A DNA stretch of 64,000 bases from an uncultured Colwellia sp. (GTDB taxonomy: Bacteria; Pseudomonadota; Gammaproteobacteria; Enterobacterales; Alteromonadaceae): the NCBI GenBank assembly GCA_913058395.1, contig CAJXQI010000007.1:62001-126000 (forward strand). The letters are read 5' to 3'. The position numbers were made by a program, and so were the translations under genes. Below, piece after piece: positions 1-64,000 of the stretch; position 1 is the stretch's first letter, and every line of letters starts with the position of its first letter. The notes under the pieces were generated by a model, which was not told the DNA's origin, made no database searches, and was given only the letters and a program-made list of their open reading frames with translations.

Positions 1-765
1 GAAATTTTTAGGGAGCTTAATCTCTCTACCCCAACGTTCTTTGCTTTGCCAGCCTATTTGGTTTAGGTAATTGGCGGCGGTTGTTAAGGCATCAACTTCA
101 CTTTGCCAAATATCTACCTTGCCATCGTTATCACCATCAACGGCATATTTTAAAAATGCGGTTGGCATAAATTGCATATGGCCCATTGCGCCTGCCCAAG
201 AGCCTTGTAGCTGATCAACTGAGACTTGTTCGCCTTCAATTAGGGTGAATAAGTTCAATAACTCTAGGGTGAAAAATTCACTACGGCGCTGGTCGCAGGC
301 TAGGGTTGCTAGTGAGTTCAGTACTGACATTTTGCCTTTATGTTTGCCAAAAACCGTTTCCAAGCCCCAAAATGACACCAAATACTGCCGCGGAATGCCA
401 TACTCTTTTTCTAACTTGTCGAATAACTCCTTGTTTTGTTTTAATTTTTCTCTTCCCACGCGAACATGATAATTGGTAACTCTGGATTTAATATATTGCT
501 CAAAAGTTTGGGTAAACTCAGGCTGTTTTTTATCCAAGCTGATCACGCGTTTAATTGGCGAAATATTATCAATGACGGTTTTGGTGATGTAAGGCGAAAA
601 TCCAGCTGTCTTAGCGCGTTCAGCTAAATTAATTTTACACTGGTTAAAATTTTCATCGGCAATCGTTGCGTTGGTGATAAAAGGGATAAATGTAGCTATG
701 AAGATGAATTTTCTAACTTGAAAAAAGCTACCTATTTGCTTAACAAAAGCAGGGGATGATTTCAT
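1..765 (-). CDS. Lytic murein transglycosylase, MltB type (3' end outside window)
   Basis: Translated by hand from the minus strand: an N-terminal hydrophobic stretch (about residues 13-33) is followed by the MltB/GH103 signature WGLETVFGKHKG, whose Glu is the expected catalytic acid, and later by GSWAGAMGHMQFMPTAF, typical of this family. These enzymes cleave peptidoglycan glycan strands in the periplasm and leave 1,6-anhydro-MurNAc ends. A Ca-binding-like DGDNDGKVD stretch follows. The start at 765 has TAAGGAAT just upstream. The gene runs off the left edge, so about 255 residues are seen. It is divergent from the helicase gene to the right. Family call is firm; the exact paralogue is not. 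Confidence 0.88.
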   Translation of the reverse strand, partial: MKSSPAFVKQIGSFFQVRKFIFIATFIPFITNATIADENFNQCKINLAERAKTAGFSPYITKTVIDNISPIKRVISLDKKQPEFTQTFEQYIKSRVTNYHVRVGREKLKQNKELFDKLEKEYGIPRQYLVSFWGLETVFGKHKGKMSVLNSLATLACDQRRSEFFTLELLNLFTLIEGEQVSVDQLQGSWAGAMGHMQFMPTAFLKYAVDGDNDGKVDIWQSEVDALTTAANYLNQIGWQSKERWGREIKLPKNF

Positions 766-1207
766 GGATGAACATTCCTTAGTTAACACTGAAATTAAAA
801 TAAGTTCTAGACACTACACCATGGCTAAATTTTACATTGATGACAATAAATAAATCATCTTTTTCTTAAAAGTAAAATTGCGTTTTAAAAATTTGTTGGC
901 GCTCTGATAGCCTTTAACTACCTGCCTTTTGTGATAATAACTTAGCTATTTATGTGTTGGTATTACGACGCAGCGTACAAAATATTAAGCACTTGGCTTA
1001 GCTTCTTTAGATAAAATTTAGGCAGAATTCTGCATCTTGACGTAGTTTGGGTATATAATGCTGCTCGCTCTAAATAAGGCTAGCGATGTTGAGCAATAAA
1101 TTGTTCGTCAATTTACTGCATCACACGCGGCATTTATATGCAGAAGTAACGGGTTTTATAAGACCACTAATAACACCAAAATAAGAAACAAGCCCGAGTA
1201 GTATGGC
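766..1207. other. Intergenic region, divergent promoters
   Basis: This 442-base AT-rich region separates two divergent genes and must hold both promoters. A TATAAT word at 1054-1059 on the plus strand is the best -10 candidate for the helicase gene, but no good -35 lies at the usual distance. No ORF with a ribosome binding site or other element was recognised. Confidence 0.5.
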
Positions 1208-2737
1208 ATGCAGATATTAGAAAAAGATTATCAAATTAATAGTGTCCGTAAAGCGATAAATGCCGGAGTTAACTCCATTATCGCCTTGCCTACAGGTGGC
1301 GGTAAAAGCATCTGTATTCTTAAGTTGTGCCAGGCAATGCCCGACAAAAAAGTGGTGGTTAGCCTACGTAATGCGGCTTTAGTACCTCAGTTATTACACA
1401 CGCTTACCGTTAACGGTTTATCAGTTAGTGTTGTTAAGTCTGGCTATAAATATGTTGCTGGCGGTGATGTTACTTTGGTGATGGAGCAGTCGTTTGGTCG
1501 AAGAAAGCACTTAAACATCCAATGTGATGTGCTGCTACGTGATGAATATCATGTAGGTTGTATGGGCGGCGTTTACATCGCGATGCGTGAAGAATTATCT
1601 CCTGAATTAATTATTGGCCTTACTGCTACTCCAATTGATCGATTGGGAGTTTATATTGATCAGTCGATGGAGTTGATTGAAGAAACCACCACTAAGCTGT
1701 TAATTGAGTCGGGTGAACTAGCCAAGCCAATTTATAAAGTACCTCGCTTGTCCCAAGAAATAGATTACAGTGCCGTGAAAATGTACCGTGGTGATTATAG
1801 TGTTTCTGGTTTAGACCTTATCTTACTTGAGCATTGCGCTCTTGTTGCTCAACAAACTGTTGATGATGCGCTTTCTCAAGGTCGCAAGGTGATGTTGTTC
1901 GCCAACTCGATTAACCATGTAGAAGCGTTATCTGAGGCTTTTCATCTGCTTGGTGTTAAACACGAACGTGTGCATTCAAAACGTTCAATTGATGACAATG
2001 ATGAAAGCATCCGCCGTTATAAATCAAACGAAGTTAGACTAATTATCAATATGTCGATGTTGACCATTGGCTTTGATGACCCAACAACTGACTGTGTTGT
2101 TTTAGCTCGGCCAACTAAAATATTACGTTTGTATTTGCAAATCATCGGTCGATGTTTACGTTCGTCAAAAGGCAAAAAAGATGCGTTGATATTGGATTTA
2201 GCACAATGTATTTCTACTCATGGCTTTGCTGAAGACTATCGTGACTTTACCCGTAAAACCGCTAAATCTGCGGCAATAATGTCTGAACGACTCAGCGTGA
2301 CTAATATTGGCCAATTTGTTGATGGCGAGTTTGGCTACAGTGAATCAATAGAGCGCAAGGTTATTAAGAAAAAGCCGATTGTTAGACGCATTAAACCTCG
2401 GCCTAAGCCAACCAATCGCAAAGAGTTTGTCGAGAAAGCATCGAATAAACGTGATGAAGCATTACTTAGACTTAACCCAAAAATGGAAAAACTTGTTAGT
2501 ACTATCGAGCTAGTTAACGCTGTTTATGAGCAGCAAAACGAAAGTTATAAAATGCTTGATGACGCTGCAATGGTCAAGTTAGTTGCGCTAATGGGTTTCG
2601 CCTATAGCGATGCATTAGCAGATAATTGTACTAACTTGGTTGAAGGCCTACATGAGCAAAATAAATCCATTGGCGGTTTATTGCAGCGAGTAAGTACCTT
2701 GATAACAGCCATCGCTAGGAAAGAACTTGTTGGCTAA
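1208..2737 (+). CDS. DEAD/DEAH-type superfamily 2 helicase
   Basis: A 509-residue helicase of the UvsW/Ssl2-like (type III restriction subunit fold) group. Visible motifs are Walker A LPTGGGKS (residues 27-34), motif II as DEYH, motif III-like GLTATPIDR, and motif VI QIIGRCLR in the second RecA-like domain. The last ~130 residues are basic and carry no recognisable domain. It probably unwinds or remodels nucleic acid using ATP; the substrate cannot be read from sequence. It stands next to yjdM with a 45-base gap and no obvious partner, so a defence role is not indicated. There is no strong Shine-Dalgarno before the start. Confidence 0.9.
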   Translation: MQILEKDYQINSVRKAINAGVNSIIALPTGGGKSICILKLCQAMPDKKVVVSLRNAALVPQLLHTLTVNGLSVSVVKSGYKYVAGGDVTLVMEQSFGRRKHLNIQCDVLLRDEYHVGCMGGVYIAMREELSPELIIGLTATPIDRLGVYIDQSMELIEETTTKLLIESGELAKPIYKVPRLSQEIDYSAVKMYRGDYSVSGLDLILLEHCALVAQQTVDDALSQGRKVMLFANSINHVEALSEAFHLLGVKHERVHSKRSIDDNDESIRRYKSNEVRLIINMSMLTIGFDDPTTDCVVLARPTKILRLYLQIIGRCLRSSKGKKDALILDLAQCISTHGFAEDYRDFTRKTAKSAAIMSERLSVTNIGQFVDGEFGYSESIERKVIKKKPIVRRIKPRPKPTNRKEFVEKASNKRDEALLRLNPKMEKLVSTIELVNAVYEQQNESYKMLDDAAMVKLVALMGFAYSDALADNCTNLVEGLHEQNKSIGGLLQRVSTLITAIARKELVG

Positions 2738-2782
2738 TTAAAAGTCGAATTTATGCGTAAACCCACTTGGTATAATTAAAAC

Positions 2783-3124
2783 ATGAATAAAACTATCCCC
2801 AATTGCCTTAAATGTGCATCTGAATACGTTTATCAAGACCAGTCACTATTCATCTGTCCTGAATGTGCCTTTGAGTGGAACCCATTAGAAGTTGCCGCAG
2901 AAGATATAATTGAGGTTAAAGATGCAAATGGCGCATTACTCGGTGAAGGTGATAAAGTTACCGTCATAAAAGACTTAAAAATTAAAGCTAGCTCACAAGT
3001 GATAAAAATTGGTACTAAGGCACTGATCAGGCGTATTAAAGATGCTAAAGATCACCAGCTTGATTGCAAAGTTGACGGTGTTGGTGAAATGATGGTGACC
3101 GCCAAATATGTAAAAAAGGCTTGA
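2783..3124 (+). CDS. yjdM: Zinc-ribbon protein YjdM (PhnA-like)
   Basis: 113 residues, the usual family length. It begins with a zinc ribbon (CLKCASEYVY...CPECAFEW, two CxxC pairs) and continues with the conserved core VKDANGALLGEGDKVTVIKDL and KIGTKALIRRI, closely matching E. coli YjdM (formerly PhnA). Despite the old name, the E. coli protein is not part of phosphonate breakdown, and its role is unknown. It stands alone after the helicase gene. Confidence 0.93.
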   Translation: MNKTIPNCLKCASEYVYQDQSLFICPECAFEWNPLEVAAEDIIEVKDANGALLGEGDKVTVIKDLKIKASSQVIKIGTKALIRRIKDAKDHQLDCKVDGVGEMMVTAKYVKKA

Positions 3125-3186
3125 GTTAACTTTATTGCTTTTAAAAGATAGAAAATTGCTTATGATAGTAAAATGTTTGCCTATAA

Positions 3187-4395
3187 GTGATTTTTGTCAT
3201 GTTATTTTCACCAAAAGTACAGTTAGATAAATTCAAACAATTCAAACAATTCAAACAATTCAAACAAAATTTCGCCATGACCAAGCTATTGCTGCTGGCT
3301 TGTAGCTTATTGACTCTCTCCTTTGCCTATGGCGCTGATTTATCTAAGACAATTTCTGAAGAAATAGCTCAAAAAACCAATGTCGAGCTTTATATTGCTG
3401 ATTCCGGCATTCCTTGGGGAATGGCGTGGACACCACAAGGTGACATGCTTATTAGCATGCGTGGTGGGAGCTTAAAGTTAATTAAAAGCGGGCAAAATAA
3501 TGCAGTAAATATTGCAGGCTTGCCAAAAATATCAACGGGTGGTCAAGGAGGGCTGCTTGATATTACTTTACATCCTGATTATGCCAACAACGACTGGTTA
3601 TATTTTTCCTATGTGAAAGCCGATAGCAAGGGCAATCGAAGTACCGCGATAATGCGAGCCAAATTAAATGGCACTAATTTAAGTGATCAAGAAGATATTT
3701 ATGTCTCCGATGCCTATAGCAGAAAAGGCTCTCACTTTGGTAGTCGGCTAGCTTTTGATAACCAAGGTTACCTGTATTTCTCTATCGGAGATCGCGGGCA
3801 AAGAGCTATTAATCCACAAAATATCACACGTGATGCCGGAAAAGTTTATCGAATCCATGATGATGGTCGTATCCCCGCAGACAACCCATTTGTTAATGAC
3901 AGCAGTGCTAAGGGTGCTATTTATTCATATGGACATCGTAATCCGCAAGGTATGGCTATGCATCCGTCAACGGGAAAAATTTGGAGTCATGAACATGGCC
4001 CTCGTGGCGGTGATGAAGTTAACGTAATTAATAAAGGTAAAAATTATGGTTGGCCAATAATTAGCTATGGCATTAACTACTCGGGTAGTAAGTTTACTGA
4101 GCTAACTAAAAAGCAAGGAATGGAGCAACCACTTTGGTATTGGGATCCGTCTATTGCACCATCAGGAATGACTTTTGTAACCAGTGACAAGTATCCAAAT
4201 TGGCAAGGAAATATATTGGTTGGCTCACTAAAGTTTGGTCAAATTGTCATGTTAACTTTAAACGGTGAACAGATTATCAAAGAAGAAGTTGTACAAGATA
4301 ATTTGACCCGTGTTCGCAATGTTAAGCAAGGCTCTGATGGTTATATATATGTTGCGTTGGATGGCAAGGGGATTTATCGATTAATCCCCAACTAA
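3187..4395 (+). CDS. PQQ-dependent sugar dehydrogenase (YliI/Asd type), periplasmic
   Basis: A six-bladed soluble aldose dehydrogenase. Motifs are GSHFGSRLAF, YSYGHRNPQGMA and SHEHGPRGGDEVN, typical of E. coli YliI, which oxidises aldoses with PQQ in the periplasm. The open frame begins with GTG at 3187, with ATG at 3199, but the signal peptide (MTKLLLLACSLLTLSFAYGA) starts at ATG 3277, which is probably the true start although no strong Shine-Dalgarno precedes it. Between 3199 and 3277 lies a 9-bp tandem repeat that would encode FKQ units. No PQQ synthesis genes are visible here, so the cofactor must come from elsewhere. Confidence 0.88.
   Translation: MIFVMLFSPKVQLDKFKQFKQFKQFKQNFAMTKLLLLACSLLTLSFAYGADLSKTISEEIAQKTNVELYIADSGIPWGMAWTPQGDMLISMRGGSLKLIKSGQNNAVNIAGLPKISTGGQGGLLDITLHPDYANNDWLYFSYVKADSKGNRSTAIMRAKLNGTNLSDQEDIYVSDAYSRKGSHFGSRLAFDNQGYLYFSIGDRGQRAINPQNITRDAGKVYRIHDDGRIPADNPFVNDSSAKGAIYSYGHRNPQGMAMHPSTGKIWSHEHGPRGGDEVNVINKGKNYGWPIISYGINYSGSKFTELTKKQGMEQPLWYWDPSIAPSGMTFVTSDKYPNWQGNILVGSLKFGQIVMLTLNGEQIIKEEVVQDNLTRVRNVKQGSDGYIYVALDGKGIYRLIPN
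3231..3266 (+). repeat. Four tandem copies of a 9-bp unit (ATTCAAACA)
   Basis: Four consecutive copies run up to 11 bases before the likely start codon (3277) of the sugar dehydrogenase. In the longer frame they encode repeated Lys-Phe-Lys-Gln. Copy-number change would alter the length of the 5' leader, or of the N-terminus if the upstream start is used, without a frameshift. Confidence 0.9.
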
Positions 4396-4750
4396 GTTAT
4401 TTAGTTTATATGGCTTGGTCAGTATTCGATTTTATAAATTCAAAAAATAGAGTTTTGTATAAACTGAAAAATTATACATATTTTTCAATTAACAAAAGGG
4501 CTGCTATTCTGGTTTAGTGGTCATTAAATTTTTGTGAACACATGTTAAAACTCAAGACAATTCCAACTAAGTCTAACTACTTGTTTGTATTGCTGTTTTA
4601 AGATCTTGGCTGCCAGTGGAGTATTGTCTTTGAACATTCACTTTTGCCACATTCGAGACATTAGGACTCACAGGCTAAAGCTGAATTAGGATTAGTTTTT
4701 GTATCAGTAATGCCCGTTTAAAACACTCGTGAGGAATTTTTGAATAGAAC
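4396..4750. other. Intergenic region without recognised elements
   Basis: 355 bases between two convergent transcription units. It is AT-rich. I see no convincing hairpin with a T-run, no ORF with a ribosome binding site and no repeat. Confidence 0.4.
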
Positions 4751-5095
4751 TTAGGTACTCAGTTTGCATAATAAAAAATCTTGTTCAATAACTATTGTAT
4801 TTTTTTCAATGTCTATTAGTTTAACAAAACAACCTCTCATTACAGTTGCAAAGCCAATTGGGCTTTGAATATCAGGATCATAAACTTCAACAGATACAAT
4901 TTTTTGTCTAATTTGTAGCATATCCATATCAACAAACTCGGGAACAATTAACGTCAATAACTGCATACTTTTTGAATATTCTTTCAACTCGAATGTTAAC
5001 CTATGATTAGCTGTAAATATAACAGCAACCATTACCTGAGATTTTTTATTAATATCAATCGCTAAAGCTTCACCATTTTGAATAGGATCTTTCAT
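4751..5095 (-). CDS. Hypothetical protein, coupled to DUF4238 gene
   Basis: 114 residues with no signal peptide or membrane segment and no family I recognise. Beta-strand-like hydrophobic patterns alternate through the whole length (for example QVMVAVIFTANHRLTFEL). Its start ATG overlaps the stop of the upstream DUF4238 gene (ATGA, 4 bases), so the two are almost certainly cotranscribed and translationally coupled. The pair is isolated and unusually AT-rich compared with neighbours, which suggests horizontal acquisition. Confidence 0.7.
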   Translation of the reverse strand: MKDPIQNGEALAIDINKKSQVMVAVIFTANHRLTFELKEYSKSMQLLTLIVPEFVDMDMLQIRQKIVSVEVYDPDIQSPIGFATVMRGCFVKLIDIEKNTIVIEQDFLLCKLST

Positions 5096-5916
5096 AGAAG
5101 AATATATTTTTTATCCGCATTCTCTATTGTCATATTGTTCAAGTTGATAATTTCTTGACTATCAACACACTTATAATCCTTTTGTTTTCTATTACTTACC
5201 CCCTTATGCGAAATATATGCTAAACAAGGCGTTAATGGCATAAAGAAGAAAGGTGTTTCTTCATGAGAATTCACATAATGTAATATTTGATTATGATTTA
5301 AAATGTTTGAAATATCTTCTCTATTAATAAACTTGTGCACAACAGGATTATCCGAGGTAAGAAAAGGTATTTCGGTTAAGTTGAAAAGAATAACGCCATT
5401 TTCGTATATTGGTTCACACGCCTTTATATGTACGAGGCGTAAAAGCATAACTTTTGCTAATTCTTCAGCTTCTTCTTTATTCCGTTCACCACCTTCAAAT
5501 AAGTCCATATATGAAGCAATTGAGTCCCATGTTTTTTGGAAGCCACTAATTGCTCTTTTCGTTCTAAATAATTGAAAAATTATAAAAACAACGACACAAA
5601 ACATATCATCTGTTGTAAAAGGATTTCCATTATTTAGTTTCAAAATAGCAGAACTATACTGCCTTTCAACTTTTGATAAAAGCGCCTCAATCTCTGGCTT
5701 CTTTTTAGAACCTGAGTCCGTTTTAATATTATAAAAACGACTTTCTGTAAATTCTTTTTTACTACCAACACCTTTTTCATACCAAGGTATATCCATAGTC
5801 GAATTATTGACCCAAACACCAGAGGTATGATTTTTATTTTTTCTTACTGTATGGTTATCAATAAATTTAGATAAATAACATTTTGGAACAATGTGTTGGT
5901 CTTTATTCTCAGCCAA
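5092..5916 (-). CDS. DUF4238 domain-containing protein
   Basis: 274 residues. The N-terminus DQHIVPKCYLSKF and the internal FLTSDNPV are the hallmarks of DUF4238, a cytoplasmic family of unknown activity. No membrane segment is visible. It is the first gene of a two-gene operon with the 114-residue protein. AT-rich codon use and long flanking non-coding DNA fit a recently acquired insert. Whether it is a defence or toxin-type gene cannot be decided from sequence. Confidence 0.85.
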   Translation of the reverse strand: MAENKDQHIVPKCYLSKFIDNHTVRKNKNHTSGVWVNNSTMDIPWYEKGVGSKKEFTESRFYNIKTDSGSKKKPEIEALLSKVERQYSSAILKLNNGNPFTTDDMFCVVVFIIFQLFRTKRAISGFQKTWDSIASYMDLFEGGERNKEEAEELAKVMLLRLVHIKACEPIYENGVILFNLTEIPFLTSDNPVVHKFINREDISNILNHNQILHYVNSHEETPFFFMPLTPCLAYISHKGVSNRKQKDYKCVDSQEIINLNNMTIENADKKYILL

Positions 5917-6355
5917 TCTTGGAGCCTCTCAATTGATAAATATGCTGGATAGATTGAAAAAAATGGGGCATCCATAAATTAACATCCTTGAATTTTGATA
6001 TGGGGTCATAGATATATTTTACAACTCATTAGAAAAATATGGAAAAATCAAATCCTAAGGTCTCCAATGCGCACAACGGGATCGTTAATTTTTCTAACAT
6101 GACTGACCGCTTTGATGGCTTAGTTCACATTCAAGTTTAACGACTCATTGACAGAAGTTATCATCAAGAGGCTCATGTTTTTATCTATAGGGAACGTCCG
6201 CTTTCGTATCAAAGTGACTATTAAATAGCGTGCTCTAGAGTAATCGTTTCCGGCCGCTTCAGGCTCATTACTGACCTAATCAACTGTATGATTTGGTCAA
6301 ATCCGAAATTGAAAAGTGTTAGACTAAGTTTGAACTACAGTAGCTTATATTATTA
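5917..6355. other. Intergenic region with possible remnant DNA
   Basis: 439 bases. The stretch near 6001 (TGGGGTCATAGATATATTTT) resembles the ends of sequences often found beside REP-type transposases, but no transposase fragment or inverted repeat could be traced. It probably also contains the promoter of the DUF4238 operon. Otherwise nothing clear. Confidence 0.3.
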
Positions 6356-7324
6356 CTAACCCCAATCAAGTAGCCTGTTTTGTCCTTCAATTTTTAAGAT
6401 GTCTGTGATGTCTTGTGACATTTCAATAACGCCTTTGTAGTTGTTGTCTTTATCTCGAATGGCAAAGTAACGAATATGAATTTTACGGTCTTTAAAGTTG
6501 ATCCAAAACTCCGCTTTGTCTTGAGTTCCTTTTCTAAATTCTTCTAAAATTTGTAGCACAGTGCCAACTGATTTAGGTGGATGACAAAACTTCACTTCAC
6601 GACCTATAACACCAGCCGAACGCGGGAAAACTCTATTTTCGCCGCGGTTATAAAAAATAACCGTGTCATTTTCATCAACATAAGTGAGATCAACAGGCAT
6701 AAATTGCAAAATCAAATTAAGCTGTTCACCGGTCATAAAACCTTCGTCTAAGTGAATTCTATCTTCGGTAGAAAAGGGTAGTCGTTTCTTTCTTCGGTCT
6801 TCTCCTGGGTGAATGTATTCAACTGCAGGGTAAGGTGCTGGCTCTTCACTTAGCATCCAACCAATTTCTAAGTCGCCCTCGCGCATTTCCTTCCAGTCAT
6901 CTTCGGAAAGTAAATCTAAAGCATTAGGAAATAAACGCACTTCTTCGATATGCATTAAGCCCTGTAAGTCATCAGTAATGCTATAAAGCAGTGCGTCAAC
7001 TGTGGTGAACTCTTTGCTTTCTAGGCATTTTCTTAATGCTCGAAAATTCTCTCTAATTTTGTCATGAAAAGCCCACATACCTTGACTAGGGCTTGTCCAG
7101 CCATGCTTTTCTAAATAAGGAAATAATTGATTCTCTTTACGAGTAAAACGTTTTTCTATCGCTGATAATTGATTGAAAATATTAAAAAACGTTTCAAAGT
7201 CCTGACTGATGTCTATATTGACTAATTGTTGCAGTAAAGAATAGGTGAGAACATTTTCTTCAAAATAGACTTTTACTGGGTGACCGTCACTAAGCTTGTC
7301 GGCAAACTGGGGAATTGTATTCAT
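6356..7324 (-). CDS. Hemerythrin-domain and PAS-domain protein (DUF438-like)
   Basis: About 322 residues. The middle part carries a hemerythrin-like helical bundle with spaced His/Glu residues (EKRFTRKENQLFPYLEKHGW, MWAFHDKIRENFRALRK, LMHIEEVRLFP) that could bind a di-iron centre. The C-terminal ~120 residues are a PAS domain (LTYVDENDTVIFYNRGENRVFPRS ... KGVIEMSQDI). The organisation matches DUF438/PAS proteins thought to sense oxygen, NO or redox state. The frame extends to a TTG at 7333; the ATG at 7324 is more likely. It is monocistronic and no output domain is present. Confidence 0.85.
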   Translation of the reverse strand: MNTIPQFADKLSDGHPVKVYFEENVLTYSLLQQLVNIDISQDFETFFNIFNQLSAIEKRFTRKENQLFPYLEKHGWTSPSQGMWAFHDKIRENFRALRKCLESKEFTTVDALLYSITDDLQGLMHIEEVRLFPNALDLLSEDDWKEMREGDLEIGWMLSEEPAPYPAVEYIHPGEDRRKKRLPFSTEDRIHLDEGFMTGEQLNLILQFMPVDLTYVDENDTVIFYNRGENRVFPRSAGVIGREVKFCHPPKSVGTVLQILEEFRKGTQDKAEFWINFKDRKIHIRYFAIRDKDNNYKGVIEMSQDITDILKIEGQNRLLDWG

Positions 7325-7495
7325 TAGAGTCAAATAACATTATATAGGCTGTGGTGTTATTATCTCGAAAAAGTATTTTAGTCGTATTGCGTAAGATCAT
7401 TAATAGCGCAAACACAGTATACTGGTTTTACGCTTTCTAAATGAAAAATGGAAGTCAGTGCATTTATGTAAATGTAACTGTAAAATTTTTAAGTA

Positions 7496-8569
7496 TTAGC
7501 TTCTTAACGCTAATGTGATTAATACAATACCATGGTCGGTACTTTCGCCGTCACGGTCAAAAATAGGATTTATCAAATGTCGATCGTAAGTGTCATAGCC
7601 ACTGACTTGATAAAGACTGTCATGATAACTGGCATCAAATTCACATGACAAAAGCACATAATCAAGCACTGAACTACTGGTGCCAAAATAATGCGTTGGT
7701 GCTCGTGGCGCTATTACTTTTCGACTAGTTTCGTTTTCGTCATTGCCTTCATTGCCTTCATTGGTTAGGGCAACTTCAAATAAATTCCAGGCATCATTTA
7801 AACGGTATTTAGCAAGGTAAGCGTCACGGTCAATGGTAGAAACAAAGCGTAGAGTATTGGTGAGCAAATGACTCAACACCCCGTCGGTTAAGGTGTTATT
7901 AAAGTCGCCCATTAATACCATTGGGTTATTCGTCACTTCGCGTCGTTCTATCATTTCAATCATCAACAGTGCGGCTTCACTACCGCGTTGTATGGTTGAG
8001 GCCCAACCACCAGCCACGCTTGCTTTTAGGCTTTCAATAATGGTTTTCTCTGGTGACCAATCATTGTTTATTTCATCGACGTCAATCATCGAACGTTTAG
8101 ATTTAAAGTGCACTACATAACAGTCACAATTACCAATATGTGGTGCGTCAATTGTTGCTCTTACGACTTTTCGACTAAAAGAGAAGTCATCGGCTAAGCC
8201 TAAGGTTTGTGCAAGCTTTGTATTAGCTTTTACTGCAGCAACATCAACAATTGGGTAACGTGAGGCTATGGCAACAACAGGGCTACGATAAATGAAATCA
8301 TCAATAACTTCAGGTTGTTCGACAAAAGCAAAATAATGATAACCTTGCGTAGCGACTAATTCTTTTAACGACTCAGGGCTAAAAACTTCTTGAAAGCCAA
8401 TAATGTCAGGTTGATATTCACGTAAATATTCAGTGATCCACTTTTGCTTTTTTGCCCATTGCTCAGCACTATAAATACGCTCAAAATCGTAATAGGCATT
8501 AGGTGGCTCAAGATAATTAAATAAATTAAAGGTAGCAATTTTAAGTTCAGTGTTCGCAACCGATACCAC
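7496..8569 (-). CDS. Endonuclease/exonuclease/phosphatase (EEP) family protein
   Basis: 357 residues with the EEP fold: ATFNLFNY at the N-terminus, DIIGFQEV (metal-binding Glu), MGDFNNT (catalytic Asp/Asn) and a late STDHGIV (catalytic Asp-His). This family includes nucleases, phosphodiesterases and lipid phosphatases, and the substrate cannot be chosen from sequence. No signal peptide is seen. The start is GTG 8569; the frame stays open upstream without an ATG, so the N-terminus is uncertain. An in-frame short repeat (GNEGNDENE, near 7740) sits in a loop. Confidence 0.82.
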   Translation of the reverse strand: MVSVANTELKIATFNLFNYLEPPNAYYDFERIYSAEQWAKKQKWITEYLREYQPDIIGFQEVFSPESLKELVATQGYHYFAFVEQPEVIDDFIYRSPVVAIASRYPIVDVAAVKANTKLAQTLGLADDFSFSRKVVRATIDAPHIGNCDCYVVHFKSKRSMIDVDEINNDWSPEKTIIESLKASVAGGWASTIQRGSEAALLMIEMIERREVTNNPMVLMGDFNNTLTDGVLSHLLTNTLRFVSTIDRDAYLAKYRLNDAWNLFEVALTNEGNEGNDENETSRKVIAPRAPTHYFGTSSSVLDYVLLSCEFDASYHDSLYQVSGYDTYDRHLINPIFDRDGESTDHGIVLITLALRS

Positions 8570-8653
8570 AGGTTCTTCAGAAGCGGGGAGTGGCTCTATT
8601 ACTTTTTTATCGTGGTGACTGATGATATTAACTCGAATAAATGATGTGAAATA

Positions 8654-8680
8654 ATTATACCCTATCGTTTATAATAACAA
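8654..8680 (-). promoter_or_regulatory. Candidate sigma-70 promoter for the EEP gene
   Basis: On the minus strand a TTGTTA (8680-8675) is followed after 15 bases by a perfect TATAAT (8659-8654), about 85 bases before the GTG start. The spacer is two bases shorter than ideal. Confidence 0.4.
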
Positions 8681-8737
8681 GCAATTAAAAACCAGTAACA
8701 TAAATTAAAGCCCCGCTAGCAGCAAACCAAGTCATTA

Positions 8738-9331
8738 ATGGTTCAACATAGCGACGATATGGCTTTAACAAGAGTAAATATAATGCAGTTAGAAAGACAA
8801 CTTAGTAAAGAAGATATTAGAAAAACCAAACCAACAAGAGAAGAATACCTAAAGCAGCCAAAGTTACCACTTGTACTGGTATTAGATAATGTTACTAACA
8901 GCTACAACGTAGGCTCTTTCATCCGTTTGGCGGATGCTTTTTCGATTGAAAAAATTATTGTTTGTGGCGAGTTAACTATTTCAGATAAAAAGCTTAGAAA
9001 AGCGTCGAGAAATGAAGCTAAATGGGTTTGTGTTGAGTATAGCGATAGCACAACGCAAAGTTTACAAACATTAAAAGACAACGACTACGCGATTTTTGGC
9101 GTAGAGCTATGTCATGAGTCTGTTGATTATAAGGATATTAACTATCCGTCACGCTGTGCTTTAGTTTTAGGTAATGAGCGCAAAGGTGTTAGTGAAGCTG
9201 CATTAAAATTAAGTGACCAACATATACATATTTCGATGTTTGGCATGGGTAATTCGCTAAATGTTTCTACCGCGGGTGCTATTGTATTAGCTGAATGTGC
9301 TAGTCAAATTCGAAAAGCTGTTACTGTTTAA
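8738..9331 (+). CDS. RNA methyltransferase, SpoU/TrmH family
   Basis: A compact SPOUT methyltransferase (197 residues or fewer) with the three family motifs: NVGSFIRLADAF, LVLGNERKGVS and SLNVSTAGAIVL. It should 2'-O-methylate a ribose in tRNA or rRNA using S-adenosylmethionine bound in the trefoil knot. There is no extra RNA-binding domain. Start choice is open: ATG 8738 is the longest, but ATG 8783 has AAGAG eight bases upstream and would remove 15 poorly conserved residues. Confidence 0.92.
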   Translation: MVQHSDDMALTRVNIMQLERQLSKEDIRKTKPTREEYLKQPKLPLVLVLDNVTNSYNVGSFIRLADAFSIEKIIVCGELTISDKKLRKASRNEAKWVCVEYSDSTTQSLQTLKDNDYAIFGVELCHESVDYKDINYPSRCALVLGNERKGVSEAALKLSDQHIHISMFGMGNSLNVSTAGAIVLAECASQIRKAVTV

Positions 9332-9690
9332 ATAAGTGAACTTGTACTGTGAAATTTCGCTTCGTCTCCCAAGTTGTAACTAGGCTTTAAAATTGGAGCG
9401 AAAAATAAAGTGAGATAGGAGTGTCTAAGATAGATACTCCTAAACTTTATTTACTCAAACCTGAATTGGCACTTTGGTTAAATAAAGTTTTATTTTCGAA
9501 GTCATTTTTGACTTAAAACTAATTAGCGTACATTTACCTAACGTTATATTTACCGCTTAAAAATAGTCTACAGATATGAGTCCAATATAATTTCAGATTC
9601 ATTCTTCAATAAAAGATTTAATTCATATAAAACACTCCTTTCAATGCCTATTAAGCTGGTGATAATATCTATAAATACTTAGTCGTAATT
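9332..9690. other. Intergenic region with a long inverted repeat
   Basis: 359 bases between two genes on the plus strand. It holds the 50-base inverted repeat described separately; the word AAATAAAGT of its left arm recurs near 9480. The remainder should hold the promoter of the solute-binding protein gene, but no convincing hexamers were identified. Confidence 0.4.
9403..9452. terminator. Imperfect 50-base inverted repeat, probable terminator
   Basis: Arms AAATAAAGT ... TAGGAGT-G-TCTA pair with TAGA-T-ACTCCTA ... ACTTTATTT around a 3-base centre, with a 4-versus-1 base bulge between the outer and inner stems. It lies about 70 bases after the SpoU gene stop. The A/T-rich outer arms could end transcription in either direction. 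Confidence 0.55.
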
Positions 9691-10569
9691 GTGAAAAAAG
9701 GAACGCTAAAAATTATTCAGATGCAATATTTATCTAGCCTAGCTGGAAAACTTAGCCTAAGCGTTTCTTTATTGTTCGTTGTTCTGTTTTCTTTAACAGT
9801 AGAATCCGCTGAAGCCCGTTGTGATAAAACGTTAACGGTTCATTTAGACTTACATGCTCCTTCAGCCTACCTAGATAGCAACGGACAAGTTGCAGGTATG
9901 GATGCAATGTTAGCGCAAAGGATACTAACCCAAGCTGGTTGCAAGGTTGAATGGCATCTTATCGCCATGACAGGTGAAAGAATTTTAAGGAGCCTGCAGC
10001 AGGGGAAGTTTGACGTTATGATTCGTGCGTCTAAAACAGTTCAGCGGCAAGAATATGCATACTTTAGTGAGCCTTATCGGGATGAAATAGTCGGCTTATT
10101 CAGCCGTAAGCAACTTGAATTACCACCTACAATTAGTATGGTTGATGCTTTAGGGCAGCAAATACGTTTAATTGGACCTGTAAGTGGTTGGTATGGCGAT
10201 AAATTTGAGGTATTGCGTAGCGAGCTGAAGAAAAAGGGAGATTATACTGCTTATCCAGATGCCAAGCGCGCTACAGAATTACTGTTTATTGAACCTAGTA
10301 GAGGTAACTTATTGCTAGTCGATGCAGATATATTTTATCTTCATCTTGGAAAAGAGCGGCATAATCAAGTGAAATTAGTTGGTAATAATCTACATATTAG
10401 CCCCGCGTCGTTGATGTTTAGTAAAAGCTCTCTTGAAAAAAGTGATTTAATTGCTATTAACCAAGCTATTTTGCTGTTGCAAGAAACTGGTGAACTAAAA
10501 GCTATTGAAAATAGCTATCGTCCTCAATCATTACAAAAATTATTAAAAGTTAATACTCCACATCTTTAA
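9691..10569 (+). CDS. Periplasmic solute-binding protein, SBP_bac_3 type
   Basis: 292 residues with an N-terminal hydrophobic signal segment (residues ~17-35) and the amino-acid-binding-protein pattern: LTVHLDLHAPSAYLDSNGQVAGMDAMLAQRIL, then GERILRSLQQGKFDVMIRASKT and YFSEPYRDEIVGLF. No ABC permease or ATPase is adjacent, as is common for such orphan proteins in Alteromonadales, so transport is uncertain and a sensing role is possible. The start is GTG 9691 or ATG 9721. Confidence 0.82.
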   Translation: MKKGTLKIIQMQYLSSLAGKLSLSVSLLFVVLFSLTVESAEARCDKTLTVHLDLHAPSAYLDSNGQVAGMDAMLAQRILTQAGCKVEWHLIAMTGERILRSLQQGKFDVMIRASKTVQRQEYAYFSEPYRDEIVGLFSRKQLELPPTISMVDALGQQIRLIGPVSGWYGDKFEVLRSELKKKGDYTAYPDAKRATELLFIEPSRGNLLLVDADIFYLHLGKERHNQVKLVGNNLHISPASLMFSKSSLEKSDLIAINQAILLLQETGELKAIENSYRPQSLQKLLKVNTPHL

Positions 10570-10752
10570 CACCATGTCTTGTGAAAAACCAATGTAAACA
10601 ATGCTTAAATTTTTACATTTCTATTTTCTATATAGCGATGCTTATAAGTAATGAGTGTAGATAAAAGTACGCAAAAAAGAGATAAAGCATTATATTTTTT
10701 TCTCTGTTAATTATTACGCTTTTAGGCAAGTATCTACAGCTTTAAAACCTAT

Positions 10753-12099
10753 TTAGATGCTCAGCATACGCTTTTTCAATCTTGCTAGCTCAATTGCGTT
10801 TGAGCGTACGGTAAGTTTAATATGACTATACTCATAGTCTTCTTTAGTCACGCTCATGCTAGAGCGAATTTCGCCTATGATACCTTTGGCGGTATAAGGA
10901 ATAATAACTTCCTCTTCAATCATCTCGTTCTGTGCAACGCCAACGATATATTGATGTAATTTACTGACATCAGCAGGATTTCGAGTTGAAGTCATCATGG
11001 CATCTGGAAACTCTGCCATCAATGCTTGTTGCTGTTCAGGCGCAAGTTGATCTGATTTATTCAGTACCAGTAACTTTTTACTATCTTCAACGCCAACTTC
11101 TGCTAGTACTTCGTGTACTACAGCTAATTGTGAGCGAAATGAAGGGTCGGAAGCATCAACCACATATAACAATAATGAAGCGTCATGCGCTTCGGCTAAC
11201 GTTGAATGAAATGAAGCCACTAAATCATGCGGTAATTTTTTAATAAAACCAACGGTGTCTGATACTAAAATTCTTGGCTGAGTAATAGGGAATAACGCTC
11301 GAACAGTGGTATCAAGGGTTGCGAAAAGCTTATTCTCACCTTCAACATCACTACCGGTAATAGCTCGCATCATAGATGATTTACCGGCATTGGTATAACC
11401 AACCAATGCGACACAAAAAAGCTCAGAACGTTGTGTTCTTCTGCCTTTCATTTCGTTTTGAACACTGACTAATTCGCGCTTAAGTTCCGCTAATTGGTCA
11501 CGCACTTTTCGGCGATTTAACTCTAGTGTAGTTTCGCCAGCACCTTTACCCATTTGGCGTTCTTTATCGCCACATGATGATTCACGTAAGCGTGGTGCAA
11601 CATAATTAAGGCGGGCAATTTCTACTTGCAAACGTGCTGTTTTAGTACGAGCATGGCGGCTGAATATTTCAATAATAATGCCAGTACGGTCAAACACTTC
11701 TACGCCTAATTGATTTTCAACATTACGCAGCTGTGACGGACTTAAATCACAATCAAATACCACCACATCGGCACAACCAAACGGTAGATTATCAGAGGGA
11801 ATTTCAGCAAGCTCAATGAGCTCGTTACTAGAAAGTTCCTCGGCTTCTTCAAAGTCTTCGACCTGACCTTTATTACCCGTAAGATGAGCTATTTCAGCGA
11901 GTTTACCTAATCCCAGTACATTGACTCTTTTAGTAGAGCTTTGTTTTTGTGATTGAGTGCCAACCACTTTAAAGCCTAGTGTGGTGACTAAACGCGCTAA
12001 CTCGGCAAGTGACTCTGTTGCTTCATCACCTTTAAAGTCGGGTGTACAAATAGAAATAAGTAAAGCGTGATTAAGTGATGCTTTTGCTGTTAATTGCAT
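10753..12099 (-). CDS. hflX: Ribosome-associated GTPase HflX
   Basis: 448 residues, the normal length. HflX N-terminal domain, a coiled linker with GKGAGETTLELNRRKV, then the G domain: G1 GYTNAGKSS, G3 DTVGFIKKLP, G4 NKSD. HflX binds the 50S subunit and splits stalled ribosomes, especially under heat stress. It is separated here from its usual hfq/hflKC partners, so this may be a lone copy. The neighbour on the left is convergent. Confidence 0.95.
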   Translation of the reverse strand: MQLTAKASLNHALLISICTPDFKGDEATESLAELARLVTTLGFKVVGTQSQKQSSTKRVNVLGLGKLAEIAHLTGNKGQVEDFEEAEELSSNELIELAEIPSDNLPFGCADVVVFDCDLSPSQLRNVENQLGVEVFDRTGIIIEIFSRHARTKTARLQVEIARLNYVAPRLRESSCGDKERQMGKGAGETTLELNRRKVRDQLAELKRELVSVQNEMKGRRTQRSELFCVALVGYTNAGKSSMMRAITGSDVEGENKLFATLDTTVRALFPITQPRILVSDTVGFIKKLPHDLVASFHSTLAEAHDASLLLYVVDASDPSFRSQLAVVHEVLAEVGVEDSKKLLVLNKSDQLAPEQQQALMAEFPDAMMTSTRNPADVSKLHQYIVGVAQNEMIEEEVIIPYTAKGIIGEIRSSMSVTKEDYEYSHIKLTVRSNAIELARLKKRMLSI

Positions 12100-12314
12100 A
12101 ATGGCTCGATGTTGGGGTACGTGAGTGCAAACGTGACGGTATATCTAAAGTGGGGAGATCCTACGCTGTTCTATGCAAGCTTTATAGAGGCATAGTGTAC
12201 TAATGTCAGTAGAGATACTAATTACTTACTCGTACTATCGAATAAAGGCGTTAATTGTCACGACTTCTTTATTGGTCATTATCAATTAGTGCCGATGATA
12301 ACCTTTCGCTGTAA

Positions 12315-12539
12315 TTAACTTGCCGTGCGGTATTGTAAAATTAAACTGACTATTTCATGGGAACTGCCTGATGATTCAAGTGATTCATTTAGCGTACGTC
12401 TTTGTGGTAATTGAATGTTAAATTTTTCTTTTAATATATTGATAACTTGCTCTTCAGCATTCGGGTCTATTTCTGTTCCAGAAAAAATACATATCCGTTG
12501 AAGGATAAATTCTTTGTTCATAATACGATTCACTTCCAT
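12315..12539 (-). CDS. Small conserved-looking hypothetical protein
   Basis: 74 residues (or 68 from ATG 12521, which has GGAAG 11 bases upstream). The protein is soluble, with a helical pattern FNIQLPQRRTLNESLES that resembles an acyl-carrier-like or regulatory helix bundle, but the phosphopantetheine Asp-Ser motif is absent, so no function is assigned. It lies between hflX and mnmH on the same strand. Confidence 0.6.
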   Translation of the reverse strand: MEVNRIMNKEFILQRICIFSGTEIDPNAEEQVINILKEKFNIQLPQRRTLNESLESSGSSHEIVSLILQYRTAS

Positions 12540-12618
12540 CTTGTTAGTTAATGTCTGAGTGTCTTAATCTTAAATTGTAAATATTGATAATTATTCAGCT
12601 TGCAAGGCTAAAGCTATA

Positions 12619-13734
12619 TTAACTGTGTATAAACGTTAAACATTGCGCGTTATTACCACGAAAAATAACTCTTTCGGCTTTTAATCCTAGTTGATATTGA
12701 TACATAGGATCATAATATTCACACAAAAGAGGCTTCAACCAATTTAAGTGGTAATGCGATTGGCCAGTTAATTGTTGGGTTAAGGCGATATTTTGTACTT
12801 TCTTCAACTGGCTGTAACGCTGGGTACCTAGTCGTTTCCGTATTTTAAATAAGCCTTGCTCTAAATATTGGCTAAAGTGGATAAAGCCTTGTTCAGTACC
12901 ATACGTAGATTGAAAATCTTCGGTCATTTTTACGATATATTCTTGATAAATATGCTCGAGTCGATATTCGAAGCTTTCTTCGATTACCACTATTGGCGCT
13001 AGTGCCATGGCTTGTCGTAAGCTATCAGGTAAATGAACGCTACCAATAATCCTACCTTCATCTTCTAAAATCAAGCTTTGATTGATGGCGTAATTGCCGG
13101 TGATATATTGTTCTGCCAACTTGTTTTCAAAATTTATTTGGTTTGATTGTGCATTTACGAAGCCGCCAAAACTTGAGCCTCGATGACCCGCTGCCGCTTC
13201 TAAATCTATACTATTTTTACAATGAGCAAGAAAAGGCGTTTTTCCACAGCCAGTGTTGCCAGCGAGTATAATTAAAGGGTGCTGTACTATTTGCTCTAGC
13301 TCACTGATTAAAAACTGACGCAGTGCTTTATATCCACCAATAAGCAGGGGGTAGTCAATACCTGATTCTTTTAACCAGCGCTGCGTTGTTTTTGAGCGTA
13401 AGCCGCCACGAAAACAATATAAATACCCTTGAGGGTTCTCTTGGGCAAACTTTTGCCACTTTTTCAGTCGCTCGGCTTTGTTACGACCGGAAACGAGTTC
13501 ATTGCCTAAATTGATGGCAGCTGCTTGACCACTGTTTTTATAACATAAACCAACCGCTGCCCGTTCGTCATTGTTCATTAAAGGCAGGTTAACGGAATTA
13601 TTAAAAGCGCCTTTTTCAAATTCAACTGGGGCACGTACATCCATTAGGGGAGTTTTATTGCGAATAATTGTGCGAAAGTCTGCGCTATTACATAGCTTGC
13701 TTTTGGGCTCTGTAATTGAACTAGTGGTCGTCAT
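12619..13734 (-). CDS. mnmH: tRNA 2-selenouridine synthase MnmH (SelU)
   Basis: 371 residues. The rhodanese domain starts at [13 protein letters not shown], and its active Cys is in [11 protein letters not shown]-loop [11 protein letters not shown] follows. MnmH geranylates 2-thiouridine at tRNA wobble position 34 and replaces it with selenium using selenophosphate. The start shares one base with the selD stop (TAATG), so the two are translationally coupled. This pairing indicates the selenouridine-tRNA use of selenium; no SelA/SelB is present in the window. Confidence 0.96.
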
Positions 13735-14765
13735 TACAATAAACTCACTGTCGGTGATGTTTGTGCTACTAATTCGCCAATAGGCTCAAGGTTTAGGCCA
13801 TTACTTTTACATAAGGTTTCAAATGCTGCTTTACCTGCGGGGTTTACTGCTACTAGTAAGCCGCCACTGGTTTGAGGATCACATAAAATTGTTTTTTCTT
13901 TCGAGTTCAATGGCCCAACATTACTGCCATAACTTGCAAAGTTTCGCTCACAGCCACCAGGTATACAACCTTGATTGATGTAATCATTAACGTTATCAAG
14001 GCAGGGGACTTTTTTAAAATCAATAACGGCCGCAACATTACTGCCTTGGCAAATTTCCAAAAGATGTCCTATGAGTGCAAAACCAGTGACGTCGGTCATT
14101 GCGGTAACCGAGTCTAATGCGGCAAATTGTTGACCTATAGCGTTTAAGGTTTTCATTGCTTGCGGCGCTAGTTGAGCATGCTCAGGCAATAACTTTCCTT
14201 GCTTTTCAGCGGTGGTCATAATGCCAATACCGAGTGGTTTGGTTAGATAAAGCAAATCGCCAGTTTGAGCAGTATTATTTCGCTTAATGTTGCTATTATT
14301 AATTAGGCCTGTAACCGCTAAGCCAAAAATAGGCTCTGGCGCATCAATAGAATGTCCACCAGCTAATGGAATTCCTGCTTCAGCGCAAATAGCGCGAGCA
14401 CCATCAAGTACTTGTTGGGCAATTTCGGGCGCTAAAATATTGACTGGCCAACCCAAAATAGCGATTGCCATTATTGGTTTTCCGCCCATCGCATAAATAT
14501 CGCTAATGGCATTACAGGCAGAAATTTTACCAAAATCTGTTGGGTCATCAACAATAGGCATGAAAAAGTCAGTGGTTGAAATCACACCTTGGTTGTTGCC
14601 AATGTCGAAAACAGCAGCATCATCTTTGCTGCTATTACCAACTAAAAGCGCGTTGTGCTCAGGCAGAGAGAGCGATGACTTTAGCATGACGTCAAGTACT
14701 GAAGGGGAAATTTTACATCCACAGCCTGCGCCGTGTGAGTATTGGGTTAAGCGAATTGCTGTCAT
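13734..14765 (-). CDS. selD: Selenide, water dikinase SelD
   Basis: 343 residues. The glycine-rich N-terminus [12 protein letters not shown] contains the catalytic Cys (residue 15, equivalent to Cys17 of E. coli) and Lys18. The Cys form means no UGA recoding is needed. The enzyme makes selenophosphate from selenide and ATP and supplies MnmH encoded directly downstream. Conserved SDIYAMGG and [12 protein letters not shown] follow. It is probably the first gene of the selD-mnmH operon. Confidence 0.96.
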
Positions 14766-14943
14766 GGTGGTTACTATAAGGAGTAAGTATATTGTAACTT
14801 ACAGCAAAACTTTGCTGGTTACATCTTCTGATTGGTTTTTAATCAGGCAATCCTGAATCAAGAGCGATCACTAATGATTCATGTTAAAGAGGGGAGTTGT
14901 TAAGCGAAAAATCTGAACACGAATCTTAAGCGCGCAAAAATTG

Positions 14944-15405
14944 CTATTGTATTAAGTTAAATTTAATCGATTTAAAAATTTTATGACTCAGCTCAGTATC
15001 AGCAGTATCAGCAGTATCCGTGAATTCAATTAACATAGAAAAGCGAATCTTTCCTGAAACAGTCGGAATGGTTAACGCCACTTTCTTATCTTGTAGCAAT
15101 AACTTGCCATGGTGACCGTCAATGACTATTGGCTCGAAAGTCGCATTAGTTAGCTCATTAAACTGTGAAGAATACCAGCCTAAATCATAGGTTAAGGTAA
15201 TGTTGTTACTATTAAGCTGCCCTGCATTTGAGTCAATGCTTTGCACATTGGCAGGTATTAAGTTACTTGGGTGTGTAAAGCAAAATTGATCACTTGGACA
15301 ACGCTCAAGCCATTGTGCTGGCTGTTGGTTATCTTCGCTATTTGAGTAGCTTATATAAAATAGAGTAAGAAGAGTTACGATTAAGAGAAATTTGCCAAAC
15401 TGCAT
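14944..15405 (-). CDS. Secreted hypothetical protein
   Basis: 153 residues with a signal peptide or single N-terminal membrane helix (FGKFLLIVTLLTLFYISYS) and two cysteines close together (ERCPSDQFCF) that may form a disulfide. Near the C-terminus a 9-base repeat gives DTADTADTE. No family recognised. It stands between selD and a PEP-CTERM gene on the same strand, with its own short upstream region. Confidence 0.65.
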   Translation of the reverse strand: MQFGKFLLIVTLLTLFYISYSNSEDNQQPAQWLERCPSDQFCFTHPSNLIPANVQSIDSNAGQLNSNNITLTYDLGWYSSQFNELTNATFEPIVIDGHHGKLLLQDKKVALTIPTVSGKIRFSMLIEFTDTADTADTELSHKIFKSIKFNLIQ

Positions 15406-15475
15406 TATAGTTTCCGCGGGACACCAACACTTATTGATAATTTATTATAACAAGTGCTGGCTTATTGAATTGATC

Positions 15476-16144
15476 TTATTTTGCTTTTTTAAAGCCACTT
15501 TTTAATAAAAGGCTAAAAGATAATAGTAACAGAACTAAAGTGCTTGGCTCAGGTACAGGTAATGGAATACTTGCTGAAGCCACTATTAGTACTGGGTTAA
15601 TATCTATCCAGAAGTTTTGTCCGTCAGTTTGTACTAATCGATTGCGATGTATGTTGCTAACTTCAGTATCATTCAGCAACGTGCTGCTATTTAGTGAAGA
15701 ATTCATTAATCCACCCGAACGATGGTCTAAACCTAAGTTATGTCCTAATTCATGTGCTAATAGTTCGCCACCAGAATTTCCGGCTGCAAAAGATGACTCG
15801 ACAACAAAATCATTACCGAAATACTCACCACAACCAACTATGCCTGAGCTTATTGAACCACCACAAGCGCTAATGGTATCAATGAAATAGAAATTAACGA
15901 CATTAATACCGCCAATATGCATATCAAATAATTGATTAACTTCTGCATCAGTCGTTATGTCTAATAAATCAGGTAGAACTAATTCCGACGCTAAGCCAAT
16001 TCGTATGTCTATCGGCATTGAGCCAAAGCTGCTTTGTGAAAATATCGCATCAAGATCCGCTTCATTAGTTGTAATAAAGGCCGCTTTAGCTTGTGAAGAA
16101 GCGAGAATTGCCACCGTGATGAGTAAATATTTTAATATGTTCAC
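15476..16144 (-). CDS. PEP-CTERM metalloprotease, matrixin-like
   Basis: 222 residues. A signal peptide (MNILKYLLITVAILASSQAKA) is followed by the zinc motif HELGHNLGLDH (HExxHxxGxxH) and a nearby Met (GGLMNSS) that would be the Met-turn of metzincins. The C-terminus is a PEP-CTERM sorting signal: VPEPSTLVLLLLSFSLLL then basic residues. It is predicted to be exported, anchored and processed by an exosortase-type enzyme, which is not in this window. Confidence 0.88.
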   Translation of the reverse strand: MNILKYLLITVAILASSQAKAAFITTNEADLDAIFSQSSFGSMPIDIRIGLASELVLPDLLDITTDAEVNQLFDMHIGGINVVNFYFIDTISACGGSISSGIVGCGEYFGNDFVVESSFAAGNSGGELLAHELGHNLGLDHRSGGLMNSSLNSSTLLNDTEVSNIHRNRLVQTDGQNFWIDINPVLIVASASIPLPVPEPSTLVLLLLSFSLLLKSGFKKAK

Positions 16145-16546
16145 TTTATTCCTTTTTAATTAGTAACTTACGTTAGAACGCTTTGTTGATATCAAGCATA
16201 AAGTACACCATGTTACTTTTATTGAGTGAAAACATGTATTTACAATCTTCGTAGTTGTATATCTTATTGAAAGTGTTAAATATTATGACACTAGGGTTGT
16301 TCATAAAGTAATCTTAAAAATGGTAGAATAGACCTGTTTATAAAATATTCAATTAAATGTAATTTTAGATGGGGATATATTGTTTATTGCTGTATAATGC
16401 GCGGCTTTATTATGGTGGCTGGGCAAATGTTTATGGCTAAATATTCGCTAGGTTATCTAAATTTACAGTATTAACTACCCATTTTAAGCTATCCGTTAGC
16501 GATTACTCGTTAATGATTTTAGTTAACGGAATATAGGAAGACTTCA
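16145..16546. other. Divergent intergenic region
   Basis: 402 bases between the PEP-CTERM gene (minus) and ybiT (plus). A TATAAT at 16393-16398 on the plus strand is a likely -10 for ybiT, leaving a ~140-base leader; no good -35 is visible. No leader ORF was identified with confidence. Confidence 0.4.
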
Positions 16547-18151
16547 TTGATAACTACATCGAACATTACCATGCAATTTGGCGCAGAGCCTTTATTTGAA
16601 AACATTTCGGCTAAATTTGGCAACGGTCATCGCTATGGTTTAATTGGCGCTAACGGCTGTGGTAAATCTACATTTATGAAGATACTCAGTGGTGAGTTAG
16701 TACCGAGTTCAGGTAATGTTTCGGTCAGTACCGGCAACAAGGTAAGTACGTTGGGCCAAGACCAATTCGCCTTTGAAGAACACAATGTTATCGATACTGT
16801 GATCATGGGTGATATGCCGTTATGGAAAGTAAAGCAAGAACGTGACGCTATTTATGCACAAGCTGAAATGAGCGAAGCAGACGGTATGCGCGCTGGTGAA
16901 TTAGAAAGTGAATTTGCTGAAATGGACGGATACACAGCAGAAAGTCGTGCAGGTGAAATCTTATTAGAAGCAGGTATTGAAGAGTCGTTTCATTACGGTT
17001 CTATGCAACAAGTAGCGCCTGGTTGGAAGCTGCGTGTACTACTTGCACAAGCCTTATTCGCTAACCCAGATATTTTGTTGCTTGATGAGCCTACCAACAA
17101 CTTGGATATTCATACCATCAGTTGGTTAGAAGGTGAGTTGAACAAGCGTAAATGCACCATGATTATCATTTCGCATGATAGACACTTTCTTAACTCAGTT
17201 TGTACTCATATGGCTGATATTGATTACGGTGAATTGCGAATTTATCCGGGTAACTACGAGTTCTTCCTACAACAATCGGCTTTATTACGTGAGCAATTAC
17301 TTGCTGGTAACACGAAAAAAGCGGAAGAAATTGCCGAGCTACAAGACTTTGTCAACCGTTTTGGTGCTAACGCGTCAAAAGCAAAGCAAGCCAGTTCACG
17401 TGCTAAAAAAATGGATAAAATTAAGCTTGATGATGTAAAAGCATCGAGCCGTATTACGCCAAAAATTGCTTTCGCACCAGGTAAGAAAATGCACCGCCAA
17501 GCATTAGAACTTGAAAACCTTAGCCACGGTTTTGATGGTGAAGTGTTATTTAAAAATGGTGAGTTATTGCTAGAAGCTGGCGCTAAATTAGCTATTATCG
17601 GCGAAAACGGTGTTGGTAAAACTACTTTACTACGCTGTTTAATGAATGAACTTGAACACACTGAAGGTGTGGTTAAGTGGTCTGAAAATGCGTCAGTGGG
17701 TTATTGTCCACAAGACAGCGGCCACTTTTTTGATAACGACTTAACGTTAATGGATTGGATGTCGCAATGGCGTCGACCTTGTCATAATGATTTAAGTGTT
17801 CGCGGCATGTTAGGTCGTATGTTGTTTACTGATGATGATGCCAATAAAAAAGCCCGTAACTGTTCAGGTGGTGAAAAGAACCGTTTGTTATTTGGCATGT
17901 TAATGATGGGTGACATCAATGTATTGATCATGGATGAACCAACTAACCACATGGATATTGAAGCAATTGATGCATTAAACAATGCCTTGAAAGACTTTGA
18001 AGGTACCTTGATATTTGTTAGTCATGACCGTGAGTTTGTTTCAAGTTTAGCTAGCCGTATTATTGACATTAAAGATAAGAAGTTAGTGAACTTTCAAGGC
18101 TCGTTAGATGAATACCTTGATAGCCAAGCGGAAGTGAAAAAAATCGCTTAA
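16547..18151 (+). CDS. ybiT: ABC-F family ATPase YbiT
   Basis: 534 residues, near identical in layout to E. coli YbiT: two nucleotide-binding domains with Walker [10 protein letters not shown] and GENGVGKTT, Walker [12 protein letters not shown] and [11 protein letters not shown], and a charged linker with [16 protein letters not shown]. There is no membrane domain. ABC-F proteins act on the ribosome E site. The first signature motif is degenerate (VAPGWKLR) as in the family, and the second reads NCSGGEKNR. The start is TTG 16547 with GGAAG six bases upstream. Confidence 0.95.
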
Positions 18152-18176
18152 GATTGATTCGCTAAAGTTTTTTTTT

Positions 18177-18209
18177 AAAGCCAGATACTATTTTGTATCT
18201 GGCTTTTTT
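18177..18209. terminator. Rho-independent terminator, bidirectional
   Basis: A perfect 12-bp stem AAAGCCAGATAC / GTATCTGGCTTT with loop TATTTT, followed by a T-run and preceded by a run of Ts on the other side. It lies between convergent ybiT and the GH81 gene and can serve both. Confidence 0.92.
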
Positions 18210-18234
18210 ATTCATCAACCTGAACTCAGGATAA

Positions 18235-21200
18235 CTAATCACTGACAACCGTGAAGCCATTGGCTGTAGCAGCAACGACTTTTCCATCACTAAAAGTAAC
18301 CTGAAGTGTTTGATTACTAAAGTTATAGACTACGTAACTAGTGACGCCGTTTTTCTCAAACGCTAATGCCGCAGGGTGGTTAGCTGTTAGCGCGCCAGTA
18401 CCTGTTTTTAAATGCCCTAATTTGCTGAAGGTATGAAGCCAGTGATAGGTATGGGCTTTGGATTCACCTGCTTCAGCGTCATAATTGCTAACACTGTTAT
18501 AGTCAGCTATGGCTAAATCGGCATTGGTCATTGCCCATAAACTCCACCAAATGTCGCGCCATTGGTCATCAACTAAACCCGAAGGCTTACCATTTGATGA
18601 CTCACTTAATCCTAATGTTACATAATCTTCCATATAGTCAGCATGCAAGCCAACGTGCAGTGTAAGTGGGTTTATTGGCAAACCTTGTATACCTAAAATA
18701 TGGGCATAAGCTGCGCTGAACCATGTTGAAAACACTGCGCCGTCTCCCCATATAATTGAGGTTGTTATTTTGTCGTAGCCATCTGGGAAGTTGTTTTCAG
18801 TTTCACCGACAGCATTGTAATCATCAATATTGTTCCAATACTCCCAATATGCTGCCGTGGTTGATGCGTGTAAATACATGCCACGCTCTACTAAATCATT
18901 ATTGTCGGTGCTTAAGCCATAGAGAATAATTGCGCCATAGGCGTTGGCGGCTTCTGAAGTGGATTCATTATTATTGCCACGAGCGAAATTGACTTTACCT
19001 GATGCCCAGGAAAAACCATTGGCAGGGTCAAAGTTGCGTAAATATGGAAACATAGTGTCGTCTCTACCCCCAGCATAATCACGGATCAGTAGTTCAATCA
19101 TAGGGCCGTATTGCTCATCACTGCACCAGCTTGCGTCCATTCGGCAAATTTCTGCGGCTGCGCGAATCAAATAACCATAATGAAAATGATGATCATTGAG
19201 CTGTTGATGACTCATAAATGATTCTTCTAATGCCAATAATGTCGACCATTCCTCATCATAAACAAAGTATTTATTGATATCTAAGCTACTGTCTGTTTCA
19301 GCAGTAAACCAGTCAGATAGCTCTGTTTTTAGCCAGTTTCGCAGAGTCGCTGCTTCCGTTGTCATACCGATTGATTCGGCAATGGCGATTAATTCAGCAA
19401 CTTTACTGTAGTTCTTTCCTGACCAATAAGCGTCGGTGTGTGTATTCCAAGAATCAGCCCCTTGTGCAATGAACTCAGTGATCATGGTTTCTAATGTTAT
19501 TTGATCAAAAGTACCATCAATTGACGGTAATGTTGGCAGTATGCCCACGAAAGGTAGTTGATAGCTAAATTGTGCAGTTTCACTAAACTTAATAGTGCCG
19601 CGGGCACTTTTAATCTGGTAAGCCGATGTTGTTTGTGTTGAGTTTTTCCAGTGCAATGGGTGCATACCTGCGATTGTTTCGACAGTTGCCCCTTGGCTAT
19701 TTTTATAAGCATGGCTAACAGTAACGGTATTAGTGGCTTTATCAACTGAGTAATCTATAGCGACACTTGCGACAACATTGCGTGCTTTTGCAGCAAAGAA
19801 ACTGGTTAAAGTATCGGAAGGTACACCATTTAAGCTCGGAAGATAGGTGAGTGTAAATTCTTTTGTAGCATTATTAATAGTGATTTCATTACTAGTAATA
19901 TTGTCAAATGTTGTTGTTCCTTCGCCAGTAATTAAAAAATTATTGCTATTACCGGCAACGCTAGTCCAAATACCTAAACTATTATCTTGATTGTAAAATG
20001 TACCTTTTTCACTGCCGTCATCACGTAAGCTACGTATCACTATTTCACCGTCATATACTTTAAAGTATATGTATGGTGAGCCATGAACAAAAGTGGCTTC
20101 CATAACCGCTGTGTCGTTATTTTGCCATTCAACTGTTACTGAGCCGTCACTGTGATCTTTTAAATAACCTTGCAAATTTGCATGTAGTGAATTGCCAACG
20201 GCAATACCGTCAAACACTTCGCTAAATGGGTCAGGAATAGGGTACAGGAAACCGTCTGTTGTGGTGGTTAAGCCTGATGGAATACCCATAACTCTAACGC
20301 CACGCTCTGATATGCGTGCAGTCATTGGGTCTGGGGTAATATAGGCGGCGGTGTTAGCATCACCTATGGTCATTTCTCCCATAAATGGCACAGAGCCCCA
20401 CCATTTATGAGTTGGCGTTGGCTTAGTTAAAGCTGGGCCTGTTAATTGCGGGTGTAATTTAGTTGGAGTTCCCGTGGGAACACCTGTAGTTGTATCGCAA
20501 CTAGCAATTGCGGGCTCAACAATGCCTGCATTGTAAATCCAATTGCCAAAGTCATAAACACAACGATAGCTTTCTGGGTTGATAGTATCGGAAATAGAAC
20601 CTGCGCCGTAGTTCGTTATTTGATATGAACCTGGGCTAGTTCCGCCATCGTTGATACCGGTGAAATGGATATTGTCTAGCTGAAATATGGTGCTGGTTGT
20701 ATCGGTAGCCCATATGACTATTCCTGTGTTGACACTTGATAGGTTTAGTCCTGCATTGGCTAACGAGGCTAAAGAAATCTCAACAGTTTCCCAGCCTGCT
20801 GCGCCTAAACTACCTAGAGGTTGATCGCCAGACGTACAAGGGTAAATACAATCAAGTTTCATGGTTATTTTACTGTCACCACTAACAACTTTAACGTCAA
20901 AGACAAGCTTTCCATCGGTATGGTTGCTAAGGTTTAGTACACTGCTCATGCTAATAAATAGCCCTGCAATATCACCGCTAGCACTATGGCTGACTTCTAA
21001 AACATTACCTCGTTCATTGTCATTTACAATTTGCCAAGCAATACTTGGGCAACCTGCGCCACCGTCATTATTACACTCTGCCCAACCTATCGCTGAGTCA
21101 AAGGCATTTATGCCTCTATCCCAAAGCGTACTTACTGCACCATTTTCAAAAACGTTCACTTGCGTGCTTGCTGTGCTATCACCAACATTAATAATTCTAA

Positions 21201-21987
21201 CGGCGGTTGCTTGATTACCGGCATTATCGGTTGCAGCGTAAGTTAAGGTATAGGCCTGTGCTACATCACCTACGGTACCTGAGGTAGTAACGCTTACTGC
21301 TCCATCAACTGTATCTATTGCAGTGGCACCTGCATCGACATATTCATTGCCTATCGGATGATTGATTGTTGTATCGCCAATTATGCTAATCACAGGTGCA
21401 GTCGTGTCTGCGACGACAATTGTTCGAATGGTCGACGTTGTATTACCAACAATATCTGTCGCGGTGTAAGTTAAGGTATAACTTCCGGCACTGCTTTCTA
21501 CTTGCCCAGAAGTTGTTACAACGACATTACCATCAACCAAATCATTGGCACTGGCACCGGCATCAGTATATTCAGTGCCTTGTTCATGATTAATGCTGGT
21601 GTCGCCATTAAGCGTAATAGTAGGTGCAGTAGTATCTGAAACGGTAACTGTTCTTGTTGTTGAGGCAGAATTTCCTGCTTTATCTGAGGCGGTGAAAGTT
21701 AGCGTATAAATACCTGCTTGTTGACCTATGGCACCTGACGTAGTTACTGCTGTTGCACCATCAACATTGTCAGTAGCACTTGCTCCAGCATCAACATAGG
21801 TAGTACCTTGCTCATGCTCGACACTTGCTAAGCCAGCTAGTGTTATAATTGGTGCTGTTGTATCTAAAGGAGCAGGAGTTGTGCTGTTTCCACCTTGCTC
21901 ACTACTGCCACTACCTCCTCCGCAAGCTTGTAAAGCCAAAGTTACAAGGATAAATATAGAGGGAACTTGCCTAAACTGAACAGCCAT
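18235..21987 (-). CDS. GH81 endo-beta-1,3-glucanase lipoprotein with Ig-like and accessory modules
   Basis: 1250 residues. A lipobox with Cys22 (LALQACGGGS) is followed by three DUF5011/HYR-like Ig domains (about 45-270, each starting DTTAPxI), an accessory module (about 275-445) related to those of the GH16 and GH3 neighbours, and a GH81 domain to the end. GH81 marks are THKWWGSVPF, NDHHFHYGYLIRAA (about residue 929) and NESTSEAANA (about 1007), whose two Glu are four apart as in known GH81 active sites. It should cleave internal beta-1,3 bonds of laminarin at the outer surface. It is transcribed alone from ~22.0 kb. Confidence 0.93.
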   Translation of the reverse strand: MAVQFRQVPSIFILVTLALQACGGGSGSSEQGGNSTTPAPLDTTAPIITLAGLASVEHEQGTTYVDAGASATDNVDGATAVTTSGAIGQQAGIYTLTFTASDKAGNSASTTRTVTVSDTTAPTITLNGDTSINHEQGTEYTDAGASANDLVDGNVVVTTSGQVESSAGSYTLTYTATDIVGNTTSTIRTIVVADTTAPVISIIGDTTINHPIGNEYVDAGATAIDTVDGAVSVTTSGTVGDVAQAYTLTYAATDNAGNQATAVRIINVGDSTASTQVNVFENGAVSTLWDRGINAFDSAIGWAECNNDGGAGCPSIAWQIVNDNERGNVLEVSHSASGDIAGLFISMSSVLNLSNHTDGKLVFDVKVVSGDSKITMKLDCIYPCTSGDQPLGSLGAAGWETVEISLASLANAGLNLSSVNTGIVIWATDTTSTIFQLDNIHFTGINDGGTSPGSYQITNYGAGSISDTINPESYRCVYDFGNWIYNAGIVEPAIASCDTTTGVPTGTPTKLHPQLTGPALTKPTPTHKWWGSVPFMGEMTIGDANTAAYITPDPMTARISERGVRVMGIPSGLTTTTDGFLYPIPDPFSEVFDGIAVGNSLHANLQGYLKDHSDGSVTVEWQNNDTAVMEATFVHGSPYIYFKVYDGEIVIRSLRDDGSEKGTFYNQDNSLGIWTSVAGNSNNFLITGEGTTTFDNITSNEITINNATKEFTLTYLPSLNGVPSDTLTSFFAAKARNVVASVAIDYSVDKATNTVTVSHAYKNSQGATVETIAGMHPLHWKNSTQTTSAYQIKSARGTIKFSETAQFSYQLPFVGILPTLPSIDGTFDQITLETMITEFIAQGADSWNTHTDAYWSGKNYSKVAELIAIAESIGMTTEAATLRNWLKTELSDWFTAETDSSLDINKYFVYDEEWSTLLALEESFMSHQQLNDHHFHYGYLIRAAAEICRMDASWCSDEQYGPMIELLIRDYAGGRDDTMFPYLRNFDPANGFSWASGKVNFARGNNNESTSEAANAYGAIILYGLSTDNNDLVERGMYLHASTTAAYWEYWNNIDDYNAVGETENNFPDGYDKITTSIIWGDGAVFSTWFSAAYAHILGIQGLPINPLTLHVGLHADYMEDYVTLGLSESSNGKPSGLVDDQWRDIWWSLWAMTNADLAIADYNSVSNYDAEAGESKAHTYHWLHTFSKLGHLKTGTGALTANHPAALAFEKNGVTSYVVYNFSNQTLQVTFSDGKVVAATANGFTVVSD

Positions 21988-22306
21988 TATGCTTCCTAAT
22001 TTTAATTATTGTTATGAATTAGGACTAGTTAAAGACTAAATATTGAACAGTTGCAATATGTAATAGGTAAGGCGGTACAAGAGGGCGATAAAGTGTGTAA
22101 AACACTATAAAAATACAAGGTGAATGTGGAGTAATTGTTACAAAATTGATAAAATTTCAGGTTAATAAGCAAACGAGATGGGGGGTAGTTTATGCAGGGA
22201 AAATACCGATGGTCTATTTAACCTATTTAACCTATTTAAGAGTCAATGCCATCCTTGGCATTTTTAGCTATTTCTTTAAGTACAATGTTAGCGTGCTAAA
22301 TTGCAG
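21988..22306. other. Upstream region of the GH81 gene
   Basis: 319 bases between the GH81 start and the chemoreceptor stop, both minus strand. It must hold the GH81 promoter. It contains a 9-bp tandem repeat (22214-22239) and a hairpin AATGCCA/TGGCATT (22245-22262) followed by Ts on the plus strand only. No operator could be assigned. Confidence 0.45.
22214..22239. repeat. Tandem repeat of CTATTTAAC, almost three copies
   Basis: Two full copies and an eight-base third copy, adjacent to a small hairpin, about 230 bases upstream of the GH81 start codon. The unit length of nine resembles the repeat before the sugar dehydrogenase. Confidence 0.85.
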
Positions 22307-23917
22307 TTAGACAATAAATTTAGAGGTCGCATCTTTAATTAAGTTTGCATTACCATCTAATTGGCTAGCCACTTCTCCAATTTCTTCAACAGCAATACTT
22401 GTTGCACTGAAGCTTTCATACATATTTTCAATATTTCCAACAACGGTTTCTGCAACGCTAGACTGCTGCTCAGTGGCTGCCGCAATTTGATTGTTCATTG
22501 AGCTAATATGACCAATTTGTTCTTTAATTTTCGTTAAAGAGTCATCAACTTCCCGTGAAATACTTTCGTTGCTATTAGCCTTATCTTTTGCGGTTTCCAT
22601 TGACGTTACCGACAAGTCTGCTGCCGAGATAAGTTTATCAAGTAACTCTCGAATTTCAGTGGTAGATAATGCTGTTCTTGATGCTAGGCTTCTTACTTCA
22701 TCTGCAACAACTGCAAAGCCTCTACCTTGCTCGCCAGCTCTAGCGGCTTCAATAGCTGCGTTAAGCGCTAATAAGTTTGTTTGCTCGGCAATGCCATTGA
22801 TAACATCAAGAATTTTATTCATGTTTTGTGAATCTTGTGCAAGCTGGTTAATAACACCTGACGCGTTCGATATTTCTTCTGTGAGCTCACCAGAAACAGC
22901 CAACGAGCGCATGACATTTTCCATGCCTTGGTTCACTTCTAATTCACCTGCTTCTGCAGCATTAGCAGCTTGAGAAGCCGATTTGGTAATATCGCTAACG
23001 CTATATTGCATTTCAACCATTGATTGTTTAGTCACTTCTGCGATATCAGACTGGCTTCTTACGTTATTGTCTACTTGCTGTACTTTATCGGCAAGTTGTT
23101 CGGCACTGTGTGTTAACGGGGCAACTACTGCAACTACTTCCTTGACAATAGCACGTAACATTTGTGTGAATATATTAAAGTGTTGTACTACGCTGCCGAG
23201 TTCATCTTTACTGACGACTTCAAGTTGGTTAGTTAAATCACCATCACCTTCAGCTAACTCTTTTAAAGACGTATCAATTGAGATCACTGACTTACTAATA
23301 GAGCGGGCAATTAAAATACTCAATAATGTCATTAACGTTAAAAGAAATATGCCTAATAGAATACTTAAATCTCTTGAATCATTCGAGTTTTCGACTGTCT
23401 GTTCAACTAAGTTATTAAACAAGGTTGCAGCGTGTTCTTTGTCTTTATTTAGCGCATTAGAAACTTCTTTAAACAAAGCTGACTTTCTTTCTATTGTCCC
23501 TTGGGCTGATTCAAAATCGACTTCTTCGTTGATAAAGTCTAATGAAATCTTTCCTGCAATAGTGTTGTATTGGTTAGCTTTGCTGGTCAGTTGTTGAATG
23601 TTTGAAAATGATGCATCTAACGAGGAAATTTTATTTAAATTAGTTAGTAATTCTTTATGTGCGTCGCTAGCATCAGTTAGCAAGTCTTCATCACCAAAAG
23701 AAACACTTTGAGTGTACAATTCGTCAATTCTTTGCCAAGCGGTAACATTTTCGCTCGTAAGGTTTACTAGCTTAATACTGGTATGTTGTATTGTTTTTAA
23801 TATTATTTGGTTTTTAGAAATAGCGGATATATTTAAAGCTAAATTGACTACGAAGCTCAATATGGCAACAGCTAATATGGCAATAATTTTGTGGAATATT
23901 TTAAGATTTTTAAACAT
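22307..23917 (-). CDS. Methyl-accepting chemotaxis protein
   Basis: 536 residues from ATG 23917, which has AGAGG upstream; the open frame reaches 24007 but the extra 30 residues look non-coding. Membrane helix 1 (residues ~10-33), a ~150-residue periplasmic four-helix sensor, helix 2 ([20 protein letters not shown]), HAMP, and the signalling hairpin [35 protein letters not shown]. It should signal ligand binding to CheA/CheW. It lies downstream of a binding protein and porin, which hints that it senses the same ligand. Confidence 0.92.
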
Positions 23918-23998
23918 TGTATGAACAACCTCTAACTGCACAAGCCAATATTTACTAAAACGTATAAATCCATTTGTTATTGTTTTAATAAAGTAAAT

Positions 23999-24024
23999 AG
24001 AGATCACTGACTACAGTGATCTCT
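23999..24024. terminator. Terminator after the binding-protein gene
   Basis: A perfect 11-bp stem AGAGATCACTG / CAGTGATCTCT with loop ACTA. On the minus strand it is followed by TATTTACTTTATT. It separates the porin/binding-protein transcript from the chemoreceptor gene. Confidence 0.75.
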
Positions 24025-24038
24025 TTCGTTAGTATAGA

Positions 24039-24455
24039 TTAAAACTTAGCGACTACTTTTACATCACCAGTTACAGCAGCACTATCAATAAAACCAATCG
24101 CAGACGCATCTGCTTTAACGGCATTAATCATATCGGCAGCACTATTAACTTCTTTAGGAGGAGTTCCTTTGCCTGTAAAAGCAAGTTTCGACCAATAAGA
24201 CTTAAATTGACTGTTTGATTTTTTCAATGCGCTTTGACGAAATACCTCTGTTTCAGGTGTGCCGTCTTTTAAGGTTAGCACCTTTATTTTCTTACCATTT
24301 GGAAAGGCTTTAATTTTTCCTAAGTAAATGCGCTTGATTAATTTAGCATTTATTTGATCTGTATTTGCACTGTTTACAATAACTGAAATTTCCGCAAAAC
24401 TTGAAAAGCTGGCAAAAAGAACCGAAGTAATCATTAATTTTTTTAACATATTCAT
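24039..24455 (-). CDS. Small PstS-like periplasmic substrate-binding protein
   Basis: 139 residues from ATG 24455 (AAGGAAA upstream; the frame extends to 24479). The signal peptide ends near SFAEIS. The body carries the phosphate-binding-like pattern ISVIVNSANT, LIKRIYLGKIKAFPNGKKI, FRQSALKKS, and GAIGFIDSAA-like ASAIGFIDSAAVTG. At one domain it is about half the size of PstS, as in the small PBP-like proteins often linked to porins and chemoreceptors. The ligand is unknown; phosphate or another anion is possible. Confidence 0.85.
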   Translation of the reverse strand: MNMLKKLMITSVLFASFSSFAEISVIVNSANTDQINAKLIKRIYLGKIKAFPNGKKIKVLTLKDGTPETEVFRQSALKKSNSQFKSYWSKLAFTGKGTPPKEVNSAADMINAVKADASAIGFIDSAAVTGDVKVVAKF

Positions 24456-24468
24456 TTTGCATATTTCC

Positions 24469-25644
24469 TTAGTAAACAAAGTCTACGCCGAAAGTGACTA
24501 AGTCAGCGCTTTTATTAGATAAGTCGTTGTTAATTCGTGTGTATTCGAATTTGTAAGAAACACCTTGGTCGGCATCATATCTAAGATGTATACCTTGAGC
24601 ATCGTATGAATTGTCCTTTAATAATCTATCTGTTGTACCTTTAACAAATGCATTTACATAAGGGTCAATGGAATTTGCTTGTTCGTAGTCGAAGCTATAA
24701 TCAAAATCTTGATGAACAAATGAAACTACCGCTTTATCGAAGCGGTAACCAACTGAAAAGTACATAACTTGTGTTTCTTCAATAAAAGAATCGTCAATAT
24801 CGTAAGCGGCATATTCGGCATTTATTAACCAATTATTGTGGTCGATAGTAATACCTGTGGTCCAGTATAATGTTGAATCTTCATCGGCATATAAGTCTTC
24901 CATATTGTAAACAGCTGTAGCACCTAGCGCTGATGGTGTGAATACCATGCCGTCAGTTACAGTATAGCCAGGAAGTGTTGCTTCTAGTCCTGCGTTTAAG
25001 CTTGCTTTAGTATCAAATGATGCCTCAGCAGATAAAATGCCTGCGAAAATAGAGAACCACTCGTACGTATACTCTGCAGATGCTTGAATGATATTGTCTA
25101 AGTCGAAATCGACATCATTAACTTGTCCTGAAAATGAACCGAAAGAGCCTTTTAGTGTTAAGTCTCCATCACCTACAAAAGTGCTGTGCATAACACGTAC
25201 ACCTTCGATGATATCGTATTCTTCCCCGAGGTATATAGATTTTGGTAAGCGGCTGTAATTATGGCTATAACCAATATCTTGCGTATCTGAATTTCTAAAG
25301 TACGGTAGGGCGAAACGACCAAAAGAAAGGGTTGTTTCTGGAGATAATTCGTAACTTAAATACGCCCAACGAGCTTCTAAGTTAAAATCGTCTTCGCCAC
25401 GAGCTTGTAAAACAATTGTTGCATTCCATGCATCGTTAAGGTTTGCTTTGGCTTGTAGTGCAAACAAAGATTCATTTTTAAAATCTACCTTGTCGTCATA
25501 ACCAAAATAACCTGGTGTGATATCGTCATTAACTAGTAATCCACCACGAATTGAACCGTAGCCACTAAAGTTAATATCTGTAGCGTAAACATTACTCGCT
25601 AAAATAGCGCTTAATAAGCCTGATGCTATGAGAGTTTTTTTCAT
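24469..25644 (-). CDS. Outer-membrane porin
   Basis: 391 residues. A signal peptide (MKKTLIASGLLSAILASNVYA) precedes alternating beta strands ending in an aromatic C-terminus (TFGVDFVY) as expected for Bam-inserted barrels. The internal pattern GRFALPYFRNSDTQDIGYSHNYSRLP is common to Alteromonadales porins. It is the first gene of an operon with the small binding protein. Its upstream region has three inverted repeats that are candidates for regulation. Confidence 0.88.
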   Translation of the reverse strand: MKKTLIASGLLSAILASNVYATDINFSGYGSIRGGLLVNDDITPGYFGYDDKVDFKNESLFALQAKANLNDAWNATIVLQARGEDDFNLEARWAYLSYELSPETTLSFGRFALPYFRNSDTQDIGYSHNYSRLPKSIYLGEEYDIIEGVRVMHSTFVGDGDLTLKGSFGSFSGQVNDVDFDLDNIIQASAEYTYEWFSIFAGILSAEASFDTKASLNAGLEATLPGYTVTDGMVFTPSALGATAVYNMEDLYADEDSTLYWTTGITIDHNNWLINAEYAAYDIDDSFIEETQVMYFSVGYRFDKAVVSFVHQDFDYSFDYEQANSIDPYVNAFVKGTTDRLLKDNSYDAQGIHLRYDADQGVSYKFEYTRINNDLSNKSADLVTFGVDFVY

Positions 25645-25741
25645 TTTTGACCTCGCGTCATGATTTATAAAATTGTTTTAATCAGGGAAATGCCCTGGTA
25701 AATTTGCATATTATTTTTATTATGATGCGGTTACTAATTAA

Positions 25742-25754
25742 GGGGGAGGCCCCC
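25742..25754. promoter_or_regulatory. GC-rich hairpin GGGGG-AGG-CCCCC
   Basis: A five-base perfect stem with a three-base loop in otherwise AT-rich DNA, about 100 bases upstream of the porin start. On the minus strand it would lie in the 5' leader or near the promoter. Function is unknown. Confidence 0.45.
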
Positions 25755-25822
25755 ACGTTTAGCTATTAACAAAGTATAGATATTTGAAATAAAGATATTC
25801 AAAACTAGTGGTCGTACCAATA

Positions 25823-25839
25823 GGCCGGATTTTTCGGCC
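25823..25839. promoter_or_regulatory. Inverted repeat GGCCG-N7-CGGCC
   Basis: A short GC-rich inverted repeat in AT-rich flanks, upstream of the porin gene. It is possible operator or transcript structure. Confidence 0.4.
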
Positions 25840-25847
25840 GCGAATTA

Positions 25848-25874
25848 TAATGTATTAATACTATCAATACATTA
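25848..25874. promoter_or_regulatory. Inverted repeat TAATGTATT-N9-AATACATTA
   Basis: A perfect 9-bp inverted repeat with a 9-base centre, the geometry of a dimeric repressor or activator site. It lies ~205 bases upstream of the porin start and ~405 upstream of the kinase start. Confidence 0.5.
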
Positions 25875-26178
25875 GTCGTCTTATAATTTTTTTGCACCTT
25901 TAAATAAGAAAAAGAAATAAGTACATATAATAGATGTTGAAATGAAGCAATGCTAAGCAAATATTAAAAGTTATACATTCAATGTTATTAATAGTATGAC
26001 TGAATTGTAAAATTTTATTGGTTACTTTGTTTTATGAAATTGATTTTAGTCAAATAAGGTGGGGTTTTAAACTGTTTACATTAAGCTTAGTGAACAAATA
26101 TTAAGGAACAATACATAAGCCATACTACTTACAATGATGCACCTTTATTGTTAAGTAGAGCGAATTGTTAAACATGAG

Positions 26179-26219
26179 TTGTCGCAGAATTGTCACGTCT
26201 TGTCGCATTTGTTGTTCGC
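26179..26219 (+). promoter_or_regulatory. Direct-repeat array (TTGTCGCA type), candidate LytTR binding sites
   Basis: TTGTCGCA at 26179, TTGTCACG at 26190 and TTGTCGCA at 26200, followed by a weaker TTGTTCGC at 26212. The 10-11 base spacing puts them on one face of the helix, as for direct repeats bound by LytTR-family regulators. They end 60 bases before the kinase start, so autoregulation is plausible. Confidence 0.45.
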
Positions 26220-26278
26220 TTGGTAGCATTTGTTATATCTTTGTAATTAGTCGATGTAAGTTAACTGTTTGACCTAAA

Positions 26279-27394
26279 ATGGATATTATGGAAAATAAAA
26301 ACACTGAAAGTACACTTGAACTGGGACCGCAAGCTTTTTCTAAGCAAAGTCATCAGTTTTGGACGTTACAGATAACAGGTTGGTTAGGTTATGCTGTCGT
26401 GGTTTTTATCGCGATAATTCGTCCGCAGATAGGTCAGGAAGACTTTAACCTTTCAGGGCAGTTGATAAATCTAGTTTTAGAAACGCTAAGCGGTTTCATA
26501 TTGTCTTATTTGCAATGGCAAATGATCCGAAAAATAGTTCATTTGCCATTGAAGAAAACACTAGTCTTAAGTTTTGTTTCTGCAGCAAGCTTAGGTTTAG
26601 TTTTTAATGTGATAAAACTGAGCTTTTACAAAGTTGTTGTTTACCAACAGCAATGGAATGAAGCATGGGATATGCTCGAGTTTGGTGGTTGGTTATTGTT
26701 TTCATTAACAACTATGTTTGTATGGACGTCAATTTATTTCATTATGCTATACAACACGAAATTGCAGCGTGAACACGAAATGTTATTACGAGCACAAACA
26801 GCGGCTAAAGATGCTCAGTTACAGATGCTACGTTATCAACTTAACCCTCATTTTATGTTCAATACCATGAACGCGATATCAACCCTTATTTACAAAAATG
26901 AAAATGACACTGCAAACGAAATGATCGACAAGCTGTGCGAATTTTTTCGTTACTCTCTTGATAAAAATGATAAAAGCAAAACAAGCTTGCAAAGAGAGCT
27001 TGAGTTAATTGAGCTATATTTATCTATAGAAAAGGTCAGATTCGCTAACCGTCTTAGTGTTGACGTTGATGTTTGCGAAACCGTATTAGACTGCCAAGTG
27101 CCAAGTATGTTGCTACAGCCACTGGTGGAAAATGCCATTAAATATGCCATAGAACTAAGAAAGTCTGGTGGGAAAATACGCATTATTGCTAAAAAAGTGG
27201 CTGAGCGTTTAATTATTAAAGTGGCCGATAATGGTCAAGAAACGCCTATTAAGGTGAGAGATGGTTTTGGCATTGGTATGAGTAATACTAAAGCAAGATT
27301 AAATGCCATGTTTAGCGGTGATTATCACGTTGATATCACTGATGCTATAGATGGTGGCACTACGGTTTCTATTTCAATTCCTTATGAGAAGTAA
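26279..27394 (+). CDS. LytS/AlgZ-type sensor histidine kinase
   Basis: 371 residues. Four hydrophobic segments lie in the first ~165 residues (for example GYAVVVFIAIIRPQIG and WLLFSLTTMFVWTSIYFIML). A His_kinase domain has the phospho-acceptor in NPHFMFNTMNAIS, and an ATPase domain has VENAIKYAIE and DNGQETPIKVRDGFGIGMSN. The second codon group also offers ATG 26288. No separate sensor domain is present, so the membrane part likely senses. It is followed after 8 bases by its LytTR regulator. Position directly before GH16 suggests that it controls the glucan locus. Confidence 0.9.
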   Translation: MDIMENKNTESTLELGPQAFSKQSHQFWTLQITGWLGYAVVVFIAIIRPQIGQEDFNLSGQLINLVLETLSGFILSYLQWQMIRKIVHLPLKKTLVLSFVSAASLGLVFNVIKLSFYKVVVYQQQWNEAWDMLEFGGWLLFSLTTMFVWTSIYFIMLYNTKLQREHEMLLRAQTAAKDAQLQMLRYQLNPHFMFNTMNAISTLIYKNENDTANEMIDKLCEFFRYSLDKNDKSKTSLQRELELIELYLSIEKVRFANRLSVDVDVCETVLDCQVPSMLLQPLVENAIKYAIELRKSGGKIRIIAKKVAERLIIKVADNGQETPIKVRDGFGIGMSNTKARLNAMFSGDYHVDITDAIDGGTTVSISIPYEK

Positions 27395-27402
27395 ATTGAT
27401 AA

Positions 27403-28233
27403 ATGATTAACAAACCTCTAACAGCTTTAATTGTTGATGATGAACCTCTAGCACTAGAAGGTTTACGTTTACGATTAGAAAAAATTCCTGAAATTGAAGT
27501 CATCGCTGAAGCGAGTGATGGTGACCAAGCCATTCAGTTATGTCAGTCTTTATCTCCCGATGTGTTGTTTTTAGATTTACGTCTGCCGGGCCTTAACGGC
27601 ATTGAAGTGGTGCAAGCATTGCAGTCAGACATTTTGCCAATGGTGGTTTTTGTTAGCGCCTACGGCGAATATGCTCTCGATGCCTTCGAACTGAATGCGA
27701 TTGATTATGTCATGAAACCCGCTAACTTAGGGCGCTTGCAGAAAACAGTAGAGCGTATTTTACAACGAGTAGAACCGATAGATTCAGGCAAAGAAAAGTT
27801 TAAGTTATTACGTGCACTTGGCGAAAGCTCTGGTATTGCCGTTTCGGAGCTTGAAGATTGGCTTGAATCTGATTTGCCATTGCCGAGCCCATTTATTCAA
27901 GAGTTAGTGATTAAAAATAATGATAACGATAAAGTGTTCTTGCCAATAAAAGATATTAGGTGGATTGATGCTGCAGGTGATTACATGTGTGTTCACACTC
28001 AAGATGAAACTTACATTGTACGCATCACCATGAAAAAACTTGAGAGCCAATTAGATCCTAAAATATTCTCTCGTATACATAAATCGACCTTGGTGAATGT
28101 TAATTGTATTAAAAGTATTAAATCGTTACGAAATAGCGAGAGTATTCTTGAGTTAGGTGATGACGTGCAATTAAAAGTAAGCCGTAATTTTAGTTCTGAT
28201 ATTCAAAAAATTGTCGAATCTAAACAAATTTAA
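27403..28233 (+). CDS. LytTR-family response regulator
   Basis: 276 residues. The receiver domain has the acidic pair VDDE and phospho-Asp in VLFLDLRLPG, with Lys in VMKPANLG. A linker is followed by a LytTR DNA-binding domain (about 170-270: IKDIRWIDAAGDYMCVHT, FSRIHKSTLVNVNCIKSI, LKVSRNF). It is coupled to the kinase gene 8 bases upstream. LytTR domains bind short direct repeats, and candidates lie before this operon and before GH16. Confidence 0.93.
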   Translation: MINKPLTALIVDDEPLALEGLRLRLEKIPEIEVIAEASDGDQAIQLCQSLSPDVLFLDLRLPGLNGIEVVQALQSDILPMVVFVSAYGEYALDAFELNAIDYVMKPANLGRLQKTVERILQRVEPIDSGKEKFKLLRALGESSGIAVSELEDWLESDLPLPSPFIQELVIKNNDNDKVFLPIKDIRWIDAAGDYMCVHTQDETYIVRITMKKLESQLDPKIFSRIHKSTLVNVNCIKSIKSLRNSESILELGDDVQLKVSRNFSSDIQKIVESKQI

Positions 28234-28496
28234 CCGCTTGTCGTATTTTTCACTCGCTTTACCTTACAGCTTAAATAAAAGCCATCCATACCGCAGTTAG
28301 CAACCACCATAGCGCATTTCGTTTGTAACTATTTGTAATTTAAACCAGTATGTTTTTAGGGGGTAGTCTGTCGTAATATTAACTATTTCGATATGGCTAC
28401 TGAACTATAGTGCTAAGCAAACTCGTATTAAATAATATTAAAATCAAACAGTTTTGCTACCACAACAAAAATAGTTGAGTAACTGGAAATCAAATT

Positions 28497-31400
28497 ATGA
28501 TAAAAGCTGCAAAGAATATTACACAGTTGTTAGCATTATTATCGACTGCAACCTTAATAGGGTGTGGTGGTAGTAGTGTTGAAACGAAAACAAATGTTGA
28601 TGCCGTCGATCCACAAGTACCAGTAAGTGATTGGCAATTGGTATGGAGCGATGAGTTTGACGGTTCATCAATCGATGCTAACAAGTGGACTCATGAAGTC
28701 AATTGTAGTGGCGGTGGTAATAATGAAGAGCAATGTTATACCAATGACGCTGCAAACTCTTTTATTGCTGACGGTATGCTCAATATTGTCGCTCTACCAG
28801 CAGCAGAGGGCGCTGCCAAGCCTTACACGTCTGCCCGATTAAATACTAAAGACAACCAAAGCTGGACATATGGTCGTTTTGAAATGCGAGCAAAATTACC
28901 TGCAGGTCAAGGCGCATGGCCTGCATTTTGGATGTTACCAACTGATGAAGTTTATGGTGGCTGGCCTCGTTCGGGTGAAATTGACATTATCGAAGCAGTT
29001 AACTTAAAAGCAGGCACTAACGAAGGTGGCAGTGAAGCTAACGTATACGGCACCTTACATTATGGTAAAGAATGGCCTGATAACAGCTCTTCAGGGCAAG
29101 CTTACTTATTGCCAGATGGTATTAACCCCGCTGATGATTTTCATACCTATGCTATAGAATGGCAAGAAGGTGAAATTCGTTGGTATGTTGATGATTATTT
29201 ATATGCAACGCAGCGTAAATCTACCGTGCGTTACAACAGTAAAGATGAGCCTGTAGGTTTATCTCATCGTGGTTGGTTTACAGAAAATTTTGATATTGTT
29301 TCTGGTGAACTTGCAACGCAATGGGAAAATGCGCCTTATGATCAGAGATTTCATTTACTGCTGAATTTCTCAGTTGGTGGTAACTGGCCATCATCGGTAA
29401 ACGATACGGGTATTGATGCCAGTGCATTTGAAAATGGCAATTCCTACATTGTTGATTATGTGCGAGTCTATCAATGTCAGCAAGACACTTTAACCGGTAA
29501 GGGCTGTGAAACTGTACGCCCAGGTTACGATAGCTTCGATGATGCAATGGTTGAAGGTAAAGCACCAATTCCGTCACCGCCTTCTACGGGGATTCCGCAA
29601 AATTTAACTATTTTCTCTGGCGCTATTAATCCAAATTGGCCGGCATGGGACTGTTGTGGTGGTTCAACACCTGCAGTCGTTACAGATGCTGAAAAAGGTG
29701 ATGTTGTTGAATTTGTTGTTGGTGCTGAGCCAACAGTGATGGGCTTTATTTCTCGTGAAGCTTTTATTGATGATCCGGCCGGACAAGCATCGCCATTTGA
29801 TGCATCGCCGTTAATTGATTCTGGTACCTTGAAATTTGACATGAAAGTCGTAGCCGCGCCAAGTAATGCGGATTCAACTTGGATATTAAAAGTTGAAAGT
29901 CAAGAAGGTACTACTGCAGTTGAAATGCCACTAACGGCAAGCTTTGAAGGTGCAGCCCCTGAAGCGGGCACGTGGCAAACCTATACATTTCCTTTACAAA
30001 CATTAGCTGATGCGGGCCTAGATTTAAGCGCTATCGACGTTGTAATGATTTTCCCAGCTTGGGGCACAGGTGAAGGGGCGGTTTATCATGTTACTAACTT
30101 ATCAATTGCAGGTGACGCCGTTGCTTCTCCTCAAGTAACCATATTCGAAGATGCAGAAAATGCTAGCTGGCCAATGTGGGATTGCTGTGGTGGTTCAACG
30201 CCAACAGTAGAAACTGACGATGATGCACATGGCGCGGTCGCACAATTTAGTATTGGCGCTGAACCAACCGTTATGGGCTTTATTTCAAGAGATGGCAATA
30301 CTGATACACCAGCACCATTTGACGCTACGGGTATTTTGGCTAACGGTGTTGTGCAATTTGATATGAAAGTTGTCACGATGCCAACTGATGCCAGTGCAAG
30401 CTGGGTATTTAAAGTTGAAGCCGATAATGCTACATCAGCGGTTGAACTACCACTATCAAGTAGTGTTGAAGGAGTAACGCCGGTTGCTGACCAATGGCAA
30501 ACCTATACCTTTAACTTAGCTGATTTAGCTAATGCTGGTTTAGATGCAAGTGCAATTGACGTACTGATGATATTCCCTGCATGGGGCACTGGCGATGGTG
30601 CTGTTTATCGTGTCGACAATGTAAAAATCTACGATCCTAATGCCTCTACTGGTTTTACTGGTCACATTCTATTTGCAGACGATGCCAAAGAGCAATGGAG
30701 TATTTGGGACTGTTGTGGTGGTTCAACACCTACGCTTGAAAATGATGACACTGACCATGGTATGACAGCAGAATTTGTTATTGGTGCAACGCCAACGGTA
30801 ATGGGGTTATTAGCCGATGATGATGTGTACTTAGACGCTTCAAGTTTATTAAGTACAGGTGTTATGCAATTTGAAATGAAAGTGATTAACGCACCAAATG
30901 ATGCTAGCGCAGTATGGAAATTTAAAATTGAAGCCGGCGATACATCATCTGCCGTTGAGCTAGACCTAACAGCAAGCCAAGAAGGTGCTGCTCCTGTTGC
31001 CGGTCAATGGCAAACTTATACCTATTCATTGCAAAGTTTATTTGATGCGGGTTTAGATCTTAGTGCAATTGACGTAGTGATGGTTTTCCCAGCTTGGGGA
31101 ACGGGTGAAGGAGCTGTATATCGCCTAGACAACGTAATGATATTTGATCCTACCAGTGTACCAACAGCACAAGGTTTAACTTTGTACGACAACGCGCAAA
31201 ATGCAGAATGGCCAATTTGGGATTGTTGTGCGGGTTCAACACCAACCGAAGAAGAAGATGATGCAACACACGGTATGACAGCTGAGTTTGTTATTGGTGA
31301 TACGCCAACGGTGATGGGCTTCTTAGCAAATGATGGTGTTTACTATGATGCAAGTGCATTACTGCAAAACGGTGTGGTGAAATTTGATATGAAAATGGTA

Positions 31401-31667
31401 AGTGCGCCAAATGATGCAAGTGCGGTGTGGAAGTTTAAAATTGAATCCGGTGATACCACATCAGCTGTTGAGCTCGATTTAACGGCAAGCCAAGAAGGCG
31501 CTGCGCCAGTTCTAGGCGAATGGCAAACCTACACTTATACGCTTTCAGACCTATTTGATGCTGGCTTAGATGTTAGTGAAATTGATGTAATTATGGTTTT
31601 CCCTGCTTGGGGAACGGGTAATGGAGCTGTTTATCGACTGGATAATGTCGCGATAACTGCACCGTAA
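28497..31667 (+). CDS. GH16 laminarinase lipoprotein with four tandem WDCC modules
   Basis: 1056 residues. Lipobox Cys23 (TLIGCGGSS). The GH16 domain (about 45-330) has GEIDIIEAV with Glu161 as nucleophile, Asp163 and Glu166 as acid/base, as in beta-1,3-glucanases. Four modules of ~172-177 residues follow, each with a WDCC[GA]GSTP motif (Trp at 384, 561, 737 and 908), a TVMG[FL] strand, and the late pattern WQTYT...AGLD..[AE]IDV. The vicinal Cys pair is invariant. The modules probably bind glucan at the cell surface. It heads a transcript continuing 88 bases later into the TonB receptor. Confidence 0.94.
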   Translation: MIKAAKNITQLLALLSTATLIGCGGSSVETKTNVDAVDPQVPVSDWQLVWSDEFDGSSIDANKWTHEVNCSGGGNNEEQCYTNDAANSFIADGMLNIVALPAAEGAAKPYTSARLNTKDNQSWTYGRFEMRAKLPAGQGAWPAFWMLPTDEVYGGWPRSGEIDIIEAVNLKAGTNEGGSEANVYGTLHYGKEWPDNSSSGQAYLLPDGINPADDFHTYAIEWQEGEIRWYVDDYLYATQRKSTVRYNSKDEPVGLSHRGWFTENFDIVSGELATQWENAPYDQRFHLLLNFSVGGNWPSSVNDTGIDASAFENGNSYIVDYVRVYQCQQDTLTGKGCETVRPGYDSFDDAMVEGKAPIPSPPSTGIPQNLTIFSGAINPNWPAWDCCGGSTPAVVTDAEKGDVVEFVVGAEPTVMGFISREAFIDDPAGQASPFDASPLIDSGTLKFDMKVVAAPSNADSTWILKVESQEGTTAVEMPLTASFEGAAPEAGTWQTYTFPLQTLADAGLDLSAIDVVMIFPAWGTGEGAVYHVTNLSIAGDAVASPQVTIFEDAENASWPMWDCCGGSTPTVETDDDAHGAVAQFSIGAEPTVMGFISRDGNTDTPAPFDATGILANGVVQFDMKVVTMPTDASASWVFKVEADNATSAVELPLSSSVEGVTPVADQWQTYTFNLADLANAGLDASAIDVLMIFPAWGTGDGAVYRVDNVKIYDPNASTGFTGHILFADDAKEQWSIWDCCGGSTPTLENDDTDHGMTAEFVIGATPTVMGLLADDDVYLDASSLLSTGVMQFEMKVINAPNDASAVWKFKIEAGDTSSAVELDLTASQEGAAPVAGQWQTYTYSLQSLFDAGLDLSAIDVVMVFPAWGTGEGAVYRLDNVMIFDPTSVPTAQGLTLYDNAQNAEWPIWDCCAGSTPTEEEDDATHGMTAEFVIGDTPTVMGFLANDGVYYDASALLQNGVVKFDMKMVSAPNDASAVWKFKIESGDTTSAVELDLTASQEGAAPVLGEWQTYTYTLSDLFDAGLDVSEIDVIMVFPAWGTGNGAVYRLDNVAITAP

Positions 31668-31697
31668 TACGTTATTTGAAAACCTAATTTTAAATGT

Positions 31698-31719
31698 GCG
31701 GCTAGCGATATTTGGCCGC
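31698..31719. promoter_or_regulatory. GC-rich inverted repeat between GH16 and TonB receptor genes
   Basis: GCGGC (31698-31702) and GCCGC (31715-31719) can pair across a 12-base loop. No T-run follows, so it is more likely an mRNA processing or stabilising hairpin within an operon than a terminator. Confidence 0.4.
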
Positions 31720-31755
31720 CATAAATAAAACTAATTTTAACTAAGTAGGGTTAAC

Positions 31756-34700
31756 ATGAAACATTTAACATTCTCAAAAAAACATTTAGCTGTATGTATC
31801 TCAGCAATTATTAGCTCGGGCTTTAGCCAACAAGCTTTTGCTGCGGAAGAAGAAGCTGCATTAACAGAAAAAGAAGAAAATATTGAAGTGATCACGGTAT
31901 CAGGTATTCGTGGCAGTTTAGTGCGTTCAATGAATATTAAACGCGATATGTCAGGTGTTGTTGATGCCATTTCAGCCGAAGAAATGGGTAAGTTCCCAGA
32001 CACTAACTTAGCGGAATCTCTGCAACGTATCACAGGTATTACTATTAGCCGCGCAAACGGTGAAGGTAGCCAAATTACTGCCCGTGGTTTTGGTCCAGAG
32101 TTTAACTTAGTCACTTTGAATGGTCGCCAAATGGCGAGCACAGGTTTTACCCGTTCATTTAATTTTGAAAACCTGTCATCTGAAGGGGTGAGTGAACTAC
32201 AAACCATTAAAACTGCCCGTGCAGAAATGCCAACTGGTGGTTTAGGGGCAACGGTCAATATTGTGACTGCCAAGCCTTTACAAAACCCAGGACAAAAGTT
32301 TTCGTTTATGGCAAAAGGAATTCACGATAGCTCAGTGGAAGCAGGTGATGATGTTACGCCAGAAATTGCTGGTATTTATAGTAATACCTTTGATGATGAT
32401 CGTTTTGGTGTGTCAGCTAACTTTTCTTATCATCGTCGCGACTTTCAACGACAATCTGCCAATGTACGTTCATGGATCAGAAACCATAATATTAGTTTAG
32501 ATCCTGAAAATGTAATTGATAATCGTCCGGTAGACGCTGAAGGTAATGTTGCTGAACAGTATTCAATACTTGATGATAATGGCGATATTTCATCTATTGC
32601 CGCGTCATTTTTTCCGCAAGAAATAAGCTATGCGCGAGATGATGTTCAACGTGAACGTACCAATGCGCAAGTTACTTTTCAGTTTGCACCTACAGACGAA
32701 CTAGTGTTTACACTTGATCACACTATATCTAATGCAGTCACAGGCAATAACTCACTTTCTTGGGGCGTATGGAATGGTTCGTTTGGTGGCAATGCCAACT
32801 CCTATGAATTAGATGAAAATGGTACGGCTATTTATTATAACTCGGCTGGTGATGACGGTTCGTTTACCTCATTTCGCGAAACAACCGAAGTTGACTCAAA
32901 AGCCACTGGTTTTAATGTTGAATGGTATGCCAATGATAATTTAAGTTTTACCTTTGATGCTCATAATTCAAAAACCACAACTGATAATGGTAAAGATAAA
33001 GGCTTAGGCGCCAATGCTCGCGTTATTTTAGGCTCTGCCGACTTATCAAGTAAGGAATACTTCTTTAGAGAAGGTGATATACCGGGTTTTAATATTAACT
33101 GGAATAATGGCTCTCAAGAAATTAACCCTAACGAAATTGGCTCCAACTTTAGTATTTTTACCCGCACGCCGGCAGAATCTGAAGTAACGCAAGTGCAATT
33201 AGATGGTAACTTGATATTAGACACTGACTTCGGCCTAGAAGCGGTTAAGTTTGGTACTGCGTACACCAAACAAACACTTGAAGGCTGGGGCGGCTCAAAC
33301 AATGCTAATGCACCTGGTTTCAATAACGGAACTTTTGCTGAAATATTCCCTGATGGTATGTTTGAAAGAGTTGATTTAAGTGATTTTCTTGATGAGTTTT
33401 CTTTTGGCTCGGGCGGAGTTTCACCTGGTTATGCTTACACATTTAATCTTGATGAAGCCTATACAAGACAAGCTTTATTTCTAACCGAGGATGTGGTTGG
33501 CAGTGATGTATATCAAATAGGTACCTTCGACGGTTTCCCAACCAATAAAGTAGAAGAAGAAACCATTAGTTTATATGTTGCTACTGATTGGGCATTTGAA
33601 ATCAGTGGTTATGACGTGCAAGTGAACCTTGGCTTACGTTATGAAAAAACTGAGGCTGTAAGCCCTGCAAAAAGTCGTGTAGCAGAGCAAGTATACTGGG
33701 CAGGTGGTTCAGAATGGATCACTGAATTTGCAAGTGGCGGAGAAGTTGAAGTTGAATTCGAAGGTGAGTATGACTTCTTACTGCCTATGTTAGACATCAA
33801 AGTTGACCTAAGTGACGACCTAGTAGCACGTGCATCAGTAGGTCAAACCATTACGCGCCCTGCGCTAGGCGATATGTTGGGTAACCTGAGTTTAACCCCT
33901 TCACCTAAGATTGGTTCAAGAGGTGGTAGTCGTGGTAACACAGGTCTACAGCCATTTAAATCAACCAATTTAGATCTATCTCTTGAGTATTACTACGGTG
34001 ATGCAAGCTATGCATCAGTCGGCTTATTTTGGAAAGATGTTGATGACTGGATGGCCGGTTCATCGGTAAAAACAACGTATGAAGGCCTGCACGATGTTTA
34101 CTTAGGTCAACGCTGGAATAATGCGGTTGCTGCCATTGAAGGACGCGGAGAGCAAGCCACTGACACAGCTATTTACAATGAAATTGTTGCGAACGGCATC
34201 GGTATTGGTGAGAACAATCGAGTATTAGCTGACCCTGCAACTGATCCTTTAATTGAATGGACAATTGACTCTCCAGAGAATGTTGATGCCCGTAAAGTTA
34301 ACGGTATTGAATTAGCCGTGCAGCATTTATTTGGTGAAACGGGTTTTGGGGTTGGCGTTAACGCTACGTTTGTTGATGGTGATGTTGATGTTGATAACTA
34401 CTATATTGGCCGTCAGAAAGTACTTCCCGGGTTAAGCGACTCTGCCAATTTACAAGTGTTTTATGAGAAAGATGGCATATCAGTCAAAGTGACTGGTGCA
34501 TGGCGTGATAAGTACTTAGTGGGCTTAGGTTTACCTGATACAGGCGGCGATTCAGCGCCATTATATGCTGAAGAGTTTCTGCAGTGGGACCTAAGCGTTA
34601 ATTACGAAGTCACTGACAATATGACGGTGTTTTTTGATGGCGTTAACTTAACCAACGAAACTGAGCGCAAGTATAGCCGTTTCGAAAGTCAATTTGTTAG

Positions 34701-34758
34701 TGCTGCGCAATACGGACCAAGATATGTACTTGGTTTTAGATACACCATGGATGACTAA
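31756..34758 (+). CDS. TonB-dependent receptor, probable laminari-oligosaccharide importer
   Basis: 1000 residues. The signal peptide ends near SQQAFA, and a TonB box-like IEVITVSG follows. The plug domain has AEEMGKFPDTNLAESLQRITG, GSQITARGFGPEFNLVTLNGRQ and GLGATVNIVTAKP. The barrel ends in ...RYVLGFRYTMDD. This is the Alteromonadales type that works without SusD. It should take oligosaccharides cut by GH16/GH81 across the outer membrane using TonB-ExbBD energy. Substrate is inferred from the flanking glucanases. Confidence 0.94.
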   Translation: MKHLTFSKKHLAVCISAIISSGFSQQAFAAEEEAALTEKEENIEVITVSGIRGSLVRSMNIKRDMSGVVDAISAEEMGKFPDTNLAESLQRITGITISRANGEGSQITARGFGPEFNLVTLNGRQMASTGFTRSFNFENLSSEGVSELQTIKTARAEMPTGGLGATVNIVTAKPLQNPGQKFSFMAKGIHDSSVEAGDDVTPEIAGIYSNTFDDDRFGVSANFSYHRRDFQRQSANVRSWIRNHNISLDPENVIDNRPVDAEGNVAEQYSILDDNGDISSIAASFFPQEISYARDDVQRERTNAQVTFQFAPTDELVFTLDHTISNAVTGNNSLSWGVWNGSFGGNANSYELDENGTAIYYNSAGDDGSFTSFRETTEVDSKATGFNVEWYANDNLSFTFDAHNSKTTTDNGKDKGLGANARVILGSADLSSKEYFFREGDIPGFNINWNNGSQEINPNEIGSNFSIFTRTPAESEVTQVQLDGNLILDTDFGLEAVKFGTAYTKQTLEGWGGSNNANAPGFNNGTFAEIFPDGMFERVDLSDFLDEFSFGSGGVSPGYAYTFNLDEAYTRQALFLTEDVVGSDVYQIGTFDGFPTNKVEEETISLYVATDWAFEISGYDVQVNLGLRYEKTEAVSPAKSRVAEQVYWAGGSEWITEFASGGEVEVEFEGEYDFLLPMLDIKVDLSDDLVARASVGQTITRPALGDMLGNLSLTPSPKIGSRGGSRGNTGLQPFKSTNLDLSLEYYYGDASYASVGLFWKDVDDWMAGSSVKTTYEGLHDVYLGQRWNNAVAAIEGRGEQATDTAIYNEIVANGIGIGENNRVLADPATDPLIEWTIDSPENVDARKVNGIELAVQHLFGETGFGVGVNATFVDGDVDVDNYYIGRQKVLPGLSDSANLQVFYEKDGISVKVTGAWRDKYLVGLGLPDTGGDSAPLYAEEFLQWDLSVNYEVTDNMTVFFDGVNLTNETERKYSRFESQFVSAAQYGPRYVLGFRYTMDD

Positions 34759-34774
34759 CTGTTTTTTGCTTTGA

Positions 34775-34797
34775 GCTGCTTAATTTAGGTAAGCAGC
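34775..34797. terminator. Hairpin after the TonB receptor gene
   Basis: A perfect 8-bp stem GCTGCTTA / TAAGCAGC with loop ATTTAGG, 16 bases after the receptor stop. It lacks a good T-run, so it may only partly stop transcription into the transporter gene. Confidence 0.45.
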
Positions 34798-34826
34798 CTA
34801 CTTTGAGTAATAAACATTTGTAAACT

Positions 34827-34849
34827 GCGCTTATAGATAATGTAAGCGC
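34827..34849. promoter_or_regulatory. Inverted repeat GCGCTTA-N9-TAAGCGC
   Basis: A perfect 7-bp inverted repeat with a 9-base centre, 85 bases before the sugar transporter start. The position fits an operator for the transporter-GH3 operon, or a second hairpin in the receptor 3' region. Confidence 0.45.
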
Positions 34850-34934
34850 GATTCTTTCATCGGTGTAGCTATGTGTAGTTCGCTTTCATCAACATAAAGC
34901 CAACACCGATTCTTTTTGATATAGGAATTTTATT

Positions 34935-36209
34935 ATGGCTGGAAATTCGGTCATTTTAGAGCAAAATCATGGCGTAACTAGTAGTGTTTCGCCAAGTCAA
35001 AATCGTTTTGCTCTGATCTCATTAACAACACTGTTTTTTATGTGGGGTTTTATTACCTGCTTAAACGACATTCTTATTCCACATTTAAAAGCCATTTTTG
35101 ATTTAACTTATACGCAATCAATGTTGGTGCAGTTTTGCTTTTTCGGCGCTTACTTTTTGGTGTCACTACCTGCTGGGCAGTTAGTGAAAAAAGTTGGTTA
35201 TCAAAAAGGTATTGTGGCAGGGCTTGTTGTCGCAGCGCTGGGTTGCTTGATGTTTTACCCTGCGGCGTCAATGCACAGCTATCCGATGTTTTTGTCAGCG
35301 TTATTTGTGTTAGCCAGTGGCATAACTATTTTACAAGTTTCGGCAAATCCTTATGTTACGTTGTTGGGGCCAAAGGAGTCGGCGTCATCACGCTTAACCA
35401 TGACCCAAGCCTTTAACTCTTTAGGCACAACTGTAGCTCCCTATTTAGGCGCATTGTTTATTCTTAATGAAGCAGCAAGCTCAATGTCAGCACCTTCTGC
35501 TGACTCTGTAAAAGTGCCGTATTTAGTACTAACAGCAGCGTTATTACTATTAGCCGCCATTTTTGCTTGGTTAAAACTTCCACATATTAGTAGCGCTGAA
35601 ACCGCGCCGGACGAAGCGTTATCAGGTTCAGCTTGGCAATATCGTCATTTAGTTTTAGGTGCTATCGGTATTTTTGTTTATGTTGGCGCTGAAGTATCCA
35701 TTGGCAGCTTTTTAATTAACTTTTTTGGTGAAGCTAATATTGCCGGTTTAGAAGAGTCTGAAGCTGCTAAGTATCTTACGTATTATTGGGGCGGAGCCAT
35801 GGTCGGACGTTTTATTGGTGCCGCTGTAATGCAAAAAATATCTGCTACTAAAGCGCTGAGCTTTAATGCCTTTTTTGCGGTTGTTTTAGTTTCTGTCGCT
35901 ATTATCACGAGTGGCAGTATTGCTATGTGGGCGATGCTTTTAGTGGGGTTATGCAATTCAATTATGTTCCCCACAATTTTTAGTTTGGCGTTAAATGGCT
36001 TGGGTAAGCACACAAGCCAAGGTGCCGGAATTTTATGTCTAGCCATTGTTGGTGGTGCAATTGTACCGTTAATTCAAGGCGTACTCGCTGATATCGTTGG
36101 CGTGCAATTGTCATTTGTTATTCCTGTGCTTTGCTACAGCTATATTGTTTATTACGGTATGAGTGGTGCTGTGCCAAGCAATGCTTCAAATCGGGAGCAA
36201 ATGTCATGA
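34935..36209 (+). CDS. Sugar MFS transporter (FucP/GluP type)
   Basis: 424 residues with about 12 membrane helices. The N-terminal [19 protein letters not shown] is the family signature of the fucose/glucose/galactose:H+ symporters. It probably brings glucose released by GH3 into the cytoplasm. AGGAA lies upstream of the start. Its stop overlaps the start of the GH3 gene (ATGA), making a translationally coupled pair. Confidence 0.92.
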
Positions 36210-38788
36210 ATAAATTAGCTTATGCGGCTTTATCTTCTATCGTTTTACTTGCTTTGCAAGGTTGTAATTCAGCAACGAAAGAGCAAACAACTGACAATAA
36301 AGTAAGTGCTGATCAGACCGAAAATAATCTATCTATTTGGCCAGTCATAAACTCTGAAGTTAAGACTGATATAGCGCTTGAACGACAAGTACAAGCAATG
36401 CTCGCTACTATGACGTTAGAGCAAAAAGTAGCGCAAATGATCCAGCCAGAAATTCGTGATATCACCCCAGAAGATATGCGTAAATATGGCTTTGGCTCAT
36501 ACCTTAATGGTGGCGGTGCGTTCCCGCAAAATAATAAACATGCAACACCGCAAGATTGGATAGCACTTGCAGAGGAAATGTATCAAGCCTCGATTGATGA
36601 TTCACTCGATGGTTCAACGATTCCAACCATGTGGGGCACGGACGCCGTCCACGGTCATAACAATGTTATTGGTGCGACTTTGTTTCCGCATAATATTGGT
36701 CTAGGAGCAGCACACAACCCTGAGTTAGTAGAAAAGATTGCCAAGATTACCGCCACTGAAGTGATGGTGACAGGTATTGATTGGGTATTTGCACCAACAG
36801 TAGCAACGGTTCGAGATGACCGCTGGGGCAGAGCTTATGAAGGTTACTCTGAAGATCCTGAAATCGTAAAGTTATATGCGGCCTCAGTGGTAAAAGGCTT
36901 GCAAGGACATGCTGATGATGAATTTTTAGGTGATGACAGGGTGATCAGTACAGTTAAACATTTTATTGGTGATGGCGGTACCGTTGCAGGTGACGATCAA
37001 GGTAACAATCTAGCGTCTGAAGAAGAGTTATATAAACTTCATGCCCAAGGTTATGTTGGTGGCTTAACTGCAGGCGCACAATCAGTGATGGCGTCATTTA
37101 ATAGTTGGCATGGCGAAAAAATTCATGGCAATCGCTACTTATTAACCGATGTATTAAAAGGCAAGATGGCCTTTGATGGTTTTGTCGTTGGTGATTGGAA
37201 TGGTCACGGACAAATTGTTGGTTGTACTAATGAAAATTGTCCGCAAGCCGCTAACGCCGGTTTAGATATTTTTATGGTACCGACCGATGCTTGGAAACCG
37301 TTGATGGAAAACACCATAGCGCAAGTTAAACAAGGTGTTATTCCACAATCTCGTATTGATGATGCGGTAAGTCGTATTTTACGCGTTAAATACCGAGCAG
37401 GATTATTTAGTAAACCGAGTCCTGCCAAGCGACTTTACTCAGGAAAAACTGAGCTTATTGGCCATGATAAACATCGAAAAGTTGCTCAACAAGCTGTACG
37501 AGAGTCGTTAGTGTTGTTGAAGAATAAGGCTAACATTTTACCGCTTTCTCCTCAGCAAAATATTCTAGTAGCGGGTGATGCTGCTAATAATATTGGCAAG
37601 CAATCAGGTGGTTGGAGTATCACGTGGCAGGGAACTAACAATAGTAATGAAGACTTCCCTGGTGGTTCATCAATTTACCACGGTCTTGCTCAACAAATTA
37701 ATGCCGCTGATGGCAAGGTAACACTTAGTGAAGATGGCAACTTTGCCGAAAAACCGGATGTCGCAATCGTTGTATTTGGTGAAGAACCTTATGCTGAAGG
37801 GCATGGTGATAAAGATAATTTAGCTTATCAGCGCGGCACAAAATCTGATTTAGCCTTATTGAAAAAGCTGAAAAGCCAAGGTATTCCCGTGATAAGTATT
37901 TTTATTAGCGGCCGCCCGATGTGGGTGAATGCTGAGTTAAATGCCAGTGATGCTTTTGTTGCGGCTTGGTTGCCAGGCTCTGAGGGTAAAGCGGTTGCAG
38001 ATGTGCTGTTAAAAAGTATAGACGACAATATTCAGCATGACTTTACCGGTAAACTTTCATTTTCTTGGCCAAAAACAGCAACACAAACCGTTAATCGCTT
38101 TGATGAAGAATACGATCCGTTACTGCCTTACGGATATGGCTTAAGCTACGCTTCTAATGAAGGGACAGCCCAAAAGCAGTTATCAGACAACTTACCTGAG
38201 CATATCGAAAATGATGAGGCTGTTGTTAAAAACACTGCTGTTTTTGCTGGCAAAGTGGTTAAGCCGTGGCGGATGTTTTTAACGTCTAATACGCAAACAT
38301 CAGAGTTACTTTCTAATAGTGGCGCTTTACCGGGTGCAACTTATCGCACCATCGACAAAGTCGTACAAGAAGATGCATTTCGCCTTGAAACTAATGGTCG
38401 CGAAAAAGCGGGTGTTAGTTTTTCTAGCAGCTTTAGAGAAGATTTATCTTTTGAACTTGAGCAAAAATCAGCGTTAGTGATGACCTTAATGCGCGATAGT
38501 GATATCTCTGGCGCAGTTAATATTGCTATGAGCTGTGAATCTGAAGGTGATGTTGCTGGTAGTTGTCGGGCAGAAGTTGATATTCAACAACAATTAAAAG
38601 CTGTACCCAAAGGAGAGTGGCGTGAAGTAGCTATTGACCTGCAATGCTTTGCAAAATCAGGCGTGCAGCTAGATAAAATTGTTTCACCATTTGAGCTCAG
38701 TACTGATGGCGTAATAAATTTATCATTCAGTGATATTCGTTTTATGCCTAATGTTTTCACTGAAAGTAACGAATGTATTAAAGAATAA
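36206..38788 (+). CDS. GH3 beta-glucosidase lipoprotein (ExoP-like)
   Basis: 860 residues from ATG 36206, which has GGGAG eight bases upstream and overlaps the transporter stop; the frame upstream of this is not coding. Lipobox LALQGCNS. The GH3 N-domain has [22 protein letters not shown] and the nucleophile Asp330 in VVGDWNG. The (alpha/beta)6 domain has [16 protein letters not shown]-terminal ~160-residue module (with [10 protein letters not shown]...[11 protein letters not shown]) resembles the accessory modules of GH16 and GH81. It should release glucose from laminari-oligosaccharides in the periplasm. Confidence 0.95.
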
Positions 38789-38821
38789 CGTTAACAGCCA
38801 AATACTGTTTCACTAATTAAG

Positions 38822-38850
38822 AAAGCCAGCTGTTATATGCTGGCTTTTTT
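38822..38850 (+). terminator. Rho-independent terminator of the transporter-GH3 operon
   Basis: A perfect 9-bp stem AAAGCCAGC / GCTGGCTTT with an 8-base loop, followed by a T-run, 34 bases after the GH3 stop. Confidence 0.93.
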
Positions 38851-39008
38851 ATATTTGCTTTTTTTTAGCAAAATTATCAATAAAAATATTATCAACGAAA
38901 AATAAAAACTGATTGTTCTATGTGAAGGATTATCAAGTGTAACTATCAACGCTATTCTTTAACGCTATTTATAGTTTGTACTGCTCAAATAACTTTAAGG
39001 AAATAGTG

Positions 39009-39854
39009 ATGACATACCAAGGTTTTGAAACATTTAACACCGAAGAAAACAACGGCGTTTTATCCGTAACATTTGATTACTCACCGGTAAACATTCAAGG
39101 GTTACCTATGATTGCCGATTTAAATGTCCTTGCACAAAAACTTGAATCAGATAGCAATGTTAAGGTGGTGGTTTTTCAATCTGCGCATCCAGAAATTTTT
39201 ATAGCGCATGCAGATACAAACTTCTTGAAAGATATGTCTGATAAAGCGGTATCTCGTGAAGAAGTGCAATTACTTGATTTGCAATTGGTGTTAGAACGTA
39301 TCAGTAAATTACCGCAAGCAACTATTGCAAAAATTGAAGGTTTTGCTCGTGGTGGTGGGCATGAGTTTGCACTTGCGTGTGACATGCGCTTTGCTGCACG
39401 AGGTAAAGCACGCTTTATGCAAATGGAAGTTGGTATGGGTATATTGCCTTGTGGCGGCGGGGCTTCTCGAATGGCACGTCAAGTTGGCTTAGGTCGAGCA
39501 TTAGAAATTGTATTAGGTGCTGAAGATTTCGATGCCGATCAGGCTCAAGCATATGGCACGATCAATAAAGCAATTGATGCTGATAAAATAGCAGCACATG
39601 TAGATGCTCTAGCTAAACGTATTGCACTTTGGCCATCAGAATCAATTAATGCGACCAAAAAGGCGGTATATGAGTCAATTGATTTACCTATTGCCGAAGC
39701 ATTGCGTGCTGAAGCTTATTGGTTATACCAAGCAACGAGTCAAACACCTGCGTTGAAACGTTTTAAGTGGGCTGATGATGCTGGCGCGCAGTTTGATATT
39801 GAAAATCAAAGAATATGGCCTGAATTACTTGTTAACGTTCAAGAGGTTAAATAA
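39009..39854 (+). CDS. Enoyl-CoA hydratase/isomerase family protein
   Basis: 281 residues from ATG 39009 (AAGG eight bases upstream; the frame opens at 38976). Crotonase fold with the oxyanion-hole region IAKIEGFARGGGHEFALACDMRFA and the second glycine element GMGILPCGGGASRMAR. The usual catalytic Glu of hydratases is not obvious, so isomerase, hydrolase or decarboxylase activity is possible. First gene of a three-gene operon with NTF2-like and SDR proteins. Confidence 0.85.
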   Translation: MTYQGFETFNTEENNGVLSVTFDYSPVNIQGLPMIADLNVLAQKLESDSNVKVVVFQSAHPEIFIAHADTNFLKDMSDKAVSREEVQLLDLQLVLERISKLPQATIAKIEGFARGGGHEFALACDMRFAARGKARFMQMEVGMGILPCGGGASRMARQVGLGRALEIVLGAEDFDADQAQAYGTINKAIDADKIAAHVDALAKRIALWPSESINATKKAVYESIDLPIAEALRAEAYWLYQATSQTPALKRFKWADDAGAQFDIENQRIWPELLVNVQEVK

Positions 39855-40258
39855 TGACTAAAATAGCTAATAAACGTTTAGTCGAAAATTTTTTTGATTA
39901 CTTTGTTAAGCCTGATGTTGATGGCGCATTATCGCTGCTTACAAAGAATGCGAAGTGGCGTGTTATGGGACAACAGGGCGGACTGCCAATTTCAGGTGAG
40001 ATGGACAGACAAGGTATTGCAGTTCTGATGAATGATATAAAAGAGCTGATGAGTGAGCGTTTACAGTTGATAGCTACAGGTTGGACAATTGAAGACAATA
40101 GGGTAGCCGTTGAAATTACTTCAAATGCGACTATGAAAAATGGCAAGAAATATCACAATTTGTATCATTTTTTGATTGTTATCTCTGACGACAAAATAGA
40201 GACCATTCGTGAATATATGGATACTGATCAAGTTAAACGAGTATTTTTAGATAGTTAA
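39854..40258 (+). CDS. NTF2-like/SnoaL-fold protein
   Basis: 134 residues with the cone-shaped NTF2 fold pattern: N-terminal VENFFDYFVKPDVDGALSLLTKNAKWRV, then LYHFLIVISDDKIETIREYMDTDQVKRV at the end. Such proteins are often isomerases or hydrolases of small ring compounds, or have no enzymatic activity. The start overlaps the enoyl-CoA hydratase stop (TAATG), so the two are coupled. Confidence 0.82.
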   Translation: MTKIANKRLVENFFDYFVKPDVDGALSLLTKNAKWRVMGQQGGLPISGEMDRQGIAVLMNDIKELMSERLQLIATGWTIEDNRVAVEITSNATMKNGKKYHNLYHFLIVISDDKIETIREYMDTDQVKRVFLDS

Positions 40259-40324
40259 CATGAGCGTGTCATTAGAGAGAGGCGCTAGTGGCGCTATTTA
40301 TTTTGAAGTTAAGTGAAGGTAATT

Positions 40325-41155
40325 ATGAAAAAAATAGTGCTCATTACCGGCTCTACTGATGGAATTGGCTTAGAAACAGCTAAATTAATGCTAAGTTTAG
40401 GTCATAAGGTATTATTACATGGCCGTAACGAAGCAAAATTAGCGCAAGTAAAACAGCAATTATCACCTTTAGCTGAAATTGAAAATTATATTGCTGATTT
40501 ATCCGATTTAGCGCAAGTGAATATATTTGCAGAAAAGGTCAGTCAAGACCACCCTCAGCTTGATATATTGATTAATAACGCGGGTGTTTATAATGTATCT
40601 GAAATAGTATCTAGTGATGGTTTAGATGTGCGCTTTGCTGTCAATGTGCTGGCTCCGTACTTGTTGACTAATAAACTTATCAAAAATTTAGGCATTACAG
40701 GACGAGTGATTAACTTATCCTCTGCAGCGCTAGCGCAAATACGGCCTAGCGAATTAACTCAACCTAGCGCTTTATCTGATAGTCGAGTATATGCAAAAAG
40801 TAAGTTGGCACTAACCATGTGGTCACGACATCTAGCCTTAAAACTTGGTCAAAATGGCCCTGCAATTATTGCGGTTAATCCAGCATCTATGCTTGCGAGT
40901 AAAATGGTAAAAGAAGCTTATGGCATAATAGGAGGTGATTTAACTATTGGTGCTAAAGTGTTAGTGAAGGCTGCTTTGTCAGCAGAGTTTTCAGCTGCAT
41001 CAGGGTTATATTTTGATAATGATATTGGTGAATTTACGAGTCCTCATGTTGATGTCGCAGATGAAAATAAAATAGCAGATTTAGTCAGGGTTATTGAAAA
41101 CACCAATGCCCGTGCATTATCGTCAAAAGAAAGTAATGAGACTAAGAATATGTGA
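40325..41155 (+). CDS. Short-chain dehydrogenase/reductase (SDR)
   Basis: 276 residues from ATG 40325 (GAAGG upstream; a GTG at 40313 is in frame). NAD(P)-binding TGSTDGIG, structural NNAG, and catalytic Ser (INLSSAA) with YAKSK are all present. It oxidises or reduces an unknown alcohol/ketone. Third gene of the operon, convergent with the LysR gene. Confidence 0.9.
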   Translation: MKKIVLITGSTDGIGLETAKLMLSLGHKVLLHGRNEAKLAQVKQQLSPLAEIENYIADLSDLAQVNIFAEKVSQDHPQLDILINNAGVYNVSEIVSSDGLDVRFAVNVLAPYLLTNKLIKNLGITGRVINLSSAALAQIRPSELTQPSALSDSRVYAKSKLALTMWSRHLALKLGQNGPAIIAVNPASMLASKMVKEAYGIIGGDLTIGAKVLVKAALSAEFSAASGLYFDNDIGEFTSPHVDVADENKIADLVRVIENTNARALSSKESNETKNM

Positions 41156-41172
41156 CTTTTTCTTGGTCATTA

Positions 41173-42075
41173 TTAATCATTATACTTTTCCCAATATGGG
41201 GCCTCACCAAAGTAATCAGAAAAGTAATTTATAAAGGCTCTGACTTTAGGAGCTACCAAATGCGAACTTGGATATACCGCCCAAATATCCGTAGAAGAAA
41301 CTAAAGGATAATCTTTTAGTATTTGGACTAATTCACCAGTGCGCAAATGTTTATATGAACACCAAATAGAACTCATTGTTATACCAATTCCATTAATGCA
41401 AGCATCTCTAACAGCTTCTCCATTGTCTCCCCTAAAGTTGTTTACCGTTTTTATTGTTTCACGACCAGTAGAAGTTTCAAACTGCCAGTTTTCTAAGCCC
41501 ATGAAATTTGTGCATTGATGCTTTAATAAGTCTTGTGGTGTTTTTGGTTCACCGTATTTTTTTAAGTAATCAGGAGAAGCACAAATAATTCGTTTATCTG
41601 AAGCTAGCTTTCGTGCAATAAGAGTTGAATCATTTAATGATGCATCACGAATTGCAATATCAAAGCCACCTTCTACCATATCAATAATGCTATCGCTTAA
41701 TTTAATGTCAACTTTCAAATCAGGATATTTAGACAAGAAGCCTTCAAACGCAGGAATCATGTGCATGCGACCAAATGATGCAGGGGCAGTTACTCGTAAA
41801 GTTCCTTGAGGTGAAACACTGCCACTTCCAATAGCTGCTTTTGCAATCCCTATGCTGGCAAGCACATTTTCTGCATGTGGCAAAAAAGCTTGTCCTTCTT
41901 CAGTTAATGAAACTTGCCGTGTTGTTCTATGAATAAGTCTGACGGATAAGCCATTTTCTAGTTTGCTGATATGAGCGCTGGCGACAGCAGGTGAAAGTCC
42001 TAACTCTTTTCCTGCTGAGCTAATGTTATGCGTGGAAGCAATTCTTACAAAAAGTTTAAGGTGCTCAATATTCAT
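41173..42075 (-). CDS. LysR-family transcriptional regulator
   Basis: 300 residues. The N-terminal winged helix has FVRIASTHNISSAGKELGLSPAVASAHISKLENGL, and the LysR effector domain follows, of the CrgA/DsdC-like type (GTLRVTAPASFGRMHMIPAF, GFDIAIRDASL). It is convergent with the SDR operon and transcribed towards it, so it may or may not control that operon. Confidence 0.92.
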   Translation of the reverse strand: MNIEHLKLFVRIASTHNISSAGKELGLSPAVASAHISKLENGLSVRLIHRTTRQVSLTEEGQAFLPHAENVLASIGIAKAAIGSGSVSPQGTLRVTAPASFGRMHMIPAFEGFLSKYPDLKVDIKLSDSIIDMVEGGFDIAIRDASLNDSTLIARKLASDKRIICASPDYLKKYGEPKTPQDLLKHQCTNFMGLENWQFETSTGRETIKTVNNFRGDNGEAVRDACINGIGITMSSIWCSYKHLRTGELVQILKDYPLVSSTDIWAVYPSSHLVAPKVRAFINYFSDYFGEAPYWEKYND

Positions 42076-42186
42076 GGTTTATTTACTCATTTTAAATAGA
42101 AATAAGAAACTGATACGATACTCTTATATGTTATCAATTAAAAACAAGTACATGTGTGTTTTTGAATCCCAACCTTAAGCTAGCTA

Positions 42187-43047
42187 TTACAAACACCCCA
42201 TACCAATATAAAGTTGGCGCTGTGACAAGTCACCATGAATTTCACGGCGACCATGCATTACGCGTTTATTATCAATCAACACTAAATCACCATCTTGCCA
42301 TTGCACTTCATGGGTGAATTTTTCAGCAAGCACGGTTAATTCGTGTTTAAGTTGCTCCGATATTTCTTCACCATTAAATAGCGTAACTTTCGGAGGTTGA
42401 TAGTTAAAGGATGGACCCAAAATAGCGTTGGCGAAAGCTAATTGGTCAGAAAAAGCACCTGTAATGCAAGGATTAATGGCTAAATGATAAGTTAAGCTAT
42501 CGTCACTATTTAATACCGCTTGTTGATTTGGCGCTAGGGCATTTAAGTCTTGTAAGTGTTGTTCATTGACCTCAGCGGCAGTTGATACTGTAGGGTGCTG
42601 ATCTACAACATATTGACGCCACAACGCGGAAGGTAGGGTACGAGATACCGTTATAGGTTTTTTGAACAATGTTTTTAATTCATTTGACATATGTTGATAT
42701 ATTTCAGCACCATCACAAACCGTGGTTTGAGAGCCGCTTTCCGCACTTTTTGCACTGTAAAAGGCAATTAAATCAGGTGGTAAAGGAGTGTTCCCATTTT
42801 CAATATGTAAGCCAACAGCTGCAGTGCCAGCATTCACTTTTTGCGTGCTGTCATTGCTATATTCTCGTGCTGGGTCGAAAGTCAGTTGACGACACATGGC
42901 TTTCATCACTTGACTAAAGTTCTTTAGGCTCAGATCGAAATTTCTTAGTAGCACCCAGCCCGAATTTGCTAATATTTGCTTTGCGTCAGCGAGTACGTTA
43001 TCAGCAATAATCTCAGTGTTATTGGTATTTACTATAATGTTTTTCAT
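42187..43047 (-). CDS. TauD/TfdA-family (clavaminate synthase-like) dioxygenase
   Basis: 286 residues from ATG 43047, which has GAGGG seven bases upstream. The 2-oxoglutarate/Fe(II) double-stranded beta-helix is indicated by LHIENGNTPLPPDLIAFY near the N-terminus and VLIDNKRVMHGRREI near the C-terminus (distal His). The first metal motif appears as HIE rather than HxD, which is seen in some family members. The substrate is unknown. Confidence 0.82.
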   Translation of the reverse strand: MKNIIVNTNNTEIIADNVLADAKQILANSGWVLLRNFDLSLKNFSQVMKAMCRQLTFDPAREYSNDSTQKVNAGTAAVGLHIENGNTPLPPDLIAFYSAKSAESGSQTTVCDGAEIYQHMSNELKTLFKKPITVSRTLPSALWRQYVVDQHPTVSTAAEVNEQHLQDLNALAPNQQAVLNSDDSLTYHLAINPCITGAFSDQLAFANAILGPSFNYQPPKVTLFNGEEISEQLKHELTVLAEKFTHEVQWQDGDLVLIDNKRVMHGRREIHGDLSQRQLYIGMGCL

Positions 43048-43689
43048 GGTAGCGCCCTCAAGTGAAAACAATAATTCTACGTTGTAATTAATAACTAAGG
43101 CTTAGTATTAACCTTCAATCTTAAGGGAGGCTTAGCAAAGTTAATAAACTGAAAAATGTTTATTAACTTTTGGGAAAAAGGGAGGGGAAAGAGAGAAAAA
43201 GGCAAAAAAAAACGTTTACCTGAATCAGATAAACGTATTACAAAACATAAAACACTAAGGGGAATAAAAGTCTCTCGTATAGTAAGAGTGGTTGTTTAGG
43301 GGAAAGTTCAATATGCATGAGATTATATTTCTTTATTTCTTTATTTGTTTTCTTTCTTTTCTTTTTATTAATTCACCTGCAGAACTTACGTGAATGTTGC
43401 TGACTCTTAGATAGTGACAACTAATGAGAATCGTATAGCCCAATGATAAAATTTAACATGTGGGCTTTGTTTTGTGACGTTTGCTGTTATTTTAAATTAA
43501 CCTTAAATAGTCTGCTTTGCCACCAAAGCGGTCATAGACGCTTTAAATCATAACGATGCCTATTTTTGAAAATGGGCATGCTCTACGCTTCTGGAAAATA
43601 TGATAAATCGAAAGAACAATAACTACCTGATATTGACTTGCCTATGTGTTGAAGTTCAATAATAAATTTTTGTCGTGTAGCAATGGGGG
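43048..43689. other. Non-coding region upstream of the dioxygenase gene
   Basis: 642 bases without a convincing gene. It contains copy A of a 109-bp repeat (43201-43309) followed by a strongly T-rich stretch (43325-43370). The remainder shows no ORF with a ribosome binding site. Confidence 0.5.
43201..43309 (+). repeat. Structured repeat, copy A
   Basis: Matches 46219-46325 over its length. It holds an ACGTTTA/TAAACGT hairpin, the shared word AACACTAAGGG, a second hairpin-like segment around CTCTCGTATAGTAAGAG, and ends GAAAGTTC before a T-rich stretch. Possibly a small RNA, a leader, or a MITE-like element. Confidence 0.75.
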
Positions 43690-43812
43690 CTAAAATGTTA
43701 GGTAAGAAATTAAAGGCACAATCAATGCGATTGATGCAGCAATTGGCAAAGCTTTGCGATATCGACTTTTATGACTTACTTCATTAATACGCTGCTGTAA
43801 CTTTAAATCCAA
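43690..43812 (-). pseudogene. Possible remnant of an anti-sigma or membrane-anchored protein
   Basis: A 40-codon frame from TTG 43812, with AAGGA five bases upstream, encodes a basic helix (LQQRINEVSHKSRYRK) and a membrane helix (ALPIAASIALIVPLISYLTF) before the stop. The arrangement resembles the part of an anti-sigma factor that follows the zinc-finger region. It lies just after the sigma-factor pseudogene and is probably a relic of the same locus. Confidence 0.35.
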
Positions 43813-43838
43813 GTCATTCCTTAACTAAGGTTTAAGGC

Positions 43839-44220
43839 TTACCAGTTGTTTTTAATCCCTTTAACACACTCTGCTTCTTGAAAGCAGTGCTTACACTCAT
43901 CTATATGTTCTTTGCAATAGAAAATAGATATGTTGAAAATTTAGATTCATTGTGAAAATTGGACGTTTTTTGTAAAGCTCAATAAATACTTCCTGAGTTA
44001 AATCTTCTGCATCATGATTATGTTGTTTAATCTGAAAATAAATGAATTCAAAAGTCCTTTGTTTATGTTTATATCGCAGAACAAGTAGTTCATAAGAAAT
44101 CCTTGAATCATTTAAGAATCGGCCAACGAGTGCCTCATCTGATGGCTCATCAGAATCCTGATTCTTAAATGGTTCAACTTTTAGAGTGTTATCCAACTTC
44201 CTTTTGAATACTGAGTTCAT
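43839..44220 (-). pseudogene. ECF sigma factor, frameshifted and fused to an anti-sigma remnant
   Basis: The first ~90 codons encode ECF sigma region 2 (DEALVGRFLNDSRISYELLVLRYKHK ... DAEDLTQEVFIELYKKRP). After this the frame yields nonsense and stops at 43897, but the next frame reads NESKFSTYLFSIAKNI, the conserved continuation. Region 4 is absent. A third frame then reads HIDECKHCFQEAEC, the HxxxCxxC of a zinc-finger anti-sigma, to a stop at 43839. At least one frameshift and a deletion joining sigma and anti-sigma genes are needed to explain this. Confidence 0.75.
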
Positions 44221-44228
44221 TAATCTTT

Positions 44229-44283
44229 CTCAAAACTCAAAACTCAAAACTCAAAACTCAAAACTCAAAACTCAAAACTCAAA
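44229..44283. repeat. Heptanucleotide tandem repeat (CTCAAAA, about 7.9 copies)
   Basis: Seven full units and six bases of an eighth. It covers the stop codon of the secreted protein gene (44265-44267) and reaches to nine bases before the sigma pseudogene start. Each unit on the minus strand contains GAG, next to the start part of a weak ribosome binding site. Unit length 7 is not a multiple of three, so slippage could change frames, though the stop of the upstream gene lies only two units in. Confidence 0.95.
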
Positions 44284-44846
44284 TTTTTAGTTTTCATTTG
44301 CAATTTTGTAGCGTAAAGATCTGTAACAGGTGTGTTCTCGTCAACGATTTCAAAACTTAAATTATCAAACCATACTTTGCCATTTCCATTTAACAACACA
44401 CCGTAAGCCATCTTTGTTGCGTTAGCAGGTACATTTAGAACCATAGTATACTTAGCCCATTCTGTACTTTTTTTAATTGGTCTATTATTCATATTATCGA
44501 ATGCTAACGTTTTCTTTTTACCGCCATCAACTCTAAACCAACCACCTGTCCATCCAGAGACATCCTGAGTTTTGATGTAAATAGTTAATTGAACTCGCTC
44601 TCCTAAATAGTCTTCAACACTTGAGTTCTGCATTAATGTACCAAAACCTTTTGATTCAGCAGAGTTAGATTCAATGAATGCAGATTTACTGCCATCAAAA
44701 GTAACACTTTCATCTACGCCCATTTTGTAGTCAGAAGGAGCACTACCTGCTTTAAACCAACCTTCGGGTAGAGCATCTCCAGCTAAAATTGGCAATGAAG
44801 TCATTGTCAAAATACTTACGAATATGGCTACATAATATTTTTTCAT
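44265..44846 (-). CDS. Secreted beta-sandwich (carbohydrate-binding-like) protein
   Basis: 193 residues. A signal peptide ends near LPILAG, followed by one jelly-roll-like domain: SKSAFIESNSAES...GTLMQNSSVEDYLGERVQLTIYIKTQDV, then WAKYTMVLNVPANATKMAYGVLLNGNGKVWFDNLSFEIV. This pattern is found at the N-termini of secreted hydrolases and in CBM-like modules. Here it stands alone. Its stop lies inside the heptanucleotide repeat, and AAAGGAAAT precedes the start. Ligand unknown. Confidence 0.78.
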   Translation of the reverse strand: MKKYYVAIFVSILTMTSLPILAGDALPEGWFKAGSAPSDYKMGVDESVTFDGSKSAFIESNSAESKGFGTLMQNSSVEDYLGERVQLTIYIKTQDVSGWTGGWFRVDGGKKKTLAFDNMNNRPIKKSTEWAKYTMVLNVPANATKMAYGVLLNGNGKVWFDNLSFEIVDENTPVTDLYATKLQMKTKNLSFEF

Positions 44847-45356
44847 TTTAAATTTCCTTTGTTATTGTTGACCTTATGTATGTAACCAGTCAAAAAGATT
44901 AGTTCATTTATTGTTGGTGAAAATAAATATAATAATACACAAACTATCAAAACCGACATATAGACAGTTGTATATTGTTTCTTTATTTGTGCTGTTATTA
45001 GAGACAATATTGCTGAGAAAACCTTGCTAATGCTGACTTGAGATTCATAGCTAACTCCAAGCAATGGAGGTCAACGGCAGCAATGATCTTTCAGCAGTAA
45101 TAGGACAACGAATTGCAATCTTATAATTTGATTGCTTAGAGACCTTTTTTATTAATTTTCATGAAGGTTTTAAATCTGTTCAAGAGTACTGATACAAAAT
45201 ATCCTATTAGTTGCTACTCGCTTAGCTCCAGGCTAGAAATCCATTGAATAAGAATTTTCACTTTAGTTGAAAGTCCACAGGTTGCTCATTCGTTAACCTT
45301 GATATTTCACCAACTAATACCAACCTAATAATAAACTTCATCGAATTAAGTGCATT
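44847..45356. other. Region without a convincing gene
   Basis: 510 bases between divergent genes. A 73-codon minus-strand frame (44843-45064, TTG start) with a hydrophobic centre exists but lacks a ribosome binding site. No repeats or hairpins of note were found. Confidence 0.4.
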
Positions 45357-46178
45357 ATGTTGTCTTATGTTTTACCACTGTTTATTGGTTTGCTACTCAT
45401 TGGCTATTTGGCGGGAAAGCCTTACTGGCGTGAATACAAACGTTCGCTTATTAAGCGCAAGCCATTTAAAAAACAATGGCGAAAAATAATTCAACAAAGA
45501 ATGCCATATTTCAAACAAATGCCTGCTGATTTGCAATTGCAATTAAAGCAACATATTCAAGTATTCTTAGCAGAAAAAGAGTTTGTTGGCTGTAATGGCG
45601 TGGTGATCACAGACGAAATTAGAATAACCATCGCGGCGCAAGCATGTTTATTATTGCTAAATCGAAAAACAAACTATTACCCTAAATTACGTACGATACT
45701 GGTTTACCCAAGTGCGTTTGTAAAACAGCAACAAACACGCAATGCTGATGGCGTTCAGTTTACGCAAAAAGTAGTGCTGGCAGGGGAGTCATGGGATTTT
45801 GGTAAAGTGGTTTTATCATGGCAAGATACGCTTGATGGCGCACAAATTCCTGATGATGGTCGCAATGTTGTTATTCATGAGTTTGCTCATCAGCTCGACC
45901 AAGAAAATGGCCCAGCTAATGGCGCACCAATTTTAGATGCTCAGCAAAGTTATAATTGTTGGTCTGAGGTGTTTCTTGCACAATTTACCTTACTACAAGA
46001 GCAAGCTAGAGTAGGAGCGCCATCGTTATTTGATTATTACGGGGCAACAAATCCGGCGGAATTTTTTGCCGTGGCGAGTGAGGTATTCTTTGAGCAATCA
46101 GCACAATTATTTCGTGAGTACCCTAAATTGTATCGCCAGCTAACTCAGTATTACACCATTGATCCTATGCATTGGTGA
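45357..46178 (+). CDS. mtfA: Zinc metallopeptidase MtfA (M90 family)
   Basis: 273 residues. An N-terminal hydrophobic segment (YVLPLFIGLLLIGYLAG) is followed by the MtfA core: QIRITIAAQACLL-like EIRITIAAQACLLLL and the gluzincin motif VVIHEFAHQLDQENG, with later EFFAVASEVFFE giving the third metal ligand. In E. coli MtfA binds the glucose repressor Mlc and so affects ptsG; the target here is unknown. It is monocistronic. Confidence 0.92.
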   Translation: MLSYVLPLFIGLLLIGYLAGKPYWREYKRSLIKRKPFKKQWRKIIQQRMPYFKQMPADLQLQLKQHIQVFLAEKEFVGCNGVVITDEIRITIAAQACLLLLNRKTNYYPKLRTILVYPSAFVKQQQTRNADGVQFTQKVVLAGESWDFGKVVLSWQDTLDGAQIPDDGRNVVIHEFAHQLDQENGPANGAPILDAQQSYNCWSEVFLAQFTLLQEQARVGAPSLFDYYGATNPAEFFAVASEVFFEQSAQLFREYPKLYRQLTQYYTIDPMHW

Positions 46179-46218
46179 TTTGGTTTAAGTAGGTAGTGGA
46201 TTGCAAAATTAAAAAATA

Positions 46219-46325
46219 GGCAAAAAAAAGCGCTTACCTAATCAGTAAACGCATTATAAAAACATGAAACACTAAGGGAAATAAAGCCTCTCATATAGTA
46301 TGAGTATCAATTTAAAAGAAAGTTC
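46219..46325 (+). repeat. Structured repeat, copy B
   Basis: Second copy of the element at 43201-43309, same orientation, 41 bases after mtfA. The first hairpin reads GCGCTTAC / GTAAACGC with one mismatch, so its outer A-T pair in copy A is G-C here, a compensatory change. The second hairpin CTCAT/ATGAG is perfect in this copy. Confidence 0.75.
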
Positions 46326-46441
46326 CGACAAGTTTAATTTTATTTTAAATTTTTAGTGCTTTCTTTTAACTATGCTCAAGTGTTGTGTTAATAAATAGTT
46401 AACATATCCAATAAATGTTAACTATTTTAGTGGTGATTAGC

Positions 46442-48664
46442 TTACTTTAAATCAAAGCGATCTAATTGCATTACTTTCACCCAAGCATTAACAAAGTCGT
46501 TGATGAATTTTTTATCCGCATCATCTGAAGCATAAACTTCAGCGATAGCACGTAATTCTGAGCTAGAGCCAAAAATTAAATCAACGGGCGTTGCTTGCCA
46601 TTTGAACTTCCCTGAGCTTCGGTCAAAACCTTGGTAGATGCCTGCCTGTGATTCATCTTTTTGCCATGTTGTTGACATATCTAATAAGTTAACAAAGAAG
46701 TCGTTGGTTAATACGCCAGGCTGTTTGGTGAACACACCTAAAGTAGAACCATCGTAGTTGGTATTTAATACACGCATTCCGCCAATCAATACCGTCATTT
46801 CAGGCACATTTAAACTAAGTGAATTGGCCTTATCAACTAACATTTCTGCTGGTGACATGTAACTTTCATCAGTGAAATAGTTTCTAAAACCATCTGCTTT
46901 AGGCATTAAGTAGTTAAATGATTTAATATCTGTTTGCGCTTGTGAAGCATCTGCTCGTCCCGGTGTAAATGGCACAGTTATGCTAGTTCCTGCTAATTTT
47001 GCCGCATTTTCAATAGCGGTTGCACCAGATAAAACAATTAAATCGGCAAGTGATATTTGTTTACTTGATGATTTACTATTGAAGCTACGCTGTATGCTGG
47101 TAAGTTTGGTTAACACCTTCTTTAATTCAGCAGGATTGTTAACAGCCCAAGTGTTTTGTGGTGTTAAGTTGATACGTGCACCATTAGCGCCGCCACGCAT
47201 GTCAGTGACACGATGACTCGAAGCTGCCGCCCATGCTGTTTTGACTAATTCAGCATTAGATAAGTCCGACTTTTTTATCTGCTTTTTAAGCTTTGCAATG
47301 TCGTTTTTGCTAACGAGTTTGTATTCAATTGCAGGAATAGGGTCTTGCCATAATAATACTTCACTTGGTATTTCAGAGCCTGCGTATCTAGCTCTTGGCC
47401 CCATGTCACGATGAGTTAGCTTGAACCAAGCTTTAGCAAATGCACGATCAAATTGACTTGTATCAGCTCTAAAGCGTTTAACAATTTTTAAGAACTCAGG
47501 GTCTTCTTTTAATGCTAAATCTGTGGTGAACATAATAGGCGCATGCCGCTTATTGGGAATATGAGCGTCAGGCACTAAATTAGCCGCAGCTTTATCTTTA
47601 GGTATCCATTGAATTGCACCTGCTGGACTTGTAGTGATAACCCAGTCGAAGTTCATTAAGTTATCCAAATAGTTAGAAGACCACTGTGTTGGCGTTGTTG
47701 TCCAAGCACCTTCTAAGCCGCTGCTAGTTGTATCAGCTCCAACGCCAGTGCCACATTTATTTTTCCAACCTAAACCTTGCTGCTCGATACTGGCGGCTGC
47801 GGGCTCTGCACCAACACACTGATCTGGTTTTTTAGCGCCATGGGCTTTGCCTAAAGTATGCCCACCTGCTAACAGTGCAACAATTTCTTCATCATTCATT
47901 GCCATTCGTCCGAACGACATTCTAATGTCTTGTGCTGCTAATAATGGATCAGGTTTGCCATGTGGGCCGACAGGATTTACATAAATTAAACCCATTTCAA
48001 CGGCGGCAAGAGGGCCTTTAAGTTTGCCTTTTTTGTCTCTTCGTTTATCATCAAGCATGGCAGTTTCAGGTCCCCAATAAACTAAATCAGGTTCCCAGTC
48101 ATCACTTCTGCCACCGGCGAAACCAAAGGTTTTAAAGCCCATTGACTCTAATGCAACGTTACCTGAAAGTACCATTAAATCAGCCCACGAAATTTTACGA
48201 CCGTATTTTTGTTTTACCGGCCATAGTAAGCGTCGAGCTTTATCTAAATTAACGTTATCAGGCCAACTATTTAACGGGTCAAAACGTTGCTGTCCGCCTG
48301 ATGCGCCACCACGACCATCATGTACGCGATAAACGCCTGCGCTGTGCCATGCCATACGAATCATCAGCGGCCCATAATGCCCCCAGTCAGCGGGCCACCA
48401 TGATTTTGAATCGGTAAGTGTGGTTTGAATATCTTTCTTCAGTTGTTGTAAATCCAGTGTTTCAAATTCTTTTGCGTAATTGAATTCTGCGCCGTAAGGG
48501 TTTGACTCAACACTATGTTGGCGTAATGGACTTAAGTTTAATTGCTCAGGCCACCAAAACTGGTTGGTTTTGGCTTCTCCAAGCGCTAAGGCAGAAGTAG
48601 AGAGTGTCATCGACGAAATGGCGACAGTAACAGCAGCCGCTAGTGATAGTGTTTTTTTAAACAT
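46442..48664 (-). CDS. katG: Catalase-peroxidase KatG with signal peptide
   Basis: 740 residues from ATG 48664 (GGGGA upstream; the frame extends to 48697). Unusually it begins with a signal peptide ([21 protein letters not shown]), so it should be periplasmic like KatP, not cytoplasmic. The distal side has [18 protein letters not shown], the cross-link Tyr is in [11 protein letters not shown], and the proximal His is in [14 protein letters not shown]. The second, haem-less half is complete. It removes H2O2. Divergent from oxyR, which probably controls it. Confidence 0.96.
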
Positions 48665-48833
48665 GTTATTCCCCAGTTTTAATACAGACTTATACACTGT
48701 TGATAAGCCTCAGTGCTTAAAGCTTAGAACTGGTGTTAGTGTTTTTATAATTGATTGATTGGAAGATAGTATTCTGTTTTTTAAATGTATAATGTAATTC
48801 TTAATAAAAACAAATGTTTACATGGGCTTTTTG

Positions 48834-48848
48834 ATAGCTTCTAGTTAT
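48834..48848. promoter_or_regulatory. OxyR-like half-site ATAG-N7-TTAT
   Basis: ATAGCTTCTAGTTAT matches the E. coli consensus ATAGnTnnnAnCTAT at all but one fixed position. It lies in the katG-oxyR intergenic region, 170 bases before the katG start and 109 before oxyR. The second half-site expected seven bases away is poor. A TATAAT at 48870 could serve oxyR. Confidence 0.5.
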
Positions 48849-48956
48849 GAGCTTGGACGAGTAGGCTAGTATAATTTAATAAATTGATTAAACTGAGGTT
48901 TATGTTCAGTAATAACTATTAACAGCGCTTCTTTATAAGTGCTAATACGGATAATT

Positions 48957-49859
48957 ATGATCTCATTAAAACAATTACACTATGCCTTGGCAGTTGAAAA
49001 AACATTACATTTTAAAAAGGCGGCAGACGCCTGTAATGTTTCGCAATCAGCATTAAGTACCGCCATTATCGAGTTGGAAAAACAACTAGGCACTACAATT
49101 TTTGAGCGCAATAACAAACAAGTATTAGTTACCAGTAATGGTCAGTTAATTTTAAATAAAGCAAAAACCGTAAAACTAGAATTAGATGAACTTGTGCAAA
49201 TATCACAGGCAAATAAGCAGCCGTTCATTAATGCCATGACCATTGGCGTTATTCCTACGATTGGTCCATATCTTTTACCTAAAGTATTACCAGAGGTAAG
49301 GCGTCAACAACCAGACTTTAAATTAAAGATAATTGAAGAACAGTCACATGTGCTGGTTGATATGGTGAGAAATGGCGATATTGATGCTGCGATTTTAGCC
49401 TTGCCATACCCAATAGAAGGCTTAATGAGTTTTGATTTTTGGCAAGAGGATTTCTATTGGGTCAGCCATAAAGATGAATGTCCAAGCCAGCTAAAAGAAA
49501 TCACTAGTGAAGAGCTAGAAATTGAAAAACTGATGTTATTAAAAGATGGTCATTGCTTAAAAGACCATGCTTTGGCAGCTTGTAGTTTACAAAGTGATAA
49601 ACAAGATTCTGATTTCGACTCAGCAAGTTTGCATACCTTAATTCAAATGGTAGCAGGCAAACTAGGAACAACATTAGTACCCCAAATGGCATTAGACCAG
49701 TTAATTTATAATGAGTCTGAAATTAGGGCAATTCATTTAAATGAACCCGGCCCGCATCGCACAATATCTTTAATTATTCGTCCTAATTACGTGAGAACCA
49801 ATGAATTAACGCTATTACGTGACATATTTAGTGAGCAATTAGCAATTAAGTGCTGTTAG
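48957..49859 (+). CDS. oxyR: Hydrogen-peroxide-sensing regulator OxyR
   Basis: 300 residues from ATG 48957 (a GTG frame extends to 48939). LysR-type winged helix ALAVEKTLHFKKAADACNVSQSALS. The effector domain has GHCLKDHALAAC with Cys200 and Cys209, nine apart, exactly the redox pair of E. coli OxyR (199/208). It is divergent from periplasmic katG, the expected target. Confidence 0.95.
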   Translation: MISLKQLHYALAVEKTLHFKKAADACNVSQSALSTAIIELEKQLGTTIFERNNKQVLVTSNGQLILNKAKTVKLELDELVQISQANKQPFINAMTIGVIPTIGPYLLPKVLPEVRRQQPDFKLKIIEEQSHVLVDMVRNGDIDAAILALPYPIEGLMSFDFWQEDFYWVSHKDECPSQLKEITSEELEIEKLMLLKDGHCLKDHALAACSLQSDKQDSDFDSASLHTLIQMVAGKLGTTLVPQMALDQLIYNESEIRAIHLNEPGPHRTISLIIRPNYVRTNELTLLRDIFSEQLAIKCC

Positions 49860-49998
49860 CCATAGATACTTTAATTGTTCGGCTTAAATTGTTTATGAAC
49901 TATCTGTTTTTTAGAATGACTTTATTGATTTTATTAAATTTACTGAATTAGTTGAGTAAGCCATTATAGATTTACTGTTAATCAAAGAGGTCAAAATT

Positions 49999-50154
49999 AT
50001 GAACAATATCATTGAAAGCATTAAAGCGGTATTACATTTAGACAATGAAAAAAATAGCCATTCAAATAACAGCCGTCAGCAATTAGTGGAATGTAACTAT
50101 GAGAATAACTATTACGGCGATCAGCAATGTCAGTTGAAAGTAATAGATGAATAA
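49999..50154 (+). CDS. Small protein of 51 residues, unknown function
   Basis: A short frame with a strong ribosome binding site (AAAGAGG, ending nine bases before ATG 49999). The product (MNNIIESIKAVLHLDNEKNS at the N-terminus) has an amphipathic helix, then an Asn/Gln-rich part with two Cys (ECNYENNYYGDQQCQ). No family known to me. It follows oxyR on the same strand after 139 bases. Confidence 0.6.
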   Translation: MNNIIESIKAVLHLDNEKNSHSNNSRQQLVECNYENNYYGDQQCQLKVIDE

Positions 50155-50459
50155 TACGACATGTTTTCATCGAAAATTCAGGTGATTTATGTTTGTAGGC
50201 CTTAACAAATGGTAAGTAACGTTTGGTTTTTTTAGTGTTAAGCCAAGCGTTGTTATTTACTTAACAGACACTGTTTAATGTGTTCTCTCATTTGTCATTA
50301 CAACTACGATAATATTTAACCATTTCAATAAATAATATTGCTGAAAAGCATAAGGGAAAAGGCTTTAAAACTTTGACTTATCAATCGAGTTTAGGTCTAA
50401 TACCGCCATAATAAATTAAATGCTTTTTTAATTTAAAATCTTAAGTTTAGGGATGAATT
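50155..50459. other. Intergenic region before the FG-GAP lipoprotein
   Basis: 305 AT-rich bases. It should hold the promoter of the FG-GAP lipoprotein gene. No hairpin, repeat or ORF of note was seen. Confidence 0.4.
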
Positions 50460-53400
50460 ATGGTTTTTATAACTCGGCCAGCCATGGCTGTTTACGTATC
50501 GTTGTTACTTAGCGCATGTGGAGGCGGATCTTCGTCGAGCGATAGTGGCACAACACCAATACAACCAACACCGACACCGTCAAACATTATTGCTAATGCA
50601 AAAGATTATAGTGTATCTGAGCTGAATACTGAGGCGACAAAGCTTGTTGATACTCGATATAGTGGACTCACAACTGATGCTACTATTGATGTTGTATTAG
50701 CACAAAAAGCCTTTATTTCGTTGTTTGATGATTCTTCAAGTGAAATTCCCGAAATTGGTGACATTGATTTTCGTGGTAGTGTCGATGCAAATGGCGCCCT
50801 TAACACCGAATTTCTTTGTGAATATGAAGGTAAGGTTACCTATAAGGGCCAGCTAAACTCAAATTTTGAGGGTAACATATCGTTAAGTTATGATGGCTGT
50901 CGACAAGGGTACTATGAAAACGCCATAACAGGCAGCGCTGCAATTAATATCACTAAAGTAACTGAAACATCGTCAGAAATAACTTACTACTTTGATAATT
51001 TAAGCTGGCAGACTGAAAAAGATGCAATAAAGCTAACTGGGTATTCAAATATAGTTTCCATGAGGAATAACGCTGGAGACTCATCATACCGAAATAAACA
51101 ACACTTATTGTTCACGACAAATAATATAGAACAAGTGCTATTAGAGGCTGAATTAGCCTATACCTATGAAAATGATCAGTCAAATATCGAACTCACCGGT
51201 GATTTATTCTTTCGCGAACACGGTAAGATCGCTATTGAAATTGAAAATATGGAATATTTACCTCCATACACTGATTCGGGTCGTATACTGTTAAGCGGCA
51301 GTAATAAAGCTGCCTTTGAGTTTGAGTCTCCGTACATTCGCTATGTTGAAGACAGTACCGGTGATCAACAGTACGATGTGGGTGTTTACTTCGTAAACGC
51401 AGATGAATTGCTATATGGTCAAGCTTACGGCAAAAATTTAGTTGCACTCGCAGAGCTATCTTTACCTCCTACAGCATCTCGGCCAGGGCTTAATTATAGT
51501 GATAAAATTGATACCACTACGCCGATAGAAGTCTATGAAGGTTACTACAGTGACCCAGACACACCTTATGAAGATTTAGAAGTTTCATATCGTTGGTACC
51601 TTAATGGTGAGGTTATCAATGGACAAATAACGAATATTTTACCGCCTTACATAGCCGTTTATGAAGATGACCTTAAAGTATCAATGTTAGTTTCTGATGG
51701 AGCCAATGTTACTGAAAGTCAGCCGAGAGTAATTGAACTACAAGATGCACCACTTCAAATCGAAGTATCTAACTTACCTGATGGTGTAAATGCCGGAGAC
51801 ATAGTTCAATTTATTGTACAAATTTCAGATCCTGACACCCAGTCAGTTGGGCAAAATGGTACGCTAATATCTGGCCCAGATGGTTCAACCATTGATGAAA
51901 ATGGGCTCGTGAATTGGCTTGCTCCAAACGATTTACTGTTTCCATACCAAATGTATGTTTTTAATTTTGGTATGGCAGATGCTGACGGCGTTATTAGTGA
52001 TGAAATCAGTGTTGAAGTCAAGGTTGAGTCAAGCAAAGCATTTCCTATTGCGCGCTCTGGAATTGAAGTGCCTAGCGGTGATAAATCAATGTCGGTTGGT
52101 GATTTTGATGGTGATGGAGAAAATGAAGTTTTATCAACTGATGGTGTTGCAAGTGTGTTCTTGCTTGAGTTTCAAGATGGCAAATACCAACAACAGTGGG
52201 CATACCCGTTTAAGCCAAAAGCAGACGGAAGAATTATTCAGGTATTATCGACGAATACAGATGATGATAACGCTGACGAAATTATAGTCGTTACAGAAAA
52301 AGGCATGAGTGTGATTAATGGTTTAAATAATTTAGACACATTATTGCTATCAACAACTGACTACATATTATTTGCAACGGTGACCGATATTGATAGTGAC
52401 GGTATACCAGAAATAGCCTACCTTCATTCATCTAATCAACATAGTAGTGATGTAGAAGTTACTGTTTTTTCGATGGATGAACCAACTGAAACTCACTTTA
52501 CGACGAACTTAGGTGATGCAAAGCAAGTTATTTTTTCTGATGTTGATAATGATGAAAGTCTTGAGCTAATTTCAAATAATGGCTTAGTTTATGATGCTTC
52601 AACATGGGCTAATCAGTGGATCAGCAGTAATCAATTTGGCGATACTAGCATTACTTCAGGTGACTATAATGGTGACGGTGTTAATGAAATTGCAGGTGCG
52701 AATAGATGGGGCACTATTGCTATCTATTCGGCTGCTAATAAGTCGCAACTTGATAGCCTAGATAACTTTAATACCTGCACATTACACAGTGACGATGTTG
52801 ACAGTGATGGTAAAGATGAGTTCTTAGTGGGGGATTGTCAATGGGGCGAGATCACCGCGTATAAGTTAATTGATAACAAGCTTACGTCGTTATGGAGTGT
52901 TGACATGCAAGGTCATGGTTCAAGCTCTTTAACAACGGGGGATTCAGATAACGATGGTAAATTAGAAATTCATTGGGGAACAGGAACAAGTTCTTCAGGT
53001 GAAGATGGATTTATCACTGCAGATGTCGCTGGTTATACCGCTTCAATTAAAGAAAACTCAACAAGTGTTCAACTTGATAGTTACAGTAGCGCGGGTTGGG
53101 CGAAGGTTTCCGGCTCAGAAGAAGAAGCAGTGTTTTATATTCCTAGCTCTGGTAGTGGTTATGACGGCAGTCGAGTTATAACAATGGATAGTACCGGTAG
53201 TTTTGATGTTAGCGCGGAAATATCATCAAACTGGGATAATAGTTCGTATGCAGTGACAACAGATTATAACAATGATGGCTTTGGCGACATATTTTTGCCT
53301 AATACCTCACTATATACTGGGTCATTTGCTGTAATGCAACTACATGATAACGTTATACAATGGCAGTACTCGGCGAGTGGTGGAGACTCAACCATTGGCG

Positions 53401-54065
53401 TTATTAAAGCAAACGATATAAACGCAGACACTTTCGAAGACGCAATATTTGCCGATGGCCGCGTAGTTAGGGCGATAGATGTGCAAAACCAAACTATTAT
53501 CGCCAGTTATACTTTTGATCATTGGATCACTGATATAGCACCATTACGCGTTGATAATAAACCGTCTGTAATTGTGGCAGCTGGAGACAAACTGTCGTTA
53601 TTAACGGCTAATGCTTCCGTGTTTTCAGAGCAGTCATTTGTCGAACAGTCATGTACACAAATATTGTTGATTAATTACGATACTGACGCCGATACGGAGC
53701 TATTATGTTTGGCAGGTGAAGCGCATTATTCGAAACAACAATTTGTGATTTTTGAAATTGAAGACTCTACACTTGTCGAAGTACTACGTAGTGACTTACC
53801 ACAAAATTTTGAGAGCGTGGTTGTTGATCCTTCAAAAACACAAGAGCAAAATATTTTGGCCTCAGCCAAAATTGGCCATGACTCTTCTTGGGATAATACG
53901 AATTCGTACACGATTAAAAAATTAACATCAACAGGAAAAATTATTTGGGGCAGCCCAGATTTAGTCGGACAACCAACTCGCCAAGGGCTTAAGGCGAGAA
54001 ATGTTGCAGGACTAGGGTTAGAATTGATGCTATCCACACAAAGAATGATGTATTGGATTAAGTAA
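50460..54065 (+). CDS. Giant surface lipoprotein with FG-GAP/VCBS-type Ca-binding repeats
   Basis: 1201 residues. AGGGA lies upstream of the start. Lipobox Cys20 (LLLSACGGGS) with a Ser/Thr/Pro linker. The N-terminal ~300 residues are unassigned beta structure. One or two Ig-like domains follow (about 335-520, ending GTLISGPDGSTIDENGLVNWLAP). A beta-propeller region then carries about eight DxDxDG-type repeats (VGDFDGDGENEV, DIDSDGIPEIA, GDYNGDGVNEIAG, DVDSDGKDEFLVGD, DYNNDGFGDIF). Likely a surface adhesin or binding protein; no catalytic motif seen. Confidence 0.85.
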   Translation: MVFITRPAMAVYVSLLLSACGGGSSSSDSGTTPIQPTPTPSNIIANAKDYSVSELNTEATKLVDTRYSGLTTDATIDVVLAQKAFISLFDDSSSEIPEIGDIDFRGSVDANGALNTEFLCEYEGKVTYKGQLNSNFEGNISLSYDGCRQGYYENAITGSAAINITKVTETSSEITYYFDNLSWQTEKDAIKLTGYSNIVSMRNNAGDSSYRNKQHLLFTTNNIEQVLLEAELAYTYENDQSNIELTGDLFFREHGKIAIEIENMEYLPPYTDSGRILLSGSNKAAFEFESPYIRYVEDSTGDQQYDVGVYFVNADELLYGQAYGKNLVALAELSLPPTASRPGLNYSDKIDTTTPIEVYEGYYSDPDTPYEDLEVSYRWYLNGEVINGQITNILPPYIAVYEDDLKVSMLVSDGANVTESQPRVIELQDAPLQIEVSNLPDGVNAGDIVQFIVQISDPDTQSVGQNGTLISGPDGSTIDENGLVNWLAPNDLLFPYQMYVFNFGMADADGVISDEISVEVKVESSKAFPIARSGIEVPSGDKSMSVGDFDGDGENEVLSTDGVASVFLLEFQDGKYQQQWAYPFKPKADGRIIQVLSTNTDDDNADEIIVVTEKGMSVINGLNNLDTLLLSTTDYILFATVTDIDSDGIPEIAYLHSSNQHSSDVEVTVFSMDEPTETHFTTNLGDAKQVIFSDVDNDESLELISNNGLVYDASTWANQWISSNQFGDTSITSGDYNGDGVNEIAGANRWGTIAIYSAANKSQLDSLDNFNTCTLHSDDVDSDGKDEFLVGDCQWGEITAYKLIDNKLTSLWSVDMQGHGSSSLTTGDSDNDGKLEIHWGTGTSSSGEDGFITADVAGYTASIKENSTSVQLDSYSSAGWAKVSGSEEEAVFYIPSSGSGYDGSRVITMDSTGSFDVSAEISSNWDNSSYAVTTDYNNDGFGDIFLPNTSLYTGSFAVMQLHDNVIQWQYSASGGDSTIGVIKANDINADTFEDAIFADGRVVRAIDVQNQTIIASYTFDHWITDIAPLRVDNKPSVIVAAGDKLSLLTANASVFSEQSFVEQSCTQILLINYDTDADTELLCLAGEAHYSKQQFVIFEIEDSTLVEVLRSDLPQNFESVVVDPSKTQEQNILASAKIGHDSSWDNTNSYTIKKLTSTGKIIWGSPDLVGQPTRQGLKARNVAGLGLELMLSTQRMMYWIK

Positions 54066-54070
54066 TTATT

Positions 54071-54097
54071 AAAGCCTGCAAACGCAGGCTTTTTTTA
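54071..54097 (+). terminator. Rho-independent terminator
   Basis: A perfect 9-bp stem AAAGCCTGC / GCAGGCTTT with loop AAAC and a T-run, directly after the FG-GAP lipoprotein stop. Confidence 0.95.
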
Positions 54098-54140
54098 TTG
54101 AGAGCGTTGAGTTCTTAGTTTATAAATTTAAGAGTTAAAA

Positions 54141-55298
54141 ATGGCAACTATCAAGTTTTCCTTACCACTAACAGAAGCTGTGAATACACAGCTTTCTCAA
54201 AGTGACGTGCCGGCGTCATTAACAATTGAGCAATGTGCAAAAACACTTGCCATGAGCATGACGTCTTTTCGACGAAAACTTGCACAAGAAGAAACCAGTT
54301 ATAAGCTTATTCAAAATAAGTTTTTAAATGAGCTAAGCGTACAAGCCTTATTAGAAAAACAGGCTAATATTGATGAATTATCTTTTAAACTAGGCTACTC
54401 AGAAAGGGCAACTTTTGAGCGTGCTTTTCGTCAACGTTTTGGTACCACACCTTCACAATTTAGAGAGTTGTCGCTTGTTAATAGTGCACAAAGCAGCTTT
54501 TTGAAACTAACCGAAATTGCACAAAATATCCCTCCTATGTCTGATAGTTGCCAACAGCTACTTGAAGAAAAAGATAAGGGCAGTTTGGACTTGCAACGTG
54601 TTATTGAAATTGTTGGAAAAGATGCTATTTTTTCTGGTCGATTAATGGGGCAAGCGAGTAAAGCAATATACGGGAAAACGCCTAAAAACTTACAAGAGGC
54701 GATAAGCCGTAATTTAGGTGTTGGCACTGTGGTTAATTTTGCCATTATTTATGCCATGAAAGATGCTCTAAAAGACAATGTTGATCAAAAAATTATTGAG
54801 CAATACAGTCAAGCTTTTCTGATGGCACCAAAGTTTTTTCAACGATTACGTAAACTATTAAAAAGGCCGGTGGATTTTGATATTGCCCTTACAGAGCAAA
54901 TATTAGTTTTTTCATTACTCGGTATATTTTTACTTAGTCATAAAGAAACATACAAACATGAGCTTATGTTGCATTCTTTGATTGGCATTGATGATTTACG
55001 CTCGTTAAATCATCACATTAAAGAGGCGATGGGGATCAGTATTTTCTCTGCTTCGTCATTAATGCTATCGCTATGGCATATTGATGCAAACGTCGTTAAA
55101 CAATTGAACCATATAGAGAAAGTGAGTCAGCTGCAAATTAAGAGCAATGAGCATAACGAATTGATTTTGTTTATGTTGTCTTGTTTATACGTAGCCGCAA
55201 CAGACCATGATGATTATAGTGCTTTGGAGCAAAAAGCGGAGTTGTTAAATATTAATAATTTTAGCGAGTTAAAAGAGCTGTTATCAACAGTATCGTAA
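54141..55298 (+). CDS. AraC-type HTH fused to a HDOD domain
   Basis: 385 residues. The N-terminal ~110 residues are an AraC-type double helix-turn-helix (TIEQCAKTLAMSMTSFRRKLAQEETSYK, IDELSFKLGYSERATFERAFRQRFGTTPSQFR). Normally this domain is at the C-terminus. The remainder resembles a HDOD domain (FLKLTEIAQNIPPMSDSCQQLLEEKDKGSLDLQRVIEIVGKDAIFSGRLMGQAS), a signalling module that lacks HD catalytic residues. Probably a transcription regulator; no adjacent target is evident. Confidence 0.8.
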   Translation: MATIKFSLPLTEAVNTQLSQSDVPASLTIEQCAKTLAMSMTSFRRKLAQEETSYKLIQNKFLNELSVQALLEKQANIDELSFKLGYSERATFERAFRQRFGTTPSQFRELSLVNSAQSSFLKLTEIAQNIPPMSDSCQQLLEEKDKGSLDLQRVIEIVGKDAIFSGRLMGQASKAIYGKTPKNLQEAISRNLGVGTVVNFAIIYAMKDALKDNVDQKIIEQYSQAFLMAPKFFQRLRKLLKRPVDFDIALTEQILVFSLLGIFLLSHKETYKHELMLHSLIGIDDLRSLNHHIKEAMGISIFSASSLMLSLWHIDANVVKQLNHIEKVSQLQIKSNEHNELILFMLSCLYVAATDHDDYSALEQKAELLNINNFSELKELLSTVS

Positions 55299-55394
55299 CG
55301 TGCATTCTACGTTGAGCTAATTGATATGTACTTCCTCGGCCGCAAGCAAACTTGGGGGCTGGCTATTAGCCGAGAAAGACATAAAGAAACTTAT

Positions 55395-56123
55395 TTAGTG
55401 CATCCACTTACGTTGACGTGCCGCGATAAATCCTAAGCCGATAACAAACAATACAAGCATTGAAGGCTCTGGTACTGTTGCTGGTTTTAAATTTGCCTGA
55501 TTTAACGATACATTATCTACCAAACCACCTAGGGTGTTTTGTTGACCAAAGGCACCAAAGCTAAGTGACATTGACTCTGCCTGTGCCGTGAACATAACTG
55601 ATTGCAATGCCCAACTTGGCGTTTGCTTTCGAGTACTGTCAGTACTAAAGTCAGCTTGCATATTGATATCAAAATCAAATGCTGAGTCATACCAAAATAC
55701 ATTAATACCGTTATCATTTATCTTGTTGGTACGTGGCTTGTAGTAAAACTGCAATAAATAATTAGAGCCAATGGTTAACGAGTCAAGAGTCTGGGTCATC
55801 ACCGCATTTGACGAACCATGCTGATGAGAGTCTAATTCAACATGCTGTAAGCCGTTTTGTGAACCAGTAACAACATTCTTTTGTAACTCTATGCCATTAC
55901 CGTAGCTTGTTACCCAGCCTGGAAGGTCATAAAAAACATCCCAAGCACTATTTCTATTTTCGTATGCTTGTAAATTAGTACCGTGAACAACACCAGTCGA
56001 TTGAGAGTTATCTGCAAACTCTAGCTGTTCGAAGCTACCATTAGTGATTAAAGTGGCATTACTAAAAGTGCTAAGGACGATTAAAGAAGCCGATAAACCA
56101 ACTTTATTAATAAAATTTAACAT
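55395..56123 (-). CDS. PEP-CTERM protein, DUF642-like
   Basis: 242 residues. A signal peptide ends near FSNA. The core LITNGSFEQLEF, DLPGWVTSYGNGIEL and LQHVELDSHQHGS is the DUF642 (choice-of-anchor/galactose-binding-like) pattern. The C-terminus is a PEP-CTERM signal (VPEPSMLVLFVIGLGFIAARQRK). Exported and sorted by an exosortase encoded elsewhere. Confidence 0.85.
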   Translation of the reverse strand: MLNFINKVGLSASLIVLSTFSNATLITNGSFEQLEFADNSQSTGVVHGTNLQAYENRNSAWDVFYDLPGWVTSYGNGIELQKNVVTGSQNGLQHVELDSHQHGSSNAVMTQTLDSLTIGSNYLLQFYYKPRTNKINDNGINVFWYDSAFDFDINMQADFSTDSTRKQTPSWALQSVMFTAQAESMSLSFGAFGQQNTLGGLVDNVSLNQANLKPATVPEPSMLVLFVIGLGFIAARQRKWMH

Positions 56124-56267
56124 ATGATAATCACCTGTTTAGTCACTTTTGATGCTGACAATAATAGGTGAGATGAAAACGTTAAAATATGGCTAAACTG
56201 TCCAATTTCTCAATTGGACAGTTAAAAAGGAAATGTTTTAATAAGTTATAGTAAATAAAATAATTGA

Positions 56268-57638
56268 TCAGAATGCTTTTGACTGAGCTGATTTAGCTAA
56301 CTCGTTAGACAGACGTTTTTTGAATTCACCACGTAATAAATAAAAGCTTATCGCCGCTTGCAGGCAAACAGTTGCTACTGAAAGGTACCAAATATGCTCA
56401 ATTTGAAAGTTGCTTTGTTTTGATAACCACAATGCAGGTAATATAAAAGAAATAAACCGTGTTGCGGTACTTATTAAAGCTGGCCAAGTATTGCCCAATG
56501 ATTGAAACATACCTGAACAGGTAAAAATTAACCCTGAGGGAATAAAGTTCCAACAGATAATTTGTAAAAATGCCGCACTAATTAAAATGACCTGCTTATC
56601 ACTAGTAAATCCTTGCAATAAAAATTCCGCTTGCCACAAACAAACCAAAGTCAGTATTGCCATTAATGAACAGGTTAATATAGCTGACCAAGTAAACGTT
56701 TCTTTTACGCGATTATAATTTTTTGCGCCAAAGTTCTGCCCTGCAATGGCTGGAGCAGCAAAGGCGATTGCCATTGCTGGCAAGAATAACGACTGCATGA
56801 CCCTAGAGCCTAGGCCAAATGCTGCTTGAGCGTTAGCGCCAAATTGTTGAATCAGCCAGTAAATCGTTGCCATATATGCAAACATTAAAAAGAACTCGCC
56901 GCCAGCGGGTAGGCCAATGCCAAGTAGCTTCTTAATACATTGCTTGTCGAAACGCCAAAGCGAAAAATTAACACTGACGTACTTTTCTGTTGTTTTAAAG
57001 TAATAAGCCAGAAGAAAAACGGCAACGACTACTGAAATAGAACTTGCCAAGCCAGCGCCAGCAATGCCCATTTCAATACCAGTTCCCCAGCCTGCAATTA
57101 ATATTGGTGAAAGGATTATGTTAACCAAAATTGACAACATTTGAATGATCATGGTCGGTTTAACAATTCCAGTTCCACGTAAAGCTGCACTGATTGAAAC
57201 CATAAGAAATTGCAATGCCATACACGGAATAAACCAATGTAAATAAGCCAAGCCCATAACAACGGTTTCAGGGTCTTGAGATATAGTATTTAGATAACTT
57301 TCAGCGCCTAAATAACCGATAACACACACCACAACGCCAATAACACTTGAAAGCATCATGGATTGATTAAACGTATTGTTGGCGCTGTCTTGTTCCTTTG
57401 CCCCAACAGCATGAGAAATAAGTGTGGCGGTACCAACATTAATAATTTGAGTTAAGGCAAAAATTAAAAACATTGCATTGCCAGCCAAACTCAAACCTGC
57501 GAGCGCACTTGCGCCCAATTTACCGACAAAATAAAGATCGACTAGAAAATAAAGTGTTTGTACAAACATGCCTATCATCATTGGCATTGCCATAGAAACT
57601 AAGTGCTTGGGAATCGAGCCTTGAGTGAGATCTTTCAT
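56268..57638 (-). CDS. MATE-family efflux transporter
   Basis: 456 residues with 12 membrane helices in two halves. The N-terminus PKHLVSMAMPMMIGMFVQTLYFLVDLYFVGKLG is typical of the NorM/DinF-like MATE group, and ALAGLSLAGNAMFLIFALTQIINVGTATLISHAVGAK follows. It exports cationic or organic compounds in exchange for Na+ or H+. Monocistronic; no regulator next to it. Confidence 0.92.
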   Translation of the reverse strand: MKDLTQGSIPKHLVSMAMPMMIGMFVQTLYFLVDLYFVGKLGASALAGLSLAGNAMFLIFALTQIINVGTATLISHAVGAKEQDSANNTFNQSMMLSSVIGVVVCVIGYLGAESYLNTISQDPETVVMGLAYLHWFIPCMALQFLMVSISAALRGTGIVKPTMIIQMLSILVNIILSPILIAGWGTGIEMGIAGAGLASSISVVVAVFLLAYYFKTTEKYVSVNFSLWRFDKQCIKKLLGIGLPAGGEFFLMFAYMATIYWLIQQFGANAQAAFGLGSRVMQSLFLPAMAIAFAAPAIAGQNFGAKNYNRVKETFTWSAILTCSLMAILTLVCLWQAEFLLQGFTSDKQVILISAAFLQIICWNFIPSGLIFTCSGMFQSLGNTWPALISTATRFISFILPALWLSKQSNFQIEHIWYLSVATVCLQAAISFYLLRGEFKKRLSNELAKSAQSKAF

Positions 57639-57947
57639 GTTATGAAGTCCATTGAATGCGATAAAAAAGAGAGAGGAAACTTCATTGAGTTTGTCGTGTT
57701 TTTACACTCACTTTTGAAATTAACCTTGATATTACAATGATTTTTCTCTGATCAGTGTAACGTATTTTTAATATGTGAAATACGATTATTCTCGATTGTT
57801 ATTGTGTGAAATTGTGCCTGCCCAATTGTAATTTTTTGATCATGCATTGTAAGCCTCGCTTACATTATTGCCACACTTTGTAAATATTAATAAATTGTTA
57901 GCAGCTTACAATGGCCTCAATTGATTTACTTAATAACAGGAAACGAA
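57639..57947. other. Divergent control region with a palindrome
   Basis: 309 bases between the MATE gene (minus) and the DUF4156 lipoprotein gene (plus). It holds the TGTAAGC palindrome listed next; a second related half (TTTGTAAAT) lies at about 57878. No ORF of note. Confidence 0.5.
57848..57864. promoter_or_regulatory. Palindrome TGTAAGC-CTC-GCTTACA
   Basis: A perfect 7-bp inverted repeat with a 3-base centre, 83 bases before the lipoprotein start. The outer TGTAA/TTACA recalls TyrR-type boxes, but the spacing is one base shorter. Candidate operator. Confidence 0.5.
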
Positions 57948-58310
57948 ATGAAAACTTTATTCGCCATTATCATTGTAACAACACTAGCTGCGTGTTCTTC
58001 TGTCGCTGTGCAACCTCAAGCCAATGGTGTGCGTTTAACGCATAATGAACCAGGAAATGAATGTACTTTCTTAGGTGATGTAACTGGCAGCCAAGGTGAC
58101 TTCTTTACAGGGGCATTTACCTCAAACGCTGATTTAGAAACTGGTGCTCGTAACGACATTAAAAATAAAGCGATGAGCCTTGGTGGCGATACTGTTTATA
58201 TTTTAACGCAAAGAGCAGGGCAAACAGGCAGTTACAATGATGACTTTGGCGGTGGCAGCCAACAAACCAATGTGACATTGTCAGGTAACGTATATAAGTG
58301 TCGTAACTAA
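57948..58310 (+). CDS. DUF4156 lipoprotein
   Basis: 120 residues from ATG 57948, with AGGAAA upstream; the longer frame from 57921 is not needed. Lipobox TTLAACSS. The motif ECTFLGDVTGSQG ... ARNDIKNKAMSLGGDTVYI is characteristic of DUF4156 and related RcsF-like small lipoproteins. Function is unknown, probably periplasmic or outer-membrane. Its stop codon begins a 5-bp tandem repeat. Confidence 0.88.
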   Translation: MKTLFAIIIVTTLAACSSVAVQPQANGVRLTHNEPGNECTFLGDVTGSQGDFFTGAFTSNADLETGARNDIKNKAMSLGGDTVYILTQRAGQTGSYNDDFGGGSQQTNVTLSGNVYKCRN

Positions 58311-58327
58311 ACTAAACTAAACTAAAC
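58308..58327 (+). repeat. Pentanucleotide tandem repeat (TAAAC, four copies)
   Basis: Starts exactly at the stop codon of the DUF4156 gene and is followed by related A/C-rich words. Expansion would not alter the protein, as the first TAA is the stop. Confidence 0.85.
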
Positions 58328-58390
58328 AAAACAAATCTAAGCAAAACAAGTTCGTATAAGTTAAGCGCATGAGCAACTTGTACGAAATTT

Positions 58391-58422
58391 AAAAACGGTA
58401 AGGGCATGCTTTACCGTTTTTC
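58391..58422. terminator. Terminator after the DUF4156 gene
   Basis: An 11-bp stem AAAAACGGTAA / TTACCGTTTTT with a 9-base loop and T-rich end. Its A/T-flanked symmetry would work on both strands. Confidence 0.85.
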
Positions 58423-58563
58423 TATAACCGCTTTTACACGACAAATAACTCTAAACTTCACACAGTTGCAAAGTGCAGAACAAGTAAACTACTCTAGTGT
58501 TACTTTTGCGGTCAAATCCATTTTAGGCTTTGAACGTACACCCTATGTAGAGATAACGCTTCA

Positions 58564-59069
58564 ATGTGCCGAATACTTTTTATTATCCTAGCTTACATGT
58601 TTTCCAATAATCTTTTCGCCAATCATAAAATTGCCAAGACTACTGTTGTCGATAACGAATGGCAGGCAAATTTTGAATCAAAAAGCTTGGTGCGTTGGTC
58701 ATACATATTACACCCCCAAGGAATTAGTTTATTACCGCCACCAAACGAGCCTAGCAATACCTCGGCTTATATCGAAATTAAAGGTGATGCAGATTATTTA
58801 TGGCGTGGTCGTGAAGACCTAAATAGAGTAGAACTACAGCATAAACCAGTAAATGCCATTGATGGCAGTATGACTGAAGTGAGCTTAGTTTCTAGTGTGG
58901 ATAACAATGAATTGTGGCAAAGGTCGGACATTAAAGCACAACATTGGTATTCGATTAATTTAAGTATAACTCCCTAGATAATGTGAAATTAGAGGCTAAC
59001 GATGAATCGCAAGGCTATTTTTCATACCAACGCTTATTTCTGAATATGAAAGTATATTTTTCCAATTAG
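58564..59069 (+). pseudogene. Truncated secreted protein, polysaccharide-lyase-like fragment
   Basis: A signal peptide (FIILAYMFSNNLFA) is followed by a fragment with YLWRGREDLNRVELQHKP, which recalls the N-terminal strand region of polysaccharide lyase or concanavalin-like enzymes. The main frame stops at 58977, but the next frame continues with LDNVKLEANDESQGYFSYQR to a stop at 59069, so a frameshift is likely. Even the combined length (~168 residues) lacks an active-site region. It abuts the integron cassette cluster, which may have disrupted it. Confidence 0.5.
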
Positions 59070-59122
59070 ATATATTGCGCCATCAATCCAGTCAAGCAGT
59101 CAGTTTAGTATGTGAGGCCAAT

Positions 59123-59224
59123 AAATAACGCCTCATTAAGAGGCAATAAAATAGCTGGTTAAAATTAGCAAGGCACGAGCAAAAAGCAGCTGTTTTCGGT
59201 CTTGCTTGAGTAACTTGTTATAAA
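59123..59224 (-). other. attC-like site 1
   Basis: On the minus strand it runs from TTATAACAAG (just after the gene stop at 59227) to GGCGTTATTT. The inner arms CAGCTG...(C)CAGCTA and CCTCTTAATGAGG can pair. The core at the far end (GTTATTT) is degenerate, as is common at old array ends. Confidence 0.65.
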
Positions 59225-59226
59225 TA

Positions 59227-59670
59227 CTATCCTCTTAACTGCGATGTTATAGAGTCTTTAACTTCAGTTTCATAATTCCCCACTAAATCTAAGCAAATGT
59301 CTTTTGTACAGTAAGAAACAAATTTAAATTTTTCTCCCTTTTCACTTTCTATAGATAACTCATAAAGTGTATATGATTTAAATTTAGTCTTATTAACATC
59401 AACACTGGCTGAGCCATCATCAAAATCTGCGACTATATCCATGTCATTTAATCGAAAATCCAAATAGTAACTTCCATTCGTTGAGTTTTTGCAAGAATAG
59501 CCAACAGAAAACTTTTTAGGCTCTGTTTTCAATCGCTGTAATTTAACTTGAGCTTCACAGTCTATCGATAAAGTTAATTTATCTGGGAGTATATTAACAA
59601 CAACACCTTTTTCAGCTACTGCATGAGTGTGAAAAGAAAGAAATAATAATATTATGCTAAGAATTTTCAT
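59227..59670 (-). CDS. Cassette-encoded secreted hypothetical protein
   Basis: 147 residues with a signal peptide (LSIILLFLSFHTHAVA) and four Cys (two close to the C-terminus: YCTKDIC) suited to disulfides. Mostly beta structure. No family recognised, as for most cassette proteins. AAGGATG precedes the start. Its stop lies three bases from attC-like site 1, so it is a complete cassette. Confidence 0.7.
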   Translation of the reverse strand: MKILSIILLFLSFHTHAVAEKGVVVNILPDKLTLSIDCEAQVKLQRLKTEPKKFSVGYSCKNSTNGSYYLDFRLNDMDIVADFDDGSASVDVNKTKFKSYTLYELSIESEKGEKFKFVSYCTKDICLDLVGNYETEVKDSITSQLRG

Positions 59671-59689
59671 TGAACCATCCTTGAATTTA

Positions 59690-59787
59690 TAGTGCCCTGT
59701 TAAGGTGCTGATAATTGTTGGCTAAAATGTGCAGTGAAGCGAAACCGAGCCAACTGTTAGCAATCCCGCTTGAACAGCTTATTAGGC
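59690..59787 (-). other. attC-like site 2
   Basis: Minus-strand reading: CGCCTAATAAGC ... CAAGCGGGATTGC ... AGTTGGCTCGG ... TTAGCCAAC ... AGGGCACTATAA. The central stem GTTGGCT/AGCCAAC is intact; the outer cores carry substitutions (TAATAA for TAACAA, CACTA for GTTA). Confidence 0.65.
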
Positions 59788-59790
59788 GAA

Positions 59791-60318
59791 TTACCCACCG
59801 TACTTTATATTAGCCTCGAACGCTTCAACTTCTAGTGGAGCTTTATCGTATCCATATTTAGCAAGATCAGATAAGTGTTGTAAAGTTACGTCGTTAAAGT
59901 TTGACCTCTCTATTTGCAAGACATGAACGATTTCATGAGCTAACTTTGGTTTATCAAACTCTAAATCTTTTCTAACATATATTGAATAACCAAAAGCCTG
60001 CGCTTCAGTTGTAATATTATCTCCTATAAACCCTACGGCTTCGCCTAACACCTTTAAAGCAAAGTTATCGTGTGGAAAAGGCACTTCATCAACATAAACA
60101 ATTCTAATTTTCTCTGGAGATTTAATACCAATATCTTTTGCTAACATTAGGCCTTCGCTATCTAAAGGAACACCCAATTCAAGCCCTTGTTCCTCGATTT
60201 CATAGCCCCATTCAATATATTGAGGTACTAATATTTTTGACACAATGTCTTTGTGAAAAACCACTACCCCAATTAAGGAAATAATTAATATTACCAATAC
60301 CGATTTTACTACTGCCAT
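59791..60318 (-). CDS. Cassette-encoded HExxH protein, membrane-anchored
   Basis: 175 residues. An N-terminal membrane anchor or signal (VKSVLVILIISLIGVVVF) is followed by a periplasmic domain with the gluzincin-like motif AHEIVHVLQIERS and a downstream Glu-rich helix (APLEVEAFEAN) that could give the third zinc ligand, as in DUF4157-like peptidases. The stop lies three bases before attC-like site 2, and the core GTTAGGC is 23 bases upstream of the start: a typical cassette. Substrate unknown. Confidence 0.75.
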   Translation of the reverse strand: MAVVKSVLVILIISLIGVVVFHKDIVSKILVPQYIEWGYEIEEQGLELGVPLDSEGLMLAKDIGIKSPEKIRIVYVDEVPFPHDNFALKVLGEAVGFIGDNITTEAQAFGYSIYVRKDLEFDKPKLAHEIVHVLQIERSNFNDVTLQHLSDLAKYGYDKAPLEVEAFEANIKYGG

Positions 60319-60816
60319 GTTTATATTATCTCCATGTTTCGCCTAACAGCTTATTATGTAGACGTCTCAGTAATTCCCGCCCCATAAAATTCATTTAATT
60401 GACATTAATATCACACAATTACAAAGCATTAAAAACTAGAAAAGACTAAATGAAGCACAAAAGACGGAATTAGTAAGAGTTTGCAGTAATACGCAACATT
60501 TAAAGAGATGCTTTTATATTTAATATCAAGAGATTAAATAAATAAAATACTGTTCTCTGGTCTTTACTAAGACTTCTCACTAATATGAATATAAGAGTTA
60601 AAGAAGTACACCCGAACCTTTGAAAAAATCAAAAGTACACCATTAGTACACCTTGCTGTATTGAGGGCTATGTATTTAGCTAAAATCAGTCCAATCAAGC
60701 AATTAGAAGATAAGGCGGCACTAAATAACGCCTTATTAATAGGCGCATAAATGCTTGGCTAAATTTAGCGTCGACGGAGTAGAGGCCAAGCGTTTTGCAC
60801 CATTTTGAGTAACTTG
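60319..60816. other. Non-coding cassette region with repeat copy 2 and attC-like site 3
   Basis: 498 bases without an ORF. It starts with the core GCCTAAC (60341-60347), continues with the ~365-bp repeat, and ends in attC-like site 3. Confidence 0.6.
60341..60711. repeat. Non-coding cassette-like repeat, copy 2
   Basis: Diverged copy of 62272-62632. Shared words include TTATTATGTAGACGTCT, ATTAATATCACACAATT, ACTAAGACTTCTCA and GTACACC. An inner 216-base segment (60361-60576) has terminal inverted repeats GACGTCTCAGTAA / TTACTAAGACTTC (11 of 13 match). GTACACC occurs three times in the outer part. No coding frame conserved between copies. Confidence 0.75.
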
Positions 60817-60822
60817 TTAGCT
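60723..60822 (-). other. attC-like site 3
   Basis: Minus-strand reading AGCTAACAAG ... AACGCTTGGC ... TAGCCAAGCAT ... GGCGTTATTT. The stop codon of the upstream serine hydrolase gene (TAA, 60819-60817) is formed by the AGCTAAC core itself. The end core is degenerate (GTTATTT), as in site 1. Confidence 0.7.
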
Positions 60823-61875
60823 TTTACCATCAACTTCATTATTGAGTAACAATATGATCTCATTACTAATACTGAAGATTTTACTGTCCGATTTGTTATT
60901 GCTCATAATTAGAACAACTTTTTTGTTTACTTTGTCAAAATATAAAACAGAATGAAAGTTGATGTGACTACCATCATGAAAAATTGCAGCAACTTCTTCT
61001 CCTCTGTATTTTAAGCTACCAAAAGCTGATTGCTGCAAAGTAAAACCGTGTGAATTGGTTTCTAATGAGAATGGCTTCGCCATTGACTTTAACGTTATCA
61101 AATCAATCAACTGGTTATTTTCTATCGAAAGCACCCATTTAAACAAATCGTCTACAGTTGTATAAACTGAAGGGCCAGATATCGCCACTGGATAATCATC
61201 TTCTTTTCCGGCGCTATCAAACGCTTTAGCTGTAGGCAATGAGTTCTGAGGAATATTCAAACTATTTTCCGTATGAGTCATTTTTACAGGAGAAAAAACT
61301 GTCTCATAAAGGTATTCATCGAAGGATTTCTTACTAACTTTTTCAATAACTAACGCCAGCAAAAAGTTATTATAATAGCTATAATTATAAGCCTGTCCAG
61401 GTGAGTACTGTAGCTTAGCTATTTTCTTTAGTGATTGAATCGCATCGTCATTTGTAACTCCTACACTCCATGGAAAGTCAGGCAGGCCGCTTGAGTAATT
61501 TAACAAGTGCTTTAACTGAATGCTATCAGACCAAGCTGGCAAATTTTTAATAAAATCTGATATTGGCTGCTCAATTAACAAGTCATGATCTTTAAGAAGA
61601 ATATCAAGAGCTACAGCAGGAAACTCTTTGCTAATAGAACCAATATTAAAGCGGTGTTGTAAGGTTAGTTTTTCAGTTTTGCTGCCATTTGCATACCCAA
61701 ATGCTTTTCGATAGATAACCGAATTATCCTTAGCCACAAGAATAGAACCATTAAACTGTCCATTATTAAAGGCTTCGCTCACAATTCCATCGATGCTTTC
61801 GTTTACAGCATAGCTCTTAAATATAGATAAGCTCACCAAGCCAATGATTAAAATATTTATTTTTTTAAATTTCAT
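60817..61875 (-). CDS. Cassette-encoded serine hydrolase, beta-lactamase/penicillin-binding fold
   Basis: 352 residues. Signal peptide (INILIIGLVSLSIFKSYA), then the class C-like fold: SxxK as SISK in FNIGSISKEFPAVAL, a YxN-type motif in YSYYNNFLLALVIEKV, and late GTLDGS-like HDGSH. Exported. Such proteins are esterases, D-amino-acid peptidases or unknown; no evidence for antibiotic hydrolysis. The gene is unusually long for a cassette and its stop lies in attC-like site 3. Confidence 0.88.
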   Translation of the reverse strand: MKFKKINILIIGLVSLSIFKSYAVNESIDGIVSEAFNNGQFNGSILVAKDNSVIYRKAFGYANGSKTEKLTLQHRFNIGSISKEFPAVALDILLKDHDLLIEQPISDFIKNLPAWSDSIQLKHLLNYSSGLPDFPWSVGVTNDDAIQSLKKIAKLQYSPGQAYNYSYYNNFLLALVIEKVSKKSFDEYLYETVFSPVKMTHTENSLNIPQNSLPTAKAFDSAGKEDDYPVAISGPSVYTTVDDLFKWVLSIENNQLIDLITLKSMAKPFSLETNSHGFTLQQSAFGSLKYRGEEVAAIFHDGSHINFHSVLYFDKVNKKVVLIMSNNKSDSKIFSISNEIILLLNNEVDGKS

Positions 61876-61891
61876 ACAACCTAGAAATAAA

Positions 61892-61992
61892 AGCTAACGC
61901 CCCAATAAGGGGTTGATAATGCTTGGCTAAAATGTGTAGCGAAGCGAAACTGAGCCAAGCTTTAGCAGTCCCGCTTGATTGCCTTGTTAGGT
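61892..61992 (-). other. attC-like site 4 (best preserved)
   Basis: Minus-strand reading: ACCTAACAAGGC ... CAAGCGGGACTGC ... GCTTGGCTCAG ... TTTTAGCCAAGC ... AACCCCTTATTGGGGCGTTAGCT. Both cores (ACCTAAC and GTTAGCT) fit RYYYAAC/GTTRRRY, and the stem GCTTGGC/GCCAAGC is perfect. It sits between the stop of one gene and the start of the next. Confidence 0.8.
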
Positions 61993-61998
61993 ACAAAT

Positions 61999-62253
61999 TT
62001 AACCATCGAGATTATCATTGGAAAAATAGTCTTTTACTTTTAACTTACTATTATTACGAAAATTAACTAATGGGAGTAACTTTTTAATACTAACAATGAG
62101 AAAAAACAACGCAATAGCACCATACACAATCGCTGAATTAGACATGTTATATTGATATTTGCTGCAAAGTTCAATAAAGCAAAATGAACCTTTACGCAAT
62201 GAGAGCACTGAAAATATAAATGCTAACATGACATATAGGAAAGTTAATTTCAT
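61999..62253 (-). CDS. Cassette-encoded small membrane protein
   Basis: 84 residues from ATG 62253, which has AAAGGAAAG seven bases upstream and lies just inside the cassette core GTTAGGT (62278-62272); the frame upstream to 62325 runs through that core into the repeat. Two membrane helices (LTFLYVMLAFIFSVLSL and AIVYGAIALFFLIVSI) flank a loop with two Cys. Function unknown. The stop is six bases before attC-like site 4. Confidence 0.7.
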   Translation of the reverse strand: MKLTFLYVMLAFIFSVLSLRKGSFCFIELCSKYQYNMSNSAIVYGAIALFFLIVSIKKLLPLVNFRNNSKLKVKDYFSNDNLDG

Positions 62254-62720
62254 CGCAACACTTTCCTTTGTACCTAACAGTTTATTATGTAGACGTCTTA
62301 GTAATTTCTGTCTCATAAAACTCATTTAATTTGCATTAATATCACACAATTTCAATACTTTAGAAACTAATAAAAACCAAGTGAGGCCCAAAACGCAGAA
62401 TTAGTGAGAATTCGCAGTAATGCACAACATAAAAATTGATGATTTTGTTTTTAATATCAAAAGATTAAAAGGGGAAGTGCTGTTCTCTCGTTTTTACTAA
62501 GACTTCTCAGTAATGAAAATTAAATAAGTACACCTAAACAGCTTAAAAAGCAAAAAGTACACCATGAGTAAAGCCTGCTGCACTAGGGGACTATATGTTT
62601 AATGAAAACCAGTTCAATCGAGCAGAATCGATATAGCTTGATGACATAATTGTTAGTAATATATCTCCTTACCAATAAGCTTAACTGTAAGGCAAGCTGC
62701 GTGGCGTAAGAGTGATGATG
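62254..62720. other. Non-coding region at the end of the cassette cluster
   Basis: 467 bases: cassette core, repeat copy 1 (62272-62632), then GACATAATTGTTAG (62642-62655), which is an inverted counterpart of the CTAACA..TTATTATGT start of the repeat. An intervening hairpin-like CTTAAC/GTAAGG area precedes the phosphotransferase stop. No attI or integrase start seen. Confidence 0.5.
62272..62632. repeat. Non-coding cassette-like repeat, copy 1
   Basis: Begins with the core ACCTAAC. An inner 215-base segment (62292-62506) is bounded by inverted repeats GACGTCTTAGTAA / TTACTAAGACTTC (12 of 13 match), like a MITE. Two GTACACC words follow. Homologous to 60341-60711 throughout, with scattered substitutions and short indels. 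Confidence 0.75.
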
Positions 62721-63815
62721 TTAAATATTGGCAATAATATCGTCTAATTGCTCTCGTTGTTGGCTGAGCAACTTAAATAATTGCATTTGATTTTTTGCTC
62801 GTTCTAAATTGTGTTCTTGATGTTTGATATGAAAGTAGTTGTCGCCGTCAAGATAGTCGGTTAAAAATCGAACTGCCATCATAAAAGGTATCAACAGTGC
62901 TCCAACGAGTAAACTGCCTTTTTCTATTTCACTTATATGCTTATCTAAGGTTGAAATATAACCCTTGGCAAGCGAACTAAATATGTCGAGTCTAATTGTC
63001 ATTTGATCTAAAGCGCCACTATCTTCTGGCAGGTTCGAGCAACAGGTTCGAACCATATCGCCAAAATCATGCATCAAAAAACCGGGCATACAGGTATCAA
63101 GATCAATCACGGCAATGGCTTGATGAGTATTTGAACTAAACAACAAGTTATTAATTTTAGTGTCGTTGTGAGTAACTTTTACCGGTAAGGTATTGATCAA
63201 ATCAGCCACTTCTTTTATAAAAATTTGCTGCTCAAAGCAATAATCAATTAATGGTTGGCAACGAGATTTTCGCTTTACTTTATCAGTATTAATTGCCTCT
63301 GTGAGCTGTTGTAATCTGTGCGCTAAATGATGAAAGTCGGGAATTATTTCTGATAATGTTTGGGCGGGGAAATCGCTTAATGCTGCGTTAAATTCGGCAA
63401 AAGCATTTGCAACACTTTCTGCTTGCTGAGGTGTCGTTACTGCGTCAACGGAATAACTGCAGGGAATAAACTCTATTGCACGCCAATAACCGCTGTCTAA
63501 CTGCAGTAGGGTATCATCTTTCGTATTTGTCAGTTGACTGATCGTGGCTAACGGATAATTACCTAGCTGTTTTTTCATTATTAAATGTTGATTGATAAGA
63601 TCTGCGTTGCGAGTAACTAACCAAGGTTGTCGAAAAACATGTTCATTAATACGTTGTAATACGAAAGGCTTGTTGCCTGCTTTTACTAAATAAGTGTGAT
63701 TAATTAAGCCATTACCAAGTGATGAAATTGAATAGCCAGGAGAAGACCTTTGAAAATGCGTTAATACAGAATCTAATGTGAGCTGAAGTTCGTCTTCTAT
63801 TATCGTTTTATTCAT
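62721..63815 (-). CDS. Phosphotransferase (APH/NahK-like sugar kinase)
   Basis: 364 residues with the aminoglycoside-phosphotransferase kinase fold. The N-lobe has SLGNGLINHTYLVKAGNKPFVLQRINEHVF, and the C-lobe has the catalytic HNDTKINNLLF and metal-binding IDLDTCMPGFLMHDFGDMVRT. The whole matches N-acetylhexosamine 1-kinase-like proteins. It is followed on the same strand by nothing chromosomal before the cassette cluster, and preceded by a probable sugar nucleotidyltransferase 11 bases upstream, which supports a sugar-phosphate role. Confidence 0.85.
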   Translation of the reverse strand: MNKTIIEDELQLTLDSVLTHFQRSSPGYSISSLGNGLINHTYLVKAGNKPFVLQRINEHVFRQPWLVTRNADLINQHLIMKKQLGNYPLATISQLTNTKDDTLLQLDSGYWRAIEFIPCSYSVDAVTTPQQAESVANAFAEFNAALSDFPAQTLSEIIPDFHHLAHRLQQLTEAINTDKVKRKSRCQPLIDYCFEQQIFIKEVADLINTLPVKVTHNDTKINNLLFSSNTHQAIAVIDLDTCMPGFLMHDFGDMVRTCCSNLPEDSGALDQMTIRLDIFSSLAKGYISTLDKHISEIEKGSLLVGALLIPFMMAVRFLTDYLDGDNYFHIKHQEHNLERAKNQMQLFKLLSQQREQLDDIIANI

Positions 63816-63826
63816 ATATCTGCGCT

Positions 63827-64000
63827 TTAAAATTGCTTGGAAGGTGAAAAAATTCGGTCAATTTGACTATCGACAGATAGAGAGTCTGCTGCATAAGTGA
63901 CTCCAAACCAATTATCCTCGGATTTTAATACATCAACTTTTACTTGTTTTTCCTCAAGTTGATACATGACGATATCGGGTAAATAACATTCAATTTTCTT
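63827..64000 (-). CDS. C-terminus of a probable sugar-phosphate nucleotidyltransferase (5' part outside window)
   Basis: The last 57 codons, read by hand from the right edge: KKIECYLPDIVMYQLEEKQV, then KVDVLKSEDNWFGVTYAADS and a stop at 63827. The WFGVTYxxD pattern before the C-terminus is found in nucleotidyltransferases linked to NahK-like kinases. Only 11 bases separate it from the phosphotransferase start, so the two form an operon. The call rests on this short end and the neighbour. Confidence 0.5.
   Translation of the reverse strand, partial: KKIECYLPDIVMYQLEEKQVKVDVLKSEDNWFGVTYAADSLSVDSQIDRIFSPSKQF

Follow-up and report, generated by a model that had tools for sequence, protein, structure and literature searches.

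What do four tandem modules, each carrying two adjacent cysteines behind a tryptophan, contribute to a laminarinase, and what could the cysteine pair be doing in them? The question is raised by a gene of an uncultured Colwellia species, located in a stretch of 64,000 nucleotides which was analysed as a whole and is referred to as the window. The analysis shows that the WDCC module is real, conserved and mechanistically suggestive, yet belongs within a crowded superfamily.

Architecture of the laminarinase

The gene at positions 28497..31667 (+ strand) codes for a GH16 endo-beta-1,3-glucanase (laminarinase) lipoprotein of 1056 amino acids with four C-terminal modules, as judged from Pfam and PDB searches, in which the protein matches Glyco_hydro_16 at 5.2e-21 and has the laminarinase 3iln as its top PDB match (1.3e-47). 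A signal peptide read from the sequence (28497..28565, +) ends in a lipobox-like L-I-G-C motif with Cys23, and in 62 of 80 relatives a simple regular expression detects such a motif close to the start of the protein. The alignment of the four-module proteins places the motif E161-x-D163-x-x-E166, which we take to be the GH16 catalytic motif, at 28977..28994 (+), and all 18 aligned proteins have E161, D163 and E166.

Repeat alignment delimits module 1 (residues 368-544; 29598..30128), module 3 (residues 721-891; 30657..31169) and module 4 (residues 892-1056; 31170..31664), while module 2, which was used for structure prediction, comprises residues 545-720 (30129..30656). All four are read from the + strand, are 165-177 residues long and contain their cysteine pairs at 29652-29657, 30183-30188, 30711-30716 and 31224-31229 in modules 1 to 4, respectively. 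Modules 2, 3 and 4 share 57, 52 and 55% identity with module 1 (alignment over 180 columns), and repeats with a spacing of 513-534 bases are also detected at the DNA level, independently of the protein reading. The tandem arrangement with a period of ~171-177 residues that had been described in the sequence-only reading is confirmed, and the tryptophan positions given there for the WDCC motifs, 384, 561, 737 and 908 (spacings of 177, 176 and 171), are exact. It had also been stated that GGSTP mostly follows WDCC and that every module keeps the vicinal Cys pair, and both statements hold: GGSTP is found in modules 1-3 and AGSTP in module 4, and W14, W17, D18, C19 and C20 (module numbering) are invariant across the four modules.

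Distribution and conservation of the module

Scanning the GTDB species collection yielded 280 confirmed relatives, the best 80 of which were used. These 80 loci contain 255 modules at 1-4 per frame, some frames being cut by contig ends. W..W.CC is present in all 255 modules, as WDCC in 252 and as WNCC in 3 cases, and is therefore not due to chance; P24 is just as constant (255 of 255). As WDCC formed part of one of the two scan patterns, some of this set was selected on the motif itself, and whole genomes were therefore searched additionally with an HMM of 33 modules. This HMM matches 252 of 395 sampled genomes of the window's family and, in a draw of 398 genomes from the phylum, 19, the strong matches of the phylum draw belonging to the window's own order.

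A more divergent set, based on the HMM and free of selection for WDCC, was obtained by picking 61 of the 252 matching genomes for their weaker best match, not every match being taken. It consists of 72 stretches (60 from the picked genomes plus 12 earlier ones) with 155 module hits, 132 of which are aligned across the motif after 23 hits gapped at this site were dropped. One of the dropped hits, from L210, has its start within the motif and contains a single C there.

Predicted fold and relation to known families

An AlphaFold2 model of module 2, based on 33 sequences, reached a pLDDT of 94.4 and a pTM of 0.90, whereas the model of the full-length protein was poor (pLDDT 69, pTM 0.33, much of the GH16 part below 50) and was not used. 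The module is confidently predicted to be a beta-sandwich of the CBM8/CBM30/CBM11/ExoP-domain kind. The top Foldseek matches of the model are mostly CBM30 entries with E values of about 1e-7, and the matches listed by a second aligner include CBM8 (7t7y, Z 15.6), CBM30 (2c24, Z 14.7, rmsd 2.9, 154 residues, 21% identity), CBM11 (6r3m, Z 13.1), CBM29 (Z 12.9), the ExoP C-terminal domain (3f95, Z 12.6, rmsd 3.1, 143 residues) and 8qx6, an entry titled 'Novel laminarin-binding CBM X584' (Z 10.7, 140 residues, 14% identity). Structure prediction thus supports the earlier view of a carbohydrate-binding type of module, which is not an orphan fold. Since the matched CBM and ExoP structures represent one fold class, the family is not decided by the fold alone.

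The view that the modules match nothing named is not supported by these shared folds and by the profile searches. The whole window protein scores 55.1 bits against Exop_C (PF18559), above the gathering cut-off of 26.1, although module 2 alone stays below it with 15.5 bits (profile 65-139). The best stretch covers positions 69-144 of the 155 profile positions and corresponds to the C-terminal half of the module, without the half containing W..WDCC; a full-profile match is absent from the module protein in Pfam, whereas the GH3 enzyme of the window spans positions 1-155. Exop_C domains (PDB 3f95, 3ut0) have the beta-sandwich class in common with the WDCC module and are tied to it through a group of 14 CxxPC modules, most of which belong to GH16 proteins and one to the GH81 protein of the window. 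In profile comparisons, the WDCC modules match these CxxPC modules along their entire length (99.5%, 1.4e-22, 162 columns), and the CxxPC modules match the ExoP-type C-domains of GH3 enzymes at 95.4% over 115 columns, while the direct comparison of WDCC modules with the latter is weaker (83% over 81 columns). The ExoP-type domains of the compared GH3 enzymes carry Cys at positions unlike those of the WDCC module.

CBM30 (PF21582; PDB 2c24, 1wmx) is among the top fold matches with both programs. No CBM30 match is found in the window protein at E values up to 1 (Pfam), but matches at this threshold are obtained for 9 of 33 modules taken singly, the best at 0.0019, and the long relatives L208 and L217 exceed the CBM30 cut-off of 27 bits as whole proteins (34.9 and 29.2 bits). 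Their best stretches lie inside a WDCC module, with no single stretch reaching an E value of 0.001. The matched CBM30 structures derive from a clostridial cellulase, as judged from the entry titles, whereas the window protein is a laminarinase.

A further tie leads to a GH17-linked family with a WGWGAG signature, which the WDCC modules match at 92.5% over 82 columns, i.e., over half of the module. W80, G81, W82 and G83 are invariant in this family, whereas the invariant columns of the WDCC module are T-V-x-G and W..W.CC. The family looks like the type of VvGH17 Uk-C, the C-terminal domain of a Vibrio vulnificus GH17 enzyme, judging by its motifs and by the primers used for mutagenesis in the respective paper, the comparison having been made with relatives rather than with VvGH17 itself. 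According to that paper, Uk-C is likewise a predicted beta-sandwich on a beta-1,3-glucanase and binds laminarin and barley beta-glucan, three Trp being required (PMC9026390).

The module may have been numbered already in CAZy/dbCAN, either as a CBM30-like family or as a recent laminarin family, without being mirrored by Pfam or NCBIfam. The whole-protein CBM30 scores of L208 and L217 fit this explanation, as does the fold in common with X584, whose entry title names laminarin; moreover, CBM102 and CBM103 were reportedly introduced in 2024 as laminarin families in Bacteroidota. However, PDB profile searches with 4 and with 33 modules returned nothing below an E value of 0.2, the X584 entry 8qx6 being absent from the nine PDB sequence matches of the 33-module profile at E values up to 10, and NCBIfam contains nothing that matches the modules of the window protein at E values up to 0.01. 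Prior cataloguing appears somewhat unlikely to us. The literature searched, which leaves most subscription journals outside and thus provides weak evidence of absence, contains no description of the WDCC module, no paper on a laminarinase with tandem domains, nothing related by title to Exop_C, PF18559 or X584, and neither of the names CBM102 and CBM103. The motif name WDCC was absent from the best-ranked papers on glucan and carbohydrate binding, as was the phrase vicinal disulfide from the best-ranked papers on CBMs, and nothing useful by title was retrieved for the tryptophans of CBM30.

All-or-none behaviour of the Cys pair

Each of the 255 modules from the best 80 of the 280 relatives contains exactly two Cys. 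In the divergent set, both Cys are present in 94 of 132 modules and neither in 38, while a single Cys occurs in none; in the 23 other adjacent column pairs used as control, with each column conserved to 50-90%, between 9 and 69 of the 132 modules keep just one of the two residues. Two Cys in total are found in 93 of the 94 divergent CC modules and four in the remaining one. On two trees built without the motif columns from 131 of the 132 rows (one further CC-less row was excluded for gaps), the CC label needs 12 changes, and the well-supported branches alone require at least 5. The pair is even retained where the preceding Asp is replaced, as in WNCC, WLCC, YACC and NACC. In an exported protein, such all-or-none behaviour is the pattern expected of a vicinal disulfide. 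We regard these sequence patterns as strong, though indirect, evidence for such a bond, and the two adjacent Cys of each module probably form one.

Alternatively, the Cys might serve as inter-module disulfides or as metal ligands, as several modules with one Cys pair each are present per protein and conserved Asp and Glu could act as further ligands. Such roles are highly improbable in view of the proteins with a single CC module (e.g., L122, L123 and L124), which argue against bonds between modules, and of the columns conserved in at least 90% of the modules, which hold no His and no Cys beyond the pair.

Association with GH16 and with other proteins

GH16 domains are present on 48 of the 53 proteins with CC modules in the divergent set and on 5 of the 17 proteins with CC-less modules only, an association with a Fisher value of 2.3e-6 if the relatedness of the proteins is ignored. 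The link is a loose one, because 25 of the 38 CC-less modules also reside on GH16 proteins (the other 13 being on frames without GH16), both types of modules occur together in 11 of 70 proteins, and L226 and L236 contain CC modules without GH16. The latter two are of similar size with two modules each, and the other CC frames without GH16 are two overlapping frames from one stretch in L207 and one frame at a contig end in L215. The protein from L226 contains Ig-like and CBM4_9 domains according to a domain scan, which found no catalytic family at E values up to 0.001. The presence of CC modules on this non-catalytic protein supports glycan binding, as would be expected of a surface glycan-binding protein. 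A pair of CC-less modules is found on the GH26 protein of L233.

These data also bear on the possibility that the modules are spacers which hold the catalytic domain at a distance from the membrane and have no affinity for glycans. Their close tandem succession would suit this role, but four Trp are invariant throughout the 255 modules and a fifth is found in 254 of them, the exception being a gap, which exceeds the needs of a spacer, and a spacer would hardly be expected on the protein from L226 next to CBM4_9 and without a catalytic family. We consider this explanation improbable.

A more serious alternative accepts glucan binding, but assigns the Cys pair a merely structural role, either as vicinal disulfide or as buried thiols fixing a turn after a strand. 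It is in accord with the sole two Cys being adjacent in 255 of 255 modules, with the position of CC immediately after strand 16-18 in the predicted module structure, and with the CC-less modules, which keep W13 in 30 and W16 in 32 of 38 cases and reside on GH16 proteins in most cases. The retention of the Trp further indicates that the disulfide is dispensable for the fold and perhaps for binding. The more common presence of GH16 with CC modules hints at a role toward the ligand instead, although relatedness could account for it. A purely structural pair is possible in our judgement, with the balance tilting against it. Contact of the vicinal disulfide with the ligand is quite possible as well, but is proposed tentatively, our estimate having been lowered because CC-less modules occur on GH16 proteins.

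Gene neighbourhood

Relatives of the genes around the GH16 gene were counted in the 80 loci by tblastn (thresholds of 1e-20 for the E value and 35% for query coverage) in flanks of up to 6 kb per side, some being shorter. A TonB-dependent receptor is encoded directly downstream (31756..34758, +) and has a relative in 77 of the 80 loci, followed by an MFS-type transporter (34935..36209, +; MFS_1 at 3e-23; relative in 27 of 80) and a GH3 enzyme whose Exop_C domain is complete (36131..38788, +; Exop_C at 3e-45, profile 1-155). The frame of the GH3 enzyme overlaps the MFS gene, and its start codon as given is probably too early. A histidine kinase and a LytTR response regulator are encoded upstream (26279..28233, +), each with relatives in 27 of 80 loci, and a GH81-type protein with Ig-like domains is encoded on the opposite strand (18235..21987, -), which contains, at 20656-21159, a relative of the module without CC. 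Overall, GH16 is found in 80, GH3 in 22 and GH81 in 1 of the 80 loci, and a relative of the porin of the window in none of them at the same tblastn thresholds.

A TonB receptor/GH16 cluster is reported from P. carrageenovora, which grows on laminarin, and 47 of 52 Pseudoalteromonas genomes share this cluster (PMC6262041). That the GH16 enzyme of this cluster is of the same type as the window protein is a guess.

Proposed function and mechanism

The earlier proposal of a glucan-binding module with a vicinal disulfide is retained in its main parts, given the beta-sandwich of carbohydrate-binding type on a laminarinase and the coupled Cys pair, but not in the part that denied any named match. It is likely that the module binds glucan, and we favour, with less assurance, the joint reading that the modules are of the CBM30/Exop_C kind, bind beta-1,3-glucan and carry a vicinal disulfide beside W..W. 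Ligand binding, the S-S bond and the sugar contact are properties that we infer. Each module would then be a beta-sandwich CBM gripping a chain of beta-1,3-glucan such as laminarin, and four of them in tandem would provide several weak grips by which the outer-membrane lipoprotein endo-glucanase holds a soluble chain. The chain would stay close to the active site of GH16, and its products close to the TonB receptor encoded downstream. The vicinal disulfide, which would be located directly after W..W near the N-terminus of the module, may either provide an apolar patch or fix the Trp-bearing loop.

A precedent is provided by the SusD protein Bt1762, whose vicinal disulfide Cys298-Cys299 touches the bound fructan in crystals (PMC7782687). 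There, the W85A and C298A variants lost levan binding in vitro, although cells of the W85A strain were rated as fully functional (PMC7782687). Bt1762, a glycan-binding protein of the cell surface, resembles the WDCC module in having an adjacent Cys pair together with a Trp, but differs in belonging to the SusD proteins and in its fructan ligand, and its bond and contact are crystallographic, whereas we infer the bond of the WDCC module. A vicinal disulfide contacting sugar is also described for an arabinofuranosidase (PMC12102755).

A bolder reading assigns the modules to a CBM family of marine Gammaproteobacteria that has yet to be described and whose vicinal disulfide would form a non-aromatic stacking platform beside two Trp, tuned to the helix of beta-1,3-glucan. 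The pair would then tune specificity: modules on GH16 glucanases commonly have it, and their relatives on most of the other proteins retrieved, the GH26 protein of L233 among them, lack it. This reading is doubtful in our opinion, and more so after 25 of the 38 CC-less modules were counted on GH16 proteins, since any switch of specificity would have to act module by module.

Significance

No description was found for these four domains, which probably grip sugar, and their Cys pair hints at an unusual bond beside the grip. If this is true, sugar contact through the surface of a disulfide would make for an uncommon mode of recognition in a CBM, and the CC-less sister modules within the same proteins represent natural controls for the role of the Cys pair. 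In the sea, laminarin counts among the large pools of fresh organic carbon, and with a relative of the module in 252 of the 395 sampled genomes of the family, the mode in which these modules would grip their ligand bears on carbon turnover.

Distribution of the module beyond the GH16 laminarinases

Relatives of the WDCC module also occur on proteins other than GH16 enzymes. Two related loci from other genomes, L226 (972-3596) and L236 (496-3099), each encode a frame with two WLCC modules and without GH16. A domain scan of L226 returned Ig-like domains and a CBM4_9 domain and no catalytic family, and this domain make-up resembles that of a surface glycan-binding protein. A further locus, L233 (1601-3739), carries two module relatives on a GH26 protein, in which the vicinal Cys pair and the second Trp are both missing; these modules are possibly tuned to a different glycan.

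Among the GH16 proteins themselves, two from Thalassotalea (L018 and L028) share an extra tail of 72 residues C-terminal to the last module, which does not match the module HMM. The L122 locus contains a single open frame of 2150 residues (5910-12359), in which GH16, a WDCC module and CBM56 occur together with secreted repeats, cytochrome c and a di-haem oxidoreductase domain; such a fusion of a laminarinase with a haem peroxidase-like domain is an unusual combination.

In the window, a catalase-peroxidase type gene (46442-48697, minus strand; peroxidase domain matched as two stretches) is separated from the GH3 gene by about 8 kb, and domain matches identify a protein with an AraC-type DNA-binding domain and an HDOD domain at 54141-55298 (plus strand). 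The GH81 protein (18235-21987) contains a CxxPC-type relative of the module that lacks the CC pair (20656-21159, minus strand), and one module superfamily is therefore common to the GH16 and GH81 proteins of the region.
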